Source: Sphingomonadales bacterium (GTDB taxonomy: Bacteria > Pseudomonadota > Alphaproteobacteria > Sphingomonadales > Sphingomonadaceae). From it: 64,000 nucleotides of DNA. A program made the position numbers and the translations under genes. Below are positions 1 through 64,000 of the stretch, piece after piece. The stretch lies in the NCBI GenBank assembly GCA_017309275.1, contig JAFKLT010000049.1:16072-80071 (forward strand), given 5' to 3'. Below the pieces are notes generated by a model that saw nothing but the letters and a program-made list of their open reading frames with translations, ran no database searches and was not told where the DNA came from. Positions within the stretch are counted from its first letter, which is position 1. Every line of letters begins with the position of its first letter.

Positions 1-397
1 GCTGGGGATGCTGACGCTTAACGCGCTGATCGCGGCCGAATCGCTGATCGTGCCGCTGCAGTGCGAGTTTTTCGCGCTTGAGGGCCTCAGCCAGTTGCTG
101 ACGACGGTCGAGCGCGTGCGCGGCCGCTTCAACCAGAAATTGTCGATCCTGGGCGTCGCGCTGACGATGTTCGATCGCCGCAACCGGCTGACCGATCAGG
201 TGTCGGACGATGTGCGCGAGGTGTTGGGGCCGGTGGTGTTCCAGACGGTCATCCCGCGCAATGTCCGCCTGTCCGAGGCGCCGAGCCACGGCCTGCCCGC
301 GCTGATCTATGACCATCGCTGTGCCGGGTCGGCCGCTTATATTGCGCTTGCGCGCGAACTGATCGATCGCCTTCCCGACATCCGCAAGGCCGCATAA
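1..397 (+). CDS. parA: ParA chromosome-partitioning ATPase, C-terminal part (cut by window start)
   Basis: The reading frame is open from the window edge to the TAA at 395-397, leaving about 131 C-terminal residues of a ParA/Soj-type ATPase. Recognisable family segments are the 'VPLQCEFFALEG' stretch after the deviant Walker B region, and 'RNVRLSEAPSHG' near the C-terminus, both typical of chromosomal ParA. The Walker A motif lies outside the window. The protein drives chromosome segregation together with ParB bound at parS. parB starts at the next base, so the two are surely one operon. The internal ATG at 8 is not the true start. Confidence 0.95.
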   Translation, partial: LGMLTLNALIAAESLIVPLQCEFFALEGLSQLLTTVERVRGRFNQKLSILGVALTMFDRRNRLTDQVSDDVREVLGPVVFQTVIPRNVRLSEAPSHGLPALIYDHRCAGSAAYIALARELIDRLPDIRKAA

Positions 398-1351
398 ATG
401 TCTGATAGTGATAAAGAAAATCCGTCTTCGGCGCCGCGCAAGCGTCCGTCGGGGCTGGGGCGCGGGCTGAACGCGCTGTTCGGCGACGTCGCCGTCGAGG
501 CGCCGGTACTGGCGACTCCGGGTGCGGCGGCAAAGACATCGCCGGTATCGGGCGAAGCGGTGCAGCATGTGTCGGTGGGGTCGATTCGTCCGCTGCCGAA
601 CCAGCCGCGTCGCCATTTCGACGAAGCAGCGATCGCCGAACTGGCCGATTCGATCAGCGCGCGCGGCCTTTTGCAGCCGATCATCGTGCGCCAGGCGCCC
701 GACGGCCAGGGATATCAGCTCGTCGCGGGCGAACGGCGCTGGCGCGCGGCGCAGCGTGCCGGCCTGCATCAGATTCCGGCGCTGGTCCGCGACCTGGACG
801 ATGCCGCGACCTATGAGATCGCGCTCGTCGAAAATATCCAGCGCCAGGATCTCAATGCGATCGAAGAAGCGGGCGCCTATCGCCGGCTGATCGACGATTT
901 CGGACATAGCCAGGAAGAATTGGCGCGGCTGGTCGGCAAATCGCGCAGCCATGTCGCGAACCTGATGCGCCTACTCGATCTGCCGCAAGGCGTGCAGGGG
1001 CTGGTGGGCGACGGATCGCTGTCGATGGGCCATGCGCGCGCGCTGATCGGCGTCGACGGCGCCGAGGCGATCGCGCGCAAGGTCGTGAAGGAAGGGCTGT
1101 CGGTCCGCGCCGTCGAGGCGCTGGTTCGCGCCGATAAGGGCGGCGGGCGCAAGGCCGCACCTGTGGAATCGGCGGGCGGTGCCGGGCGCGATCCCGATAT
1201 CATGGCGGTCGAGCGCCATCTGTCCGAACTGCTGGGGATCGGCGTCGCGATCCAATATGCGGGTGGCGGGAAGGGCGCGCTGACGCTGAAATTCGCGTCG
1301 CTCGATCAGCTCGACATGATCTGCCAGCGGCTGAGCGGCGAAGCGATCTGA
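398..1351 (+). CDS. parB: ParB chromosome-partitioning protein
   Basis: 317 residues, normal length for chromosomal ParB. The N-terminus carries the ParA-stimulating Arg-rich segment 'GLGRGLNALFGD' (about residues 19-30). The ParB/Srx CTPase domain follows (about 55-150) with 'NQPRRHFDE' near 68 and 'GERRWRA' at 111-117, the CTP-binding box. A helix-turn-helix for parS recognition lies at about 170-200 ('SRSHVANLMRLLDLP'), and a C-terminal dimerisation segment ends the protein. It starts one base after the parA stop and is followed by a strong terminator. No parS palindrome was seen in the window. Confidence 0.97.
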   Translation: MSDSDKENPSSAPRKRPSGLGRGLNALFGDVAVEAPVLATPGAAAKTSPVSGEAVQHVSVGSIRPLPNQPRRHFDEAAIAELADSISARGLLQPIIVRQAPDGQGYQLVAGERRWRAAQRAGLHQIPALVRDLDDAATYEIALVENIQRQDLNAIEEAGAYRRLIDDFGHSQEELARLVGKSRSHVANLMRLLDLPQGVQGLVGDGSLSMGHARALIGVDGAEAIARKVVKEGLSVRAVEALVRADKGGGRKAAPVESAGGAGRDPDIMAVERHLSELLGIGVAIQYAGGGKGALTLKFASLDQLDMICQRLSGEAI

Positions 1352-1358
1352 CGCTTTG

Positions 1359-1382
1359 GCGGCCTGCGCGGCCGCTTTTCTT
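1359..1382 (+). terminator. Rho-independent terminator after parAB
   Basis: Six-base GC stem GCGGCC/GGCCGC (1359-1364 with 1370-1375), a five-base loop, then TTTTCTT. It sits 8 bases after the parB stop and ends the parAB transcript. Confidence 0.8.
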
Positions 1383-1400
1383 GTTCGTGCCATGAAACAG

Positions 1401-1428
1401 CGGGACCCCGAGTTAAGTCTGGGGTGAC
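1401..1428. repeat. Intergenic palindromic repeat of the sphingomonad 'CCCCGG..CCGGGG' type
   Basis: An imperfect inverted repeat with arms GACCCC and GGGGTG around a short TTAAG-containing centre. Its form matches the short palindrome (GACCCCGGA..TCCGGGGTC) that is dispersed between genes in many sphingomonad genomes. Family assignment is from memory of that pattern; copy number cannot be judged here as only one copy is in the window. Confidence 0.5.
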
Positions 1429-1430
1429 CG

Positions 1431-1785
1431 CGAAGGGCCGCGTCCGGGATTCGTCGGGGCTCGGCGTGCGGCAAGGGGTGTGACGCTGCGCGGGCGAATC
1501 GGGCCCCTTCCGATTCGGATGCGGCGCCGCGCGCAATTATTTTTCAGGCGCCCTTAATTTGTCCCGGCGCGGGCCGTTACCCGTGCATAGGCGGTCCCCA
1601 CGACTTGCCAAACTGCGGCCCAAGGCCATGATTTCGCTCGCTTGCACCCTGCAACGCGGGCCAAATCTATATGGGCTGTTAACCATGGTTGTAGGGCAAA
1701 GCCTGAACGGGTCACCCGCTAAAGGGGTCGGCGAATGGGGTGGGATTTCCATTCGAATTTCGACGACTTCAAGGGACCAAATCAT
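1431..1785. other. Intergenic region upstream of the DUF4402 gene
   Basis: About 350 bases without a convincing gene. It holds the leader of the DUF4402 gene, including a TTAACCAT motif at 1679-1686 described separately. Short open frames here have no recognisable product. Confidence 0.6.
1679..1690. promoter_or_regulatory. CtrA-like TTAACCAT motif in a small palindrome
   Basis: TTAACCAT at 1679-1686 forms part of the palindrome AACCATGGTT (1681-1690), about 95 bases before the DUF4402 start. TTAACCAT is a known form of the CtrA recognition half-site in Caulobacter. Related CATGGTT/AACCATG arms recur before the chaperone gene (2412-2436). The regulator assignment is inference. Confidence 0.35.
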
Positions 1786-2283
1786 ATGCGCACCATTGGA
1801 ATGAAGCGCGCCCTCATCGGCGCCGCGATTGCTGCCCTCGCCATGAACGCCTCGGCGGCGCATGCGGCGTCGGCCACGGGCACGGCGAAGGCCAAGATCC
1901 TGCGCCAGATCACGCTCACGAACACCAGCGACCTGCAATATGCGACGATCATCAGCGGCGCGACCGCCTCGACCGTCACGGTGTCGACTGCCGGCGCCGC
2001 GACTTGCGGCACGGGCCTGACCTGCACCGGCACGACGACGGCGGCCAACTTCAACGTCGCCGGCACCAGCGGTGCGGTGGTCGTTGTCGGCGGCGACGCG
2101 AACGTCACGCTGAACGGATCGCTCGGCGGCACGATGGCATCGACGCTGACCTATTCGGCGACGACGGTCACGCTGGGCGCGACGGGCGGCAGCTTTCAGG
2201 TCGGCGGCACGCTGAGCGTCGGCGCCAACCAGACGGCGGGTGACTATTCGGGAACGTTCAACGTCACCGCCAACTATCAGTAA
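1786..2283 (+). CDS. DUF4402 domain secreted protein, putative fimbria-like subunit
   Basis: 165 residues from the ATG at 1786, which has AAGGGA about nine bases upstream; an ATG at 1801 is the alternative. A signal peptide ends around Ala27 (..NASAAHA). The mature part is Gly/Thr/Ala-rich beta-structure with a Cys pair in 'TCGTGLTC' and the C-terminal 'GDYSGTFNVTANY' strand typical of DUF4402, which resembles pilin subunit strands. The next genes are a PapD-like chaperone and an usher-like protein, so this is probably the exported subunit. A terminator between it and the chaperone gene could raise subunit mRNA relative to the assembly genes. Function beyond surface export is unknown. Confidence 0.85.
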   Translation: MRTIGMKRALIGAAIAALAMNASAAHAASATGTAKAKILRQITLTNTSDLQYATIISGATASTVTVSTAGAATCGTGLTCTGTTTAANFNVAGTSGAVVVVGGDANVTLNGSLGGTMASTLTYSATTVTLGATGGSFQVGGTLSVGANQTAGDYSGTFNVTANYQ

Positions 2284-2340
2284 ATCCTGACTTTCACAGG
2301 TGGGGGGAGGGCGATTCTTCGGGCTCGCCGGCCAAAAAAG

Positions 2341-2374
2341 GGGTCGCCGGATACCAGCTCCGGCGGCCCTTTTT
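2341..2374 (+). terminator. Strong hairpin terminator between DUF4402 gene and chaperone gene
   Basis: A ten-base stem (2341-2350 with 2360-2369, one G-T pair) with a nine-base loop is followed by TTTTT. It would stop or attenuate transcription after the subunit gene. Confidence 0.8.
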
Positions 2375-2411
2375 CATGCGCGCTTGCCGCTGCCGGGCCG
2401 CATCCCGAACG

Positions 2412-2436
2412 CATGGTTAGCGAAATATCAACCATG
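2412..2436. promoter_or_regulatory. Inverted repeat CATGGTT-N11-AACCATG upstream of the chaperone gene
   Basis: Seven-base perfect arms at 2412-2418 and 2430-2436 with an AT-rich centre, about 75 bases before the chaperone start. The arms match the AACCATGGTT palindrome before the DUF4402 gene, which suggests one regulator for both transcripts. Confidence 0.35.
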
Positions 2437-2510
2437 TGCGCGCAACAGGGGATCGACCAACCAACGGGAGCGGTGGGGACCGAGCCCGAACGATTGTGGG
2501 GATCGTATCG

Positions 2511-3341
2511 ATGTTGCGCTTTATGAAGGCCCTGGGCCTGTTTTCCGTGGCCGCGCTGTGTGCGGCCGCCGTTCCCGCCCGCGCGGCGGGCGACCTGCTC
2601 GTCGCGCCGACGCGCGTCATTCTCGACGGATCGCGCGGCACCGAAGTGGTGCTCAACAATATCGGCAGCGAGCCCGCGACCTATCGCATCAGTCTGGAAA
2701 TCAAGCGGATGACCGCCGAGGGCGGGCTCGACGAGATCGACGAGGCGAATGTCACGCCCGCCGAGCGCGCGGCGCTCGACATGATCGCGTTCAGCCCGCG
2801 GCGCGTCACGCTGCCGCCGAACCAGCCGCAGGTCATTCGCGTCGGCGTGCGCATTCCGGAGGGGCTCGCCCCCGGCGAATATCGCGCGCACATGCTGTTC
2901 CGTGCGGTGCCCGACGCGGCGCCGGCGGTGACGGCCGACCCGGCCAAACCGAAGAGCGAGGGCGTGTCGATCGCGCTGACGCCGATCTATGGCATCACTA
3001 TCCCGATCATCGTGCGCGTGGGCGACCTGGGCGCGACCGCGACGATCGGCGACGCTCGGGTGACCGAGACGCGGGACGGGCCGGCGTTCGAATTCGACCT
3101 TGCGCGGACGGGCAATCGGTCGGTCTATGGCGATATCGAGGTGACGCGCCCGGGCGCGCCCGAGCCGCTGCTGATGGCGCGCGGCATCGCCGTCTATCCC
3201 GAGGTGGGTGCGCGCAAGGTGTCGCTGCGCATCCCGCCCGAACTGGCCGCGAAGCTGAAAGGGCCGGTGCACATCCGCTATACCGAGGACCGCGAGGTCG
3301 GCGGCGCGACGATCGACCAGACCGACCGGGTGGTGAAGTGA
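2511..3341 (+). CDS. PapD-like periplasmic fimbrial chaperone
   Basis: 276 residues from ATG 2511 (ATG 2523 also possible). A signal peptide ends near 'PARAAG'. The body starts with 'LLVAPTRVILDG', continues with 'EVVLNNIGSEPATYRISLE' and contains 'LPPNQPQVIRVGVR', the pattern of the G1/A1 strand regions in pilus chaperones. Such proteins hold unfolded subunits in the periplasm and hand them to an outer-membrane usher. It lies between a DUF4402 subunit gene and a usher-like gene, with 32 bases to the latter. An upstream in-frame extension to 2436 lacks a signal sequence start and is unlikely. Confidence 0.88.
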   Translation: MLRFMKALGLFSVAALCAAAVPARAAGDLLVAPTRVILDGSRGTEVVLNNIGSEPATYRISLEIKRMTAEGGLDEIDEANVTPAERAALDMIAFSPRRVTLPPNQPQVIRVGVRIPEGLAPGEYRAHMLFRAVPDAAPAVTADPAKPKSEGVSIALTPIYGITIPIIVRVGDLGATATIGDARVTETRDGPAFEFDLARTGNRSVYGDIEVTRPGAPEPLLMARGIAVYPEVGARKVSLRIPPELAAKLKGPVHIRYTEDREVGGATIDQTDRVVK

Positions 3342-3373
3342 CGCGATAGGCGGGCGGTAGGACGGACGGGACC

Positions 3374-6154
3374 GTGGTTCGCACGGCCCTTTCGCGATGG
3401 AAGGCGCTGGCGGCGGCCGCGCTGGCGCTGGTCGGGCTCGCCCCGTCCGGCGCTCAAGCCGTTGACAAGGTGGCGGTTTCTCTACCCTCGGACGCGTGGA
3501 CCGCGAACGAGGACGACCGCTGGCTGTTCGACCTGCGGTCGGGGCAATATCGGCTGGGCGACGGCGTGCGGGGCTATCAAACGCCGCAGGGGATATGCGT
3601 CGACTTGGGCGACATGGTGCTCGCGCTCGACCTGGCGGTACGCGTCGACAAGAAGTTGCGCCGCGCAACCGGGTGGATATTCGACGAGCGCCGAACCTTT
3701 CTGGTCGACCGCGACGCGGGCGAGGTGCGCGTCGGCAGCCAGAGCTTTCGCATCGGCGCCACCGCGATCCGCGACGTGCCCGCGGGGTGGTGCGTGGACC
3801 TCGACGCGCTCAACACATGGCTGGGCGTGCCGATCGCCGCCGACCTTTCGAATGCGGTACTGCGGATCGATGCCAAGGAAAAGCTGCCGTTCCAGCTCGC
3901 GGCCGAGCGGCGCGCGCGCGCGGCGGGGATCCGTCCGCAGGCGTCGTTCGACCTGGCGAGCTTGCCGCAGGCGACGCGGCCGTACCAGATGTGGGCGACG
4001 CCCTCGATCGACGTCGTCGCCTCCGCGGGCGTGGTATCGGACCGGAAGAGCGGGTCGTACAGCCAGGCGCGCTACGAGATTTTCGCGGCGGGCGAGGTCG
4101 TCGGGCAAAGCTTTGACGCGCGGCTGTCGTCCGACGACAAGGGCGTGCCCGACAGTTTGCGCATGCGGCTGTATCGTACCGACCCCGAAGGGCGGCTGCT
4201 CGGCCCGCTGCGCGCGACGCATTATGCGGTGGGCGACGTCAGCCTGCTGTCGACAGGGCTGGTCGCGCAGTCGGCGCCGGGACGCGGTGCGGTGGTCACC
4301 AACCGGCCGATCGAGCGGCCCGACAGCTTCGACAAGACCAGCTTTCGCGGCGACCTGCCGACGGGGTGGGACGCCGAACTCTATCGCAACGGACAGTTGC
4401 TGGCCTTCACCGCGCCGAACAGCGATGGCCGCTACGAATTTCTGGACGTGCCGCTGCAATATGGCCCGAACCGCTTTGAAATCGTGATGTACGGGCCGCA
4501 GGGGCAGATCCGGCGCGAGATCAGGGAGCTGCAGGTCGGCGTCGATTCGATCCCGCCGCAACAGACCTGGTACTGGGCGGGTATCGCGGAGGAGGATACC
4601 GATCTGGTCGAATTCCGCCGCCGCGGCGGCGCGTTTCGGCGCGGATGGCGCGGGACGGCGGGGATCGAGCGCGGGCTGGATACGCGAACATCGGTCGCGG
4701 CCTATCTGCACAGCCTGATGATCGAGAATATCCGCCGCAACTATGCCGAAGTCGCGCTGCGCCGATCGATCGGACCGTCGCTGCTGGAGGTGGCGGGCAG
4801 TCAAGCCGACGATGGCGGCGGCGCGCTGCGCGCAAGCTGGCTGGCGGCCTTCGGCGAAACCTATGTGCGCGCCGACGCGATGCGCGGCTGGGGCGGATTC
4901 GTGTCGGATCTGTTCATCAACAATATGAGCGGCCTGTATTCGATCTCGCTCGACCAGTCGGTGAAGCTGGGCCAGACGGTGCTGCCGCTGCATTTCGACC
5001 TGTCGAAGATCGATCGCCGATCGGGAATCTCGAGCCTCGAGGCATCGGGCCGCGCCTCGCTGAGCTTTCGCGCGCTGACCTTTACCGGCCAGATCGACTG
5101 GGCGCGGACGAAGGTGCCGGTCGGCCCCGATCCGCCCGACAATCTGACCGCGACGCTGCTGGCCAATGCGCGGATCGGCCGCGTGCGCCTGCGCGGCGAG
5201 GCGCGTTTCGCGCTGTCGGGCGCGAACGCCGACACGCGGATGACGGTGATCGGCGAATGGGCGGGGAAGGGCGACGCCGAATGGCGCGCCGAACTCGGTT
5301 ATGACAAGGGGCTGGCGCGGGGCCGCGCCGGCCTGGGTTATACGCGCCGTTTCAACACGTTGCAGCTTAGCGGCTTTGGCGAGGTCGCGACCGACGGATC
5401 GGTCGCGGCGTCGCTGTCGCTTGCCTTCAGCTTCGGCCGGAAGCCCGCTGGCGCGTCGGGCGGCGGCGGATGGCGCATGTCGAGCGAGAAGCTGGGCGGT
5501 CGCGGCCAGGTGATGGCCGACGTTTTCATGGACGACAATGGCGACGGCATCCGCCAGCCCGGCGAGGCGGCGATCGCCGGCGCGCCGCTGACCGCAGGCA
5601 ATGCGTTCGTCGAGGCGTCGACCGACAAGGCCGGCAACGCGATGATCGACGGGCTGGAGCCCTTTCGCCCGGTGATGATCGGCATCGACGCGGGGAGCCT
5701 GCCCGACCCCTATGTCCAGCCCGCGCTGCCCGGCGTGGTCGTCACTCCGCGTCCGGGAGTCGTCACGCGCGTCGCGCTGCCGATGACGCAGGCGGGTGAG
5801 ATCGAGGGCGTCGTCATGCGCGACGGCGGCAACCCGATCGAGGGGCTGAGCCTGGAGCTGGTCGACGCCGAAGGCCGCGTTCGTGCCACGACATTGACCG
5901 AGTTCGACGGATATTTCCTTTTCGAAAGCGTCGCTTACGGCCGCTATACGGTGCGAATGGCCAAGGCGTCGGCCGCCGCGCTGCGGCTTGACCCCGCGCT
6001 GGTTCTGAGCGCGGCGCCGGGGAAAGCGACCCCGCGCATCAAGCTGGGCACGCAGAAGCTGAAGCCGCTCCAGCGCGCGGCGACGGCGACGGACGACGGC
6101 GGAGATGGCGCCAATAGCGCGCGCGGGCCGCCGACCACGGGCGGGCTTCGGTAA
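3374..6154 (+). CDS. Large usher-like outer-membrane protein with C-terminal Ca-loop and carboxypeptidase-regulatory-like domains
   Basis: 926 residues from a GTG start that gives a clear signal peptide (cleavage near 'SGAQA'). Residues ~30-180 resemble a periplasmic N-terminal domain; ~200-390 includes a plug/middle-domain-like stretch ('[18 protein letters not shown]', '[17 protein letters not shown]') as in fimbrial ushers; ~400-690 is rich in alternating beta strands, compatible with an outer-membrane barrel. Near 715-730 is '[16 protein letters not shown]', an Asp-rich Ca-binding loop as in SdrD-B repeats, followed by a peptidase-regulatory-like domain with '[10 protein letters not shown]' and '[19 protein letters not shown]'. 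It is larger and differently capped than a classical FimD/PapC usher. With its neighbours it forms a noncanonical chaperone-usher system. Confidence 0.8.
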
Positions 6155-6303
6155 TCGCCGAACGAGGGCGAGAGCTGCGCGCGCTGTCGGCGGAACCACC
6201 GCGGCAACGGGCAAGCGACGCCCCTCTTAATCAATTCTTAGCCATGTTTGGGCACATCGGCGGCGAGCGGAAACGCGCAGATTTTGCACGTGGGGATCAA
6301 TTC

Positions 6304-7839
6304 ATGACCGACTTTCAGGGACCGACCAGCCGACCTACCAGCGCCGACGTCGCCATCATCGGCGCAGGGCCGGCAGGACTGACCGCAGCTTATCTCCTGA
6401 CCAAGGAGGGGTATAAGGTCACGGTAATCGAGAAGGATCCGGTCTATGTCGGCGGCATCAGCCGCACGGTCGAGCATGAGGGCTTTCGTTTCGATATCGG
6501 CGGCCATCGCTTCTTTTCGAAGGCGCAGGAGGTCGTCGACCTGTGGAACGAGATCCTGCCCGACGATTTCATCCAGCGCCCGCGGATGAGCCGCATCTAT
6601 TATGAAGGAAAATTCTATTCCTATCCGCTGCGCGCGTTCGAGGCGCTGTGGAACCTCGGCGTGGTCCGTTCGACGCTGTGCATGATCAGCTATGGGTGGG
6701 CGAAACTGTTCCCGAACCGGAATATCCGCAGCTTCGAGGATTGGACGATCAATCAGTTCGGGCGCAAACTCTATTCGATCTTCTTCAAGACCTATACCGA
6801 AAAGGTCTGGGGCATGCCGTGCGACGAAATGTCGGCCGACTGGGCGGCGCAGCGCATCAAGGGGCTTTCGCTCTGGGGCGCGGTGCTCGACGGGCTCAAG
6901 CGCAGCCTTGGGCTCAACAAGAAGCCCAACGATGGCATGGCAACGAAGACGCTGCTCGAAACCTTCCGCTATCCGCGGCTCGGCCCCGGCATGATGTGGG
7001 AGGCCGCGCGCGACAAGGTGCGCGCGGGCGGCAATCACGTGCTGATGGCGCACAGCTTCAAGCAGTTGACGCAGGATCAGGTCAGCGGCCGCTGGCGGCT
7101 GACCGCAACGGGAAGCGACGGCGATATCGTGATCGACGCGGCGCATGTCATCAGTTCGGCGCCGATGCGCGAGCTGGCGGTGCGCCTCCATCCGTTGCCC
7201 GCTTGCGCGCTCACCGCCGCGCCGAACCTCAAATATCGCGACTTCCTGACCGTCGCGCTCAAGATCCGGTCGGAAGATCTGTTCCCCGACAACTGGATCT
7301 ATATCCACGACAGCAAGGTCCAGGTCGGCCGTGTCCAGAATTTCCGAAGCTGGTCGCCCGAGATGGTGCCCGATCCCGAGCTTGCGTGCGTCGGGCTGGA
7401 ATATTTCTGTTTCGAAGGCGACGGATTGTGGGCGTCGAGCGACGCCGATCTGATCGAACTGGCGAAAAAGGAAATGGCGACCCTGGGCCTGTGCGATCCG
7501 AAGGATGTCGTCGGCGGCGCGGTCGTCCGTCAGGAAAAGGCCTATCCCGTCTATGATGATGACTATGCCGCGCATGTCGAGACGATGCGCAGCGAGTTGG
7601 AGGCCCGCTATCCGACGCTGCATATGGTCGGCCGGAATGGCATGCACCGCTATAACAATCAGGATCATGCGATGATGACCGCAATGCTGACGGTGCGTAA
7701 CATCGTCGCGGGCGAAAAACTCTATGATATCTGGGGCGTAAACGAAGACGCCGAATATCATGAAAGCGGCACCGAGGGCGAACAGGCCGCGCTGGCATCG
7801 GTTCGCGACGTGCCGACCCGCGTGTCGAAGGCGGCGTAA
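6304..7839 (+). CDS. FAD-dependent oxidoreductase, UDP-galactopyranose mutase/amine-oxidase-like
   Basis: 511 residues from ATG 6304, preceded by GGGGATCA; an in-frame ATG at 6244 would only add a non-homologous stretch. The Rossmann dinucleotide motif '[12 protein letters not shown]' is at about 18-29, followed by '[16 protein letters not shown]' and '[12 protein letters not shown]', characteristic of the UGM/protoporphyrinogen-oxidase-like flavoprotein group. The C-terminus has '[18 protein letters not shown]', again typical. It is five bases from a GtrA gene and is followed by a GT-C-like membrane protein, so a role in modifying a lipid-linked sugar or polysaccharide is likely. The exact reaction is not established. 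Confidence 0.85.
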
Positions 7840-7846
7840 CGCCGTG

Positions 7847-8266
7847 ATGACGCATCCCGTTTCCTCGCTGTTGCCGCAGCTCATGCGCGTGACGTTCCTG
7901 CGCTATGCGGTCGCCAGCGTCGTCGCGCTGGCCGCGGACATGGGGTTGTTCATGGCCCTGCTAGCGATGAGCTGGCATCCCGCGGGCGCATCGGCGACGA
8001 GCTATGCCGCCGGTATCGGCATCCACTGGCTCATCAGCTCACGCCTCGTCTTCGTCGAGGGTGCGCGGACGATCGGGATGGTGCGCGTTCGGCAGAAGGC
8101 GCTGTTCATCGTATCGGCGCTGGTCGGGCTGGCGATCACCGTCGGCATCGTTGCCGCCGGTCAGGGCGTGGGCATCGATCCGCGCCTGTCGAAACTGGCG
8201 GCAATCGGCGCCAGCTTCATCGCGACCTATTATCTGCGCAAGACGCTCGTCTTCGCGAATAGCTGA
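7847..8266 (+). CDS. GtrA family membrane protein
   Basis: 139 residues with four hydrophobic segments and the GtrA pattern: 'FLRYAVASVVALAADMGLF' in the first helix, 'YAAGIGIHWLISSRLVF' in the middle and 'KLAAIGASFIATYYLRKTLVF' at the end. GtrA proteins are thought to translocate polyprenyl-phosphate-linked sugars across the inner membrane. It sits between the flavoprotein and the GT-C-like gene, consistent with a sugar donor supply chain. Start is ATG 7847; a GTG one codon earlier is possible. Confidence 0.9.
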   Translation: MTHPVSSLLPQLMRVTFLRYAVASVVALAADMGLFMALLAMSWHPAGASATSYAAGIGIHWLISSRLVFVEGARTIGMVRVRQKALFIVSALVGLAITVGIVAAGQGVGIDPRLSKLAAIGASFIATYYLRKTLVFANS

Positions 8267-8277
8267 ACGGAAAGCCG

Positions 8278-10110
8278 GTGATCGCGACGACGAATCCGAC
8301 GACGCGTTTTGGCCGCCTTGGCATGGGCGCGATCGTCCTGCTGTGGATAGCGGTGGCGGCGTTTGCGCTTTTCCTCCGGCGTGACTCGATCGCCACGGTC
8401 ACGCTGCCCGACGCCGATGATTATATGCGCCTGCTTCAGGTGCGCGACCTTATGGCAGGGCAAAGCTGGTTCGACGTGACGCAACATCGCGTCAATCCGA
8501 ATGGCGGCGGCGGCCTGATGCACTGGTCGCGCTTTATCGACTTTCAAATTGCCGGGCTGACGATGCTGTTGCAGCCGTTGCTTGGCGCGGCGGCGGAGCG
8601 ATGGGCCGCGGCGCTGTATCCGGTGCTGCTGATTCTGCCGCTGTTCCTGCTTTTCGGCCGCATATTGCCGCGTCTGGGCGAGCGCGACGCGGTGATCGGC
8701 GGGATGATCATCGCGGCGACGGGCGCGACGATCCTGCAATATTTCGTGCCGCTGCGCATCGATCACCATAATTGGCAGCTTCTTCTGTCGGTCGCGATGC
8801 TGGCGCTGGCGCTGGGCAGTCCGCGCTTCTGGCGCGGGTTCGCGGCGGCACTTGTCATCACGATCCATGTCGAAATCTCGCTCGAAGGCATCGTCTATCT
8901 GGCGATTTTCGGGACGCTGTTCGCGATCGAATGGCTGCGTGATCCGCGCAATGCGCCCCGGCTTCAGGGCTTTGCGGCAGGGCTCGCGGTGTTTCCCGCG
9001 CTCTGGCTGTTGGCGTTCCGGGGGCCATCCGCTTTTCTGCTGGTCCATTGCGACGCTTTTACCCGGCCCTATCTCGCCGCCGTCACCGTCACGGGCGTGC
9101 TGTTGTTCGCATGGATGCGAGGCCCCGAACGGTTGCGTGCGACATGGTCGCTTCGCCTCGTCGGGCTGGCGATCGCCGGCGCGGCCGGGGCCGCCGCCTT
9201 TCTGATCCTCGGCCGCGAATGCCTGGGCGGTCCGTTCGGAACGCTCGAGCCCCTGGTGCGAACCTATTGGTACGAGAATGTTGCCGAAGGACGTCCGGTG
9301 TGGAGCGTGCCGATCGCGACCGTGTGGCTGTTCGCCGCGCCGACCCTGGTCGGTTTCGGCGCGACGATCTGGGCGTGGCGGGCGTCGCGCGGCGGAGCTT
9401 TCGCGGCGAACTGGGACCGCGTCGCGTTCGTCGTGCTGTGCAGCACGCTGTTGTCGCTGCTGGTCTTTCGGGCCGGCGCGACGACCCACGCCTTCATGGT
9501 TCCGGCCTTCGGCGCAATGCTCGCCGCGCTATGGCGCCATGGCCGATCGCGTCCGTCGGCGGCGGGACGCATCGCCGGCGCGATGCTGGCACTGGTGGCG
9601 CTGCCGGCGACCGACGTGCTTATAGCCCAGAAACTGACCGAGCTGGCGGGCGGAACGCAGCCGAGCGACCGGATGACGATCGGATCGTGCATCACCGCGT
9701 CGACGCTGGCACCCCTTTCGAAGCAGCCGCCCGCGCTGCTCTTCGCGCCGGTCGATATCGGACCCAAGCTGCTGGAAGGAACGCCGCACAGCGTTCTGGC
9801 AACGGGCCATCATCGCAACCATGCCGCGATGAACCGGGTGATCACGGCGTTCCTGAGCGCACCCGACGCGGCCGAACCGATCGTCCGGTCAAGCAAGGCC
9901 GCCTACGTGGTTCTGTGCCCCGGGCTGCCCGAGGTGCGCGGTTTTGCCGCAGGACGGCCCGCCGGGCTGGCCGGCGCGCTGACGCGCGGTCAGCCGGTTA
10001 GCTGGCTGCATCACGAGGCGGCCTTGTCGCGCGGCGCGCTGCAGGTCTATTCGGTAATCCCGACCGATCAGGCGGCGTCAAAGGTCAGCGCCGCGCCATT
10101 ACCGCAATAA
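8278..10110 (+). CDS. Polytopic membrane protein, GT-C/STT3-like putative glycosyltransferase
   Basis: 610 residues from a GTG start with about 11-12 hydrophobic segments. After the first helix, 'LPDADDYMRLLQVRDL' (about residues 42-57) gives an acidic DD pair in the first periplasmic loop, and 'RIDHHNWQ' appears near 160, both features of STT3/ArnT-type GT-C enzymes using lipid-linked donors. A soluble C-terminal tail of ~120 residues has several Cys. With GtrA and the flavoprotein it forms a glycan module. Its last ~14 codons run antisense over an msrB remnant (10068-10160), so the C-terminal end may be recently acquired. Family assignment is by motif only. Confidence 0.7.
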   Translation: MIATTNPTTRFGRLGMGAIVLLWIAVAAFALFLRRDSIATVTLPDADDYMRLLQVRDLMAGQSWFDVTQHRVNPNGGGGLMHWSRFIDFQIAGLTMLLQPLLGAAAERWAAALYPVLLILPLFLLFGRILPRLGERDAVIGGMIIAATGATILQYFVPLRIDHHNWQLLLSVAMLALALGSPRFWRGFAAALVITIHVEISLEGIVYLAIFGTLFAIEWLRDPRNAPRLQGFAAGLAVFPALWLLAFRGPSAFLLVHCDAFTRPYLAAVTVTGVLLFAWMRGPERLRATWSLRLVGLAIAGAAGAAAFLILGRECLGGPFGTLEPLVRTYWYENVAEGRPVWSVPIATVWLFAAPTLVGFGATIWAWRASRGGAFAANWDRVAFVVLCSTLLSLLVFRAGATTHAFMVPAFGAMLAALWRHGRSRPSAAGRIAGAMLALVALPATDVLIAQKLTELAGGTQPSDRMTIGSCITASTLAPLSKQPPALLFAPVDIGPKLLEGTPHSVLATGHHRNHAAMNRVITAFLSAPDAAEPIVRSSKAAYVVLCPGLPEVRGFAAGRPAGLAGALTRGQPVSWLHHEAALSRGALQVYSVIPTDQAASKVSAAPLPQ

Positions 10111-10160
10111 GGGTTTCCGGTCGGGCTCGGTCCCTGGTCGAAGGGGCGGTCCGGATGAAG
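10068..10160 (-). pseudogene. Remnant of an msrB 3' end, antisense to the GT-C-like gene's end
   Basis: Bases 10066-10143 align without gaps to 11061-11138 (3' end of the intact msrB) with about 61 of 78 identical by eye. Read on the minus strand it gives 'FDQGPSPTGNPYCGNGAALTF' like sequence in short pieces: 'GPSPTG', 'YCGNGAALTF', then a TGA at the position equivalent to the real msrB stop. The catalytic-Cys segment is kept but the zinc-site half and N-terminus are not recognisable. It is a fragment of a duplicated msrB or of one displaced by insertion of the gene at 10213-11049. Confidence 0.65.
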
Positions 10161-10212
10161 GCCCAGCCAGTGCCGGGTTGCTTCTGGTCCGGGCGCGCAT
10201 ATCATCGGACCC

Positions 10213-11049
10213 ATGGGACTTATCGATCGAATCTCCACCGCCGCATTGCTTGCCTGTGCAGGCCTGGCGCTGACCGCGCCGGGCGCCGCGAGCGCGGCCG
10301 CGCCGGTATCGCGCGCGCAATGGGGTGTCGATTATGGCGCCTTCAGATGCCAGCTTATCCGCCATTTCGGCGATGCGTCGCAGGCCTATCGGCTGGCGAT
10401 CAGTCGGGATTGGACCTTTGGCGGTTATCAATGGGCGCTCTATGGCGCCGCGCTGCCGCTTCACCCCTCGATGAAATCGGTGGAGATCGCGCTGGGGCCG
10501 TCCGAGGGCGCCCGTCGCTTCAAATTCGATTCCTATGCTGTCACCGAGGGCGAGAGGCGATTTGCCTGGCACGATTCGGACGGCCTGTTGTTCAAGGGGC
10601 TGCGTGACGGGGATGCGGTCCGCATAACGAGCGTGAAAAATCTGGATGTCTCGCTGGTGCTGACGAATCTGGCGGCGGCGGTCGAGGCGCTCGAAACATG
10701 CGAGAACGACATGTTCGCGGGCTGGGGATTCGATGCGAAGATGATCCGTACGCTCGCCAGGCAGGCGGAACCGGCGAATTATGCCGGGCGGTGGGTCACC
10801 AACGACGATTATCCCCACCTCGATTTCGCCCAGAAGAATGAGGGGACGACCACCTTTCTGCTGACGGTCGATGCCGCGGGCAAGGCGACGCATTGCCGGA
10901 TCGTTGATACCTCCGGCTTTTCGACGCTCGACAAGCAGACATGCGGCCTGGTGCTGACTCGCGCCGCCTTTCACCCCGCACGCGACGCCGAGGGGCAGGC
11001 TGTCGCTAGCTTTTATATCAACCGCGTCCGGTGGCAGGTGCCGCGCTGA
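10213..11049 (+). CDS. Secreted protein with C-terminal TonB-like domain
   Basis: 278 residues with a signal peptide (cleavage near 'GAASAAA'). The N-terminal ~170 residues are not recognised. The last ~80 form a TonB C-terminal-like fold, with 'GTTTFLLTVDAAGKATHCRI', 'SGFSTLDKQTCGLVLTRAAF' and 'FHPARDAEGQ', as in the many sphingomonad stand-alone TonB-C proteins. It lacks the N-terminal membrane anchor and Pro-rich linker of real TonB, so energy transduction is unlikely. It lies between the msrB remnant and intact msrB, suggesting insertion between two msrB copies. Confidence 0.7.
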   Translation: MGLIDRISTAALLACAGLALTAPGAASAAAPVSRAQWGVDYGAFRCQLIRHFGDASQAYRLAISRDWTFGGYQWALYGAALPLHPSMKSVEIALGPSEGARRFKFDSYAVTEGERRFAWHDSDGLLFKGLRDGDAVRITSVKNLDVSLVLTNLAAAVEALETCENDMFAGWGFDAKMIRTLARQAEPANYAGRWVTNDDYPHLDFAQKNEGTTTFLLTVDAAGKATHCRIVDTSGFSTLDKQTCGLVLTRAAFHPARDAEGQAVASFYINRVRWQVPR

Positions 11050-11062
11050 GGCGCGTGGATGA

Positions 11063-11551
11063 TCAGCCGGGGCGGAAGGTGAGCGCCGCGCCGTTCATGC
11101 AATAGCGTTTTCCGGTCGGTTTCGGTCCGTCGTCGAAGACGTGGCCCAGGTGGCCGCCGCAGCGCTTGCAGTGCACTTCGGTGCGCGCATAGCCGATCTC
11201 GTAATCGGTCGAGGTTCCGATCGCGCCCTTCAGTGGGGCATAGAAGCTGGGCCAGCCGGTGCCACTGTCGAACTTGGTCCGGCTGGAATAGAGCGGCAGC
11301 GCGCAACCCGCGCACGAAAAGGTGCCGGCGCGCTTTTCCTTGTCGAGCGGGCTGGTAAAGGCGCGTTCGGTCGCCGCTTCGCGCAGCACGCGAAATTGCA
11401 GCGGGGTCAGGCGCTTGCGCCACTCAGCGTCGGTCAATTGCCAGCCGGCCTCACCCTTCGGGCGGTTGCCGGGCTTGGCGAACAGCAGTGGCGCGGCGAT
11501 CAGTGCGCCGCCGAGCGCCAGGCCGGATAGCAGGTAACGGCGTTCGATCAT
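11063..11551 (-). CDS. msrB: Peptide-methionine (R)-S-oxide reductase, exported form
   Basis: 162 residues from ATG 11551 with AGGAG upstream. An N-terminal 'ERRYLLSGLALGG' segment is a twin-Arg or membrane-anchor signal, so the enzyme acts outside the cytoplasm. The MsrB domain has the two zinc CxxC pairs ('CAGC' and 'CKRCGGHLGHVF') and the catalytic Cys in 'RYCMNGAALTF'; 'TKFDSGTGWPSF' is the substrate-site signature. It reduces methionine-R-sulfoxide in oxidised proteins. A degenerate copy of its 3' end lies at 10068-10160. Confidence 0.95.
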   Translation of the reverse strand: MIERRYLLSGLALGGALIAAPLLFAKPGNRPKGEAGWQLTDAEWRKRLTPLQFRVLREAATERAFTSPLDKEKRAGTFSCAGCALPLYSSRTKFDSGTGWPSFYAPLKGAIGTSTDYEIGYARTEVHCKRCGGHLGHVFDDGPKPTGKRYCMNGAALTFRPG

Positions 11552-11609
11552 CGAAGGGCTCCTCATGCCCCCTGTTACCCCCTGGAGATGGGCCCGGCTG
11601 TGATCGCCG

Positions 11610-12866
11610 TCAATAGCTCTCCAGCTCGACCTGCATGTGGCGATAGCCGTGGACGAAGCTGGCGTTGACGCGTTCGGGTTCCGACAAGACGTTCACGCGC
11701 AGGCGGCGCTTCTGCATTTCGGAGATCAGCGTCGTAAGCTGAAGCTCGGCGACGCGCGCGCCGACGCAGCGGTGGATGCCATAGCCGAAAGCGAGGTGGC
11801 GGCGCGCGTTCTCGCGGTCGACGATGATCCGGTCGCCGTCGGGGAAGACATCCTCGTCGCGGTTCGCCGACGCATACCAGAGCGCCAGCTTGTCGCGCTT
11901 TTTGATCTGGTGGCCGAACAGCTCGGTATCCTCCAACGCCGTGCGGCGCATGTGCGCGAGCGGGGTTTGCCAGCGGATGATCTCGTGCATCGCGTTGACC
12001 GCGAGTTCGGGATCGTGATTCGCCTCCAGCTTTGCGCGCTCCTCCGGGAAACAGTGGAGGCCATAGGCATAGGCGGACATCGAGTTGCGCGTCGTGTCGT
12101 TGCCGCCGACGATCAGCAGGATCAGATTCCCCATGAACTCATGCTCGCTCATATGCTTCATCGCGTCGGATTGAAGCATGATCGAGATCAGGTCGTGCGG
12201 GCCGGGATTCTGGGCCTTGCGATCCCAGAGCTGCTTGAAGGCGGCGCCCATCTCGAACGCCGTGGCGGTGCGCGCCTGCCGTTCCTCGGTCGTGTTGAAC
12301 GATTCGATGTCGCCGAGCGCGTCGGACCAGCGGGTCAGGTTGTGGCGATCCTCCCACGGGAAATCGAACAGGATCGCGAGCATGTCGGTCGTCAGTTCGA
12401 TCGACAGTTTTTCAACCCAGTCGAACGGCTTGCCGACGGGCAGCGTGTCGATGAGTGCCGCGGTGCGTGCGACGGTGTCGGCGCGCATCCGCTCGATCTC
12501 CGACGGGCCGAAGGCGGGCGCGACGGTGCGGCGCTGCGCGGTGTGCTGCGGCGGGTCCATCGCGATGAACATCGGCATCGGGATTTCGCCCTCTTTCAGA
12601 TGTTCGACCCCATCGCCGGCGACGGTGATGCCGCCATACTCCCACGAGGAGGAAAAGATCTTGGGCAGCGCCTCGATATGCTGGATCGGCTTGTAGGTTG
12701 TCACCGACCAATAGGGGCCGAACTTCGAATCCTCGCAATAATAGATCGGCGATTCGGCGCGCAGCTGGCGCATCGGTTCCTGCCATTTGTCCTCGCGCCA
12801 AAGATCGGCGCGGCTGACGTCGAGCGGGTGAGGGATTTCGGGAACGGAGCGAATCTGGGTGGCCAT
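11610..12866 (-). CDS. Cytochrome P450, CYP153 family (alkane/fatty-acid terminal hydroxylase type)
   Basis: 418 residues from the ATG at 12866 with GGAGGA about ten bases upstream. Family marks are the I-helix 'GGNDTTRNS', the K-helix 'EIIRWQTPLAHMRRTALED', and the heme-ligand loop 'FGYGIHRCVGARVAELQ'. The 'FGPYWSVTTYK', 'SGGIT'-like 'EYGGITVAGDG' and 'MFIAMDPPQHTAQRRTV' stretches are very close to CYP153 enzymes, which hydroxylate the terminal carbon of medium-chain alkanes. CYP153 needs a ferredoxin and a ferredoxin reductase; neither is adjacent here, so partners must be encoded elsewhere. Confidence 0.93.
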   Translation of the reverse strand: MATQIRSVPEIPHPLDVSRADLWREDKWQEPMRQLRAESPIYYCEDSKFGPYWSVTTYKPIQHIEALPKIFSSSWEYGGITVAGDGVEHLKEGEIPMPMFIAMDPPQHTAQRRTVAPAFGPSEIERMRADTVARTAALIDTLPVGKPFDWVEKLSIELTTDMLAILFDFPWEDRHNLTRWSDALGDIESFNTTEERQARTATAFEMGAAFKQLWDRKAQNPGPHDLISIMLQSDAMKHMSEHEFMGNLILLIVGGNDTTRNSMSAYAYGLHCFPEERAKLEANHDPELAVNAMHEIIRWQTPLAHMRRTALEDTELFGHQIKKRDKLALWYASANRDEDVFPDGDRIIVDRENARRHLAFGYGIHRCVGARVAELQLTTLISEMQKRRLRVNVLSEPERVNASFVHGYRHMQVELESY

Positions 12867-12935
12867 GGCATATCCTCCATCGGCCGTCATTGCGCGGCCG
12901 TATTCAGTTGCAGAATGCCACTATTTACAGCTTTG

Positions 12936-14216
12936 TCAATGAGCCGAGGTTGACTCCGAAACGGTCGACGCTGCGGTTGCCGGGCGGGCGCGCTTCCAGA
13001 ATTTCCACCCGCCGCCGCCGCTCAACACGCCCGCGCGGAACAGGCGGACCGACAGATAGATGATCAGCGCGACCCACAGCGCCTGCCAGCCGAGCGCGAG
13101 CAGATGCACCGCCTTTGCGTCGTCGGTCGCGGCGCGCGCGGCCATCGCGAAGGGCGAGGAGAAGGGAAAGATCTGCGCGAACTGCGCCAGGCCGGTGCCC
13201 GGTGCGCTGGCCGCGGCGGTCGACAGGCTGAACATGCCGACCTGGAAAATGGTGATCGGCAGGCTGAGCATCTGGATCTCGCGCACGGTGCTCGCCTGCG
13301 CGCCGACGCCGAGGAAGACCGCACCGAGGAGGAGGAAGGCCATGACGAAATAGCAGACGCCCACGCCGATGAAGAAGGGCCAGCCGCTCGCCGGCGCGAC
13401 CATCAGCGCCGCGGCGGGCTTGCCTGCGGCGGCGATGGTGGCGGGATCGGCCTGCATCGCAAAAGCCATGCCCCCGCCGATCGCGACGAGCCCCCAGAAG
13501 GCGATGAAAAGAATTGCGACGCCGAGCATGCCGAGCAGCTTGCCGAGGAATACGCTCTCGAGCGGGACGGCGGCGGCAAGAATCTCGATGACCTTGTTGC
13601 CCTTTTCCTCGGCCAGCGAGCTGACCGTCTGCCCCGCGAGCAACAGGGTCATCAGGAAGATGACGAAGACGGCGCCGAAGCCCATCGACTGCTGCGCCGC
13701 GATGCTGGTGCCGCCGTTGGTGATCGCCTCGAACGCCGGCTTGGCGGGCGCGACCGGGCCGGCGGCGCGATCGCGCAGCACGTCGCTGGCGAGCAGCGCG
13801 AGGTAGCGGCCCGCGCCGCTTCCCGCCTCGCGCTCGACGATACGGGGATTTTCCAGCGGCCCGCTGAGCACCGCATAGGTGTCCGATCCCTTCTCGCGCG
13901 CGATGGCGAGCGGATCGGCGGCGTCTGCCCCGGCGAGGCGGACTTCGAGTACGGGGGGACGTTCGCGTCCCAGCGCGTCGCGTAGCCGCGAGTCAGCGGC
14001 GCGTAGCGCCTCGACATCGGCGGGTCCGGCGATCGCGACGATACGGCCCTTGCCGCGCGCGCTATCGGCGAGCTGCGATGCGCCCACCCCGCCGACCGCG
14101 CCCATGCCAATCATGAAAAGCGGGGCGAGGAGGAAGAGGAGAAAGGTCGGGGTCGCGACGATCGCAAGAAAATCGCGGCGCGCGATGACGAGCATATTGC
14201 GGATGAAGGGGGTCAT
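12936..14216 (-). CDS. ABC-2 type transporter permease (NatB-like)
   Basis: 426 residues. One N-terminal membrane helix ('FLAIVATPTFLLFLLAPLFMI'), a periplasmic domain of ~140 residues, then about five to six C-terminal helices with 'VSSLAEEKGNKVIEILAAAVPLESVFLGKL', pieces of which are the hallmark of the NatB/ABC2_membrane_3 family. It overlaps the stop of the ATPase gene upstream by four bases (ATGA), so the two are translationally coupled. The exported substrate is unknown; relatives export sodium or other small molecules. Confidence 0.9.
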   Translation of the reverse strand: MTPFIRNMLVIARRDFLAIVATPTFLLFLLAPLFMIGMGAVGGVGASQLADSARGKGRIVAIAGPADVEALRAADSRLRDALGRERPPVLEVRLAGADAADPLAIAREKGSDTYAVLSGPLENPRIVEREAGSGAGRYLALLASDVLRDRAAGPVAPAKPAFEAITNGGTSIAAQQSMGFGAVFVIFLMTLLLAGQTVSSLAEEKGNKVIEILAAAVPLESVFLGKLLGMLGVAILFIAFWGLVAIGGGMAFAMQADPATIAAAGKPAAALMVAPASGWPFFIGVGVCYFVMAFLLLGAVFLGVGAQASTVREIQMLSLPITIFQVGMFSLSTAAASAPGTGLAQFAQIFPFSSPFAMAARAATDDAKAVHLLALGWQALWVALIIYLSVRLFRAGVLSGGGGWKFWKRARPATAASTVSESTSAH

Positions 14217-15163
14217 GCCGCGGCCTCCTCGATCGCGTCGGCTTCGGGCGTGGCGTCGAAGCCGGCATCGACCTGGCGCACGATATGGACGAAGGCGTCG
14301 TGCAGCGCGGGGCGCGCGATCGACAGTCCGGCGACGCCATGCCCGCTTGCGGTGATGCGCGCGAGGAGCGGTTCGACGTCGGCTTCTTCGATCGCGAAAT
14401 GCCAGGCCTCTCCCTTGCGTTCCGCGCCGGCGGGGAGGAGAGCCGCGACGGCGTCGCCGCCGTCGCGTGGCGTGTAGCGCACCTGCATCGGCAGCAGCGC
14501 GCGCGCTTCGTCGACCGTCCCCTCGAAGCGGCGCTGCGACCGCGCGATGATCGCCAGCCGGTCACAAAGCCGTTCGGCATGCGCCATGACATGGGTCGAG
14601 AAGAGGATCGTCGCGCCGCGCTCGCGCTCGCGCCGCACCAGCATCTCGAGCCGTTCCTGATTGACCGGATCGAGGCCCGAAAAAGGCTCGTCGAGGACGA
14701 TCAGGTCGGGCGTGTGGACGATCGATCCGATGAGCTGGACCATCTGCGCCATGCCCTTCGACATCTTGCGGATCTTTTCGTCGATGACGCGCTCCAGCCC
14801 GAGCTCGGTCATGAAGGTCGCAGCACGGCGGCGCCCCTCCGACCAGTCGAGTCCGCGCAGCGCGCCCATGAAGGCGATCGCCTCGCGCGCTTTCATGCCG
14901 GGATAAAGTCCGCGCTCTTCCGGTAGATAGCCGATACGGTGGCGGACAGATTGCGGCTTGTGGCCGCCGAGCAGGCGGCTGCTACCCTCGTCGGGGTCGA
15001 TGATGCCGAGCGTCATGCGCAGGCTGGTCGTCTTGCCGGCGCCATTGGGGCCGAGAACCCCGTAGATGCTGCCCGTCGGCACCTTGAGCGTCACATGGTC
15101 GACCGCGGTGAAGGCGTCGAAATATTTGGTGAGGCTGGTCGCCTCGACGCTGAGATCGGTCAA
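14213..15163 (-). CDS. ABC transporter ATP-binding protein (NatA-like)
   Basis: 316 residues from a TTG at 15163 with AGGA upstream; no ATG exists at the N-terminus of the conserved domain, and the longer frame to 15616 reads into queG antisense. Walker A is '[10 protein letters not shown]' near residues 40-49, the signature '[11 protein letters not shown]' near 135 and Walker B '[13 protein letters not shown]' follows, with the switch His in 'STHVMAHAE'. A C-terminal ~90-residue extension is usual for this subgroup. It pairs with the permease downstream. Confidence 0.92.
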
Positions 15164-15231
15164 ATCCTGGTCCTGTGAATATGTCGCGCGGCGACTATGG
15201 CACGGCAATGTCGTTGCCGTATAGAGCGCCA

Positions 15232-16284
15232 ATGGTTGCGGAAGCCTTGCCTTCACTCGAGCAAAGACTCGCCGACGTCGCGCGCGACCATGGCTTCGTC
15301 GCGTTCGGCATCGCGCATGCCGACGCGGCGCCCGAAACCGCGGCACGGCTGAACGCCTGGCTGGCCGAGGGGCGCCACGGCGACATGATCTGGATGGAAA
15401 GTCGCGCGTCGCAGCGCGGATCGCCGCGCGGGCTGTGGCCCGAGGTGAAATCGGTAATCGCGCTGGGGATGAGCTATGCGCCCCAGATCGATCCGCTCGC
15501 GCTGGCCGGCGTGCCCGATCGGGGGCGCATCTCGGTCTATGCGCAGGGCGCCGATTATCATGACGTCGTGAAAAAGGCGCTGAAGGCGGTGGCGCGCTGG
15601 TTGGTCGCCGAAGCACAGGGCGCAGAGGTCAAGGTGTTCGTCGACACCGCGCCGGTGATGGAAAAGCCGCTGTCGGCCGCCGCAGGTCTGGGCTGGCAGG
15701 GCAAGCACAGCAATCTGGTCAGCCGCGATCATGGCAGCTGGCTGTTCCTGGGCGCGATCTATACGACGCTCGACCTGGTGCCGTCGACGCCGGGCCGCGA
15801 TACGTGCGGCAGTTGCACCGCCTGTCAGGATGCGTGCCCGACGCAGGCCTTTCCCGCACCCTATCGGCTCGATGCGCGGCGCTGCATTTCCTATCTGACG
15901 ATCGAACATGACGGACCGATCCCCGTCGACCTGCGCCGCGGGCTGGGCAACCGCATCTATGGCTGTGACGATTGCCTGGCGGTGTGTCCGTGGAACAAGT
16001 TCGCCGATACTGCCGCGCGTCATCGCGCCTTTCTGCCGCGGGCCGAACTGGTGGCGCCGTCGCTCGCCGATCTGCTCGCGCTCGACGATGCTGGGTTTCG
16101 CCAAGTATTCGCGGGGTCACCGATCAAGCGGATCGGCCGCAACCGGATGGTCCGCAATGCCGCAATCGCGGCGGGAAATAGCGGTGATGCGCGGTTTCGT
16201 GCGCGACTGGCCGAGCTGACCGGCGACGAATCGCCGATGGTGGCCGACGCCGCGCGCTGGGCGCTCGCCGAACTGGCGTCGTGA
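15232..16284 (+). CDS. queG: Epoxyqueuosine reductase
   Basis: 350 residues from ATG 15232. Earlier in-frame starts (GTG 15175, ATG 15181, 15208) are possible but would leave almost no space for the divergent ABC promoter. The protein has the DUF1730 cobalamin-binding region ('[19 protein letters not shown]') and two [4Fe-4S] clusters: '[16 protein letters not shown]' and '[15 protein letters not shown]'. A C-terminal HEAT-like stretch ends the protein. It reduces epoxyqueuosine to queuosine in tRNA, a cobalamin-dependent step, which fits with the cobalamin block in the same window. Confidence 0.95.
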
Positions 16285-16286
16285 CG

Positions 16287-16661
16287 TCAGCGCCGGAGCG
16301 CGGCGACGCAACTGTCGACATTGGCGTCGCGGCCATCAGGCGTGCGGGCATCGACATGGGTGGCGATCGGGTCGGCCCCCGCGCGGGGCGCGTAATAATA
16401 AATGTCGAGGATGCAGGCGGTGCCGGCGAATTGCAGCTTGCGGCCCACGCCCTCCGCAACGTCGAGGCGCGGCTTGCCGAACTGCGACAATGCGGCGCCG
16501 GCGTGTTGGCCGACCAGGCTGTTGTTCTGGACGATACGCGGCGGGGTCGGCGGGGGTTTCGGCGTGGCGACGGGCTGGCTGGGGCGCGGAACGGCCGAGC
16601 CGGCGCAGCCCGCGAGCAACAGGGTGGAGGCCGCCAGCATCAGCAGCGCGTTGATTTTCAT
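16287..16661 (-). CDS. Small lipoprotein of unknown function
   Basis: 124 residues from ATG 16661, preceded by GGGGTAAGG. The N-terminus is a lipoprotein signal with lipobox 'LLAGC' (Cys about residue 19), followed by a Pro-rich linker ('TPKPPPTPPR') and a folded part with 'LVGQHAGAALSQFGKPRLDV', which resembles the helix-strand unit of SmpA/BamE-like or related envelope lipoproteins. Two Cys (in 'TACILDIYYY' and 'SCVAALRR') could form a disulfide. Its start overlaps the stop of the EI24 gene by four bases, so they are co-transcribed. Confidence 0.8.
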   Translation of the reverse strand: MKINALLMLAASTLLLAGCAGSAVPRPSQPVATPKPPPTPPRIVQNNSLVGQHAGAALSQFGKPRLDVAEGVGRKLQFAGTACILDIYYYAPRAGADPIATHVDARTPDGRDANVDSCVAALRR

Positions 16662-17338
16662 GACCTTACCCCATCCCGCAAATGCAACAGATGGACGGCC
16701 ATAGCCGCGCTGACGATAGGGGCCAACAGATTGGCGACGGGTACCACGAAGCTTACGGCGGACAGAAGGCCGAGCGCCCATCGCGTGCTGCGATCGAAGC
16801 GCGGCCGGTCGGGGTGGCGCGCGAGCACCATCGCCTCCAGATCGCGGCCGAGCAGCAGCGCGTTGACGAACAGCGCGAAGATCGGCGTGCCGATGCCGGT
16901 GAACAGCAGGATCAGATAGACGGGCAGCGCGACCAGATTTCCGCCGATCAGCCGCGCGAGCGAGGTGAGCGCGAGCGTGATATTCTGTCGCCACCCAACG
17001 TCGACGGCGCGCATGGCGGCGGCGGGGTAATGGCGCCCCTCGACGTCGGCGACGATCGAATCGGCAAACAGCCCGACGACGACGATCGCGACGGCGCGGA
17101 ACAACAGCCAGCTTCCGGCGAGCAGCACGAGCAGGATCAGGACGCCCGCCATGTCGAGTTCGACCCCGTCGAGCCAGCGCCAATGGTCGAGCGCCCAACG
17201 CGCGCCGGCGAAAATGGCGCCGCCCGCGGCAGCAAAGACGAGCAGGGTGAGGAGCAGACTCTGGACCAGAACGCGAAGCACGCGCGGGCTCGGCAAATCG
17301 CCGAGTGCAAGCAGCAGAGCGTGAACGGCGCGGGCCAT
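16658..17338 (-). CDS. EI24 domain (CysZ-like) inner-membrane protein
   Basis: 226 residues from ATG 17338 with about four to six hydrophobic helices. 'LFADSIVADVEGRHYP' after helix 2 and 'ALPVYLILLFTGIGTPIFALFVNALLLGRDLEAMVLARH' pattern (in parts) identify the EI24/CysZ family. CysZ proteins carry sulfate, but many members in alphaproteobacteria are unassigned; no sulfur-assimilation genes adjoin. Coupled to the lipoprotein gene downstream. Confidence 0.82.
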   Translation of the reverse strand: MARAVHALLLALGDLPSPRVLRVLVQSLLLTLLVFAAAGGAIFAGARWALDHWRWLDGVELDMAGVLILLVLLAGSWLLFRAVAIVVVGLFADSIVADVEGRHYPAAAMRAVDVGWRQNITLALTSLARLIGGNLVALPVYLILLFTGIGTPIFALFVNALLLGRDLEAMVLARHPDRPRFDRSTRWALGLLSAVSFVVPVANLLAPIVSAAMAVHLLHLRDGVRS

Positions 17339-17449
17339 GGGCAAAGGGTTGCGCGGGGCCGGCGTCGGCGTCAAGCGGCTACGCTTGCGTTGGCGCGCCG
17401 CGCCCACTAAAGGCGCGCCCAGCTTTTCCCATACAGCACAGGATTTTTC

Positions 17450-18448
17450 ATGGCCTCCACCGCCCATTTCGACGTTGTCGCCATCGGCAATGCCATCGTC
17501 GATGTCATCGCCCGCGCCGAAGATGCGCTGATCGAATCCGAAGGCCTGGCCAAGGGCTCGATGCGGCTGATCGACGCGGTCGAGGCCGAGCGGCTCTATG
17601 CGGCGATGGGTCCGGCGATTGAAATGTCGGGCGGCAGCGCGGCGAACACGTTGGCGGGCATGGCGGCGCTGGGCCGCCGCTGCAGCTTTATCGGCCAGGT
17701 CGCCGACGACCAGCTCGGCCATGTCTTTACCCATGATCTGCGCGCGCTCGGCGTTTCCTATGAAACCCCCGCGCTGAAGGAAGGCGCGCCGACCGCGCGC
17801 TGCCTGATCCTGGTCACGCCCGACGGCCAGCGTACGATGAATACCTTCCTCGGCGCCAGCCACCTGCTGGAGCAGGCGATGATCGACGAGGATTGGATCG
17901 CGCGTTCGGACATCCTCTATCTGGAAGGCTATCTGTGGGATCCGCCGCTGTCGCGCGCGGCGATGCGCCGGGCGATCGACGTGTCGCGCGCGGCGGGCAA
18001 CAAGGTGGCCTTCACCCTGTCCGACGCCTTCATCATCGACCGTCACGGCCCCGATTTTCGCGCGTTGATCGCCGAAGGGCTGTTCGACATCCTGTTTGCG
18101 AACGAAGTCGAAATCTGTGCCCTCGCCGAAACCGAGGATTTCGAGGCGGCGGTGGCGAAGATCGCGCCGCAGGTGCCGCTGCTGATCGTCACGCGCGGTT
18201 CGCATGGTGCGATCGCGCTGCAGAATGGCGAGCGCACCGAAGTGGGCGCCGAGCCGATCGACACCGTCGTCGATACGACCGGCGCGGGCGACCTGTTCGC
18301 GGCCGGATTCCTCTCGGGTCATGCCGAGGGCCGTTCGATCGCCGACTGCCTGACGATGGGCGCCGTCTGCGCCCGCGAGATCATCGCACAGGTCGGCCCG
18401 CGCGCGCAGACCGACCTGAAGGCAAAGGTCGCCGCACGCCTTTCGTAG
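17450..18448 (+). CDS. PfkB-family adenosine kinase
   Basis: 332 residues. N-terminal 'FDVVAIGNAIVDVI', the substrate-lid 'SGGSAANTLAGMAALG', and the C-terminal PfkB signature 'DTTGAGDLFAAGFL' with the catalytic Asp in GAGD. Length and N-terminus match bacterial adenosine kinases rather than ribokinase or fructokinase. It would phosphorylate adenosine (or a related nucleoside) to AMP. It is divergent from the EI24 gene and stands alone before a small membrane protein gene. Confidence 0.88.
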   Translation: MASTAHFDVVAIGNAIVDVIARAEDALIESEGLAKGSMRLIDAVEAERLYAAMGPAIEMSGGSAANTLAGMAALGRRCSFIGQVADDQLGHVFTHDLRALGVSYETPALKEGAPTARCLILVTPDGQRTMNTFLGASHLLEQAMIDEDWIARSDILYLEGYLWDPPLSRAAMRRAIDVSRAAGNKVAFTLSDAFIIDRHGPDFRALIAEGLFDILFANEVEICALAETEDFEAAVAKIAPQVPLLIVTRGSHGAIALQNGERTEVGAEPIDTVVDTTGAGDLFAAGFLSGHAEGRSIADCLTMGAVCAREIIAQVGPRAQTDLKAKVAARLS

Positions 18449-18503
18449 GAACTTTTGCCGGTCGCGGAGCGTCCTATGCGCCATCAAGCATAGGAGAGCT
18501 TCT

Positions 18504-18761
18504 ATGGCCGACGAAATCCATACGACGCGCGATCCCGACGGAACGACGCACACTACGACCGTGATCGACCGCGCTCCGCGCCGCGGCGGCGGGATCGGCA
18601 TGGGTCTGATCTTTCTTGTCGCGATCCTGATCGCCGCCTTTTTCGCGTTTCAGTTCTTGGCGAACGACAAGGCGCAGAGCGGCGCTATCACCGAGGCGGC
18701 GCAAAAGGTGGGGAACGCCGCCGAAAATGTCGGCGACGCTGCCCAGAAAGCCGTCGAATAA
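18504..18761 (+). CDS. Small single-pass membrane protein, unknown function
   Basis: 85 residues with GGAGAG before the ATG. A Thr/Asp-rich N-terminal part, one membrane helix (about 33-53, 'GLIFLVAILIAAFFAFQFL') and an Ala-rich amphipathic tail with 'AAQKVGNAAENVGDAAQKA' repeats, similar to small stress-related tail segments. It follows the adenosine kinase gene by 55 bases and ends three bases before the convergent flippase stop. Confidence 0.75.
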   Translation: MADEIHTTRDPDGTTHTTTVIDRAPRRGGGIGMGLIFLVAILIAAFFAFQFLANDKAQSGAITEAAQKVGNAAENVGDAAQKAVE

Positions 18762-18764
18762 GGA

Positions 18765-20294
18765 TCAGGCCTCTTCCGGTTCCGGGTGTTTCTTGAACAG
18801 AGCCCGGTCGGCGGGGCCGAATCCGCGGGTCCAGATCAGCCAGGCATAGATGCCGAGGATCAGCGGCACGCCGATCAGCAGTTCGGCCCATTCGGGAAGC
18901 TGCGTCGCGCCCCAGCCGAGCACAGCGGCGCCGGCGGTTGCCCAGATCAGCGCCCAGCGCAGGCTGTTCACCGGCGCGTTCAGCACGCGCGACAGCAGGC
19001 GCGCCTTGACGACCGAGGCGAACCCGAGCGCGAGCATCAGCGCGAGCGCGACGGCGACGGCGTAATAGATCGGATCGAGCCCCATCGACTTGGCGATGAG
19101 GATCAGCGTCACGCTGAGAACCCCCTGCAGCGCCAGCGTGGCGAGACTGATGAGCAGGTTGCGGTGGCGCGCGACGTAGACGAGCGCTGCTTCGCTGACG
19201 ACTGCGGTCGCGGCGACGACCTCCGCCGCGAGCAGGAAAGCGAGCGCGCCGGTGCCGCTGACGAACTGCGGGCCGACGAGCCCCATCACCGCCTCGCCGG
19301 GAATGCCGAGCGCGAGCGCGACCCCGGCCTGCGCGGCGATGATCCAGAAGCCCACCTGGCTGACCTGCGCGGCGACCGCGGCAAGGCGATTCTCGGCGAG
19401 GTTGCGCGTGATCACGGGACCGAGGATCGGTTCGAAGCTGGTCTTCAGCTTTTGCGGCAGCGATGCGACCTGCTGCGCCATGTAATAGATGCCGTAGATC
19501 GTCGGCGAGGTGAACTGGCCGAGGATGAAGAGGTCGAGGCGGCGCGTTCCCCATTCGATCGCGTCGGCGGCCGCCAGCGGCGCGTTGCGCCGTGCAACCA
19601 TGATCAGATGCGCGGGCTCGGGACGCCAGACTCCGGGACCGCCATAATGGCGGATCATCGGGATCAGCGCGGTGATGAAGGCGCCGACCATCGCGGAGGC
19701 ATAGGATAGCATCAGCCCGTCGCGCGGCGACAGGAACCAGAATCCTGCCGCGGCGATACTGATCACCCAGGGCTCGACCACCGCGCGCGCGCGCACCGTC
19801 GCGCCGATGTCGAAGCGATAGGCGCAGGCCGCCAGCGCGACGTCGGTGCCCGCGATCGCGAACACGATCAGCGCCATCCAGCGGTCGGTGCCGTCGATGT
19901 CGCCGGCCGGAAACATGATTTGCGGCAGCAGGAGCAGGATTGCGGAGCCGATCGCAGAGGCGAGGAAGGCGACGAACATGCCGTCCCACACGATATGCCG
20001 ATGGTCCGCGCCCTCCGCGCTGAGCTGTTCGGCGAGGCCGCGCTTGAGGCCCAGCGTCGCGAGCTGGGCCACAAGCTCGATCACCAGCACGGCAAAGGCG
20101 AAGCGGCCGACCGCCTCCGGCCCGTACCAGCGCCCGGCGAAATAGAGGAACGGCAGGCGCGCGACGAGGCGCAGGATGAAGCCAAAGAAATTGGTACGGC
20201 CGCCCTTTGCGAGCGCCGCGGCATCCGCGTCGGCCATTTGCCCGCCCGCAGAAGAATCGGGGGTGCGCGCGTTCGCGCTGTCCGTCTGGCTCAA
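18765..20294 (-). CDS. Polysaccharide/oligosaccharide flippase of the MOP superfamily (Wzx-like)
   Basis: 509 residues with about 12-14 hydrophobic helices spread over the whole length, and a polar ~25-residue N-terminus. 'FFGFILRLVARLPFLYFAGRW' and 'FGPEAVGRFAFAVLV'-like sequence, then 'LGLKRGLAEQLS', resemble Wzx/MurJ-type lipid-linked sugar flippases. No glycosyltransferase cluster adjoins it, so the cargo is unknown; the glycan module at 6304-10110 is a possible partner in the same region. Confidence 0.82.
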   Translation of the reverse strand: MSQTDSANARTPDSSAGGQMADADAAALAKGGRTNFFGFILRLVARLPFLYFAGRWYGPEAVGRFAFAVLVIELVAQLATLGLKRGLAEQLSAEGADHRHIVWDGMFVAFLASAIGSAILLLLPQIMFPAGDIDGTDRWMALIVFAIAGTDVALAACAYRFDIGATVRARAVVEPWVISIAAAGFWFLSPRDGLMLSYASAMVGAFITALIPMIRHYGGPGVWRPEPAHLIMVARRNAPLAAADAIEWGTRRLDLFILGQFTSPTIYGIYYMAQQVASLPQKLKTSFEPILGPVITRNLAENRLAAVAAQVSQVGFWIIAAQAGVALALGIPGEAVMGLVGPQFVSGTGALAFLLAAEVVAATAVVSEAALVYVARHRNLLISLATLALQGVLSVTLILIAKSMGLDPIYYAVAVALALMLALGFASVVKARLLSRVLNAPVNSLRWALIWATAGAAVLGWGATQLPEWAELLIGVPLILGIYAWLIWTRGFGPADRALFKKHPEPEEA

Positions 20295-20370
20295 GCCTGG
20301 CGCCCCTTTTCCATTTCCCCGATCCGCAATCTAGCGCGGCGCGAGGGGGCAGGCAATTGTATCAAGCAGG

Positions 20371-21363
20371 TCATCGGCCCTCGGATCGCAGCGGCCGGCT
20401 GAGCAGGGCATGAATCGCCTCGGACGCCCGGATATCGCCTGCGACGAGCCGCGCGACGGCGTCGGTGATCGGCATGTCGATGCCGTCGAGGCGCGCTGCT
20501 TCGGCGACGACTGGCGCGCTGAACGCGCCTTCGGCGACGGTGCGGCGGTCGGCCATCAGCGTCGCGGCATCCTCGCCGCGTCCGAGTCCCTGGCCGAGTG
20601 CGAAATTGCGCGAATTGGACGAGGTGCATGTCAGGACCAGATCGCCAAGTCCGGCGAGGCCCGCCAAGGTTTCCGCCTGCGCGCCACGCGACAGGCCGAA
20701 GCGGGTCATTTCAGCGAAGCCGCGGCTGATCAGCGCCGCGCGGGCATTGAGCCCGAGGCCGGCGCCGTCGACGATGCCGCAGGCGATGGCGAGAATATTC
20801 TTCACCGCGCCGCCGATCTCGGCGCCGATCATGTCGGTCGACGCATAGGGGCGGAAATGAGGGCGGGCGAGCGCCTGTGCGATCGCCTCGGCGGTTTCGG
20901 TGTCGGCAGCGGCCAGGGTGATCGCGGTAGGGAGGCCCGCGGCGACTTCGTGCGCGAAGGTCGGGCCCGACAGGACGGCGAGCGGCCGTCCGGCGCAGAC
21001 ATCGCCCGCGATATCGATCGGAAAAGCGAAGCTGCCCGCTTCCATGCCCTTGCTGCAAAAGATCAGCGGCGCGTTGCCGGGGGGAAGCTGTGCCAGAACC
21101 GCGCGCAGGAAGGGGACGGGCACGACCACCAGCAGCGCGTCGCATGCCGCCAGATCGCCAAGGTCGCCGGTTGCGCCGAGCGAAGGCGATAGCGGCGCGC
21201 CCGGCAGGAACAGCGGGTTGCGATGCTGGACGTTGATCGCCTCGACGACCTCTTCCTCGCGGGCCCAGAGCCGCACCGGCGCGCCTTCGGCGGCGAGCAT
21301 CTGGGCCAGCGCCGTGCCCCAGGCGCCGCCGCCGATCACGCCGAAGTTCGAATATGACGTCAT
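20371..21363 (-). CDS. gpsA: NAD(P)-dependent glycerol-3-phosphate dehydrogenase
   Basis: 330 residues. N-terminal Rossmann motif '[16 protein letters not shown]', then '[10 protein letters not shown]', '[17 protein letters not shown]', and the catalytic Lys in '[12 protein letters not shown]', all diagnostic. It makes sn-glycerol-3-phosphate from dihydroxyacetone phosphate for phospholipids. Start ATG 21363 overlaps the tsaD stop (ATGA), so it is translated from the tsaD transcript. Confidence 0.97.
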
Positions 21364-22394
21364 GCTTTCACTCCGGCGCCGCGTACTGCCTCGGCATCCG
21401 GATCGAGCGGCCAGCGCGGGCGCGCGGCGGTGTCGAGCGGATCGGTCAGGCCTGCGGCGAAGCGCTCGACCCCTGCCCATGCGATCATCGCGCCATTGTC
21501 GGTGCACAGCCACAGCGGCGGCGCGACGAAGGGCTTGTCGAAACCGGCGGCGAGTTCGGTGAGCGCGTTGCGGATTGCGCCATTTGCCGCGACGCCGCCC
21601 GCGACGACGAAAGCGGTCGCGTCGGGGCAGGCGGCCAGCGCGATGCGGCTGCGGTCGACGAGGCAATCGACGACGGCCTGCTGGAAGGAGGCGGCGAGGT
21701 CGGCGGCGCGATGCTCGCCCGACGCGGCCGCGCGGGCGACCGCACTTTTCAGCCCGGCGAAGGAGAAATGGGGCTCGGCGCTGCCAACGAGCGGGCGCGG
21801 AAGCGGGACCGCGCGCGGATCGCCGTCGCGGGCGATCGCCTCGACCGCCGGGCCTCCCGGATAGCCGAGGCCGAGTAGCTTGGCGGTCTTGTCGAACGCC
21901 TCGCCCGCGGCGTCGTCGATCGTGGTGGCGAGGCGACGATAGTCGTCGACGCCCTTGACCAGCAGCAGCTGGCAATGGCCACCGGAAACGAGCAGCAGCA
22001 GATAGGGGAATTGCAGGTCGGCCGCGACCAGGCGCGGGCTGAGCGCGTGCCCCTCCAGATGGTTGACCGCGATCAGCGGCTTGTTCGCCGCATGGGCGAG
22101 CGCCTTGCCGGTGACGAGCCCCACCATCACGCCGCCGATCAGTCCCGGCCCCGCCGTCGCGGCGATCGCGTCGACATCGGCGAGGGTCAGGCCCGCATCG
22201 GCGAGCACGCCCTCGACCAGCGGCACGAGCCGGTCGACATGCGCGCGCGCGGCGATCTCGGGAACGACGCCGCCGTAGGGCTTGTGCTCGGCTTCCTGGC
22301 CCGCGACGCGATGCGCCAGAATGCGCCGTTCGCTGTCGACAAGCGCCGCCGCGGTTTCGTCGCAGCTCGATTCGAGGCCGAGGATCAGAGTCAT
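21360..22394 (-). CDS. tsaD: tRNA N6-adenosine threonylcarbamoyltransferase
   Basis: 344 residues, normal length. '[16 protein letters not shown]' at the N-terminus, the metal-binding '[12 protein letters not shown]' His pair, '[12 protein letters not shown]' and '[12 protein letters not shown]' are the Kae1/TsaD signature. It catalyses the last step of t6A formation at position 37 of ANN-decoding tRNAs. First gene of a tsaD-gpsA pair, divergent from hemC, an order common in alphaproteobacteria. Confidence 0.97.
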
Positions 22395-22467
22395 ATTATT
22401 TCGCGCCCTTTACCCGCCCCTTTATGAAGAGGGCAAGGGAGAGGCTGCGCGACGTCGGCCGCGCGAA

Positions 22468-22500
22468 AAACCGGTTCCCACTTTTTCGGGAAATGCTCTA
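22468..22500. repeat. Short dispersed alphaproteobacterial repeat before hemC
   Basis: The stretch AAACCGGTTCCCACTTTTTC followed by GGGAAATGCTCTA ends nine bases before the hemC ATG. This wording is a frequent short intergenic sequence in alphaproteobacteria. Assignment is from memory of the pattern; it is single-copy in this window. Confidence 0.5.
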
Positions 22501-22509
22501 GCGGGGGGC

Positions 22510-23463
22510 ATGGCCTCTATTCCCATCCCGAACCCCGCCCGTCCGCTGCGTATCGGAACACGCGCCTCCCCGTTGGCGCTCGCGCAGGCGAATCTGGCGG
22601 CAGCGGCGCTGACGAAGGCACATGCGCTGGTTGCGGGCGCGCTGGAAATCGTGCCGATGACCGCGACTGGAGACAAGATTCAGGACCGCGCACTGGCCGA
22701 GGTCGGCGGCAAGGCGCTGTGGACGCGCGAACTCGACGCCGCGCTCGACGCGGGGACGATCGACATTGCGGTCCACAGCCTGAAGGACGTCGAGACGGTG
22801 CGCGCTTCGCGCTTCGCGCTGGGCGCGATGCTCGAGCGCGCCGATCCGTGCGACCGGCTGGTCGTGCGCGGCGGCGTCGACGCGGCGACGATCATCGACC
22901 TGCCCGAGGGCGCGCGGCTGGGGACGAGCAGCCCGCGGCGCGCGGCGCAGGTCAGGCGGATACGCCCCGACCTGGTCACGACCCTGCTGCGCGGCAATGT
23001 GCAGACGCGGCTTTCGAAGCTGGCCGAAGGCGCGGTCGATGCGACCCTGCTCGCGGCGGCGGGGCTCGACCGGCTGGGGATGCACGATATCGGCAGCGCG
23101 CAGCCGATCGACCTGTTGCTTCCTGCGGCATCGCAAGGCGCGATCGGGATCGAATGCCGCAACGATGACGCGGCGACCTATGCGCTGCTGAAGGCGATCG
23201 ACCATCCGCCAACGCATGGCGCGGTGGCGGCCGAGCGCGCGCTGCTCGCGGCGCTGGGCGGCGATTGCCGATCGCCGGTGGCGGCGCATGCGCACTGGCG
23301 CGACGATGGTTCGCTGCGGCTCGACGCCGAAATCTATTCGGATGACGGTGCCGACCATGTGGCGGGGCATGCGCTGGTCGCGGATGCGGGCGATGCCGCG
23401 GCGCTCGCGCGCCGGCTGCTGGACGAGGCGCCCGAATCCGTGCGGCGGCTTTTTACCGTATGA
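22510..23463 (+). CDS. hemC: Porphobilinogen deaminase (hydroxymethylbilane synthase)
   Basis: 317 residues from ATG 22510. 'RIGTRASPLALAQA' at the N-terminus, 'GDKIQDRALAEVGGKALWTRELD' region (in parts), 'AVHSLKDVET', 'GTSSPRRAAQ' and the dipyrromethane-cofactor Cys in 'ALGGDCRSPVAAHA'. It polymerises four porphobilinogens to hydroxymethylbilane in heme and corrin synthesis. The stop overlaps the hemD start by four bases. No good ribosome-binding site apart from GGGGGG directly before the ATG. Confidence 0.97.
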   Translation: MASIPIPNPARPLRIGTRASPLALAQANLAAAALTKAHALVAGALEIVPMTATGDKIQDRALAEVGGKALWTRELDAALDAGTIDIAVHSLKDVETVRASRFALGAMLERADPCDRLVVRGGVDAATIIDLPEGARLGTSSPRRAAQVRRIRPDLVTTLLRGNVQTRLSKLAEGAVDATLLAAAGLDRLGMHDIGSAQPIDLLLPAASQGAIGIECRNDDAATYALLKAIDHPPTHGAVAAERALLAALGGDCRSPVAAHAHWRDDGSLRLDAEIYSDDGADHVAGHALVADAGDAAALARRLLDEAPESVRRLFTV

Positions 23464-24149
23464 AGCATGCGCTGCCGCTGATCGTCACGCGCGCCGACCC
23501 CGGCGGTGCGGCGACCGCGGCGCGGGCACGGGCGATGGGGTTCGATGCGAGACACCTGCCGCTCTTCGCCGCGCGGCCGCTGGAATGGTCCGCGCCCGAC
23601 CCGGCGGAATTTGACGCGTTGTTGCTGACGAGCGCGCAGGCGGTGCGGCTGGCGGGACCGGGGCTGGCGCGCCTGGCCGATCTGCCGGCCTATGCCGTGG
23701 GCGCGGCGACCGCCGCTGCGGCCGAAGCGGCGGGGCTGCGGGTCGCGATGACGGGTAAGGCCGATGCGCAGGCAGTGATCGAGGCCATGACGTCACGCAA
23801 TGTCGTTCGAATCCTGTGGCTTTGCGGCCGCGACCGGTCGGCGCTCGACGCGCGCGAAGCGGTACTGACCGCGCTTCCGGTCTATGCTGTCGAGGCTGTC
23901 GAGCCGTCAGCCGAATGGGCGGCTGCGATCGCCGAGCCCGCGATCGTGCTGGCGCATTCGGCGCGTGGCGCGGCGCGGATCGCCGCGCTGACGGGCGCGG
24001 TGCGCGCGCATCTGGCAATCGCCGCGCTCAGTGCGTCGGTCGCGGGGGCGGCGGGCGACGGCTGGGCGGCGATTGCCATCGCGGCACAACCCGACGATGC
24101 CTCGCTGTTGGCAGCGGCGCATGATTTGTGCCAGAAGGGCCTCAAATAG
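23460..24149 (+). CDS. hemD: Uroporphyrinogen-III synthase
   Basis: 229 residues of the weakly conserved HemD fold: 'PLIVTRADPGGAATAARARA' at the start, 'DALLLTSAQAVRLAG' and 'LPAYAVGAATAAAAEAAGL' in the first lobe, and 'AIVLAHSARGAARIAAL' in the second. It closes hydroxymethylbilane with D-ring inversion, supplying heme and corrinoids. Assignment leans on the overlap with hemC and on these motifs. Confidence 0.93.
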   Translation: MKHALPLIVTRADPGGAATAARARAMGFDARHLPLFAARPLEWSAPDPAEFDALLLTSAQAVRLAGPGLARLADLPAYAVGAATAAAAEAAGLRVAMTGKADAQAVIEAMTSRNVVRILWLCGRDRSALDAREAVLTALPVYAVEAVEPSAEWAAAIAEPAIVLAHSARGAARIAALTGAVRAHLAIAALSASVAGAAGDGWAAIAIAAQPDDASLLAAAHDLCQKGLK

Positions 24150-24168
24150 GGTCGTTCGAAAGAGAAAC

Positions 24169-25062
24169 ATGGCTATCGACAGTATCGACACGTCCACCCC
24201 CGTGGACGGCGCGGTCCCGGTTAAACGATTGTCCTTTAGGGCTCTTTTCATCGCCGCGATGATCCTGCTGCTCGCCGGCGTGGTAGGCGGCGGTTGGGCA
24301 ATGAGTCGCTGGCTCGCCGCCGATCCAAAGACCGCGACGGTGGTCGGCGACGCGCCTGCTGCACCCGGCGGCCCGCTCGCGGTCGTCGGCCAGACGCCCG
24401 ATGCCGGAGAGATTGTGCAGCCTGCGTCGGGCAATGCCGACGCGCTGGGCGCCCGGGTCGCCGAGCTGGAACAGAGGCTGTCGCGGATCACCCTTCAGGC
24501 CGAATCGGCGTCGGGCAATGCCTCGCGCGCCGAAGGGCTGCTGGTCGCCTTTGCGGTGCGCCGCGCGCTCGATCGCGGTCTGTCGCTCGGCTATCTGGAG
24601 GCGCAGCTTCGCCTGCGCTTCGGCGACGATCAGCCCAACGCGGTCAAGACGATCGTCGAAACCTCGCGCGAGCCGGTCACGCTGGAGCAGCTTCGCACCG
24701 AACTCGACGCGATCGCGCCCGAGCTCGTCGGTCGCAACAGCGACAATGGCAGCCTGTGGACCGGTTTTCGGCGCGAGCTTGGTGAATTGTTCGTCGTGCG
24801 TCCCGCCGGCACCCAGTCGCCGCGCGCGACCGAACGGCTGGAGCGCGCGCGGCGCTATCTGGCGGGCGGCATGGCCGACAAGGCAATCGCGGAGGTTCAG
24901 GCGATGCCGGGCGCCGCAGCCGCAGGCGAGTGGCTGATCGAGGCACGGCGCTATCATGAGGCACGACGTGCGCTTGACCTCATCGAGACGGCGGCGATAT
25001 TGGAACCGCGCGACAGCCCCGCTGCCGCTATGGCCCGCAAGACGGCCGACCCCGCCCCCTAG
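24169..25062 (+). CDS. Mitofilin/Mic60-like inner-membrane protein of the heme operon
   Basis: 297 residues from ATG 24169. A short cytoplasmic N-terminus, one membrane helix (about 26-46, 'ALFIAAMILLLAGVVGGGW'), a Pro/Gly linker, a coiled-coil ('ALGARVAELEQRLSRITLQ'), and a C-terminal helical domain with 'LVAFAVRRALDRGLSLGYLE' and 'ERARRYLAGGMADKAIAEVQ'. This order is that of alphaproteobacterial Mic60 relatives, which are known to sit beside hemD and shape intracytoplasmic membranes. It is 19 bases after hemD. Alternative label: HemX-like, unassigned. Confidence 0.75.
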   Translation: MAIDSIDTSTPVDGAVPVKRLSFRALFIAAMILLLAGVVGGGWAMSRWLAADPKTATVVGDAPAAPGGPLAVVGQTPDAGEIVQPASGNADALGARVAELEQRLSRITLQAESASGNASRAEGLLVAFAVRRALDRGLSLGYLEAQLRLRFGDDQPNAVKTIVETSREPVTLEQLRTELDAIAPELVGRNSDNGSLWTGFRRELGELFVVRPAGTQSPRATERLERARRYLAGGMADKAIAEVQAMPGAAAAGEWLIEARRYHEARRALDLIETAAILEPRDSPAAAMARKTADPAP

Positions 25063-25101
25063 CGACCCGTCCGGGTCGCGCTTTTGAAGAAAGCCGACCC
25101 G

Positions 25102-26304
25102 ATGGCCCTCGCCGATCCGCAGCGCATCGAAGCGCTCGACCCGTTCGATCCCCTCCAGCTCGACGAGCAGCTGAGCGAAGAGGAGCGGATGATCCGCGAC
25201 GCCGCCCGTGCCTATGCCGAGGGCGAACTGCTCCCGCGCGTGACCTCGGCCTTTCTGGACGAACGCTTCGATCGCGAGATCATGCGCGAAATGGGCCAGC
25301 TCGGCCTGCTCGGTGCGACGGTCGACCCGCAATATGGCGGCGCCGGTCTGAACTATGTCAGCTACGGCCTGATTGCGCGCGAGGTCGAGCGGGTCGATTC
25401 GGGCTATCGCTCGGCCTGTTCTGTGCAAAGCTCGCTCGTGATGCACCCGATCAACGCCTATGGCAGCGAGGAACAGAAGCAGCGCTTTCTTCCCGGCCTG
25501 GCCTCGGGCGAACTCGTGGGCTGTTTCGGGCTGACCGAACCCGACGCGGGCAGCGACCCGGGCGGGATGCGCACGCGCGCCGAAAAGATCGAGGGCGGAT
25601 ATCGCCTGAAGGGCGCGAAGATGTGGATCACCAATTCGCCGATCTCCGACGTTTTCGTCGTCTGGGCGAAGTCCGAAGCGCATGACGGCGCGATCCGCGG
25701 GTTCATCCTGGAAAAGGGCATGAAGGGCCTGTCTGCACCGAAGATCGAGGGCAAGGTTTCGCTGCGCGCGTCGATCACCGGCGAGATCGTGCTCGACGGG
25801 GTCGAGGTCGGCGAAGACGCGCTGCTGCCGCACGTGTCGGGGCTGAAGGGCCCGTTCGGCTGTCTCAACCGCGCCCGCTATGGCATCGGCTGGGGCGCGA
25901 TGGGCGCCGCCGAATTCTGTTATGAGGCCGCGCGCAACTATACGCTGGAGCGCAAGCAGTTCGGTCGCCCGCTCGCGGCGAACCAGATCGTGCAGTTGAA
26001 GCTGGCGAACATGCTCACCGAAATCGCGATGGGCCTGCAGACCGCGCTGCGCGTCGGACGGCTGATCGACGAAGGCCGCCTGATTCCCGATGCGATCAGC
26101 CTGCTGAAGCGCAACAATTGCGGCAAGGCGCTCGATATCGCGCGTGTCGCGCGCGACATGCACGGCGGCAATGGCATTTCGGCCGACTATCATGTCATCC
26201 GTCATGCGGTGAATCTGGAGACCGTGAACACCTATGAGGGCACGCATGACGTCCATGCGCTGATCCTCGGCCGTGCGATCACCGGCATTCCTGCCTTTGC
26301 CTGA
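25102..26304 (+). CDS. gcdH: Glutaryl-CoA dehydrogenase
   Basis: 400 residues from ATG 25102 (TTG 25084 in frame is less likely). Acyl-CoA dehydrogenase fold: '[16 protein letters not shown]' flavin site, '[18 protein letters not shown]', '[19 protein letters not shown]', and the catalytic Glu in '[20 protein letters not shown]'. The Arg in '[19 protein letters not shown]' and the 'TYEGTHD' loop are those of glutaryl-CoA dehydrogenase, which makes crotonyl-CoA with loss of CO2. The next gene is a class III CoA-transferase that overlaps its 3' end, giving a glutarate activation and oxidation pair. Confidence 0.93.
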
Positions 26305-27439
26305 TCCGACGCTGCCGGCACCGAAACCCCTGGACGGCTTGCGCGTCGTCGAATTGGCGCGCGTGCTTGCGGGGCCCTGGTCCGGTCAGTTGCTGGCGGA
26401 CCTGGGCGCCGAGGTCGTGAAGGTCGAGCGGCCGGGCGGCGGCGACGATACACGCGAATGGGGTCCGCCTTTCGTGACGGGTGCCGACGGCGAGAATCTG
26501 GGCGCGGCCTATTATCATAGCTGCAACCGCGGCAAGCGCAGCGTCGCGATCGACATTGCGACGGCAGAGGGGCAGGCGGCGGTTCGTGCGCTGCTTGCCG
26601 ATGCCGACGTGGTCATCGAGAATTACAAGGTCGGCGGACTCGTCAAATACGGCCTCGACCCCGCGACGCTGCGTGCCAATTTCCCGCGACTGATCGTCTG
26701 TTCGATCACCGGTTTCGGCCAGACCGGGCCTTATGCCCATCGCGCCGGCTATGACTATATTGTCCAGGCGATGAGCGGATTCATGTCGCTGACCGGCGAG
26801 CCCGATGGGCCGCCGCAAAAGGCGGGTATCGCCTATGCCGACATCTTTACCGGCATGTACTCCACCGTAGCGATCCTGGCGGCGCTGCGACGCCGTGACG
26901 TCACCAATGCGGGCGCGCATATCGACATGGCCTTGTTCGATGCGCAGGTCGCGGTGCTTGCGAACCAGGCGGCAAACTATCTGGCGAGCGGCGTGGCGCC
27001 CCGACGGATGGGCAATGCCCATGTCAATGTCGTGCCGTATCAGGTGTTCGCGACCGCCGACGGCCAGCTTGTCATCGCGGTCGGCAATGACGGCCAGTAT
27101 CGCAAGCTGTGCGGCCTGTTGGGCGTGCCCGAATGGGCCGACGATCCGCGGTTCGTGAACAATGCCGCGCGTCTGGCAAACCGCGCCGAACTGATCCCGA
27201 TGCTGGCCGCGAAGATCGCCGCCTGGGACGCGCAGCCGCTGGCACTGGCGCTGGAAGCCGAAGGCGTGCCGGCGGGGCCGATCAACGATCTGGCAAGCGT
27301 CTTTGCTGATCCGCAGATCGTTGCGCGCGGGATGCGGTTCCGTCCCGACGGCGCGCATATCGACGGGGTCGCAAGCCCGATCGTCATCGACGGCGAGCGC
27401 ATGGTCGCTCCGACGGGCGCACCGCCGCTGCCCGCATAG
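26273..27439 (+). CDS. Class III CoA-transferase (CaiB/BaiF), probable glutarate CoA-transferase
   Basis: 388 residues from a GTG at 26273 that overlaps gcdH by 32 bases; a TTG at 26297 is an alternative. '[20 protein letters not shown]' and '[18 protein letters not shown]' are the family N-terminus and '[13 protein letters not shown]' holds the catalytic Asp that forms the acyl-CoA anhydride. Coupling to gcdH and similarity in layout to SUGCT suggest transfer of CoA to glutarate. Substrate is inferred from context. A strong terminator follows. Confidence 0.87.
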
Positions 27440-27441
27440 AA

Positions 27442-27469
27442 AAAGGGGCGCCGAATCCGACGCCCCTTT
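27442..27469. terminator. Bidirectional terminator between converging genes
   Basis: Perfect nine-base stem AAAGGGGCG/CGCCCCTTT with a ten-base loop, flanked by A-run and T-rich sequence on both sides. It can end both the CoA-transferase transcript and the converging receptor transcript. Confidence 0.88.
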
Positions 27470-27489
27470 CCCCCTTATTTAGCCGAAGA

Positions 27490-29835
27490 TCAGAATTTGA
27501 CCGTGCCGGTCACGAAGATCTGGCGCGGGTTGCCGTAAAAGGCGGTCAGCGTGCCTTCGCGGCCGAGCGCCGCCTGCGGCAGCCCGTTGGCGCCGTTGAT
27601 GATGGCGCCCGTAGTCGGATTGGCGACGACGAAGGTATAGCCCGAGGTCTTATATTCCTTGTCGGTCAGATTCTTGCCGAACAGCCCGATGCTCCAGCGA
27701 TCGCCCGGCGCGGTGTAGATGATGCTGGCATCCCACAGCGCGAAACCCTTCTGGTCGATATAGGGGTTCGGGATTTCGAACTGGTGCGTCTTGCTGCGGT
27801 ACGACAGGGTGGTGCCGAAGCTGATATCGCCTTCGCCGACGGGCGCCGAATAGGCGAGCGTGCCGCTGGCGGTCCATTTCGGGGTATTCTGCACTTCGCG
27901 GAAGGCGGCGACGTCGGTCGGGACGCTCGCGATGTTGGCGATATATTCCTTATATTTGGCGTCGATATAGCCGAGTGCGGTCGACAGCGTCAGCCGGTCG
28001 CCGGCAGCGGCAAGGTCCTGACCCAGGCGGGCGCGGCCTTCGAATTCCAGACCCTTGAAGGTCGCCTTGCCCGCGTTCGACACGACGCCGCAGAAGCTGG
28101 GCAGGCCCGCAACGGTGCAGGCGACCGAGCCGGGGATCTGGACGTCGGTATAGTCCGCATAGAAGCCGGCGATCGCGACGTTCAGCGCGCCGTCGAGCAG
28201 GCTGCCCTTGTACCCGACTTCATAGCTTTCGACCTTTTCGGGACGGAAGCTCAGGAAGGCGGAGACTTCGTCGTTGGTCGGGCGGCCCGGGATGGCCGCG
28301 GGTGCATTGGCGCCGACGCCGCGCGGGTCGAAGCCGCCGCCTTTGAAGCCCTGCGAATAGCTGGCGTAGATATTATGCTCGGGCGTCGGCTTGAACGACA
28401 GCGAGACGCGCGGAGTGAATTTGTTGAAGCTGCGGCTGCCGTTGAAATTGGTGCTCGGCGCGCCGAAGGCGACCCCCGAACCGCCGAAGACGGGCGAGCC
28501 ACCGCCGAGATAGTTCTGGCGCAGAATATGCGCCTCGCGCTTGTCCCAGGTGTAGCGACCGCCGACCGACAGGCTGAGCTGGTCGGTGAAATCATAGGTG
28601 AAGTCGCCGAACACGGCATAGGTGTCGGTGTCGACGTCGGCCTCGGTAAAGGCGGTGAGGCCGGCGACGGTGGTGAACAGGCGCACGTCGAACAGCGTGT
28701 CGGCGGTCGCGGTCAGATAATAGAAACCGAGCAGGCCCTTCAGCTTGTCGCCTTCATAGAGAAGCTGGAATTCCTGGCTGAGCTGTTCGTTCAGATAGAT
28801 GCCCGGAACGTCCACATCGGCCGCGGGGAGCGCGTCGAAGTCGATCGGCGTGTAGCTGTTATCCTTGCGCCACGCGCTGATCGAACGGAGCGTGACCGTG
28901 TCGCTGAGCGCGGCCGTGACGTTCATGGCGAGGCCATAGGCCTCGATCTCCTGCTTCGGATCGTTGAGGCCGCCGCGCGTGTCGAACACATTGTCCAGAA
29001 CCGGCGCGCCCGACAACAGCCCCGGGATCAGGCGCGTGCCGCCGCGCGGATTGCTCTTGTCCTTGGTATAGTCGCCCGAGATGCGGATCAGCACCGGCGC
29101 GTCATAGCCGCCGAGTTCGATCGTGCCGCGGCCGGCCCACAGGTCCTTGTTATAGTTTTCGAGGCCGGTGGTCAGATTGTCGCCGAAACCGCCGCGCGAC
29201 AGGCGCGCGCCCGACACGCCGACGCGCAGCAGGTCGCCGATCGGCGCGCTGGCGGTGACGACCAGGTCGGCCTGCTCATAGGTGCCGAGCGTTCCCTTGA
29301 TCTTGACCGAGACGTCCTGCGGCAGCGGCTTGGTCACATATTTGACTGCGCCGCCGATCGTGTTGCGGCCATAGAGCGTACCCTGCGGACCGCGCAGCAC
29401 CTCGATCCGCTCGACGTCATAGATGTCGAGCACCGCGGCCTGCGGACGGTTGAGATAGACGTCGTCGAGATAGATGCCGACACCCTGTTCGAAGCCCGAT
29501 ACCGGATCCTGCTGGCCGACGCCGCGGATGAAGGCGCTGAGCGTCGAGTTCGAACCGCGCGACACTTCCAGCGTCGTGTTCGGGGTGGTCTGGCCGATGT
29601 CGGTGATGTCGATCGCACCCGCCTTTTCAAGCGCTTCGCCCGAATAGGCGGTGATCGCGACGGGAACGTCGATCAGGCGCTCGTCGCGGCGGCGCGCGGT
29701 GACGATGATCTCGTTGTCGCCGGTGTCTGCGCTCGCGCCTGCCTCCTGCGCAAAGGCGGCCGGGGTAAAGGCGAGCATCGAGAGCGCGCTCGTCGCATAG
29801 ATGGCGCGGCGCAGCGAACGGTCGAAAGGACGCAT
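27490..29835 (-). CDS. TonB-dependent outer-membrane receptor
   Basis: 781 residues from ATG 29835, with GGGAGA upstream. Signal peptide ends at 'PAAFAQ'. A TonB box-like 'DNEIIVTARRRDERLIDVP' precedes the plug, with 'GVGQQDPVSGFEQGVGIYLD' and 'IEVLRGPQGTLYGRNTIGGAV', typical of the sphingomonad FyuA-like group. The barrel ends in an aromatic '..FVTGTVKF'. Substrate unknown. It is divergent from a TetR regulator that probably controls it, and has no adjacent enzyme genes pointing to a substrate. Confidence 0.95.
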   Translation of the reverse strand: MRPFDRSLRRAIYATSALSMLAFTPAAFAQEAGASADTGDNEIIVTARRRDERLIDVPVAITAYSGEALEKAGAIDITDIGQTTPNTTLEVSRGSNSTLSAFIRGVGQQDPVSGFEQGVGIYLDDVYLNRPQAAVLDIYDVERIEVLRGPQGTLYGRNTIGGAVKYVTKPLPQDVSVKIKGTLGTYEQADLVVTASAPIGDLLRVGVSGARLSRGGFGDNLTTGLENYNKDLWAGRGTIELGGYDAPVLIRISGDYTKDKSNPRGGTRLIPGLLSGAPVLDNVFDTRGGLNDPKQEIEAYGLAMNVTAALSDTVTLRSISAWRKDNSYTPIDFDALPAADVDVPGIYLNEQLSQEFQLLYEGDKLKGLLGFYYLTATADTLFDVRLFTTVAGLTAFTEADVDTDTYAVFGDFTYDFTDQLSLSVGGRYTWDKREAHILRQNYLGGGSPVFGGSGVAFGAPSTNFNGSRSFNKFTPRVSLSFKPTPEHNIYASYSQGFKGGGFDPRGVGANAPAAIPGRPTNDEVSAFLSFRPEKVESYEVGYKGSLLDGALNVAIAGFYADYTDVQIPGSVACTVAGLPSFCGVVSNAGKATFKGLEFEGRARLGQDLAAAGDRLTLSTALGYIDAKYKEYIANIASVPTDVAAFREVQNTPKWTASGTLAYSAPVGEGDISFGTTLSYRSKTHQFEIPNPYIDQKGFALWDASIIYTAPGDRWSIGLFGKNLTDKEYKTSGYTFVVANPTTGAIINGANGLPQAALGREGTLTAFYGNPRQIFVTGTVKF

Positions 29836-29914
29836 GAAGTGTCTCCCAATGTCGGACGGCCCCTCGCCGTCCTTCGTGATTTTCTTGGGCCGGTCTTGCC
29901 AAGCCGCGACGCGG

Positions 29915-29943
29915 GCTATAATGAAACCTGAACCAAGTTTCAA
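29915..29943 (-). promoter_or_regulatory. Predicted promoter of the TonB-dependent receptor gene
   Basis: On the minus strand TTGAAA (29938-29943) and TATAGC (29915-29920) are 17 bases apart. The -35 element lies inside the palindrome at 29933-29948, so a repressor bound there would block it. Confidence 0.45.
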
Positions 29944-29948
29944 CTTGG
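29933..29948. promoter_or_regulatory. Perfect palindrome CCAAGTT-TC-AACTTGG, probable TetR operator
   Basis: Two seven-base arms with a two-base centre in the region between the divergent receptor and TetR genes. Size and symmetry fit a TetR-family operator. The link to the adjacent regulator is inference from position. Confidence 0.6.
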
Positions 29949-30039
29949 AATGTGTATCCGTCGCTTTTTGCTTGCCAGTGGTGCGAAAAAACCACGATGG
30001 CGCTAAAGGTCGATCGGATCGGGGGAGACGGAAGGCGTC

Positions 30040-30675
30040 ATGGATCAGCCGCGAACAGCGACAGCATCAGGCGAGATCGAGCATCGCGACAAGACGCCGC
30101 GTACCGAGCGCGGGCGCAAGACGCTGCGCAAGCTGCTTGACGCCGCGGCGATCGAATTCGGCGAGCGCGGCTTTCACGAGGCGTCGATCAGCGCGATCAC
30201 GCGGCGTGCCGGCACCGCGCTGGGCAGTTTTTACACCTACTTCGATTCGAAGGACGAAATCTTCCAGGCGCTGGTCCGCTATATGAGCGAGCAGCTCCGC
30301 GACCATGTCACGCCGCTGGTCCAGGCCGCGCCCGACGAGATCAGCGCCGAGCGGATCGGCCTTGAATCCTATCTGGGCTTTGTGCGCGAGCATAAGGAAA
30401 TCTATCGCATCATCGATGAGGCCGAATTCGTCGACTATGCGAGCTATCGCAGCCATTATGAAACCACTGTCGCTCGCGTGCGGCAGCGGTTGGAGGGCGG
30501 CGCGGCGCGCGGCGAGATTCGCGCCGACGTCGGCGAAATTCACGCCTGGGCGATCGGCGGAATGAACGTCTTCCTGGGCATGCGCTATGGCCTGTGGGAC
30601 GAAGACGCCGACATTTCGGAGATCGCGCGGATCGCCAACGATCTGCTCGCCAACGGGCTGAAGAAACAGGATTAG
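30040..30675 (+). CDS. TetR family transcriptional regulator
   Basis: 211 residues. The DNA-binding domain covers about 20-75 with 'LLDAAAIEFGERGFHEASIS' and 'ITRRAGTALGSFYTYFDSKDEIFQALV', the TetR signature. The C-terminal ligand domain is helical and unassigned. It is divergent from a TonB-dependent receptor over a perfect palindrome, so it most likely controls that receptor and itself. Ribosome-binding sequence GGGGGAGACGGAAGG precedes the ATG. Confidence 0.92.
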   Translation: MDQPRTATASGEIEHRDKTPRTERGRKTLRKLLDAAAIEFGERGFHEASISAITRRAGTALGSFYTYFDSKDEIFQALVRYMSEQLRDHVTPLVQAAPDEISAERIGLESYLGFVREHKEIYRIIDEAEFVDYASYRSHYETTVARVRQRLEGGAARGEIRADVGEIHAWAIGGMNVFLGMRYGLWDEDADISEIARIANDLLANGLKKQD

Positions 30676-30715
30676 GCGAGCGATCCCATCCGGGCGATGC
30701 CGTGGATCGGAGCTT

Positions 30716-31309
30716 TTAAGTCCTGGAAATCAGAAAGATCGCATGCTCGGCGCGCCAGCTTGCGGCGGCGTCGCTCGTCGGCTTGTCGCCTGACAGATAC
30801 CAGGCGCGCTCGACCCTGATGCCCTGTGCGCGGACGAGGTCGCGAAAGTCGCTGACGGTCACGTGGTGGATATTCGGCGTTTCGTACCAAGCGACCGGCA
30901 ACAGCCGCGTCACCGGCATGCGCCCGCGCCAGAGCAGGTTGAGCCGCACGCGCCAGTGCGCGAAATTGGGAAAGCTGACGAAGGCGCGTGGCGCGATCCG
31001 CAGCAGTTCGCCGATGATCAGGTCGGGCCGTTCGGTCGTCTGCAGCGTTTGCGACAGGATCGCATAATCGAACGCATCGCCCGGATAGTCGGCAAGGTCG
31101 TGGTTGACGTCGCCCTGCACCACCGACAGCCCCTGCGCCATCGCCGCCTCGATCGCCACTGGATCGATTTCGAGGCCGCGCGCATCCACCTGTTTGTGCG
31201 CGCGCAGTTCGGCCATCAGCGTCCCGTCGCCGCAGCCGATGTCCAATATGCGCGACCGCGCCGGCACCGCGTCGGCAATGATGCCGAGGTCGGGACGAAG
31301 CGCGCTCAC
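30716..31309 (-). CDS. metW: Methionine biosynthesis protein MetW
   Basis: 197 residues of a class I methyltransferase-like protein: '[17 protein letters not shown]' SAM motif at about 19-35, '[14 protein letters not shown]' motif II, and the MetW-specific '[20 protein letters not shown]'. It always sits with metX and is needed for full homoserine acetylation in proteobacteria. Start overlaps the metX stop by four bases. Confidence 0.95.
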
Positions 31310-32427
31310 CAGCCGGCTCCCAAGGCACCAGCCATAATGCGGTCGAGCGCGGGGACGTCGAGAAGGAAGCTATCGTGGCCGAAGGGGGCCGACAGTTCGA
31401 CGAAGCTGGCCGCGGCGCCGACCGAATGCAGCGCCTGGACGATGCGACGCGATTCGGCGGTGGGATAGAGCCAGTCGGTGTCGAAGCTGACGAGCGTGAA
31501 ACGCACATCCTTCGCGTCGGCGAAGGCGCCGGCGAGGCGGCCATCGTGCGGCTCGGCAAGATCGAAATAGTCCATCGCGCGCGTGATATAGAGATAGGCG
31601 TTGGCGTCGAACCGGTCGGTGAAGGCCAGCCCCTGGTGCCGCAGATAGGATTCGATCTGGAAATCGGCGTCGAAGCCGAAGCTCTTGATGTCGCGCGCCT
31701 GCAGGCGGCGGCCGAACTTTTCGGTCAGACCCTCCTCAGACAGATAGGTGATGTGCGCCGCCATCCGGGCGACCGCCAGCCCCTTGGTCGGCGCGCGCGC
31801 GCTGCCGTAATATTGGCCGTCCTGCCAGTCGGGGTCGGCCATGATCGCTTGGCGCCCGACTTCGTGGAACGCGATGTTCTGGGCCGAATGCCGCGCCGCG
31901 CTGGCGATGACGACCGCCGAAGCGATACGATCAGGATAGGTCGCGGCCCAGCCAAGCGCCTGCATCCCGCCCATCGACCCGCCGATGACGGCATGAAGCC
32001 GCGCTATGCCGAGATGATCGAGCAGCATCGCCTGCGCCCGCACCATGTCGGTGATCGTGATGACCGGGAAATGCATGCCCAGCGGCGCGCCGCTGACTGC
32101 ATCGGGCGACGCCGGCCCGCTCGTCCCCATGCAGCTGCCGAGGACATTGGCACAGATCACGAAAAAGCGGTCGGTGTCGATCGGCTTGCCGGGGCCGACC
32201 ATGCGCGCCCACCAGCCGGGCTTGCCGGTCGCGGGATGGTCGCTCGCGACATATTGGTCGCCGGTCAGCGCATGGCAGATGAGCACGGCGTTCGCCTTGT
32301 CGGCATCGAGCGCGCCATAGCTTTGATAGGCGATCGTCACCGACGGCAGCACCTGTCCGCTGTCGAGCGGCAGCGGCGCGCCGATCGTCACGCTTTGATG
32401 CTGGATCTGGTGAAGCAGGCTCGCCAT
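31306..32427 (-). CDS. metX: Homoserine O-acetyltransferase
   Basis: 373 residues from ATG 32427; upstream in-frame codons run into the hisC leader. Alpha/beta-hydrolase fold with nucleophile Ser in '[14 protein letters not shown]', '[14 protein letters not shown]' carrying the Asp and '[12 protein letters not shown]' carrying the His. '[17 protein letters not shown]' is the MetX signature. It starts the direct sulfhydrylation or transsulfuration branch of methionine synthesis. Coupled to metW. Confidence 0.95.
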
Positions 32428-32506
32428 GATGCGCGCGGGGCTAAGCGGACGCGGGCACCCTGTCAACGTACTGGACTCGGCGGGCGCAGCCGTTAAACGG
32501 CGCGGC

Positions 32507-33622
32507 ATGACCGACGCGACCCCCACCCTCACTCCGAAGCCGTGGATCAGCGGCATCGCTCCCTATGTTCCCGGCAAGTCGGCGGGCGCTGACGGCCGTC
32601 CGTTGATCAAGCTCAGCGCGAACGAAAATCCGCTCGGGACCGGGGAAAAGGCGCGCGAGGCGTTTCATGCGTCGCAGGGCGCGGCCGACGCGTTGTCGCG
32701 CTATCCCGATCCCGGCGCGACCGAGCTGCGCGAGGCGATCGCCGCCAAGTTCGGGCTCGATCCCGCGCGGATCATCTGCGGCAACGGGTCGGACGAGCTG
32801 CTTCATCTCGCGGCGGGCACCTATGCCGGTCCGGGCGACGAGATTCTGTATGTCCGCTATGGCTTCGCGGTCTATGAAATCGCCGCGCGCCGCGTCGGCG
32901 CTATTCCGGTCGAGGCCGACGATCGCGATTATGCGACCGACGTCGATGCGTTGCTCGCGGCGGTGACCGAGCGGACGCGCGTCGTCTATCTCGCCAACCC
33001 GAACAATCCCACGGGAACGCTCGCGACGCGTGAGGAGGTTGCGCGGCTCTATGCGGGATTGCCGCGCGACGTGCTGTTCGTCATCGACCAGGCCTATTCC
33101 GAATATCTGTCGGACGAAGAGGACGACGGCGGCCTGGAACTCGCGAAGACCCAGCCGAACGTCTTCGTCACGCGCACCTTTTCCAAGATTCACGGGCTTG
33201 CCGCCGAGCGTATCGGTTGGGGCTATGCCGCGGCCGAGGTGATTTCGGCGCTGCACCGCATCCGCCTGCCGTTCAACGTCACGCGCGCGGGACAGGCGGC
33301 GGCGGTCGCGGCGCTGGGCGACGAGGCATTCGTCGCGCACAGCCGCGATCATAATGCGAAATGGCGCGCGTGGCTGGCGCAGGAGCTTGAAGCGCTCGGC
33401 AATCACGGCATTCGCATCGTGCCGTCGGCGACCAACTTCCTGCTCGTGCTGTTCGAGGGCGCGGTGAGCGCGGAGACGTTATACAACCGGCTGATGGACG
33501 CGGGTTATATCGTGCGCTGGTTGCCCGGGCAGGGGATTCCGCAGGCGCTGCGCATGACGATCGGTACCGAGGAAGAGACGCGCGGGCTCGCGGCGGCGAT
33601 CCGCGCCGCGCTGGCCGGCTGA
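32507..33622 (+). CDS. hisC: Histidinol-phosphate aminotransferase
   Basis: 371 residues from ATG 32507. PLP-dependent class I/II aminotransferase: '[10 protein letters not shown]' at the N-terminus, '[11 protein letters not shown]', and the PLP Lys in '[18 protein letters not shown]'. Fused in expression to a TyrA gene (one-base overlap), so it may serve both histidine and aromatic amino acid transamination, as in other alphaproteobacteria. Confidence 0.93.
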
Positions 33623-34524
33623 TGGCGATCGCGAATGTCACGATCGTCGGGCTTGGACTGATCGGTTCGTCGATCGCGCGCGCGGTCGGCGAGCGTCTGC
33701 CGTTGGTGACGGTGACCGGGCATGACGCCAGCGCCGACGTGCGCGAACAGGCGCGCGCGCTTGGTCTCTGCGACAGGATCGCCGACGATGCGGCGGATGC
33801 GGTCGCTGCCGCCGACCTAGTCATATTGGCGGTCCCCGTGGGCCGCATGGCCGACGCCGCGCGCGTGATGGCGCCGGGGCTGAAGGCCGATGCGATCATC
33901 TCCGACGTCGGCTCGTCGAAGGCGGGCGTCGCCGATGCGCTGGCAAAGGCGCTCCCCGATCATATCGTGATCCCGGCGCATCCCGTTGCCGGCACCGAGA
34001 ATAGCGGTCCCGCGGCAGGCTTTGCGACGCTGTTCGAGGGGCGCTGGTGTATCGTGACGCCTGGCGCCGATGCCTCTGCTGACGCTGTGGCGACGCTCGG
34101 CGGCTTCTGGGAGGCGCTCGGCGCGAAAGTTGAGACGATGGACCCCGTGCACCACGACATGGTGCTGGCGGTGACAAGCCATCTGCCACACCTTATCGCT
34201 TATACGATCGTCGGCACCGCGAGCGAGCTGGAGGAGGTGACCGAGAGCGAGGTCATCAAATATTCGGCGGGCGGCTTTCGTGATTTCACGCGCATCGCGG
34301 CGAGCGACCCGGTGATGTGGCGCGACGTGTTTCTTGCGAACAAGGATGCGGTGCTCGCGACCCTGCAGCGCTTCAACGAGGATCTGACCGTGCTTCAGCA
34401 GGCGATCCGGCGCGGCGATGCCGACAAGCTGGAGGATTGGTTTACGCGCACGCGCGCAATCCGCCGTTCGATCATTGCCGAAGGTCAGGACGATGCGGCG
34501 CCCGACTTCGGGCGCAAGCACTAG
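33622..34524 (+). CDS. tyrA: Prephenate/arogenate dehydrogenase
   Basis: 300 residues. Rossmann motif 'VTIVGLGLIGSSIARAVGE', 'HPVAGTENSGPAAG' and 'SHLPHLIAYTIVGTA' are the TyrA core. It oxidises prephenate or arogenate on the way to tyrosine; cofactor and substrate preference cannot be told from the motifs. ATG overlaps the hisC stop by one base. Confidence 0.93.
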   Translation: MAIANVTIVGLGLIGSSIARAVGERLPLVTVTGHDASADVREQARALGLCDRIADDAADAVAAADLVILAVPVGRMADAARVMAPGLKADAIISDVGSSKAGVADALAKALPDHIVIPAHPVAGTENSGPAAGFATLFEGRWCIVTPGADASADAVATLGGFWEALGAKVETMDPVHHDMVLAVTSHLPHLIAYTIVGTASELEEVTESEVIKYSAGGFRDFTRIAASDPVMWRDVFLANKDAVLATLQRFNEDLTVLQQAIRRGDADKLEDWFTRTRAIRRSIIAEGQDDAAPDFGRKH

Positions 34525-34532
34525 GCCATAGA

Positions 34533-35264
34533 TCAGGCCGGAGATTCGCTTTCGAGCAGCGCCTCGGGCGGGTTGAGCGCATTGATCGCGCGCCAGACGC
34601 GCTCCTCGGCTTCCTCGCGCGGCAGGCCGGCGGGGATCGTCTCGCCGATACGATAGGTGATCGTCCCCGGCCATTTGACCCAGCGGCGTGGCGGATAGAC
34701 GAGGCCGCTGTTCACCGCGACGGGGATGACCGGCACGCCAAGCATGCGATAGACGCCGGCAAAGCCCGAACGGAGCGGGGGCGCCTTGCCATGGGGGACG
34801 CGCGTACCTTCGGCGAACAGCACGAGCGGGCGATCCTTGGCGAGCGCAGCCTTCGCAGCGTTCAACATTGCGCGCATCGCCTTGCCGCCGCCGTCGCGGT
34901 CGACTGGAATCAGGCCATAGAAAGCCGCAGCCTGGCCCCAGACCGGGATCGAGAAAAGCTGCTCCTTTGCAAACACCGCGGGGTGCTTGAACAGCATCGG
35001 CTGCTCGATCGTTTCGAACGCGCCCTCGTGCTTGAAGACGTAAAGCACGGGGATGTCGGGCATCTCGCCTTCGACGACGATCTTGTGGCCCAGCACAAAG
35101 CGGCAGATCAGCCGGTGAAATTGCGCCCAGATCCGGACGAACCAGATCGTCGCATGGTGCGAGATCGGCAGCGAGATCACCGCGCCGATCGACGAGATGC
35201 CGCTCATGATCACGAACAGGATCCAGAACAGGATCGAGCGGAGAAGGGCGATGGTATAGCGCAT
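34533..35264 (-). CDS. plsC: 1-acyl-sn-glycerol-3-phosphate acyltransferase
   Basis: 243 residues with an N-terminal membrane helix pair. Acyltransferase block I reads 'VFKHEGAFETIEQP', an H-x4-E form rather than the usual H-x4-D; this variant is known in some bacterial PlsC proteins. Block III 'LFAEGTRVPHGKA' and block IV 'VPVIPVAVNSG' are present. It acylates lysophosphatidate to phosphatidate. Downstream of, and probably co-transcribed with, the ydcF-like, ftsX and ftsE genes. Confidence 0.9.
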   Translation of the reverse strand: MRYTIALLRSILFWILFVIMSGISSIGAVISLPISHHATIWFVRIWAQFHRLICRFVLGHKIVVEGEMPDIPVLYVFKHEGAFETIEQPMLFKHPAVFAKEQLFSIPVWGQAAAFYGLIPVDRDGGGKAMRAMLNAAKAALAKDRPLVLFAEGTRVPHGKAPPLRSGFAGVYRMLGVPVIPVAVNSGLVYPPRRWVKWPGTITYRIGETIPAGLPREEAEERVWRAINALNPPEALLESESPA

Positions 35265-35274
35265 CGGCGCCGCT

Positions 35275-35805
35275 TTAGAGCCCGAGCACGCCGCCCGCCA
35301 GCCCCGCGAGATATTTATGATATTCGCGGAACAGCGTCGCAAAGTTCGGTTGGCTGCGTACAGCGTCGGGCAGAATGGTCACCTTGTCGCCCACCGCGCG
35401 GCCGATTTCATATTCGGCGCGGCGCATATGCCAGTCGGTCGTGATCAGCCGGATGCTCTTGTAGTTGCGCCGCGCAACCCAGGTCGCGACCTCGGTCGCG
35501 TTCGAGCGCGTATCCTCGGCCTCGAACCCCAGCGCGATGCAGCAGTCGAACAATTTCTGCGGGCGTTTATACTCGGCGGCGAGTTCGCGGGGCTTCACCT
35601 CGCGCGAGACGCCGCTGATAAGCAGGCGCCCGGCATCGCCGGCCTCGAGCCGTTCGAGCGCACGGTCGATGCGGCCGGGTCCGCCGGTCAGCACGACGAT
35701 CGCGTCGGTCTTTTGCGCCGGCGCGGGTTGCGGCAGCAACAGGGCGAACCAGGCAAAGCCGAGTACCCAGGCAAGAAACAACAGAGAAATCAGTCGTTTG
35801 ATCAT
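35275..35805 (-). CDS. YdcF-like DUF218 membrane-anchored protein
   Basis: 176 residues from ATG 35805. One N-terminal membrane helix, then the DUF218 domain with 'DAIVVLTGGPGRIDRALERL', 'LLISGVSREVKP', 'DTRSNATEVATW' and 'LITTDWHMRRAE'. Members act on envelope glycans or lipid carriers (ElyC, SanA) but the exact role is not known. Four-base overlap with the ftsX stop ties it to the cell-division pair. Confidence 0.9.
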   Translation of the reverse strand: MIKRLISLLFLAWVLGFAWFALLLPQPAPAQKTDAIVVLTGGPGRIDRALERLEAGDAGRLLISGVSREVKPRELAAEYKRPQKLFDCCIALGFEAEDTRSNATEVATWVARRNYKSIRLITTDWHMRRAEYEIGRAVGDKVTILPDAVRSQPNFATLFREYHKYLAGLAGGVLGL

Positions 35806-36710
35806 AGAATCTTCTGGAGTGCGGCGAGCAGCGTCTGCCGCGCCGTCAGGGCTGCGAGCGCGATAGCCAATAGCGGCAGCGCCAGCAAGAGCGCCCAGCC
35901 GGCGGCGCCGAGCGACGCCGTCGCGGCGAGCCCGGAGGTTATTCCCGACCATTGCCAGCCGATCAGCAGCAAGATCGCCGCGGCGACCGCAGTGCCGAGT
36001 GCGATGCCATAGGCGGTGTCGATCGCGATGCGGCGCTGAAACAGGCGCGTGATCTGCTGGTCGGTGGCGCCGATCAGGTGCAGCATCTCGATCGTCGCAT
36101 AATGGGTGCCCAGCGCGGCGCGCGCGGTCATGATCACGATTGCCGCGCTGGCGGCCGTCATCAGCAGGACGAGCGCCCCCGCGATCCACGCGAGCGAGCG
36201 GATCAGCCGCGCGACCGGGCCAAGCCATTCGGCGTGCGGAATGATGCGCGCGCCCGGCGCCACGCGTTCGACGAGTGCGCGGAGCTGCGCCATATGGCCT
36301 GCGCGATCCTCGCCGACGAAGTCGATATCGACCAGCGCGGGAAGGGGAAGCGACTGAAGCACTGGGTCGTCGCCTTCGGCGCTGCCGAACCATTGGCCCA
36401 GCGTCGCCCTCAATTCGGCCTGTTCGACCGCGCGCGCCGATCGCACGAAGGGCTGTGCCGCGGCGGCGCGGCGCAATGCCGCCGCCTGTTCGGCGCGGGT
36501 GATCGGGTTGGCGGTGACGATCTGCACCGTGACGCGCCCGGCGATCGCGTCTCCGATCGCATTTGCCGACCGCGCGAGGCCGACCCCCGCCGCGGCGGCG
36601 AGCAGCGTCAGCAGCATCAGGATGGCAATGACCCAAGGCGTCGGTCCCGACAGGCGGCGGTCGGGAAGCAAGCGGCGATGCTGGGCGGGGACGCGCGGGA
36701 TGATCATCAC
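35802..36710 (-). CDS. ftsX: Cell-division ABC transporter subunit FtsX
   Basis: 302 residues: a cytoplasmic N-terminus, helix 1 (about 26-46), a periplasmic domain of ~120 residues and three C-terminal helices, with 'HYATIEMLHLIGATDQQI' typical of FtsX. It recruits and regulates septal peptidoglycan hydrolases with FtsE. Its start overlaps the ftsE stop by four bases. Confidence 0.92.
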   Translation of the reverse strand: MMIIPRVPAQHRRLLPDRRLSGPTPWVIAILMLLTLLAAAAGVGLARSANAIGDAIAGRVTVQIVTANPITRAEQAAALRRAAAAQPFVRSARAVEQAELRATLGQWFGSAEGDDPVLQSLPLPALVDIDFVGEDRAGHMAQLRALVERVAPGARIIPHAEWLGPVARLIRSLAWIAGALVLLMTAASAAIVIMTARAALGTHYATIEMLHLIGATDQQITRLFQRRIAIDTAYGIALGTAVAAAILLLIGWQWSGITSGLAATASLGAAGWALLLALPLLAIALAALTARQTLLAALQKIL

Positions 36711-37429
36711 GACCTGTTCGGCGGATAGCGCAGCGCGCCCGTGGGGTCCGACAGCCGGCCCTTTTCCAGCCGCATCATCTGCGCATTCTCGATGCGGCTG
36801 ATCAGGTGAATGTCGTGGGTCGCGACGACGACGGTGGTGCCAAGGCGGTTCAGCGCCTCGAACAATCCCAGCAGTCGCATCGCCATGTCGGGGTCGACGT
36901 TACCCGTCGGTTCGTCGGCGACCAGAAGCTGCGGGCGCGCGATCACTGCGCGCGCGATGGCGACGCGCTGCTGCTCGCCGCCCGACAGCGTCGGCGGAAA
37001 GGCGTGTGCGCGATCGCCAAGGCCGATCCAGCTCAGCATTTCGCCCACCGGACCCGACAGATCCTCTTCGCTGACGCCCGCGATGCGGAGCGGCAGCGCG
37101 ATATTGTCGCGCGCCGACAGATGCGGGATCAGCCGGAAGTCCTGGAACACGACGCCGATGCGGCGGCGAAAGCCGGGCAGGCGGTGGCGCGGCATGCTGA
37201 CCAGATCCTCGCCGAACAATCGCACGATACCGCGGCTGGGCCGCTGCGCGAGGTACAGCATCTTCAGCAGCGATGTCTTGCCCGCGCCCGACGCACCGGT
37301 GAGAAAATAGAAGCTGCCGGGCTGCAGGTTGAAGCTGACATCGCTCAAAACCTCGGCATCAGGGCCATAACGAAGGCCAACGCCGCTGAATTCCACCATG
37401 GCCCCGCCGGGACGAGGGGGCGAGGTCAT
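36707..37429 (-). CDS. ftsE: Cell-division ATP-binding protein FtsE
   Basis: 240 residues from ATG 37429 (ATG 37399 also possible). Walker A 'GASGAGKTSLLKML', 'VFQDFRLIPHLSARDNIALP' Q-loop, signature 'LSGGEQQRVAIARAV', Walker B 'LLVADEPTGNVDP' and 'ATHDIHLI'. The 'FRRRIGVVFQDFRLI' wording separates FtsE from other small ABC ATPases. First gene of an ftsE-ftsX-ydcF-plsC run. Confidence 0.95.
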   Translation of the reverse strand: MTSPPRPGGAMVEFSGVGLRYGPDAEVLSDVSFNLQPGSFYFLTGASGAGKTSLLKMLYLAQRPSRGIVRLFGEDLVSMPRHRLPGFRRRIGVVFQDFRLIPHLSARDNIALPLRIAGVSEEDLSGPVGEMLSWIGLGDRAHAFPPTLSGGEQQRVAIARAVIARPQLLVADEPTGNVDPDMAMRLLGLFEALNRLGTTVVVATHDIHLISRIENAQMMRLEKGRLSDPTGALRYPPNRS

Positions 37430-37587
37430 GACGCCACCGCCACGCGGAATCGCGGCCCGAAAGCGACGCGGAACTGGGCGGTTGGGGCGCTCATGCCCCC
37501 GCCTGTTACATGCCTGTCCACAGAGGTAAAGCGGGAAGCGCAACGCGGCGCTTGCAACGCGCGAATCGGCGTGTTTAGAGGGGCTCC

Positions 37588-38364
37588 ATGATCCTAGCCT
37601 GCCCGTCCTGCCATACGCGTTATGTCGTGCCCGATACGGCGATAGGACCCACTGGACGCACCGTGCGCTGCGCCAATTGCCGTCATAGCTGGTTTCAGGA
37701 GCCCGCGGCACCCGCCGCCACGGCGGCATCGCAGCCCCCACCGGCACCTGAACCCGCACCCGCGCCGGGCGCCGAGGAGGCTGCGCCCGCGCCAACGCCC
37801 GCGCCCGCTCCGTTTGTCGAAGAGCCTCTTGCCGAGGCCGCGTCGGCCCCGCCACCCCAGGCCTTTGCCGCGCCCGAACCGCAGATCGTCACGCCCCCCG
37901 CGGACGACGCGCCGCTTCCCTTCCGCCGTCCGCGCCGGAGCCCGGCGAAGCGCTGGACGTGGATCGCCGCCAGCGCCGCCGCGCTGATGCTTGCCGCCAC
38001 CGGCGCGCTCTATTGGTTCGGACTGCCGGGCTGGGCACAGGGGTTGGGGATTCCGGGAATGTCCGACGAGCCCGATCTGGTCATCGAACTGCCGCCGAAC
38101 CAGGATCATCGCGAGCTTGCCGACGGCACCATCTATTTCGCGGCGTCGGGTGTGATCATCAACCCGACCGATCGTGAACAGCGCGTTCCGCCGATCCTGG
38201 CCGAACTGCGCGATGCGCAGGGCACGATCGTCTATAGCTGGACGATCAAGCCGCCGGTGCGGATGCTGCCGCCGAACGAAAAGGTCAATTTCAGCGAGGC
38301 GAAGCTCGACATTCCTCGCCGTGCGACGCAGCTGACCGTCAGCTGGGCGCTACCGAAGGGCTGA
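37588..38364 (+). CDS. MJ0042-type zinc-ribbon, single-pass membrane protein
   Basis: 258 residues. The first ~36 residues are a zinc finger of the MJ0042 family: '[10 protein letters not shown]' and '[12 protein letters not shown]'. A ~75-residue Pro/Ala-rich linker leads to one membrane helix (about 128-150), then a C-terminal ~90-residue beta domain with '[19 protein letters not shown]' and '[15 protein letters not shown]', as in DUF3426/FxLYD proteins. Divergent from ftsE. The role is unknown, though family members are often near cell-division genes. Confidence 0.88.
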
Positions 38365-38395
38365 AAATTCCGTCTGTTACGGTGACGTCACGGCG

Positions 38396-39460
38396 TCACA
38401 GGCTGAGCGCGGCGGCGAGCGACAGGAGAAAGCTCGTCACGGTGGCGACAATGATCGGCGCAAAGCTTCGCCATCCCTGATCCAGCAGCAGGTGCAATCG
38501 CGCCTTCATCGCGGTGGCGACGATCGCGAGCAGGAGAAGTGCCGACGCGGCGGTTGCGGCCGCGCTTTGTACCGGCTTCGGGATCGCGATCAGCGAATTC
38601 ACCGCCGCGATAGCCAGAAAGCCGAGGATGAACCAGGGCAGGCGCAGCGGAATGCGCGTCTTGCCCGCGCCGCCGTCGCCGCTCCGTCCTAGCCACAGCG
38701 CGACGAGCATGAGCATCGGGGCCAGCAGCGCGACGCGCGTCAGCTTGACGATCGTCGCAACCTCGCCCGCTTGCGGAGAGAAGGAAAATCCCCCGCCAAT
38801 CGCCTGCGCGACGTCATGGATCGACGCGCCGATCAGAAAGCCGGCCTGCGCATCGGTGAGGCCGAGCTGCGCCGCGAGCACGGGGTAGAGCGTCATCGCC
38901 AGCGCGCTCGCGACGGTGATGCCGACGAGGGTGAGGGTGAAGCGCGCCTGGTCGACGCGCTTGTCGCCGATCAGCGAATAGAGCGCGAGCGCGGCCGACG
39001 CGCCGCAGATGGCGGTCGCGCCGCCGGCGAGCAGCGCGGCGTGCTTTTCCTGCGCGAACAGGCGCGCGCTCGCGACGGTAATGACGATCACGGCCAGCAT
39101 GATCAGGACCAGCAGCGCGAAGGGAAGCGGCCCGAGCTCGGCGAGCTGCGCGGCGGTGATCCGCGCGCCGACCAGGACGATCCCGATGCGCAGCGCGGTC
39201 TGCGACATCAGGTCCAGCCCTGCATGGGTGCGCTTGTCCTGCGACAGGAAGGATAGAGCCAGGCCGATGAGCAGGCCCATCAGTACCAGCGGCGCGGCGT
39301 AGTGATCGGCCAGCCACGCGGCGGCTAGCGCCGCGATCGCGGTGACGAATGCCCCCGGCAGATAGTCGCGCCATTGCCGCTTGGCAGGCGGCGCAGTCTC
39401 GAGCTGCATTTCGCCGTAAAGATCGGCGGCCATCGGCCAGCTATGGTCGGACGTCTGCAT
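38396..39460 (-). CDS. YeiH/UPF0324 family putative sulfate exporter
   Basis: 354 residues with about ten membrane helices. 'GLDLMSQTALRIGIVLVGARI', 'ICGASAALALYS' and 'IGASIHDVAQAIGGGFSFS' are the family core. Some relatives export sulfite or sulfate, but the function is mostly predicted. The N-terminus lies 100 bases before the tRNA-Arg gene. Confidence 0.88.
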   Translation of the reverse strand: MQTSDHSWPMAADLYGEMQLETAPPAKRQWRDYLPGAFVTAIAALAAAWLADHYAAPLVLMGLLIGLALSFLSQDKRTHAGLDLMSQTALRIGIVLVGARITAAQLAELGPLPFALLVLIMLAVIVITVASARLFAQEKHAALLAGGATAICGASAALALYSLIGDKRVDQARFTLTLVGITVASALAMTLYPVLAAQLGLTDAQAGFLIGASIHDVAQAIGGGFSFSPQAGEVATIVKLTRVALLAPMLMLVALWLGRSGDGGAGKTRIPLRLPWFILGFLAIAAVNSLIAIPKPVQSAAATAASALLLLAIVATAMKARLHLLLDQGWRSFAPIIVATVTSFLLSLAAALSL

Positions 39461-39560
39461 GGCTCTTCCCCCGCTCGAGCGTCGCTTCGCATATCCGCGC
39501 CTGATGGTCGATAGGCCATTGCTGGCGAGCCGCGCTCTTGCTAGAGGCCCCGCTCTACCG

Positions 39561-39637
<77 letters not shown>

Positions 39638-40116
39638 TTTCCCACAATGCCGGGCACTGAGCCCTCCTCGGCTTCCGAGACGCGTGTGGGAGCGGTGAGA
39701 GCAAACTGCCTTCGCTCCAATGCAGGTGGCCCTTAGCGCAGCTTCTGTAAGCCGCACCTTGCATATCTGCTTCGGTGCAGGGCCGGCCACACCATTACGT
39801 CTCAAAGACCTGGCGATGGGACGCTTTCGGCGACCCTGTTAGAACGGGCTTGAAGCCGCCGTCTTGGGCGACCGGCGCGACCATTCCCTTTATATCTCTG
39901 TGCGGTGCCTTGGTCCGGGCGTGTCGCTTGACGGGCGGGCCGTATTCCGAAGAATATTGCCCGGGCTTTGCGGAGCGCGCGGCCTTCGGCCTCAATCGCA
40001 ATCCGGATGCGCGGAGCGCGGCGTGAAAAATAAAATCATATTATATATCGATCCATCTTGATAATAAATCATATGATCGATATCGCTTCGTGCGACGATA
40101 TTAGGAGAGGTGGCAA
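39638..40116. other. Intergenic region between tRNA-Arg and the catabolic locus
   Basis: About 480 bases without a supportable gene. Short open frames on both strands (39775-40026 and the opposite 39795-40001) lack recognisable homology or good ribosome-binding sites. The last ~90 bases (40030-40110) are strongly AT-rich and contain the promoter of the dioxygenase gene. Confidence 0.6.
40063..40085. promoter_or_regulatory. Putative GntR operator A (dioxygenase-hydrolase promoter)
   Basis: The core ATGATCGATAT (40073-40083) sits beside the palindrome ATCATATGAT (40068-40077), about 32-50 bases before the dioxygenase ATG. It shares the nine bases ATATGATCG with the site before the gntR gene. 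A second AATCATATTATATAT stretch lies at 40035-40049. Confidence 0.45.
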
Positions 40117-40965
40117 ATGTCAGTGGAGGCTCTGGAGCAGCGTTTCGCCGAATTTCGTGAGCGCGGATATACGATTTTCGAGGGTGCTTACGACGCCGGG
40201 CAGATGCAGGCGTGGAAGGACCGCTATGACGATATGGTCCGGCGTAATACGCCGCCCGGCGCCGCCGAGCCGCGGCTGCGCGTCACCAGCGCGCTGGAGC
40301 AGGAGCCCGGACTGATGCTGCCCGCGGTCAACAATCAGGACGTCCTGGATTTTGCCGAGCGCGTGATGGGGCCTTTCGTCCAGCTCGACAATCTGACCTT
40401 CATGGCTTTCCCGTCGGAGCCCAAGGAGCAGGCGGAAGGCAAGGTCAGCTTCTGGCATCGCGACCGATGGGGCTGGATGCCCGAGGGCCCTCAATATATC
40501 CGGCCTATGGCGTGCAATGCGATCTGCTATCTGCAGGATCTTACCGACGAATATGGTCCGCTGCGTATCATCGAAGGATCGCATCGGCGAGCGGTGACGA
40601 TCGAATCGGACGCGCATCGCACCCAGCCGCATCCGGAGGAAACGGTGCTGAACGTGAAGGCGGGCGACGTGGTCTTCACGCATTGTTCGCTGCTGCACAC
40701 CGGCACGCCGAACACGTCGGGCAAGCCGCGCTATTTCTTCAGCACTTACTATAATCGCGTGGGCTTGCCGACGCGTGACAATCACAACGGGCCGGCGGTC
40801 CAGCGGATCGTCGAAGCCGCGCGGACGCGCAACGACCGCCGCCTGATGCGCCTTTTCGGCGTCGACGACCTGATCGAGGCCCGCGCCAACTGCCTGTTCC
40901 TCCGCCCCGACGAGGAAATGTGGAGCCGGTGGATCGCGGAGGACCGCGCCGCGCTCGAACAGTGA
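40117..40965 (+). CDS. Phytanoyl-CoA dioxygenase (PhyH) family Fe(II)/2-oxoglutarate oxygenase
   Basis: 282 residues with GGAGAGG before the ATG. The iron site is the HxD of 'FWHRDRWGWMP' (about residue 112) with a distal His in 'HCSLLHTGTPNTSGKPRYFF', and the Arg of that segment can bind 2-oxoglutarate. 'LQDLTDEYGPLRIIEGSH' is the PhyH family beta-turn. It hydroxylates an organic substrate using O2 and 2-oxoglutarate; the substrate is unknown. It leads the catabolic locus and overlaps the hydrolase gene start (GTGA). Confidence 0.9.
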   Translation: MSVEALEQRFAEFRERGYTIFEGAYDAGQMQAWKDRYDDMVRRNTPPGAAEPRLRVTSALEQEPGLMLPAVNNQDVLDFAERVMGPFVQLDNLTFMAFPSEPKEQAEGKVSFWHRDRWGWMPEGPQYIRPMACNAICYLQDLTDEYGPLRIIEGSHRRAVTIESDAHRTQPHPEETVLNVKAGDVVFTHCSLLHTGTPNTSGKPRYFFSTYYNRVGLPTRDNHNGPAVQRIVEAARTRNDRRLMRLFGVDDLIEARANCLFLRPDEEMWSRWIAEDRAALEQ

Positions 40966-41735
40966 CGACGGGTCTGCGAACCGCGCACCTGGGCGAGGTG
41001 CCGCTGCTATGGGCGGAGCCGGCGGGCGCCGTCGCACGTCCGCTCGTGCTTTGGCTGCATGCTTTCAGCTGGACCAAGGAAGAGGTCGCTCGCCAGCTTT
41101 CCGACCTGGCGGCGCGGGGCTTTGTCGCAGTGAGCTGGGACCTTCCGCAGCATGGCGAGCGGGGCAGCGAGACGCCCGAAGAAATCAGGCTGCGGGTCCG
41201 CAGCGATCTGCGGCGCCATTTCTGGCCCATTCTTGCCCAGGCGGTCGAGGAGGTTCCGGCGATCGTCGACTGGGCGGTCGCGCATTTCGATGTGCGGCCG
41301 AACGTGGCGATCGGCGGCGTGTCGATGGGCGGCGACATTGCGGTGGCCGCCGCGGGCATCGATCGTCGCATCGATCGTGTCGCGGCGGTCCTTGCCACGC
41401 CTGACTGGTTGCGCCCGGGTTCGATCGAGCCGCAGGGCACGGCCGACGAGGTGCAATGGGGCTTGTATCGCCGGTTCGATCCGCTGACCAACGCCGGGCA
41501 TTATAGCCATTGCCCCGAGATGCTGTTCGTATGCGGAGGCGAAGACCGACAGGTCCCTCCCGAGGGAGCCGGAGCCTTTGCCGATCTGCTGGGCGATATG
41601 TACGCGAAGCGTCACCGGCGGCTGGCAATCGCACGCGAAGGCGGGATTGCGCACCGGTTCACGCCCTGGATGTGGGCGGAGGCCATGGCGTGGTTCGAGG
41701 CCGGTCTGGCCGCCGACCTCGGGCCGTCCCGCTAG
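40962..41735 (+). CDS. Alpha/beta hydrolase, probable carboxylesterase
   Basis: 257 residues from a GTG that overlaps the dioxygenase stop by four bases; the frame further upstream is antisense-like filler. Core motifs are 'VLWLHAFSWTKEEVARQL', 'AVSWDLPQHGERG', the nucleophile elbow 'GGVSMGGDIAVAA' and 'GGEDRQVPPEGA' for the acid residue. No lid domain or signal peptide, so it acts in the cytoplasm. Coupled translation with the dioxygenase suggests that both act on one substrate. Confidence 0.85.
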   Translation: MTTGLRTAHLGEVPLLWAEPAGAVARPLVLWLHAFSWTKEEVARQLSDLAARGFVAVSWDLPQHGERGSETPEEIRLRVRSDLRRHFWPILAQAVEEVPAIVDWAVAHFDVRPNVAIGGVSMGGDIAVAAAGIDRRIDRVAAVLATPDWLRPGSIEPQGTADEVQWGLYRRFDPLTNAGHYSHCPEMLFVCGGEDRQVPPEGAGAFADLLGDMYAKRHRRLAIAREGGIAHRFTPWMWAEAMAWFEAGLAADLGPSR

Positions 41736-41796
41736 CCCAATATGGCACGACCGATCGGGGGAATGGCGGAGCGGCTTGACGTCAAAAATAATTAGG

Positions 41797-41818
41797 CATA
41801 TTAAATGATCTGTATATA
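41797..41818. promoter_or_regulatory. Putative GntR operator B (receptor promoter)
   Basis: Core ATGATCTGTATAT (41805-41817) in an AT-rich island 103 bases before the TonB-dependent receptor start. It matches the other three sites in the ATGAT core followed by TATA/ATAT. Confidence 0.4.
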
Positions 41819-41920
41819 GAGAAACAATATGCTATTATAGTGCGCCGTGGCGGGGATTGCGCGGCCTTAAGATAACGATAATCGGTCGGAATTGCTGGCC
41901 GGCCAAAATGGGAGGAAGGC

Positions 41921-44572
41921 ATGTTGCGTAAAGCGCTACTAATATCCGCATCTGCGATGGCGATAACGTCGCTGACGGGCGTTGCGCACGCTCAGGAGCG
42001 GGCGAGTGAAGCGTCGGGGCAGGGGACCGACGATCAGGAAATCATCGTCACCGGCGTCTTCAGTGCGACCTCGATCGAACGCGCGCCGATTTCGATTACC
42101 GCCGTCACCGAAGATGTGCTGAAGCGCCAGGCGCCGATCAGCTCTGCGGACGCGCTGAAGAGCGTTCCCGGCGTGTTCGTCAACTCCTCGCTGGGCGAAA
42201 TTCGCAACATCGTCTTTTCCCGCGGCGTCTCGGCACGCTCGCTCGAGGCTGCCGGCGGCTATTTCTATGTCTCGCTGCAGGAGGACGGCCTGCCTGTCGA
42301 ACCGGTGACGGCAACGAACTTCGGCCCCGACTATTTCAGCCGCCTCGACCTGATGAACAACCGCATCGAGGCGCTGCGCGGCGGGACCGCGGTGGTCACC
42401 GGCGCGAACGCTCCGGGCGGTATCTTCAACTATATCTCGAAGACCGGGAAATCGGCGCCGGGCACGCAGTTCCAGTTCAAGGGCGGGCTTGAGGGCGACG
42501 GCAAATCGCCGCTCTATCGCTTCGACGCCTATACGGGCGGCCAAATCGGCGACAGCGACGTCTATTATGCGCTCGGCGGTTTCTATCGCGCCAGCGATGG
42601 GGCTCGCTATCCGGGCTACAAGCTCAACAAGGGTGGCCAGATTCGCGGCAATCTGTTGTGGGATTATGGTGCAGGGTCGCTCACGATCCGCGGGAAATAT
42701 CTGAACGACCATAACGGCTGGTTCGAGACGCTGCCCGCGCGCAACTTCAAGGATCCGAAGATCCTGGCGCCTTACACCAATCTGTCCTCGGTGCTGCCCC
42801 CGGCATCGCCGCACAGCTATGCAGAATTCGGCACTGGCAAGATCCGCAACTGGGACGGATCGGAACTCGTCAAGAGCACCGCCGTGGCCTTTGACGTGAA
42901 CTGGCGTCATGACCTGACCGACAATATCCAGATCAGCAACAACTTCCGCTTTTCTCGGAACAAGGCGCACTGGAACACGGTGGCGGTCAACTTTGCGACG
43001 CCGCTGACCGATGCCGATGGTGGTATCCGCACGATCCAGAGCACCAACGGGATCGACGGCACCTATACCTATCGCCTTCCCGACGGAACGGTCGCCGCCG
43101 TGGTGTCGCAGGTGGGCGCGACGCGCACGCTGGTCGTGAACAACCTGCCCAACCAGAATATCCTCACCGGCGGCATCATGGCGGGTCTGGCCTATCAGCC
43201 GGATTTCCGGTCGCAGACGTTCCAGGATCAGCTGACGATATCGGGAACCTTCGGGCGCCATCATCTCGCGCTTGGGGCCTATTTCGACAAGTCCACCTTT
43301 CACCAGCGCTTCTCGGGCGCCGGTGGCGGCATCATGACCCTCGAGCCGCGGCCGGTGCTCTTGAGCACGACGCTGACGCGCCCCGACGGGTCGGTCTATC
43401 TCGTCACCGATTCGTCGGGGTGGGCGGGCATCGGCCAGGGCCTCGCCATTCGCGAGAGCGGGACCAAGATGACCGACATCTCGATCTATGGCGGTGATAC
43501 CTGGGAGGCGACCGACAAGCTCACCATCGATATCGGCGCCCGCTACGAAAGCCTGCGGTACGACTCCTTCACCTATCTGCCCGTGGCTTTCACCGGCAAC
43601 AAGCTGACCACCGGCGGGCGCGATGGCAATGTGCTGACGCTCTACGACAATGCAACCACGGCGCGCGGTGCACGGCTGCCCTTCAAGCGCAAATATGATT
43701 ATTTCGCTTTCTCGGGTTCGGCCGCCTATCAACTCACCGATACGTTCCAGGCCTATGTCCGATACACCAGCGGCAAAAAGGCGCCCGATTTCGGCATTCT
43801 GTCGGGGATCACGACGCCTGCGGCGATCGCGACGATCTTCCCCTCAGCTGAGAAGATCCAGCAGATCGAGATGGGACTGAAGTATCGCGACAATGGCATG
43901 TTCATTCAGGCTTTTCCGTTCTGGAGCAAGAATTCGAACATCGCGGACAATCAGACCTTCACCTACAAGGCTGGGACGCCGAACGCGGGCACCAACTATT
44001 CGCCGCCGCCGGTCTTCGGCCAGGTCGAAACCTATGGCATCGAGATTTCGGGCGACTTCGATCTGACCAGCCAGCTGAATCTGCATGCCGACCTGACGCT
44101 GCAGGATCCGAAGTCGAAGGGGTTCAGCACCTATACCCAGGGGCCCAAAGGCGACGGGACCGACGATATCGTCAGCACCGTCCCGCCGGGAACGGCGGAC
44201 AATAATCCAAAGATCATCGCCCGCGCGACGGCGACATATCGCCCGATCGAGGCGCTGTCGCTCTTCGCCACCTATTCCTATCTCGGCAAGCGCGCCGCGA
44301 ACCGCCGCGACGCCTGGTATCTGCCCGGCTTCAGCACGGTCGACGTCGGTATTGCGTGGGATGTGAACAGCAATTTCAGCGTCCAGGGTAATGTCACCAA
44401 CCTGTTCAACACCGTCGGCATCATGGGCTGGGCGAAGGGCGGCAGCCTGCTGACCGCGCTCGACCGACAGACGCTGACACCGGCGCAGGTGGCGGCCGAT
44501 CCCAACCAGCTGTTCTCGGTCCTGCCGAACCAGCCGCGGGCATTCTATCTTACGCTCTCGCTGAAGCTCTGA
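41921..44572 (+). CDS. TonB-dependent receptor of the catabolic locus
   Basis: 883 residues with GGGAGGAAGG before the ATG. Signal peptide ends at 'GVAHAQ'; TonB-box region 'DDQEIIVTGVFSATSIERAP'; plug with 'LMNNRIEALRGGTAVVTGAN' and 'APGGIFNYISKTGKSAPG'. The barrel ends in '..AFYLTLSLKL'. The plug resembles the siderophore/oligosaccharide-type receptors, not the FyuA group at 27490. It is placed between enzyme genes and an MFS permease, so it probably imports the substrate of this locus. Confidence 0.95.
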   Translation: MLRKALLISASAMAITSLTGVAHAQERASEASGQGTDDQEIIVTGVFSATSIERAPISITAVTEDVLKRQAPISSADALKSVPGVFVNSSLGEIRNIVFSRGVSARSLEAAGGYFYVSLQEDGLPVEPVTATNFGPDYFSRLDLMNNRIEALRGGTAVVTGANAPGGIFNYISKTGKSAPGTQFQFKGGLEGDGKSPLYRFDAYTGGQIGDSDVYYALGGFYRASDGARYPGYKLNKGGQIRGNLLWDYGAGSLTIRGKYLNDHNGWFETLPARNFKDPKILAPYTNLSSVLPPASPHSYAEFGTGKIRNWDGSELVKSTAVAFDVNWRHDLTDNIQISNNFRFSRNKAHWNTVAVNFATPLTDADGGIRTIQSTNGIDGTYTYRLPDGTVAAVVSQVGATRTLVVNNLPNQNILTGGIMAGLAYQPDFRSQTFQDQLTISGTFGRHHLALGAYFDKSTFHQRFSGAGGGIMTLEPRPVLLSTTLTRPDGSVYLVTDSSGWAGIGQGLAIRESGTKMTDISIYGGDTWEATDKLTIDIGARYESLRYDSFTYLPVAFTGNKLTTGGRDGNVLTLYDNATTARGARLPFKRKYDYFAFSGSAAYQLTDTFQAYVRYTSGKKAPDFGILSGITTPAAIATIFPSAEKIQQIEMGLKYRDNGMFIQAFPFWSKNSNIADNQTFTYKAGTPNAGTNYSPPPVFGQVETYGIEISGDFDLTSQLNLHADLTLQDPKSKGFSTYTQGPKGDGTDDIVSTVPPGTADNNPKIIARATATYRPIEALSLFATYSYLGKRAANRRDAWYLPGFSTVDVGIAWDVNSNFSVQGNVTNLFNTVGIMGWAKGGSLLTALDRQTLTPAQVAADPNQLFSVLPNQPRAFYLTLSLKL

Positions 44573-44701
44573 GCGAATGCGCATTGGTCCGCGGTCCGCG
44601 GTCGGCCGAAAGCTTGTTGCGAGCGCACGGGCGATGGTTAGACGGGGCCGCGGATCATCTGCGCATGGCGGTTTGACGTGTTGGCGGGAAAGGGCGGGCA
44701 G

Positions 44702-46036
44702 ATGAATGACGTGAGCGACCCGTCGCCGAGAACGAGAGGCCTGCTCTCGGGCTGGCCGCTCGTTGCCGTCCTGATGCTTTTCTATTTTCTGTCGTTCGTC
44801 GATCGTGCGCTGATCTCGCTGATGGTCGAACCGATCCAGCGCGATCTCAACTTCACCGATGTGGAGATGGGGCTGCTTCTCGGGCCGGCGTTCGGCATTT
44901 TCTATGCCGCCGCGGGCATTCCCATCGGGCGGCTGATGGATCGCTATTCCAAGCGCTGGCTGTGCATGGCCGTCGTAGCCTTTTGGGGCCTTTCGACTGC
45001 GGTGTCGGGCATGGCGACCAATTTCTCGATCTTCTTCCTCAGCCGGCTCGGCCTCGGGGCAGGGGAGGCGGGACTGTCGCCCGCCGCCTATTCGCTGATG
45101 GCCGAACAGGTGCCCCGCCAGCGGCTCGCCACCGCCTATTCCTTTTACACCGTCGGCGCCTTTGCCGGCGGCGGCCTGGCGATCGTGGGCGGCGGGTGGC
45201 TGGTCCACAAGCTCGCCAGCGAAGGCATGATCGCGGTGCCGTTGCTGGGGCAATTCTACCCGTGGCAGCTTACCTTCCTGATCGTCGGCACGCTGACGAT
45301 CCTGGCCGCGCCACTGGCGCTGCTGTTGCGGGAGAATGTGCATCCGGCGGCATCCGAAGCGGCGGCTACCGGCGGGCCGGCGCGGAAATCGGGGCTGTTT
45401 GCGTTGATCCGCACCGACCCCGCTTTTTACCTTGGCTATCCTTTCGCCTTCGGTTCGGTGAATGTCATCGTCACGGCGTTCCACGTCTGGACGCCGACCT
45501 TCATGTCGCGAACCTATGGGTGGCCGATCGAAAAGGTCGGCCTCGCCTATGGCACGACGCAGGGGGGCGCCGGCGTGATCGGGCTGCTCGCGATGGGCTG
45601 GCTCGTCGAGCGTCTCTATAATCGCGGGATGCTCGACGCGCATGCGAAGGTCCCGGCGATCGCGCTATGCTTTTCGATCCCGGCGATGATCGGCGGCATA
45701 TTGTCGGGCAGTCCGACGGCTTTCCTGCTCGCGTCGCTTCTCTTCTGGGGCGCGACGTACACCTATGCGGGCTATGCGCCGGCGGCGCTGCAACTCGGGA
45801 CGCCGGCCTCGCTGCGGGCCAGCGTCGGCGCGGTCTATGTCACCTTCCTGTCGGTGATGGGTCTGTTCATCGGGCCCACGATGGTAAGCTGGTTCACCGA
45901 AGGTGTTCTGCACGACAAGTCGAAGATCGGCCTGTCGCTCGTCTTCGTGATGGTCATCTGGACGCCAATCGCGATCGCTTCGCTGCTTTTCGTCGCCAGG
46001 CGGCTGCGCACCAGACACGCCCGCGATATGCTGTGA
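44702..46036 (+). CDS. MFS transporter, spinster-type
   Basis: 444 residues from ATG 44702 (an in-frame TTG at 44678 is less likely), with AGGGCGGGCAG upstream. Twelve predicted helices; 'LFYFLSFVDRALISLMVEPI', 'GLLLGPAFGIFYAAAGIPIG' and 'RLGLGAGEAGLSPAAYSLMA' are those of the Spns-like group common beside TonB-dependent receptors in sphingomonads. It would carry the substrate from the periplasm to the cytoplasm. Confidence 0.9.
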   Translation: MNDVSDPSPRTRGLLSGWPLVAVLMLFYFLSFVDRALISLMVEPIQRDLNFTDVEMGLLLGPAFGIFYAAAGIPIGRLMDRYSKRWLCMAVVAFWGLSTAVSGMATNFSIFFLSRLGLGAGEAGLSPAAYSLMAEQVPRQRLATAYSFYTVGAFAGGGLAIVGGGWLVHKLASEGMIAVPLLGQFYPWQLTFLIVGTLTILAAPLALLLRENVHPAASEAAATGGPARKSGLFALIRTDPAFYLGYPFAFGSVNVIVTAFHVWTPTFMSRTYGWPIEKVGLAYGTTQGGAGVIGLLAMGWLVERLYNRGMLDAHAKVPAIALCFSIPAMIGGILSGSPTAFLLASLLFWGATYTYAGYAPAALQLGTPASLRASVGAVYVTFLSVMGLFIGPTMVSWFTEGVLHDKSKIGLSLVFVMVIWTPIAIASLLFVARRLRTRHARDML

Positions 46037-46047
46037 CGGCGAGAGCG

Positions 46048-46782
46048 TCAGCGCTTCGATTGTCCGCGCGCTTCGCTTCCCTTCGCTTTCGACACGCGGG
46101 CCACGGTGCCCTTCGAATAGTCGATCAGTTTGCGCATCGCAACGCGGGCTTCGGCCCCGTTACGATCGACGATCGCATCGAGGATCGCCTTGTGCATCGC
46201 GAGCGAATGTTCTGTGCCGTCGGGGTTGTCGGCGCCGATGCGAAAGCTGATGACCAGCGCCGATTCAACGACTCGCCCCAACGACGCGAATAGGTCGTTG
46301 CCCGACGCCTCGATGATCGCGCGGTGAAAAGCCAGGTCGGATTCGATGCTGTCATGGGTGCGTCCTGCCGCGGCCATCGCGTCAAATGCCTCGCCCATGC
46401 GGCGGAAGTCCTGAAGCTTGGCGCGCGACGCGGCAAGAAAGGCGGCGGTCGGTTCGACCATGTGGCGCAGCTCGTACAATTGCTCGAGCACCGCGTCGCG
46501 GTCCTCCGAACGCAACCGCCATTCGAGGATGTCCGGGTCGAGGAAATTCCAGTTCTCGCGCGGGAGTACGAATGTGCCCGCCTTGGGCCGCGCATCGACG
46601 AGCCCCTTGGCCGCCAGCACGCGCAATGCTTCGCGCAACACGGTGCGACTGACACCTAGCCGAGCGCAACATTCCTCTTGTCCCGGGAGCGTCGCCCCAG
46701 GGGCAAATTCGCCGGACAGGATGGCTTGACCCAGATCCTGGATCACGCGGCCGTGCAGTCCTTTGCTTTCAACGGCTTTCAT
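46048..46782 (-). CDS. GntR family regulator, FadR/FCD subfamily
   Basis: 244 residues. Winged-helix N-terminus (about 8-75) with 'ILSGEFAPGATLPGQEECCARLGVSRTVLREAL', best seen in pieces 'LGVSRTVLREALRVLAAKG'. 'ENWNFLDPDILEWRLRSED' links to the FCD domain, a wording common in regulators of sugar-acid pathways such as DgoR. Metal/ligand residues are in 'SDLAFHRAIIEASGN' and 'AMHKAILDAIVD'. It probably senses a sugar-acid-like intermediate and represses this locus. An AT-rich site before its own gene suggests autoregulation. Confidence 0.92.
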   Translation of the reverse strand: MKAVESKGLHGRVIQDLGQAILSGEFAPGATLPGQEECCARLGVSRTVLREALRVLAAKGLVDARPKAGTFVLPRENWNFLDPDILEWRLRSEDRDAVLEQLYELRHMVEPTAAFLAASRAKLQDFRRMGEAFDAMAAAGRTHDSIESDLAFHRAIIEASGNDLFASLGRVVESALVISFRIGADNPDGTEHSLAMHKAILDAIVDRNGAEARVAMRKLIDYSKGTVARVSKAKGSEARGQSKR

Positions 46783-46827
46783 TGGCTTGTGGTTCGCCCA
46801 TTAACATATGAATCGCGTGATTTATGG

Positions 46828-46850
46828 CACATAAATATGATCGAATATAG
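46828..46850. promoter_or_regulatory. Putative GntR operator C (gntR promoter)
   Basis: Core ATGATCGAATAT (46837-46848), sharing ATATGATCG with operator A, 46-68 bases before the gntR start. It lies between gntR and the lldD stop. Confidence 0.45.
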
Positions 46851-46879
46851 AGCGCCGCGGCAGCGGCTCGATCGGAGTG

Positions 46880-48025
46880 TCACCGGACCAGCGCCCGGCG
46901 ATCGAGGTCGGCTATGCGATTGGCGCCGGTAAGGCTGAGCGCGACGCGCAGCTCGGCTTCGAACAGCGACAGCATGTGGCGCACCGCTGCCTCGCCCCCG
47001 GCGCCAAGCGCATAGGCCCAGGCGCGGCCCAACAGCACGCAATCGGCGCCAAGGCAAAGCAGCCGCGCGACGTCGAGCCCGGACCGAACCCCGCCGTCGG
47101 CGAGAATTCGCAATTCTCCCCGGACCGCATCGGCGATCGCGGGCAGCGTTTCCGCGGTCGAAGGAACGCCGTCCAATTGCCGCCCGCCATGGTTCGAAAC
47201 CACGATTCCGTCGGCACCCACCGCGATCGCGGTGCGGGCGTCCTCCGGGTCGAAAATCCCTTTGATCACCAGAGGGCCGGTCCACTCGCTGAGGATATGC
47301 TCCAGATCGCGCCAAGTGACGCGCGGGTCGAAATTGCCCCGCATCCAGCCCAGAAAATCGTCGAGGCCGCTCTTCGTGCCGAGCAGCGGCGCGACATTGC
47401 CAAGGCTGTGCGGCCGGCCGCGTAGTCCGACATCGACGGCCCAGCGGGGATGCTGCATCGCCTGAAATCCCCGCTGGATCGCCCCCTTCAGGCCCGGTGC
47501 GCCGGCGAGGCCGGATCGGTAATCGCGGTAGCGCGCGCCGGGCACGGGCATGTCGACGGTGAACACAAGGACCGAACAACCCTGTTCGCGTGCCTGCGCC
47601 AGCAGGTCGCTGACAAAGACGCGGTCGCGCATCATATAGAGCTGGAACCAGAAGGGGGCGCGTGCCGCGTCGGCCACCTCTGCCAGCGAGCAGGCGGATA
47701 CGGTCGAGAGGCAAAAGGGAATGCGCGCATTTTCAGCCGCCGTAACGGCTTGTCGTTCGCCGCGGCGGGCAAGTATGCCGGCCAGTCCGATCGGGCCCAG
47801 CGCGATCGGCATCGACTGGCGTTGTCCGAAAATCTCGATGCCCAGATCGATGTCGGAAACATCGCGCAACACCCGCTGACGAAGCGCCACGCGCTGCAGG
47901 TCGGCGCGATTCCGACGGAGCGTCACCTCGTCATACGATCCGCCGTCGACATACTCGAATAGGAACTTCGGCAGCCGCCGCCGCGCCAGTTCGCGATAGT
48001 CGGATATCGATGCTGCAAGCTTCAT
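46880..48025 (-). CDS. lldD: L-lactate dehydrogenase (FMN-dependent, quinone-linked)
   Basis: 381 residues, with GGAGG 12 bases before the ATG. Near-colinear with E. coli LldD: 'FLFEYVDGGSYDEVTLRRN', 'IALGPIGLAGILARRGE', 'LVFTVDMPVPGARYRD', the catalytic His in 'GIVVSNHGGRQLDGVPST', and 'ILADGGVRSGLDVARLL' for FMN phosphate. It oxidises L-lactate to pyruvate at the inner membrane. In this locus it could consume L-lactate released by the FAH-family hydrolase encoded 0.9 kb away. Divergent from the SDR gene over operator D. Confidence 0.95.
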   Translation of the reverse strand: MKLAASISDYRELARRRLPKFLFEYVDGGSYDEVTLRRNRADLQRVALRQRVLRDVSDIDLGIEIFGQRQSMPIALGPIGLAGILARRGERQAVTAAENARIPFCLSTVSACSLAEVADAARAPFWFQLYMMRDRVFVSDLLAQAREQGCSVLVFTVDMPVPGARYRDYRSGLAGAPGLKGAIQRGFQAMQHPRWAVDVGLRGRPHSLGNVAPLLGTKSGLDDFLGWMRGNFDPRVTWRDLEHILSEWTGPLVIKGIFDPEDARTAIAVGADGIVVSNHGGRQLDGVPSTAETLPAIADAVRGELRILADGGVRSGLDVARLLCLGADCVLLGRAWAYALGAGGEAAVRHMLSLFEAELRVALSLTGANRIADLDRRALVR

Positions 48026-48070
48026 GCCCTGAAAACGCCTCCTAAACCTTCAATATTGTCTTGACACTAG

Positions 48071-48090
48071 GTATATAATCATACTTATTA
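48071..48090. promoter_or_regulatory. Putative GntR operator D (lldD / SDR divergent promoter)
   Basis: TATATAATCAT (48072-48082), the reverse complement of ATGATTATATA, lies in the 101-base divergent region between lldD and the SDR gene. Preceded by TTGACA at 48061, which could be a -35 element for the SDR side with TATAAT (48074-48079) too close, so the exact promoter is unclear. Confidence 0.4.
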
Positions 48091-48126
48091 CTCCCATCAA
48101 AGGGCAATTAATAGAATGAGAATTGA

Positions 48127-48927
48127 ATGGAGAGCGAGCCTGCCACCCCTGTCGGCGGAGCCGATTATGCCGGGGCGAACCATTATGATTTCGCGGGGCG
48201 CGTAGCTGTCGTCACGGGTGGCGCGCAGGGCATCGGCTTTGGTGTTGCGCAGCGGATCGTCGCCGGGGGCGGCGCAGTCGCACTCTGGGACTGGGACGGC
48301 AAAATGCTCGACGAGGCGGGGGCGCGGTTCGGCGATGGGGCACGGGTGCTTCGTCAGCGCGTTGACGTCAGCGATCTCGGCGCGGTCGAAGCCGCGGCGC
48401 GGGAGGTGGTGGATCATTTCGGGCGGATCGACATATTGATCAACAATGCCGCGCTGGTCGGGCCGAATGTTCCGACCTGGGAATATCCGCCCGATGCCTT
48501 TCGCGACGTCGTCAATGTCGGCCTGACGGGCGCCTTCTATTGCTGCCGCGCCGTGGTGCCGTACATGATGCAAAGCGGCTATGGCCGGATCGTCAACGTC
48601 AGTTCGATCGCGGGCAAGGAAGGCAATCCCAACGCCGTCGCCTATAGCTCGGCGAAGGCCGGTCTGCTGGCGCTGACCAAATCGCTGGGCAAGGAATTGG
48701 CCGGGTACGACATCGCGGTCAATGCCGTGACGCCCGCATTCGCGAAAACCGCGCTCGCCATGACCCAGTCGCCGCAGCACATCGAATATATTCTCTCGAA
48801 AATTCCGCGCGGCCGCATGCTCGACGTCGCGGAGGCGACCTCGATGATCTGCTGGCTGGCGACCGCGGAGAATTCTTTCACGACAGCGGCGGTCTTCGAT
48901 CTTTCCGGCGGCCGGGCGACCTATTGA
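48127..48927 (+). CDS. Short-chain dehydrogenase, similar to 2-keto-3-deoxy-L-fuconate/rhamnonate 4-dehydrogenase
   Basis: 266 residues. NAD-binding 'AVVTGGAQGIGFGVAQRI' near 27-44, 'DILINNAALVGP', the catalytic Ser in 'VNVSSIAGKEGNPNAV', and Tyr/Lys in 'AYSSAKAGLL'. Its C-terminal 'AVFDLSGGRATY' and overall wording are like LRA5-type sugar-acid dehydrogenases. It would oxidise C4 of a 2-keto-3-deoxy acid to a 2,4-diketo acid for the hydrolase encoded next. The match is from recognition, not alignment. Confidence 0.85.
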   Translation: MESEPATPVGGADYAGANHYDFAGRVAVVTGGAQGIGFGVAQRIVAGGGAVALWDWDGKMLDEAGARFGDGARVLRQRVDVSDLGAVEAAAREVVDHFGRIDILINNAALVGPNVPTWEYPPDAFRDVVNVGLTGAFYCCRAVVPYMMQSGYGRIVNVSSIAGKEGNPNAVAYSSAKAGLLALTKSLGKELAGYDIAVNAVTPAFAKTALAMTQSPQHIEYILSKIPRGRMLDVAEATSMICWLATAENSFTTAAVFDLSGGRATY

Positions 48928-48970
48928 GCCCGCGATCCGTCAACAGGCGACATAATCAGAAGGGATAGAC

Positions 48971-49810
48971 ATGCGTATTGTAAGGTTCGGTCCGGAAGGA
49001 GCGGAGCGTTATGGCCTGCTGGACGATAGCGGCACTATTCGGGACGCTTCGTCGGCGATAGGGGAGGATGCTCAGGATTTCGACCGGGTGGTCGCTGCGC
49101 TTGGCCGCTTGAAGCCCGCCGATCTGCCCGCTGCGCCCGAAGGCGTTCGGCTCGGATGCCCGGTCGCGCGCGTCGGCAAGGTCGTCTGCGTCGGCCTCAA
49201 CTATTCGGACCATGCTGCCGAAACCAACATGGCGGTCCCGGTAGAGCCCGTTCTGTTCATGAAGGCGAATACGTCGGTTTGCGGCCCGAACGATGACATC
49301 CGCATTCCGCCCGATGCCGAAAAGGTCGACTGGGAGGTCGAACTGGGTGTCGTCATTGGCCGGCGCGCGACGCGCGTGAGCGAGGCTGACGCGATGGATT
49401 ACGTCGCCGGCCTTGCCGTCGTGCACGATGTTTCGGAACGCGGCTTCCAGCTCGAGGGAACGGGGCAATGGCTGAAGGGCAAGAGCCTCGACACCTTCTG
49501 CCCCGTCGGGCCGTGGCTCGTGACCCGCGACGAAGCGGGCGATCCTCAGAATCTGGCGATGTACCTCGACGTGAACGGTCAGCGCATGCAGGACGGGTCG
49601 ACCAGGACGATGGTCTTTGGGGTGGCCTTTCTCGTCTCCTACATCAGTCGTTTCATGACGCTGGAGCCCGGTGACATCATTTCCACCGGCACGCCGCCGG
49701 GCGTCGGCATGGGGAAGCAGCCGCCGGTCTATCTGAAGCCGGGCGACAAGGTCGCTCTCGGTATCGAGGGGCTCGGCACCCAGCAGCAGACGGTGCGTCT
49801 GACGGATTAG
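48971..49810 (+). CDS. Fumarylacetoacetate hydrolase family protein, probable 2,4-diketo-3-deoxy-acid hydrolase
   Basis: 279 residues with AAGGGA before the ATG. FAH domain from about 70: 'KVVCVGLNYSDHAAETNM', 'PVLFMKANTSVCGPND', 'DWEVELGVVIGRRATRV' with the metal Glu pair, and 'ISTGTPPGVGMGKQPPVYL'. 'NDVSER'-like 'VHDVSERGFQLEGTGQW' and 'MVFGVAFLVSYISRFMTLEP' are those of the LRA6/2,4-diketo-3-deoxy-L-fuconate hydrolase group, which cleaves its substrate to pyruvate and L-lactate. The SDR upstream and lldD nearby fit that chemistry. Confidence 0.87.
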   Translation: MRIVRFGPEGAERYGLLDDSGTIRDASSAIGEDAQDFDRVVAALGRLKPADLPAAPEGVRLGCPVARVGKVVCVGLNYSDHAAETNMAVPVEPVLFMKANTSVCGPNDDIRIPPDAEKVDWEVELGVVIGRRATRVSEADAMDYVAGLAVVHDVSERGFQLEGTGQWLKGKSLDTFCPVGPWLVTRDEAGDPQNLAMYLDVNGQRMQDGSTRTMVFGVAFLVSYISRFMTLEPGDIISTGTPPGVGMGKQPPVYLKPGDKVALGIEGLGTQQQTVRLTD

Positions 49811-49887
49811 AGCGGACAGGCGTGCGCGACGGACTGTCGCGACAGGCTGTGGCCCCAGTGATTTCCTGGTTTCGATAAGGAGCGAAT

Positions 49888-50844
49888 ATGAAGATTGTCG
49901 TGACGGACGCGACCTTTCCGTCCCTGGCGCACGAGCGCGCGGTCGCTGAAGAATTCGGCGCTGATTTCGTTGAGGGGAAATGCCGGAGTGCCGACGATGT
50001 GACGGCGGCGGCCGACGGGACCGACGTGCTGATCGTCCAGTTCGCCCAGGTGACGGCGGCCGCGATTGCCCGGATGGCGCCGGGCTCGCTGATCGTTCGC
50101 TATGGCATCGGACTGGACAATATCGATCTTGCCGCCGCTCGCGAATGCGGAGTCAAGGTCGCCTATGTGCCCGATTATGCGACTGGTGAAGTCGCCGACC
50201 ATACTGCCGCGTTGATCCTGACCATGCTGCGCTGCGTTGTGCCGTTGGACCGATCGGTGCGCGAGGGCAAATGGGATGCGGTCGGCGTGGCCGGCGCACT
50301 CAGGGCCTTTCCTGAAAGCGTCGTCGGTTTCGTCGGCTTCGGTCGTATCGGGCAGGAGGTGCTTGCCCGGCTTCAGCCTTTCGGTTTCAGGGGCATCGTC
50401 GCCGATCCCTATGCCGATCGGGCTGCACTCGACCGGCTGGGTGTCGAGGCGGTGGATCTGGACGCGATGTTCGACCGGGCCGACGTCATCACATTGCATT
50501 GTCCACTGACCCCCGAGACGCGGCATGTCGTGAATGCCGAGCGGCTGGCGCGAAAGCCGGATCGCGCGGCGCTGGTCAACACCGCGCGGGGGGGGCTGGT
50601 CGATCCCGACGCGCTGGTCGATGCCTTGTCGTCCGGTCGGCTCCGTGCCGCCGCGCTGGATGTGTTCGAGACCGAGCCGCTGCCGGCCGACTCTTCGCTG
50701 CGCGATTGCCCGAACCTGATCCTGACCCCGCATGCCGCCTGGTATTCGACCAGCGCGATCGAACGCCTGCAATCGCTGGCGGCCGACGAGGTCCGGCGCC
50801 ACCTGACGGGGCAACCGATGCGGCGGCCCGCCACGGGCGACTGA
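49888..50844 (+). CDS. D-isomer 2-hydroxyacid dehydrogenase, CtBP-like
   Basis: 318 residues with AAGGAG before the ATG. NAD motif 'VVGFVGFGRIGQEVLARL' near 145, catalytic Arg in 'ALVNTARGGLVDPDAL', Glu in 'DVFETEPLPAD' and His in 'LTPHAAWYSTSAIERL', the last being the C-terminal-binding-protein-like form. It would interconvert a 2-keto acid and a D-2-hydroxy acid. It ends the plus-strand run of the catabolic locus; its exact substrate is unknown. Confidence 0.9.
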   Translation: MKIVVTDATFPSLAHERAVAEEFGADFVEGKCRSADDVTAAADGTDVLIVQFAQVTAAAIARMAPGSLIVRYGIGLDNIDLAAARECGVKVAYVPDYATGEVADHTAALILTMLRCVVPLDRSVREGKWDAVGVAGALRAFPESVVGFVGFGRIGQEVLARLQPFGFRGIVADPYADRAALDRLGVEAVDLDAMFDRADVITLHCPLTPETRHVVNAERLARKPDRAALVNTARGGLVDPDALVDALSSGRLRAAALDVFETEPLPADSSLRDCPNLILTPHAAWYSTSAIERLQSLAADEVRRHLTGQPMRRPATGD

Positions 50845-50845
50845 C

Positions 50846-50861
50846 GACCGGGTGCCCGGTC
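50846..50861. terminator. Hairpin between converging dehydrogenase and cobU genes
   Basis: Stem GACCGG/CCGGTC (50846-50851 with 50856-50861) with loop GTGC in the 24-base gap between two converging genes. T-tracts are weak, so confidence is limited. Confidence 0.4.
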
Positions 50862-50868
50862 TTCGACG

Positions 50869-51393
50869 TCAGGGCATTCGCGGTTTGAGCGGCAGCGAAA
50901 GGCCGGCGGCGACGAACTGAACCTCGCCCGCCGCTGCCGCGACCAACTGGTTGGCGCGCCCCGCTTCGTCGCGAAAGCGGCGGGAAAGGGCATTGTCCGG
51001 TACGATCCCCAGCCCGACCTCGTTCGCCACCAGGATCAGATGACCCTGAAAGCTCGGGACGATCGCGCAGAGCTCCGCCGTCGCCGCGCCGATGTCGGCG
51101 TCCGCGAGCAGCAGGTTAGAAATCCACAGGGTCAGGCAGTCGACCAGAACGATCGCGTCGGGCCGATCGAGCGCTTCGATCGCCGCGGCGAGCGCGTGCG
51201 GAGCCTCGACCGTCTGCCACCGCCGGTCGCGGTCGGCCTGATGCCGCGCGACGCGGTCGCGCATTTCGGCGTCATGCGCCTCAGCGGTCGCCAGGAACAC
51301 ATGCCGGCCGTCCAACGCCTCGGCCCGGCCCTGCGCATATCGGCTTTTCCCGGACCGTGCGCCGCCCAGAACGAACAGGCTGCGGTTCGTCAT
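50869..51393 (-). CDS. cobU: Adenosylcobinamide kinase / adenosylcobinamide-phosphate guanylyltransferase
   Basis: 174 residues from ATG 51393. P-loop '[18 protein letters not shown]', '[16 protein letters not shown]', and '[24 protein letters not shown]' in pieces are the CobU/CobP signature. It phosphorylates adenosylcobinamide and attaches GMP, the step before nucleotide-loop joining by CobS. Last gene of the riboswitch-led operon; its start overlaps the cobQ stop by four bases. Confidence 0.95.
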
Positions 51394-52859
51394 CGCGGAT
51401 CCTTTCCGTCGGAGAAGGCCAGATCGAGCAGTGCATCGACATCGACATGCGCGGCCAATTGCGCCGCGATGTCGTCGAGCGCGGCATCGACGACCGCGCC
51501 ATGGTCGGCTCCGCTGCCGGACAGGCCGATTCGGCCCAGCAAGGCCTGGCGCAACTCCGCCGATGCGAACAGGCCGTGGAGATAGGATCCCATGACGCGA
51601 CCGTCGGGGCTGACCGCCCCGTCGCAAGCGTCATCGTCAAGATTCGCGAACGGCGTGGCCGTTCCTGCGCCGCGCGTTTCCCCCATATGCATTTCATAGC
51701 CGGTCATCGCCGCGCCGAGCGCCGTGCCGCGAACATGACGCAGCGTCTTTTGGGGCGACAGCACGGTCTCGACATCAAGTAGGCCCAGCCCGGCAACCTC
51801 CGACGGCGCGCCTTCGAGGCCGAGAGGGTCGGCGACGCGGCGGCCGAGCATCTGATACCCGCCGCACAGGCCGACGATTAGGCCGCCGCGCCGATGATGC
51901 GCCAGCAGGTCGATGTCCCACCCCTCGGCGCGCAGAAAGGCCAGGTCGGCGATCGTTGCCTTCGACCCCGGCAGGATGACGATCGCGGCCTCGGCGGGGA
52001 TCGGCCGGCCGGGCGGCACCATCACCAACTCGACTGCCGGTTCGATCTTGAAGGGGTCGAGGTCGTCGAAGTTCGAGATGCGCGGCAGGATAGGGCAGGC
52101 GATGACCTTGCGCCCTTCCCGCGCGTCGGCGCGTTTTTCCAGCACGACCGCATCCTCGCTCGGCAGGCGCGCCGCCGACGACAGCCAGGGAATGACGCCG
52201 AAGCCTCGCCAGCCCGTCCGCTGCTCGATCGCGCGATAGCCGTCGTCGAACAGTGCCGGGTCGCCGCGGAACTTGTTGATCAGAAATCCCCGGATCAGCG
52301 CTGCGTCGGCGGGGTCGATCACCGCGCGTGTCCCGACGAGCGAGGCGATCACACCGCCGCGATCGATGTCGCCGATCAGCACGACCGGGACATCGGCGGC
52401 GCGGGCAAAGCCCATGTTGGCGATGTCGCCCGCGCGCAGGTTGATTTCGGCGGGCGACCCCGCGCCTTCGACGACGACCAGGTCGCAGCTCGCGCGCAGC
52501 CGGCGATAGCTTTGCATCACCTCGTCGATCAGCGCGCCGCGCGCCGCGCGGAAATTGCCGCTGCCCAGCGTGCCGCGCACCCGGCCGTGGACGATCAGTT
52601 GCGATGTCCGGTCGGCCTGCGGCTTTAGCAGCACCGGATTCATGTCGCTATGCGGCTCGACGCGGCAGGCGATTGCCTGGAGCGCCTGCGCGCGACCGAT
52701 TTCGCCGCCGTCGGCGGTGACCGCGGCGTTGTTCGACATATTCTGCGGCTTGAAGGGGCGGACGGCGAGGCCGCGGTTCGCAAGCAGCCGGCACAGCCCC
52801 GCGACCAGCACCGATTTGCCGACGTCGGACCCCGTGCCCTGCAGCATCAGAGCGCCCAT
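51390..52859 (-). CDS. cobQ: Cobyric acid synthase
   Basis: 489 residues from ATG 52859 with GGGAGG seven bases upstream. N-terminal '[20 protein letters not shown]' P-loop-like domain, '[12 protein letters not shown]', and a C-terminal glutamine amidotransferase with nucleophile Cys in '[14 protein letters not shown]'. It amidates positions b, d, e and g of adenosylcobyrinate a,c-diamide. Starts 13 bases before the cbiB stop. Confidence 0.96.
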
Positions 52860-53785
52860 TGGAAACCTCCCGCCATCAGCCACAGCATTGCGCAGGCGCC
52901 CAGATAGATGCGCAGGGCGCGGTCGATGTCGAATGCCGAGGCATGGGGGCTGCCGTCGCCGATCCAGGGTTTGTCGTGCATGATGCCGTCATAGGCGACG
53001 GGACCGGCCAGGCGAAGCCGCAGCGCGCCCGCCATCGCCGCTTCGGGCCAGCCGGCATTGGGTGATGCATGCTTGCCGGCGTCGCGCCGCAGCACAAGCC
53101 ATCCCCCACGCCCGGCCAGGCAGATCAGCACGCCCGCCAGCCGCGCCGGGATCAGGTTCATTACATCGTCGGTCCGCGCCGCCGCCCAGCCGAAGGCGCG
53201 CCAGCGTTCCTCGCGATGTCCGATCAGGCTGTCGGCCGTGTTTACCGCCTTATAGGCCCAGATGCCCGGAAGGCCGAGCACAAGCAGCCAGAACAGCGGC
53301 GCGACGACGCCATCGCAAAAGCTTTCCGCCAGGCTCTCGATCGCCGCGCGGGCGATGCCGCTCTCGTCCAGCGACGCGGTATCGCGCCCGACGATAGCGC
53401 CGACCGCTGTGCGCGCCGCGGGCAAATCCTGCTCTGCCAGCGCATCTCCGACCTCGCGGACATGGCCGAACAGGCTGCGTTGCGCGAGCGCGGGCCAAGC
53501 CAACAGGGCGACGACAAGCCATCCCCAATCGTCGAACAGCGCCATCGATATATGTTGCAGCGCCCATGCGGTCCCCGTGACGAGGATCAGAAGCAGGGTG
53601 ACGGTCGCGATGCCGGCGAACCGGCGCATGCCCTGGCTGCGGTCATGCCGATTCCACATCGCCTCCAGCGCGTCGATCAGGCGCGCGAAGAGCCCGACCG
53701 GATGGCCGATGCGGCGATAGAGGCCGGCGGGCCAGCCGACGGCGGCATCGACTGCAAGCGCGGCGAGGGCGAAGGGCTCAGCCAT
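52847..53785 (-). CDS. cbiB: Adenosylcobinamide-phosphate synthase
   Basis: 312 residues with several membrane helices. '[28 protein letters not shown]' in pieces, '[20 protein letters not shown]' and '[27 protein letters not shown]' in pieces are the CbiB/CobD family core. It joins cobyric acid and aminopropanol phosphate. Overlaps the neighbouring genes at both ends. Confidence 0.94.
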
Positions 53786-54761
53786 CGGCCAGTGCCGCGT
53801 CTAGCCGCGCTAGTGCCGCGTCGTCGCCGGGAAGGCCGAAGCGTAGCCAGTAGGGGCGGTCGGCGAAAGGCCGCGTCAGGATCGCCGCGTGCGCCAGCCG
53901 ATCGAACAGGTCGCGCGCGGTGGACGTTTCTATGAGGCGGAAGAGCGGACAATCGCCGCGCGGCAGATACCCCCGCCGTCGCAGCACCCGGTCGAGGGCG
54001 TCGGCATCGGCGCGCAGCCGCGCTCGTGCAGATGCTGCCCAGCTCGCGTCGCGATAGGCGGCGGTGCCGATGGCGATCGCGGCGGCGGAGACCGGCCACG
54101 CGCCGAGCTGTTCGCGCAGCCGCACGAGGAAGGCTTGAGGGCCGAGCACGAAGCCCAGGCGCAACCCGGCAAGGCCGAAGAACTTGCCGAAGGAGCGAAA
54201 GACCAGCAGTCGGGCGGCCTCACCGACCCATGCTGCGATGCTGGCGGATGGATCGCAATCGGCGAAGGCCTCGTCGACGAGCAGCCATTGCTCGTCGTCC
54301 CGACTGGCAAGAAGGTCGGCCAGTCTGTCGCGGCCCGTGATCCGGCCATCGGGATTGTTCGGATTGGCGAGGATCAGCGTCGCTTCGGTGCTCGGTGCCT
54401 CGCTTGCGTCGATCGCGTTGCCTGCGCCGAACATCTCCCCATGCGTGCGATACCCGGGAGCGACATGATGCGCGTGTCCGCCGATCAGCGTGCCGGCCAG
54501 CCGCAGCCCGACCTCGGTACCCGGCACGGCACAGACATGGCGCGGATCCACGCCGAAGAAGGCGGCCGCGGCTGCTTCAAGTTCGGCGAGTGCCTCCTGT
54601 TCGGGCAACCGGTGCCAGTCGATATCGACGCTCGCCACGCCGGGCCAAGGGTTGGGATTGATCCCTGTCGAAAGGTCGAGCCATGGGCGCTTGCCCGCGT
54701 CGAAACGCCGTTTCGCTGCCGCGATCGCGCCGCCGTGCCAGGTCCACGCCTCGTCGGTCAT
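53778..54761 (-). CDS. cobD: L-threonine-O-3-phosphate decarboxylase
   Basis: 327 residues from ATG 54761. Aminotransferase fold: 'LDLSTGINPNPWP' at the N-terminus, 'LILANPNNPDGRIT', and PLP Lys in 'VFRSFGKFFGLAGLRLGF'. In cobalamin operons this protein makes aminopropanol phosphate for the CbiB reaction. Called CobC in Pseudomonas and CobD in Salmonella. Overlaps cbiB by eight bases. Confidence 0.93.
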   Translation of the reverse strand: MTDEAWTWHGGAIAAAKRRFDAGKRPWLDLSTGINPNPWPGVASVDIDWHRLPEQEALAELEAAAAAFFGVDPRHVCAVPGTEVGLRLAGTLIGGHAHHVAPGYRTHGEMFGAGNAIDASEAPSTEATLILANPNNPDGRITGRDRLADLLASRDDEQWLLVDEAFADCDPSASIAAWVGEAARLLVFRSFGKFFGLAGLRLGFVLGPQAFLVRLREQLGAWPVSAAAIAIGTAAYRDASWAASARARLRADADALDRVLRRRGYLPRGDCPLFRLIETSTARDLFDRLAHAAILTRPFADRPYWLRFGLPGDDAALARLDAALADG

Positions 54762-55477
54762 CCCGCGTGGACCCAGACCAGCGCGGCGAGCAGCAGCAGG
54801 CTTTCCGTGACCTCGATGCCCGCGCCATGCCCGTCGCCCGAGATGCCGCCGATCGCGCGGTGAAGCCACCAGCCCCAGAGGATCAGCACGAACGGGGCGA
54901 CGAGCAGCGATCGCGACGCCAGCGCGGCGAGGCCGAGCAGAACCGCCCAGGCGAGCAGGTCGATCGGGCGCACGATGCCGCGGAATTTCGATCCCAACCC
55001 CAAATGAAGATCGGGAAGCCAGCGCGACCAGAGCAAAGGACCGATCCGCGCGGCAAAAGCCGTCAGCGCGATCGCAACGAAGGCATGCGCCTCGATCAGG
55101 CCGTGGAGCAGAACGAACTTGGCGACCAGTTGCAACGCGATCGCGACGACAGCGAAGCTGCCGACATGCGGGTCGGCGAGTGCCGCCAGCATCCGGTCGC
55201 GGTCCTTGTGCGCCGCGCCGCGCGCGTCCGCTATGTCGCCCAGACCGTCGAGGTGCAGCGCGCCCGTAACCGCCGCCCACAGCAGCAGCGCGGCAAGCGC
55301 CCCGGTCCAGCCGTCGATCTGTGCGCCCGCCCAGCCGCCCGCCGCGACGATTGCGCCGACGATGCAACCGACGGCGGGGAACCAGCGCATCGATGCGGCG
55401 AATTCTGCGCCCGAAACCGCGAGGCGCGGGGTGGGAAGCCGCGTCAGAAACTGGATGGCGACGATCAGGCCCTTCAT
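54758..55477 (-). CDS. cobS: Adenosylcobinamide-GDP ribazoletransferase (cobalamin synthase)
   Basis: 239 residues, polytopic. 'AIQFLTRLPTPRLAVSGAEF' at the start, 'ALHLDGLGDIADARGAAHKD' with the Asp-rich metal site, and 'DPHVGSFAVVAIALQLVAKF'. It joins adenosylcobinamide-GDP and alpha-ribazole in the inner membrane. Four-base overlaps on both sides. Confidence 0.95.
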   Translation of the reverse strand: MKGLIVAIQFLTRLPTPRLAVSGAEFAASMRWFPAVGCIVGAIVAAGGWAGAQIDGWTGALAALLLWAAVTGALHLDGLGDIADARGAAHKDRDRMLAALADPHVGSFAVVAIALQLVAKFVLLHGLIEAHAFVAIALTAFAARIGPLLWSRWLPDLHLGLGSKFRGIVRPIDLLAWAVLLGLAALASRSLLVAPFVLILWGWWLHRAIGGISGDGHGAGIEVTESLLLLAALVWVHAG

Positions 55478-56046
55478 GGGCGAAGGCCCGTAATCTGCGC
55501 ACCCGGATGAGCACCCCGCCAGACGCGCAGCGAGACGAGCACGCCATAGGGTAGGTCGAACGCCCAGAGTCGCTGCCGATCGAAGCCGCAAAGCAGGTGC
55601 AGCGCGGCGCGGATCGCGCCGCCGTGCGTGACGACCAGCGTCGGGCGCGGCGCAAGGTCGGCGATGGCGGTCGATACGCGAGCGACGAGCGCCGACCAGC
55701 CTTCGCCTCCCGGCGGCGGGGACAGGTCGGGATCGTTCCAGAAGCGGCCCAGCGCGTCGGCGTCGACCTGATCGGCGGCCATGCCGTCCCAGTCGCCGAA
55801 GTCGAGTTCGCGCCAGCGCAGGTCGATCGCGGGTGCAAGGGCCAGGCGCGCGCCGATGGCGTCGCCCGCAAGGCGGCACCGCCGAAGGTCGGACGCAACG
55901 ATCCGTTCGATGCCGAGGTCGGCGGCTTGTGCGACGCAGGCGGCAATGCCTTCGGGCGTCGGCGCGCCGTCGGTGCGCGCGCCCATCAGGAGCCCGGGGC
56001 GTGCCGGCTTTCCATGGCGCAGCAGGTGGAGGGCAAAGCCGTTCAT
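55474..56046 (-). CDS. cobC: Histidine phosphatase, probable alpha-ribazole-5'-phosphate phosphatase
   Basis: 190 residues. Phosphohistidine motif 'LHLLRHGKPARPGLLMG' with the second His in 'LVVTHGGAIRAALHLL'; 'WRELDFGDWDG' is the usual loop. Alone it could be any histidine phosphatase, but its place between cobS and cobT in an overlapping operon supports removal of the 5'-phosphate of alpha-ribazole phosphate or of cobalamin phosphate. Confidence 0.87.
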   Translation of the reverse strand: MNGFALHLLRHGKPARPGLLMGARTDGAPTPEGIAACVAQAADLGIERIVASDLRRCRLAGDAIGARLALAPAIDLRWRELDFGDWDGMAADQVDADALGRFWNDPDLSPPPGGEGWSALVARVSTAIADLAPRPTLVVTHGGAIRAALHLLCGFDRQRLWAFDLPYGVLVSLRVWRGAHPGAQITGLRP

Positions 56047-57059
56047 AGCGATGCCGACACCGCCGCCTCGGCAAAGGTCGCCATCCCGTCATGCGCGGCG
56101 AGAGCGGCACGGACCACCCCAGCCGCAACGGCCGCGCCGCTGCCTTCGCCAAGGCGCATCCCCAGCGTCAGCAACGGATCGAGGCCGAGCTTGTCGAGCA
56201 GGAGTCGATGTCCGGGTTCGGCCGAACAATGGCCGGCCAGACAATGGTCGACGATCGCCGGATTGTCGGACGCGAGCGGTGCGACGGCCGATGAGCAGAT
56301 GAAGCCGTCGAGCAGGACGGGGATGCCGAACTGCCTTGCGCGCACCACTGCGCCCGCGATGGCTGCGATCTCGCGCCCGCCGACGCGGCGCAGTGTTTCA
56401 AAAGCCGATCGGGCGGCATAGTCATGGACCGCCAGCGCCCGCTCGACGACCGCGATCTTGCGTGTAATCCCCGCATCGTCGACCCCCGTTCCGGGGCCGG
56501 TCCAGGCGGCAGCGCCGCCGCCAAAGCTGCGCGCGCACAGCGCCGCGGCGGCGGTCGAATTTCCGATTCCCATCTCGCCCAGCACGATCAGGTCGAGATC
56601 CTCTTCGACCACGGCGGCGCCTGCGTTCAGCGCGTCGAGGCATTCGGTCGCGGTCATCGCCGGACCCGCGGCGAAATCGGCGGTCGGGCGGTCGAGGTCG
56701 ATCGCAACGACGCGGAGCTCCAGCCCAGCCGCGAGTGACAGCGCATTGATCGCAGCGCCGCCAGCTTCGAAATTTGCAACCATTTGTGCCGTCACGCCGG
56801 CGGGAAAGGCGCTGACGCCGTGGATTGTCACGCCATGATTGCCCGCGAAGACGACGGCGCGTGCGCGATCGAGGCGCGGTCGCTCGCGCGCTTGCCAGCC
56901 GGCGAAAAAGACCGCGATATCCTCCAGCTGGCCCAGCGATCCGGCCGGCTTGGTAAGTTGTGCCTGCCGGCCCAGCGCTGCCGATCGCGCATCGGCGTCG
57001 GGACCGCCGAGATCGGCGAGCGCGGCCTCGAAATCGGCGATGGATGCGAAGCCGTTCAT
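56043..57059 (-). CDS. cobT: Nicotinate-nucleotide-dimethylbenzimidazole phosphoribosyltransferase
   Basis: 338 residues from ATG 57059. 'LTKPAGSLGQLEDIAVFFA', 'VVFAGNHGVTIHGVSAFP', 'VLGEMGIGNSTAAAAL' and the catalytic Glu in 'MRLGEGSGAAVAAGVV'. It activates the lower ligand base to alpha-ribazole phosphate. Four-base overlaps with the neighbours. Confidence 0.96.
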   Translation of the reverse strand: MNGFASIADFEAALADLGGPDADARSAALGRQAQLTKPAGSLGQLEDIAVFFAGWQARERPRLDRARAVVFAGNHGVTIHGVSAFPAGVTAQMVANFEAGGAAINALSLAAGLELRVVAIDLDRPTADFAAGPAMTATECLDALNAGAAVVEEDLDLIVLGEMGIGNSTAAAALCARSFGGGAAAWTGPGTGVDDAGITRKIAVVERALAVHDYAARSAFETLRRVGGREIAAIAGAVVRARQFGIPVLLDGFICSSAVAPLASDNPAIVDHCLAGHCSAEPGHRLLLDKLGLDPLLTLGMRLGEGSGAAVAAGVVRAALAAHDGMATFAEAAVSASL

Positions 57060-57469
57060 TCGGCGATGAACCCGGGCGGCGGCACACGGACGAGGAAATG
57101 GCCCTTCACCCCCTCGGGCCAGTCGGAATAGGCCACGCGGCCTTCGGCGCTTGCCGCGTGATGCACCGCATAATCCAGGATCGCGCGCGCCGCGTCCTCG
57201 TCGGGAGCGAAGCGTCCCAATATATAGCCGACTTTGCCGGGTGCCCGGATATGCACGGTGCAGAAATCCTTGCACGCGAACAGGCAGGGCATTTCCTCGA
57301 CCGCAATGTCGGCATAGGCGCGGTCGCTCTCGGCAAGGTCGCGGAGTAGGGCGACAAGCCGCGCCCCGCCGCGAACGCCAGCGTCGTCCTCGCGTGCGTC
57401 GTCGCTGTGACGACAGGTGTTGCACGCGATGACGGCCGGACCCTCGGCGGCGGGGCGCAGCATCGTCAT
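57056..57469 (-). CDS. DUF1636 Cys-rich protein (putative metal or Fe-S protein)
   Basis: 137 residues. Cys16 and Cys19 ('ACNTCRHS') with Cys62, Cys66 and Cys70 ('PCLFACKDFC') give a pattern like thioredoxin-fold [2Fe-2S] proteins. 'GKVGYILGRFAPDEDAARA' and 'YSDWPEGVKGHFLVRVPPPG' are typical of DUF1636, which is often linked to cobalamin or cobalt genes. No tested function is known to me. It sits inside the riboswitch-led operon, overlapping genes on both sides. Confidence 0.85.
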   Translation of the reverse strand: MTMLRPAAEGPAVIACNTCRHSDDAREDDAGVRGGARLVALLRDLAESDRAYADIAVEEMPCLFACKDFCTVHIRAPGKVGYILGRFAPDEDAARAILDYAVHHAASAEGRVAYSDWPEGVKGHFLVRVPPPGFIAE

Positions 57470-58023
57470 GTCGCCGGCGCCGTACGCACCCGTTCATCCG
57501 CGCCGAGCCGGATGCCCGCGCGTTCGAGCAGATGTTGCACCGCCATCAGTCCGGCAAAGATCGCGCCATAGCGGACGAACTGGCGCAGCAGCACCTCGCC
57601 CGAAAAGGCCGCCCAGCCATGATCAAGCAACGACACCCACAGCAGCACGCCCAGCTTGAAACCGGCGAAGGCGGCGACATAGCTGCCGCCCGCCTTCAGC
57701 ACGCCATGCCGGTTGCCGAGTGCCCGACCCGCAACTTCAGCCGACAGCAGCGACGCGACCGCCGCCGTGCCGAGCGCCAGGGGCCACACCATGCTCGCCG
57801 GTTCCGCCGGATAGCCGTGCGTGATGAAGGTCACCGCTTGCGCCGCGAACCAGGCGACGAACATCAGAATCAGGCCGTCGCGGCGCGACACCTGCGTCGC
57901 AGCGAGCGCCGCGAGCGAGGGAAAAGGTGTCGCACAGGCCAGCAACAGCGATGCGATGGTGCTCGACCCCGCCATGGTGCCGACCCAGATATTGCGCGCG
58001 AGTGCGCTCGAAGGCGTCGTCAT
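57466..58023 (-). CDS. Uncharacterised membrane protein of the cobalamin operon
   Basis: 185 residues from ATG 58023 with AGAGGAG upstream. Four to five hydrophobic helices ('MAGSSTIASLLLACATPF', 'LILMFVAWFAAQAVTFITHG', 'GGSYVAAFAGFKLGVLLWVS', 'FVRYGAIFAGLMAVQHLLERA'). I do not recognise the family. It follows btuB by 32 bases and overlaps the DUF1636 gene, so it is under the cobalamin riboswitch. A role in corrinoid or cobalt transport is possible but unproven. Confidence 0.8.
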   Translation of the reverse strand: MTTPSSALARNIWVGTMAGSSTIASLLLACATPFPSLAALAATQVSRRDGLILMFVAWFAAQAVTFITHGYPAEPASMVWPLALGTAAVASLLSAEVAGRALGNRHGVLKAGGSYVAAFAGFKLGVLLWVSLLDHGWAAFSGEVLLRQFVRYGAIFAGLMAVQHLLERAGIRLGADERVRTAPAT

Positions 58024-58055
58024 ACTCTTCTCCTCTGGCTGAAAGTTGCGGCGCA

Positions 58056-60026
58056 TCAGAAGCGCCCCCGGAAACCCGCGTAGAAGCTGCGGCCCAGCGT
58101 GCCGTATCGGAACGCGGTCATATATTTCTCATCGAACACATTCTCCGCGCGGGCGAAGAAACGGACATTGTCCGAAAGCCGATATTCGGCGCGCAGGTCG
58201 ACCAGCGTGTAATCATCGAGACGCGTCGTGTTCGCCGCATTGTCAAAGCTGGCGCCCGACCAACGCAGCGCAGCACCCAGATCGAGCCCGAAGGGCAGGG
58301 CATAGCTGACCGACGCGTTCGCGGCGTGGCGCGGGCGGCGCGGCAACGACTTGCCGAAATTGGCCGCGCCCGGCGAGCGATCCTCGGCGACGATCCAGCT
58401 GTAATTGCCGTCGAGCTTGAAGCCGCCGAGCGTGAGCGCCGCCGCCGCCTCGATCCCGTGCGCTTCGCCGCGCGAGACGTTCGAATAGAAACCCGAACGC
58501 CGCACTGCCGGATTGCCTGGCACGCGGCACAGCGGATTGGTCGATGTCGAGGAACAGCTGTTGAAGATGATCTGGTTCGTCGTCGTGCGGTCGAACCAGG
58601 TCGCTCCGATAATCAGCTTGCGGCCCCACAGATGCTGTTCGATGCCGGCTTCCCAGCCCTTTGCCTCTTCGGGATCGAGCGCGACATTCCCATATTCGCT
58701 GAACAGCTGATACAGCGTCGGTGCCTTGAAACCCTCGCCATAGCTGGCGCGCAGCACCGTCCCGGTGGACAGGCGCCAGACGCCGCCTGCGGCGAACAGC
58801 GTTTGCCCGCCATAACGGTCATGATCGTCGTACCGGACGCCGCCGTTGATCGTCAGCCCGTCGATCGGCTCGACGCTGATCTGGCCATAGGCGCTGGTGG
58901 TTTCAGCGCGCCCGGTCGCGAACGCGGGCAGGGGGGTGGCGAGTGACGCGGCGGGCGAGCGGCTCTGAAAACGGGACCGCTCGTTCTCGACGCCGAAGAT
59001 CGCCGTCACGCCGCGCGTGATGTCGAAACTGCCCTGATATTCCCAGCGGCGATTCTCGCCCTCGGACTCGAAGCTTTGCTGCCGCGCGCGCGTCGGGTTG
59101 AAATTGTCGCGGTCCGTCTTGGTCTGCGAATAGGCGACGCGATTGCGAAAGCGGCCTTGCAACAGGTCGAAGTTCAGCCCGGCATAGCCCAGCAATTCCT
59201 TGTTGAGGCCGTAATCGGCGGTGTCGCCGCTGGTCGAATCGAATTCGAAGCGCGACGATGAATAATAGCCGCGGACATCGACGCTCACATTGTCTGCGAG
59301 CGCGAGTTCGGCGCGCCCGGTGACGCTGTTGCTGCGATATCCGTCCTTCTCGACCCCGCCAAAGGCCGGCGCGATGGCCGAAATGCCGTCGGTGGTAAAG
59401 GTCTGGCCGCCGATGCGCCAAGTCAGCGGCCCGGTGCGGCCACCGATCGCGCCACGCGCGCTGACCGTGTCGCGCGAACCAGCCTCGATGTCGAAGCTGC
59501 CTTCGAGCGTCTTTTGCGCCTCGGCGGTCACGATATTGACCACGCCGCCGATCGCCTGGCTACCCCACAGGATCGACTGGGGCCCGCGCAGAACCTCGAT
59601 GCGATCAATGTCGCCGATCAGCAGGTTGGCGAAATTATAGCCGCCCCCGGCAGACGCGGGATCGTTCATCTTGACCCCGTCGATGACGACGACGGTGTGG
59701 TCCGACTCGGCTCCGCGGATGCGCAGCGAGGTGGAGGTGCCGTAGCCGCCGTTGCGCGACACCGTGATGCCCGGGGTGCGCAGCAGCAGTTCGGTCGCGC
59801 CGATATCCTGCGACCGGTCGATCGCCGCCTTGTCGAGCACGGTGATGGTCGACGGCACCTGGTCGAGCGTGACGGGCGCGCGCGTTGCGGTGACGACGAT
59901 GCTGTCCTCATCGACTGCGGCTGTGGCTGCGGCGACGGTGCCGGCCGCTATCTCTTCGGCCGACGCATGGGTGGAGGCCGCAAGCGCGGCCAGCGAAATG
60001 GAACTTCGAATGATAATCCTGAACAT
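58056..60026 (-). CDS. btuB: TonB-dependent vitamin B12 receptor
   Basis: 656 residues from ATG 60026. Signal peptide ends at 'THASAE'. Plug with 'SIVVTATRAPVTLDQVPSTI', 'SRNGGYGTSTSLRIRGAESDH' in pieces, and 'IDRIEVLRGPQSILWGSQAIGG', all BtuB-like. Ends in '..FYAGFRGRF'. It imports cobalamin or cobinamide. Preceded by a cobalamin riboswitch and first gene of the operon running to cobU. Confidence 0.96.
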   Translation of the reverse strand: MFRIIIRSSISLAALAASTHASAEEIAAGTVAAATAAVDEDSIVVTATRAPVTLDQVPSTITVLDKAAIDRSQDIGATELLLRTPGITVSRNGGYGTSTSLRIRGAESDHTVVVIDGVKMNDPASAGGGYNFANLLIGDIDRIEVLRGPQSILWGSQAIGGVVNIVTAEAQKTLEGSFDIEAGSRDTVSARGAIGGRTGPLTWRIGGQTFTTDGISAIAPAFGGVEKDGYRSNSVTGRAELALADNVSVDVRGYYSSSRFEFDSTSGDTADYGLNKELLGYAGLNFDLLQGRFRNRVAYSQTKTDRDNFNPTRARQQSFESEGENRRWEYQGSFDITRGVTAIFGVENERSRFQSRSPAASLATPLPAFATGRAETTSAYGQISVEPIDGLTINGGVRYDDHDRYGGQTLFAAGGVWRLSTGTVLRASYGEGFKAPTLYQLFSEYGNVALDPEEAKGWEAGIEQHLWGRKLIIGATWFDRTTTNQIIFNSCSSTSTNPLCRVPGNPAVRRSGFYSNVSRGEAHGIEAAAALTLGGFKLDGNYSWIVAEDRSPGAANFGKSLPRRPRHAANASVSYALPFGLDLGAALRWSGASFDNAANTTRLDDYTLVDLRAEYRLSDNVRFFARAENVFDEKYMTAFRYGTLGRSFYAGFRGRF

Positions 60027-60190
60027 CGGGTACCCTATCGACAAGACCGCTTGGCCGCGGGGTCGATGGCGATTGGCCCGTTTCGGGCGCACGACATCGG
60101 CCCGCGCGAACACGCGGTCACCTTTGTCGTCTGTCGGGTTCACCCCCGTCCGCCCGGCACACCCTGTCCGCGCGAAAGACGACGGCGACG

Positions 60191-60350
60191 GGCAGGTCTC
60201 CTGGCTCGCGGGTCGACGCCGGTTCGGGCCGCCTTCTCAGGACCGGATGGTCCCAATGGCATGTGGCCCGATGGCTCTCCGCTTACAGTTGCAGGGGCAG
60301 CCGGGGTTTCGCACCCCATTCCCTTTCAATCCCCTTTCGGGGAACCTGTC
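60191..60350 (-). promoter_or_regulatory. Cobalamin riboswitch before btuB
   Basis: Read on the minus strand: GACAGGT opens P1 (60344-60350), AAAGGGGA and AAAGGGAA near the 5' side, then GGCTGCCCCTGCAACTGTAAGCGGAGAG (60275-60302, quoted as B12-box region positions), and the 3' end GAGCCAGGAGACCTGCC. These are the conserved blocks of the AdoCbl aptamer. The start of btuB is 164 bases downstream, enough for an expression platform. Confidence 0.93.
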
Positions 60351-60376
60351 GCGGCCCGCTCGTTAGGCGGATCGTC

Positions 60377-61678
60377 TCAGGCGATCAAGTGAAAGAAACT
60401 GCCGCTGACCGACCCTGCGCGATGGCCGGCGGGGCCGAGGTCGCGACCCGCCGCGTCGGCCAGCCGGGCAAAGGGCCGGCCCTCGTCTGCCGAAGTGATC
60501 GTTGCATGATGATATTCATGCCCCCAAAGCGGCGTGTCGGCATCGGCGAAGCGGGTGCCTTCGAACAGCCGTGCCTGGCGATAGCCGAGCGACATCTTCC
60601 TCTTCGCAAAGCTGGTGTCGACGGGCAGCAGCCCAGCCATCGGATGCACGGTTCCATCGGCGTCCGCGATGCTGCGGCCCAGCAGCATATAGCCGCCGCA
60701 CTCGCCATGTACCGGCGCGCGCGCGGCGAACGCGTGCAGCCCCGCCATGAACCGCGCGTTGCTCGCTAGTCGTCCAGCGTGAAGCTCGGGATAGCCGCCG
60801 GGTAGCCAGCAGGCGTCGCAATCGGCAGGCGGCGCTTCGTCGGCGAGCGGTGAGAAGGTCCGGATTTCGGCACCCGCCTCGCGCCACCAGCTTGCGAGGT
60901 GCGGATAGAAAAAGGCGAAGGCGTCATCGGCGGCGAGGGCGATCCGCTGGCCGGGTGGGCGAAGGCGTGGCGTGACCGGCGCGGCCGGGCGGGTCGCCTG
61001 TGCGGCCGCCCGGATCGCGCCGAGGTCGCAATCGCGCGCGACGATCGCCGCGATGGCATCGAGGCGCCCGTCGAGCGCGCCGTCCTCGCGCGCCTGCACC
61101 AGCCCCAGATGCCGCGACGCGACTGCCAGCGCGGGATCGCGGCGGATCGTGCCGAACAGCGGCAGGTCCAGGCATTCGAACCCTTCGGCAACCATCGCCG
61201 CGTGGCGCTCGCTCGCGACGCGGTTGACGATAACCCCTGCGACCGCCGGCGCGCCCGGAAAGGTCGCCAGGCCATGCGCCACTGCGGCGACGCTCTGTCC
61301 CGCGCCCTCGGCATCGACGACCAGCACGATCGGCCATCCCGTCAACCGCGCGACCTCGGCTGCCGTGCTGGCCTTGCCCGCGCCGTCGAACAATCCCATT
61401 GCGGCCTCGGCGATGATCAGGTCGGTGCTGCTCGCCTGCCGCGCCGCCAATCCCTGCAGCATCGCCGGGGCCATCGCGAAACCGTCGAGGTTGATCGACG
61501 GCCGCGCGGTCGCGGCGGCATGGAATCCGGGGTCGATATAGTCGGGACCGCACTTCGCCGCGGCTACCGCCAGCCCGTCGCGGACGAACGCGCGCTGAAG
61601 GCCGATCGCGACGAGCGTCTTTCCGGCGCCCGAGCGCGGGGCCGCGACCAGCAGCCCCGGCGCCAGGCGGCCGCTCAA
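60377..61678 (-). CDS. cobB: Cobyrinate a,c-diamide synthase
   Basis: 433 residues from a TTG at 61678 that overlaps the cobO stop (TTGA); no ATG or GTG fits the conserved N-terminus. 'LLVAAPRSGAGKTLVAIGLQ' P-loop, 'KCGPDYIDPGFHAAAT', 'AEGAGQSVAAVAHGL', and amidotransferase Cys in 'VHGECGGYMLLGRSI'. It amidates the a and c side chains. With cobQ this lets the cell process cobyrinate. Confidence 0.94.
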   Translation of the reverse strand: MSGRLAPGLLVAAPRSGAGKTLVAIGLQRAFVRDGLAVAAAKCGPDYIDPGFHAAATARPSINLDGFAMAPAMLQGLAARQASSTDLIIAEAAMGLFDGAGKASTAAEVARLTGWPIVLVVDAEGAGQSVAAVAHGLATFPGAPAVAGVIVNRVASERHAAMVAEGFECLDLPLFGTIRRDPALAVASRHLGLVQAREDGALDGRLDAIAAIVARDCDLGAIRAAAQATRPAAPVTPRLRPPGQRIALAADDAFAFFYPHLASWWREAGAEIRTFSPLADEAPPADCDACWLPGGYPELHAGRLASNARFMAGLHAFAARAPVHGECGGYMLLGRSIADADGTVHPMAGLLPVDTSFAKRKMSLGYRQARLFEGTRFADADTPLWGHEYHHATITSADEGRPFARLADAAGRDLGPAGHRAGSVSGSFFHLIA

Positions 61679-62283
61679 AACTCGATCCCCGGCTGCGCTT
61701 TCACGCCCGATCGAAAGGGATGTTTGACCTGGACCATCTCGGTCACCAGGTCGGCGGCTTCGATCAGCGCGTCCGGGGCGTTGCGGCCCGTGACGACGAC
61801 ATGCTTCATCTGGCTGCGATCCATCAGGCCCGCGACCACCTCGTCGACGGGCAGATATTCGTACCGCAAGACGATGTTGAGCTCGTCGGCGACGACCATC
61901 GCGATCTCCGGATCGGCGATCATTCGTTTGACTTCGTCCCACCCGGCGCGGGCCCAGGCGATGTCGCGCGCGCGATCTTGGGTGTCCCAGGTGAAGCCTT
62001 CGCCCATGACGCGATGTTCGACCTGCCCCGGAAAGGCGGAATAGACTGCCTTTTCTCCCGTCGCCCAGCCGCCTTTGATGAACTGGACGATGCCGACCTT
62101 CATTCCGTGTCCCAAGGCGCGGCAGACCATGCCGAAGGCAGCGGTCGACTTGCCCTTGCCCTTACCGGTGTGGACGATCAGCAGGCCTTTTTCCTGGGTC
62201 TTGTCGGCCATGATCTTGGCCTTTGCGACTTGCCGCTTGCGCGCTTTTTCATTGTGGCGCTCGTTGATCTCGTCTTCGGTCAT
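61675..62283 (-). CDS. cobO: Cob(I)yrinic acid a,c-diamide adenosyltransferase
   Basis: 202 residues from ATG 62283 with GGAGG upstream. 'LIVHTGKGKGKSTAAFGMV' P-loop at about 37-55, 'VQFIKGGWATGEKAVY', 'VVADELNIVLRYEYLP' and 'HVVVTGRNAPDALIEAAD' are CobO/BtuR. It adds the upper adenosyl ligand. First gene after the second riboswitch. Confidence 0.96.
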   Translation of the reverse strand: MTEDEINERHNEKARKRQVAKAKIMADKTQEKGLLIVHTGKGKGKSTAAFGMVCRALGHGMKVGIVQFIKGGWATGEKAVYSAFPGQVEHRVMGEGFTWDTQDRARDIAWARAGWDEVKRMIADPEIAMVVADELNIVLRYEYLPVDEVVAGLMDRSQMKHVVVTGRNAPDALIEAADLVTEMVQVKHPFRSGVKAQPGIEF

Positions 62284-62413
62284 CTCATCCTCCGGGCACG
62301 ACCAAGCTTTGGCGCGGCAGCCGGAATGGCGCCGCACCGGTTCTCATTCGTCGCCCGAACGGTTGATCCGTGCCCGGCCATTCCCTGGACCCAGGCATTG
62401 AGCGACCCGCGCC

Positions 62414-62608
62414 GGCAGGTCTCCTGGCTCGCGGGTCCTCGCTTGATCACGCCTTCCCGGTTTGACCCAGTGGCTGTCCCGGATGATGCCGGGACGGTGT
62501 GTCGCGCTCGCCGCTTACAGTTGCAGGGACAGCCCTGGATTTGGCCAGCCGCAGATCGGCCGCCTCACCACGTTCCCCATTAAGCCCCTTCGGGCACCGG
62601 TGCGGTTG
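62414..62608 (-). promoter_or_regulatory. Cobalamin riboswitch before cobO
   Basis: Minus-strand blocks: ACCGGTGCCCG, GGGGAACGTGGTGAG, the B12-box region CTGCAACTGTAAGCGGCGAG (within 62509-62530), AGCCACTG, GGGAAGGC and the 3' GAGCCAGGAGACCTGCC. More complete than the btuB copy. It ends 130 bases before the cobO ATG. Confidence 0.94.
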
Positions 62609-62635
62609 TTTGAAGGCATCGGCCTTCGCATTCGG

Positions 62636-62663
62636 CGAATAGAGCCATCGCCGAATTTGACAA
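62636..62663 (-). promoter_or_regulatory. Predicted promoter of riboswitch-cobO-cobB transcript
   Basis: Minus-strand TTGTCA (62658-62663) and TATTCG (62636-62641) with a 16-base spacer, placed about 30 bases before the first conserved base of the riboswitch. Confidence 0.45.
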
Positions 62664-62684
62664 TAGCTCCGGCGGTGGCAGCCT

Positions 62685-63131
62685 TCAGAAGAATTCGTCC
62701 AGCAGCAAGTGGAACTGCAGCTTGCGCTGATCTGCATCCGCTATGCCATATTGGTGGAGAAATCTTTCCTGCGGAGCATCACCGAACTCATCCAGACAGT
62801 TCCAAATTATGGCAAGGTCCTGATACCGATCAGTAATCCCGACCCGGCCCACTTCGATGCATCCGACGATACTGCCCGCACGAACGAAAACATTGTCGAG
62901 AGAGAAATCGCCGTGCGTGACGACAGGATCGGGAACCAAGGGCAGCAGGTCTTACAATGCTTCCCATACCTGTTCGGCTGTCCAGCCTTGGCGTTCCTCG
63001 TCAAAATCGTCCGTTTTGATCCAGCCCGTGCTAACGCGCGCCAGCTCCAGCTCCAGCCGGTAGGGATGATCGCTGTTGAAGGGGTAGCTATTTACGGGGA
63101 CCGCGTGCAAGCGGCGGAGAAATGCAGCTAA
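62685..63131 (-). pseudogene. Aminoglycoside 3'-phosphotransferase remnant (truncated, internal stop)
   Basis: On the minus strand the frame reads '..LAAFLRRLHAVPVNSYPFNSDHPYRL' in pieces, then 'GWTAEQVWEAL', a TAA, and 'DLLPLVPDPVVTHGDFSLDN', '..DRYQDLAIIWNCL..' and 'LQFHLLLDEFF'. This is the C-terminal ~150 residues of an APH(3')-I/II type enzyme, including the catalytic loop 'THGDFSLDN' and 'VGRVGITDRYQDLA'. The N-terminal ~110 residues, with the nucleotide-binding half, are missing. No activity is expected. Confidence 0.85.
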
Positions 63132-63348
63132 TTCGAATTTTCATTTGCACGCGGCCTTCGGGCCGTCAATGAAACCAATATTCCGGCTTTCCTCCCATTT
63201 TAGAACGCCTTGATGGCCAATCCTTTACACTGCGGGTCCAATGACGGGAATCGGGACCTCCGAATTGACGGATTCATTGTCAAACCGCGTCGGGGGAATC
63301 AGAAGGGGGCCGGTCGCGCCACCGATTCTAACTGACTGGACAGATTGA

Positions 63349-64000
63349 ATGAAACCGATCCGCAAAGCCGTATTTCCCGTAGCCGGTCTGGGCACGCGTT
63401 TTCTGCCTGCGACGAAGGCGATCCCGAAGGAGATGCTGCCTGTGGTTGATCGTCCGCTGATCCAATATGCGGTGGACGAGGCGGTGGAGGCGGGGATACG
63501 GGTCGCGGGAAGAGCGCGATCGAGGATCATTTCGACATTGCGTTCGAGCTTGAGAAGACGATGTCGGAGCGGGGGAAGGATCTGTCGGTGCTGGCGCCGA
63601 CGCGGCTTGGCCCGGGCAGCTGCGCCTATGTCCGGCAGCAGGAACCGATGGGCCTGGGCCATGCGATCTGGTGCGCGCGCGACATCGTCGGCGACGAGCC
63701 CTTCGCCATCTTCCTGCCCGACGAGTTCATGCACGGCTCGCCGGGCTGCATGAAGCAGATGGTCGATGCGTATCACCGTGTCGGCGGCAACATGATCTCT
63801 GTCCTGGAAGTGCCGCGCGACCAGGTGTCGTCCTATGGCGTGATCGCGCCCGGCGCGCGCGATGGCGCGCTGACCGAGGTGACCGGGCTGGTCGAGAAGC
63901 CGCGCGTCGAGGACGCGCCGTCGAACCTGATCATCTCGGGCCGCTATATCCTGCAGCCCGAGGTGATGCGCGTGCTGGAGAAGCAGGAGAAGGGCGCCGG
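63349..64000 (+). pseudogene. galU: UTP-glucose-1-phosphate uridylyltransferase with frameshifting deletion (partial at window end)
   Basis: The gene starts normally with '[20 protein letters not shown]' and '[20 protein letters not shown]' up to Gly49 (63495). After GGGAT at 63493-63497 the sequence jumps to ACGGGTCGCGGGAAGAGC ('TGRGKS'), and the rest ('[20 protein letters not shown]', '[19 protein letters not shown]', '[12 protein letters not shown]') is in another frame. The expected '..EQMIFV' block between them is absent, which corresponds to 19 deleted bases. The downstream frame is open to the window edge. Either a dead copy or a sequencing or assembly gap. Confidence 0.85.

Follow-up and report, generated by a model that had tools for sequence, protein, structure and literature searches.

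How could a substrate reach the last steps of an L-rhamnose-type pathway in a locus from which the usual entry enzymes are missing? The question is raised by nine genes, all open and intact, at positions 40117-50844 of a 64,000-nucleotide stretch of a Sphingomonadales genome (the window, that is, the whole stretch of DNA analysed). The gene families named in the first-pass annotation were borne out by Pfam. The genes for the GntR regulator and LldD lie on the minus strand and the remaining seven on the plus strand, as follows:

40117-40965, plus: PhyH-family Fe(II)/2-oxoglutarate dioxygenase, 282 aa (Pfam PhyH, 78 bits versus a gathering score of 22)
40962-41735, plus: alpha/beta hydrolase, proposed lactonase or esterase (Pfam alpha/beta hydrolase, 30.8 bits)
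41921-44572, plus: TonB-dependent outer-membrane receptor (Pfam; 84% and 92% identical to its counterparts in two sister loci)
44702-46036, plus: MFS permease (Pfam MFS_1)
46048-46782, minus: GntR-family regulator with an FCD domain (Pfam GntR and FCD; 90% and 97% identity in the sister loci)
46880-48025, minus: LldD, FMN-dependent L-lactate dehydrogenase (FMN_dh, 413.6 bits; NF008398)
48127-48927, plus: SDR on the side of L-2-keto-3-deoxyrhamnonate 4-dehydrogenase, LRA5 (adh_short, 175.9 bits; PDB matches, identities, tree)
48971-49810, plus: FAH-family 2,4-diketo-3-deoxy acid hydrolase, LRA6/FucG-like (FAA_hydrolase, 254.1 bits; PDB 8gsr, tree)
49888-50844, plus: CtBP-like D-2-hydroxyacid dehydrogenase (D2HDH), proposed to oxidise C2 (2-Hacid_dh_C, 194.2 bits)

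A tRNA-Arg (39561-39637) adjoins the locus.

The identical nine genes, in identical order, are present in Sphingomonas colocasiae and in a Sphingopyxis MAG (the two sister loci), at 78-81% identity of the locus DNA. Because two other genomes carry the whole block in the same order, the gene set is, on this comparison, more than a chance neighbourhood, and the joint conservation on which the first-pass annotation had staked its reading was indeed found. In all three loci, one motif precedes both the dioxygenase and the SDR genes, and its copies in the window are:

40032-40046, plus: copy 1, upstream of the PhyH gene (1 mismatch)
48075-48089, plus: copy 2, between the LldD and SDR genes (0 mismatches)

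The motif was derived from the very sites that it then matched; in the whole-genome scan, which covered the own genome and S. colocasiae (G000 and G253), the sites before these two genes make up two of the three matches in each, and a reversed-motif control gave two matches in G000 and none in G253. No match to the strict GGCATATT...AATATGCC dyad was found upstream of the TonB receptor gene, and simple promoter and terminator scans stayed near shuffle level (4 versus 2.1 and 7 versus 8.2).

Neither blastn (E<=1e-5) nor tblastx (E<=1e-15) matched the window flanks to the available flanks of the two sister loci; for the Sphingopyxis MAG, with 177 bases available on the right, the comparison concerns in effect the left side. 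The locus may have been transferred, the grounds being its rarity and the difference in flanks. A mobile island at the tRNA-Arg was rejected, as the tRNA 3' end does not recur in the window, even when 3 mismatches are allowed, and the sole direct repeat of at least 18 bases (seed 12) in 39400-51000 lies inside the TonB receptor gene. Plasmid carriage was also rejected: no near match covers more than 6% of the locus among the best 20 of 21 records, PhyH identity on plasmids is at most 29% (6 records) and the hydrolase has no plasmid match at E<=1e-5.

The end of the pathway is the part that most resembles a known system. The SDR shares 52-59% identity with SDRs from rhmD-annotated clusters of three plasmids (K. 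robustum, B. cenocepacia and C. rhizosphaerae) and 45-53% with those of 32 same-family LRA5-type loci, versus 27-28% for two fucose-type clusters (one with an annotated L-fuconate dehydratase, the other with the same gene order and no dehydratase in range). Its PDB matches include 9jve (278 bits), 6d9y (272) and 9kq1 (270). Two residues, K209 and R247, are named in the putative L-KDRDH 6D9Y in the excerpted text of PMC11199699; mapped with an inferred 8-residue offset, both putative ligands are retained in the window SDR (within LSK and GGR). The arginine is also present in five of five plasmid relatives and missing in both fucose-type SDRs, while the lysine is shared with four of the five, Arg taking its place in Cereibacter and in the fucose-type SDRs. 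In the SDR tree, the window clade is joined to a Paraburkholderia sequence (L110) at 99/97, the rhmD-cluster SDRs are not one clade and several branches are very long; the SDR and the FAH protein of the three PhyH loci each form their own clade. The identities thus bear out the LRA5-like label, and the SDR sides with L-2-keto-3-deoxyrhamnonate dehydrogenases rather than with FucF.

For the FAH protein, the LRA6-like label of the first-pass annotation held in part. Its top PDB match is 8gsr, an L-2,4-diketo-3-deoxyrhamnonate hydrolase (308 bits; next 1gtt, 224; acylpyruvase FAHD1, 148-150), but the 388.8 bits scored on NF053535 (LRA6/2,4-didehydro-3-deoxy-L-rhamnonate hydrolase) do not reach the equivalog cut-off of 500. 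Compared with the non-phosphorylative FucF/FucG pathway for L-fucose (PMC11199699, excerpt), it is as close to fucose-type relatives (62-63%) as to rhamnose ones, and the locus has no fuconate dehydratase. FAH phylogeny was discarded as a rhamnose/fucose discriminator, since the tree (42 rows, without L109 and L191, which lack a long FAH match) leaves both cluster types unseparated. With 8gsr well ahead of FAHD1 and the SDR on the side of the rhmD clusters, neither protein falls with unrelated families, as had been thought conceivable. LldD passes NF008398 (591.2 versus a cut-off of 376) and misses the stricter NF033901 (533.9 versus 550). Among the 32 comparison loci, 14 have lldD, and the sole locus with an ILVD/EDD dehydratase (L182) has a D-lactate dehydrogenase family gene instead, so that the type of lactate enzyme seems to go with the sugar series; it is this comparison that supports the earlier proposal that LldD oxidises the lactate from the FAH step.

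The beginning of the pathway is another matter. Among 32 further loci of the family that have an LRA5-type SDR, RhmD is present in 30, lactonase in 29, RhaDH at >=70% in 27 and rhaM in 7, and PhyH, hydrolase and D2HDH in none. The window and its two sister loci show the reverse pattern, with PhyH, hydrolase and D2HDH present and no L-rhamnonate dehydratase, lactonase or rhamnose 1-dehydrogenase. A close RhmD was not found in the three hosts (best matches of 29% in the own genome and 35% in S. colocasiae; the MAG gave none), and the lactonase query gave no match in the own genome or the MAG and one 37% match in S. colocasiae; the mutarotase rhaM is absent from the own genome, which is weak evidence given its presence in just 7 of the 32 loci. 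The earlier remark that the usual entry enzymes are missing is thus confirmed for the locus, dehydratase and lactonase having been checked genome-wide and the mutarotase in the own genome. Since 30 of 32 relatives have RhmD, none has PhyH, hydrolase or D2HDH, and the three hosts gave no close RhmD, the entry module looks exchanged. Elsewhere in the own genome there are two possible sugar-acid dehydratases (galactonate-like, 226.5 of 311 bits; talarate-like, 127.5 of 500), and S. colocasiae has an ILVD/EDD relative at 44%.

In the dioxygenase, the HxD...H triad and distal Arg are present, and H114, D116, H194 and R205 are invariant in 38 aligned rows including the window; in our reading the distal ligand would be H194, not the equally invariant H189. 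The nearest solved relative is a leucine hydroxylase (2.7e-8), and a PDB search at E<=0.01 returned no chain named PHYHD1. A possible GTG start of the hydrolase at 40962 overlaps the dioxygenase stop (TGA, 40963-40965), which suggests translational coupling; the mechanical ORF runs from 40920. The Ser, Asp and His regions of the hydrolase are invariant in 4 aligned rows including the window. By tblastn, it is near PhyH in 4 of 72 PhyH loci (L025, L026, L027 and L040) and does not mark one PhyH clade, as L040 groups (98/85) with other Paenibacillaceae lacking it.

D2HDH (E<=1e-70) was found in at least 2 of 298 sampled family genomes, the own one and S. colocasiae, both of which also have PhyH (both searches scored up to 6 or 7 initial candidates in each genome). 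It is confined to the locus to the same degree as the dioxygenase and probably belongs to the new entry module, a point on which the first-pass annotation laid no stress. Its relatives at 50-51% lie in Chelativorans and Shinella plasmid clusters (L119 and L120; C-terminal binding protein) that, as in the window, have a FadR/GntR regulator, with an FAH at 59% immediately 3' of D2HDH in Chelativorans and no FAH in range in Shinella. Unlike the window, these clusters have an annotated enolase-superfamily gene, acetoacetate decarboxylase and rhamnose mutarotase, and no annotated PhyH. Because these relatives and one at 40% sit near enolase-superfamily genes, the role of D2HDH need not be a dehydratase bypass, and that it replaces the need for a dehydratase is a tentative proposal.

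What is read from the sequence is the gene families, the conservation as a unit, the motif common to both promoters and the apparent exchange of the entry module; the reactions of all steps we infer. The reading that we favour, at somewhat under even chances, is that the nine genes would be a self-contained catabolic regulon with an L-rhamnose-type ending and a dehydratase-free entry, in which (i) the TonB receptor and MFS permease would import a sugar-like, probably acidic compound, (ii) PhyH would oxidise it beside a glycosidic or ether oxygen or, were it a 4-hydroxy acid, at C2 (a guess), (iii) the hydrolase would open a lactone or ester to give a 2,4-dihydroxy acid of the 3-deoxy-aldonic type, (iv) D2HDH would oxidise C2 to yield a 2-keto-3-deoxy acid, (v) the LRA5-type SDR would oxidise C4 to yield a 2,4-diketo acid, (vi) FAH would split this into pyruvate and L-lactate and (vii) LldD would turn L-lactate into pyruvate. 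No dehydratase would be required because the substrate would already be without a C3 hydroxyl. That SDR, FAH and LldD act in this way is likely, and that one pathway is served by all nine genes is likelier still; the first-pass view of an LRA-type end with an unusual entry is supported.

Glycosides of 3,6-dideoxy-L-arabino-hexose (ascarylose), such as nematode ascarosides and certain bacterial O-antigens, would be a substrate of this kind, although the identification is a long shot. PhyH would oxidise C1 of the glycoside, which would then break into the free aglycone and an aldonolactone; the hydrolase would open this lactone and, because C3 of ascarylose is already deoxy, D2HDH would directly yield L-2-keto-3-deoxyrhamnonate, whose breakdown SDR, FAH and LldD would complete. 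Ascarylonate has the D configuration at C2, rhamno at C4 and L at C5. This stereochemistry would fit D2HDH (D-specificity being taken from the family name), the LRA5-type SDR and LldD. L-KDRDH and L-KDFDH make choices at C4 that are opposite to each other (PMC11199699, excerpt). Among the open-licence papers listed, titles and abstract openings name no such gene set for 3,6-dideoxyhexose glycoside breakdown.

Other readings use the same genes differently. A precedent for the proposed oxidation beside an ether oxygen comes from 2'-O-methyl nucleosides, which are demethylated by enzymes of the PhyH family, a Sphingomonas and a Poribacteria one among them (PMC12709175, excerpt); the window enzyme resembles these PHYHD1/FJS enzymes in family and HxD...H triad. 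The locus could thus serve oxidative O-demethylation of O-methyl-L-rhamnose or its acid, PhyH releasing formaldehyde, the hydrolase opening the lactone and a dehydratase encoded elsewhere giving L-KDR. The two possible dehydratases of the own genome would suit this scheme, as would the MFS permease, whose top NCBIfam model is the D-galactonate transporter subfamily TIGR00893 (102.3 bits, far under the cut-off of 395). We consider it unlikely, however, given the poor RhmD matches in the own genome and S. colocasiae and their absence from the MAG, the lack of a known formaldehyde-handling gene among the nine, the role that it denies D2HDH and, weakly, the lack of rhaM in the own genome.

Every catabolic gene would find a use if the substrate were a non-sugar gamma-lactone or 4-hydroxy acid (e.g. 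4,5-dihydroxyhexanoate) that the hydrolase opens, PhyH hydroxylates at C2, D2HDH and SDR oxidise at C2 and C4, and FAH cleaves. Alpha-hydroxylation, the phytanoyl-CoA reaction, is the namesake reaction of the PhyH family, and the Paraburkholderia locus whose SDR is sister to the window clade pairs SDR and FAH with leuCDB-like genes and has no rhmD within 9 kb. Annotated PhyH relatives nevertheless sit among carbohydrate-type genes (GFO/IDH/MocA, AP_endonuc_2, sulfatase and ABC transporter genes, three loci being detailed), and this chemistry is quite improbable. Since Anaerolineae and Paenibacillus mendelii have PhyH together with the hydrolase but no FAH, LldD or close SDR alongside, PhyH-hydrolase (with TBDR and MFS) and SDR-FAH-LldD-D2HDH might also be two separate functions that are merely neighbours. 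This is very unlikely in view of the gene order conserved in three genomes, the motif common to both promoters and the presence of PhyH in both D2HDH genomes among the 298, with up to 6 or 7 candidates scored in each.

Set against the non-phosphorylative LRA5/LRA6 pathway for L-rhamnose (PMC11199699, excerpt), which is represented by clusters of the same family and by one in Caulobacter rhizosphaerae (L111) that also has a TonB receptor, our favoured reading shares SDR, FAH and the often present LldD, with last-step chemistry proposed to be identical, and differs by having PhyH, an alpha/beta hydrolase and a CtBP-like D2HDH where those clusters have L-rhamnonate dehydratase, lactonase and rhamnose 1-dehydrogenase. 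The LRA-type route is thus already known, and what would be new is the variant entry. If this reading is true, the last LRA steps would be a module fed by differing entry enzymes, set by the presence of a C3 hydroxyl in the substrate, and the handedness of the lactate dehydrogenase and 2-hydroxyacid dehydrogenase could help in deducing the stereochemistry of a substrate from its gene cluster. For 3,6-dideoxyhexose glycosides, if a compound of this kind is the substrate, the locus would offer a candidate route of bacterial breakdown.

Positions 40117-50844 of the window hold nine intact genes, which are in order:

First four genes: PhyH-family dioxygenase, alpha/beta hydrolase, TonB-dependent receptor, MFS permease
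Next two genes, both on the minus strand: GntR/FCD regulator, LldD
Last three genes: SDR, FAH-family hydrolase, D-2-hydroxyacid dehydrogenase (D2HDH, CtBP-like)

The alpha/beta hydrolase has a candidate GTG start at 40962 that shares bases with the dioxygenase stop codon TGA. In the dioxygenase itself, H114, D116, H194 and R205 do not vary across the 38 aligned rows (window counted), and we read them as a putative H114/D116/H194 triad with R205 as the probable 2OG-binding arginine. LldD scores above the cut-off of the NCBIfam model NF008398 and below that of NF033901. A tRNA-Arg (CCG) gene lies at 39561-39637, ~480 bases upstream of the dioxygenase, and the G+C content of the locus is 61-65% compared to 65-70% on either side, with comparable lows elsewhere in the window (e.g. 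62001-64000).

The gene set is rare but stays together: all nine genes were found in identical order in Sphingomonas colocasiae JCM 31229 (66-90% protein identity) and in a Sphingopyxis MAG (67-97%). At the DNA level, the locus is 78-81% identical to these two sister loci, while the flanks do not match (177 bases only were compared for the right flank of the MAG). In genome searches in which up to six or seven first-look candidates were scored per genome, PhyH was detected at E<=1e-10 in 3/397 sampled genomes of the family, i.e., the host of the window, S. colocasiae and a third genome (47% identity, other context), and at E<=1e-25 in the host only among 385 genomes of the class. Similarly, D2HDH at E<=1e-70 was restricted to the host and S. 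colocasiae (2/298 family genomes). All three loci have two copies of the pattern ATAATMATAYTWWWT with at most one mismatch, one ahead of PhyH and the other in the LldD-SDR gap. In the two genomes searched entirely (the MAG being covered at the locus only), this pattern has three sites at up to one mismatch in the host (5.1 Mb) and three in S. colocasiae (6.6 Mb), two of which are in each case the locus promoters, while the reversed control matches twice and not at all, respectively. Because ATAATMATAYTWWWT was derived from the locus sites, finding these sites is expected, and what is informative is how rare it is elsewhere and that all three genomes have kept both copies. Allowing two mismatches adds a single match in the window (22387). 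On the strength of this shared promoter pattern, we propose that the locus might be one regulon. The region preceding the TonB receptor (41736-41920) is AT-rich and shows, in each of the three loci, arms resembling GGCATATT...AATATG; a strict dyad pattern had no match in the window.

What sets these loci apart becomes clear upon comparison with other loci encoding an LRA5-type SDR, LRA5 being the L-2-keto-3-deoxyrhamnonate (L-KDR) 4-dehydrogenase. This SDR was found at E<=1e-60 in 33/394 sampled family genomes, and all 32 places in the 31 genomes other than the host and S. colocasiae were compared by tblastn (E<=1e-12, query coverage of 50% or more), flanks included, some of which are cut by contig ends. 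These loci encode FAH (31/32), the L-rhamnonate dehydratase RhmD (30/32), lactonase (29/32), rhamnose 1-dehydrogenase (27/32, at least 70%), RhaT (16/32), LldD (14/32) and the mutarotase rhaM (7/32), and none of them has PhyH, the alpha/beta hydrolase or D2HDH at E<=1e-12. The two sister loci display the opposite pattern by tblastn, as does the window by its gene content, which bears out the earlier claim that the usual entry enzymes are missing from the locus. It thus looks, from gene content, as if the entry module of an LRA-type route has been exchanged. A complete version of that route is annotated on a Caulobacter rhizosphaerae plasmid (rhamnosidase, TonB receptor, lldD, rhmD, FAH, SDR and rhaT), where an amidohydrolase occupies the place of the lactonase. 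The two RhmD-less comparison loci are L191, on a 10,237-base contig, and L182 (contig 156 of genome G070), in which SDR-FAH is accompanied by an ILVD/EDD dehydratase, a membrane D-lactate dehydrogenase family gene, a GntR/FCD regulator, GH2 and MFS genes, and which looks like a D-series 6-deoxy-sugar version of the cluster.

Could the missing enzymes be encoded elsewhere in these hosts? The best matches to Caulobacter RhmD have 29% identity in the host genome and 35% in S. colocasiae, with none at E<=1e-10 in the MAG, which may be incomplete, and Caulobacter lactonase has a single match (37%) in S. colocasiae and none in the host or MAG. The ten enolase-superfamily matches in the host are six DgcA-like genes, two enolases and two sugar-acid-dehydratase-like genes, the latter being galactonate dehydratase-like (226.5 bits, cut-off 311) and talarate/galactarate dehydratase-like (127.5 bits, cut-off 500). 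The DgcA-like (N-acetyl-D-Glu racemase) genes or fragments are on contigs 2, 35, 39, 68 and 104, and one is above the model cut-off. ILVD/EDD relatives number two in the host (31-33%), two in the MAG (30-33%) and three in S. colocasiae (31-44%). Together, these searches leave an L-rhamnonate dehydratase orthologue unsupported, and a dehydratase of another kind may exist elsewhere in these hosts. No rhaM was found in the host genome, which is weak evidence because just 7/32 comparison loci have it.

The suggestion that SDR and FAH are akin to LRA5 and LRA6 (the 2,4-diketo acid hydrolase) stands for SDR and only partly for FAH. The top solved relative of FAH is 8gsr, an L-2,4-diketo-3-deoxyrhamnonate hydrolase (308 bits), followed by 1gtt (224) and FAHD1 (148-150), but its 388.8 bits against NF053535 (cut-off 500) do not pass this equivalog test. 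Identity of FAH to its counterparts is 57-63% in the plasmid clusters compared (rhamnose-, fucose- and other-type) and 52-59% in the same-family comparison loci, and rhamnose and fucose clusters are not resolved from each other in the FAH tree. For SDR, the top solved matches are 9jve (278 bits), 6d9y (272) and 9kq1 (270). According to PMC11199699, 6D9Y shares 51% identity with the L-KDR dehydrogenase of Herbaspirillum huttiense and 54% with that of a Sphingomonas. SDR shares 52-59% identity with SDRs of clusters with annotated rhmD (L100, L108 and L111) and 59% with those of L109 (Cereibacter) and L110 (a Paraburkholderia plasmid), versus 27-28% with two clusters that we labelled fucose-type (L098 with an annotated L-fuconate dehydratase, L101 with the same gene order), each of which also has a gene annotated as L-rhamnose mutarotase. 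All five relatives keep the Arg of GGRATY, which both fucose-type SDRs lack, and four of the five keep the Lys of LSK, which is replaced by Arg in L109 and in the fucose-type SDRs. In a 44-row tree, with some very long branches and in which rhmD-cluster SDRs are not one clade, the three PhyH-locus SDRs group with L110 (99/97), beside rhmD-cluster SDRs. On the L110 plasmid (AP028202.1), SDR and FAH sit amid genes annotated leuC, leuD, leuB, ABC transporter and SMP-30 family protein, with no annotated rhmD within 9 kb.

Relatives of D2HDH associate with sugar-acid genes, whether or not a dehydratase is present. The closest plasmid relatives (50-51%) share their clusters with genes for rhamnose mutarotase and for members of the enolase superfamily and the acetoacetate decarboxylase family, and a 59% FAH directly follows D2HDH on the Chelativorans plasmid. 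On the Chelativorans and Shinella plasmids (L119 and L120), the acetoacetate-decarboxylase-family gene immediately precedes the CtBP-like dehydrogenase. A Caballeronia relative (40%) has an enolase-superfamily gene nearby, while that of Paracoccus kondratievae (45.5%) lies between an FAH-family gene and a 33% SDR, where the annotation in range shows no enolase-superfamily gene.

Relatives of PhyH are mostly from Poribacteria, which account for 54 of the 72 loci from a species-genome scan (47-54% identity). A second PhyH match is present in 46/72 loci, 45 of which are among these 54, and the one annotated in detail (L037) encodes GFO/IDH/MocA proteins, additional PhyH and a sulfatase whose cluster occurs in 45 PhyH loci. 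The alpha/beta hydrolase accompanies PhyH in only four loci, which are not a single clade in the PhyH tree: L025 and L026, the only ones with FAH and LldD, L027 (an Anaerolineae bin; PhyH 64%, hydrolase 50%) and L040 (Paenibacillus mendelii; 55% and 49%). Genes nearby in L040 have sub-cut-off matches to the IolE, IolO and IolM models, which suggests a possible cyclitol or keto-sugar route there. A precedent for oxidation next to an ether oxygen comes from PhyH-family enzymes described as able to strip O-methyl groups from ribose (PMC12709175).

No locus with this gene set is named among the listed titles and abstract openings of open-licence papers on PhyH with FAH/lldD, rhamnose demethylation, RhmD or ascarosides. 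Rhamnose catabolism that extends to lactate oxidation is already known, as PMC3870299 reports lldD or lldEFG as members of the RhaR regulon in some Actinomycetales and Rhodobacterales that use the RhaEW route. If the substrate already lacks its C3 hydroxyl, which would make a dehydratase unnecessary, the nine genes could form a closed route in which (i) PhyH and the alpha/beta hydrolase would convert a glycoside, ether or lactone to a 3-deoxy-aldonic acid, (ii) D2HDH would oxidise it at C2, (iii) SDR would oxidise it at C4, (iv) FAH would cleave the 2,4-diketo acid to pyruvate and L-lactate and (v) LldD would oxidise the lactate. As judged from stereochemistry and family names, an LRA5-type C4 specificity combined with the D-2-hydroxyacid dehydrogenase D2HDH and the L-lactate dehydrogenase LldD would point to the 3,6-dideoxy-L-arabino-hexonate (ascarylonate) configuration.
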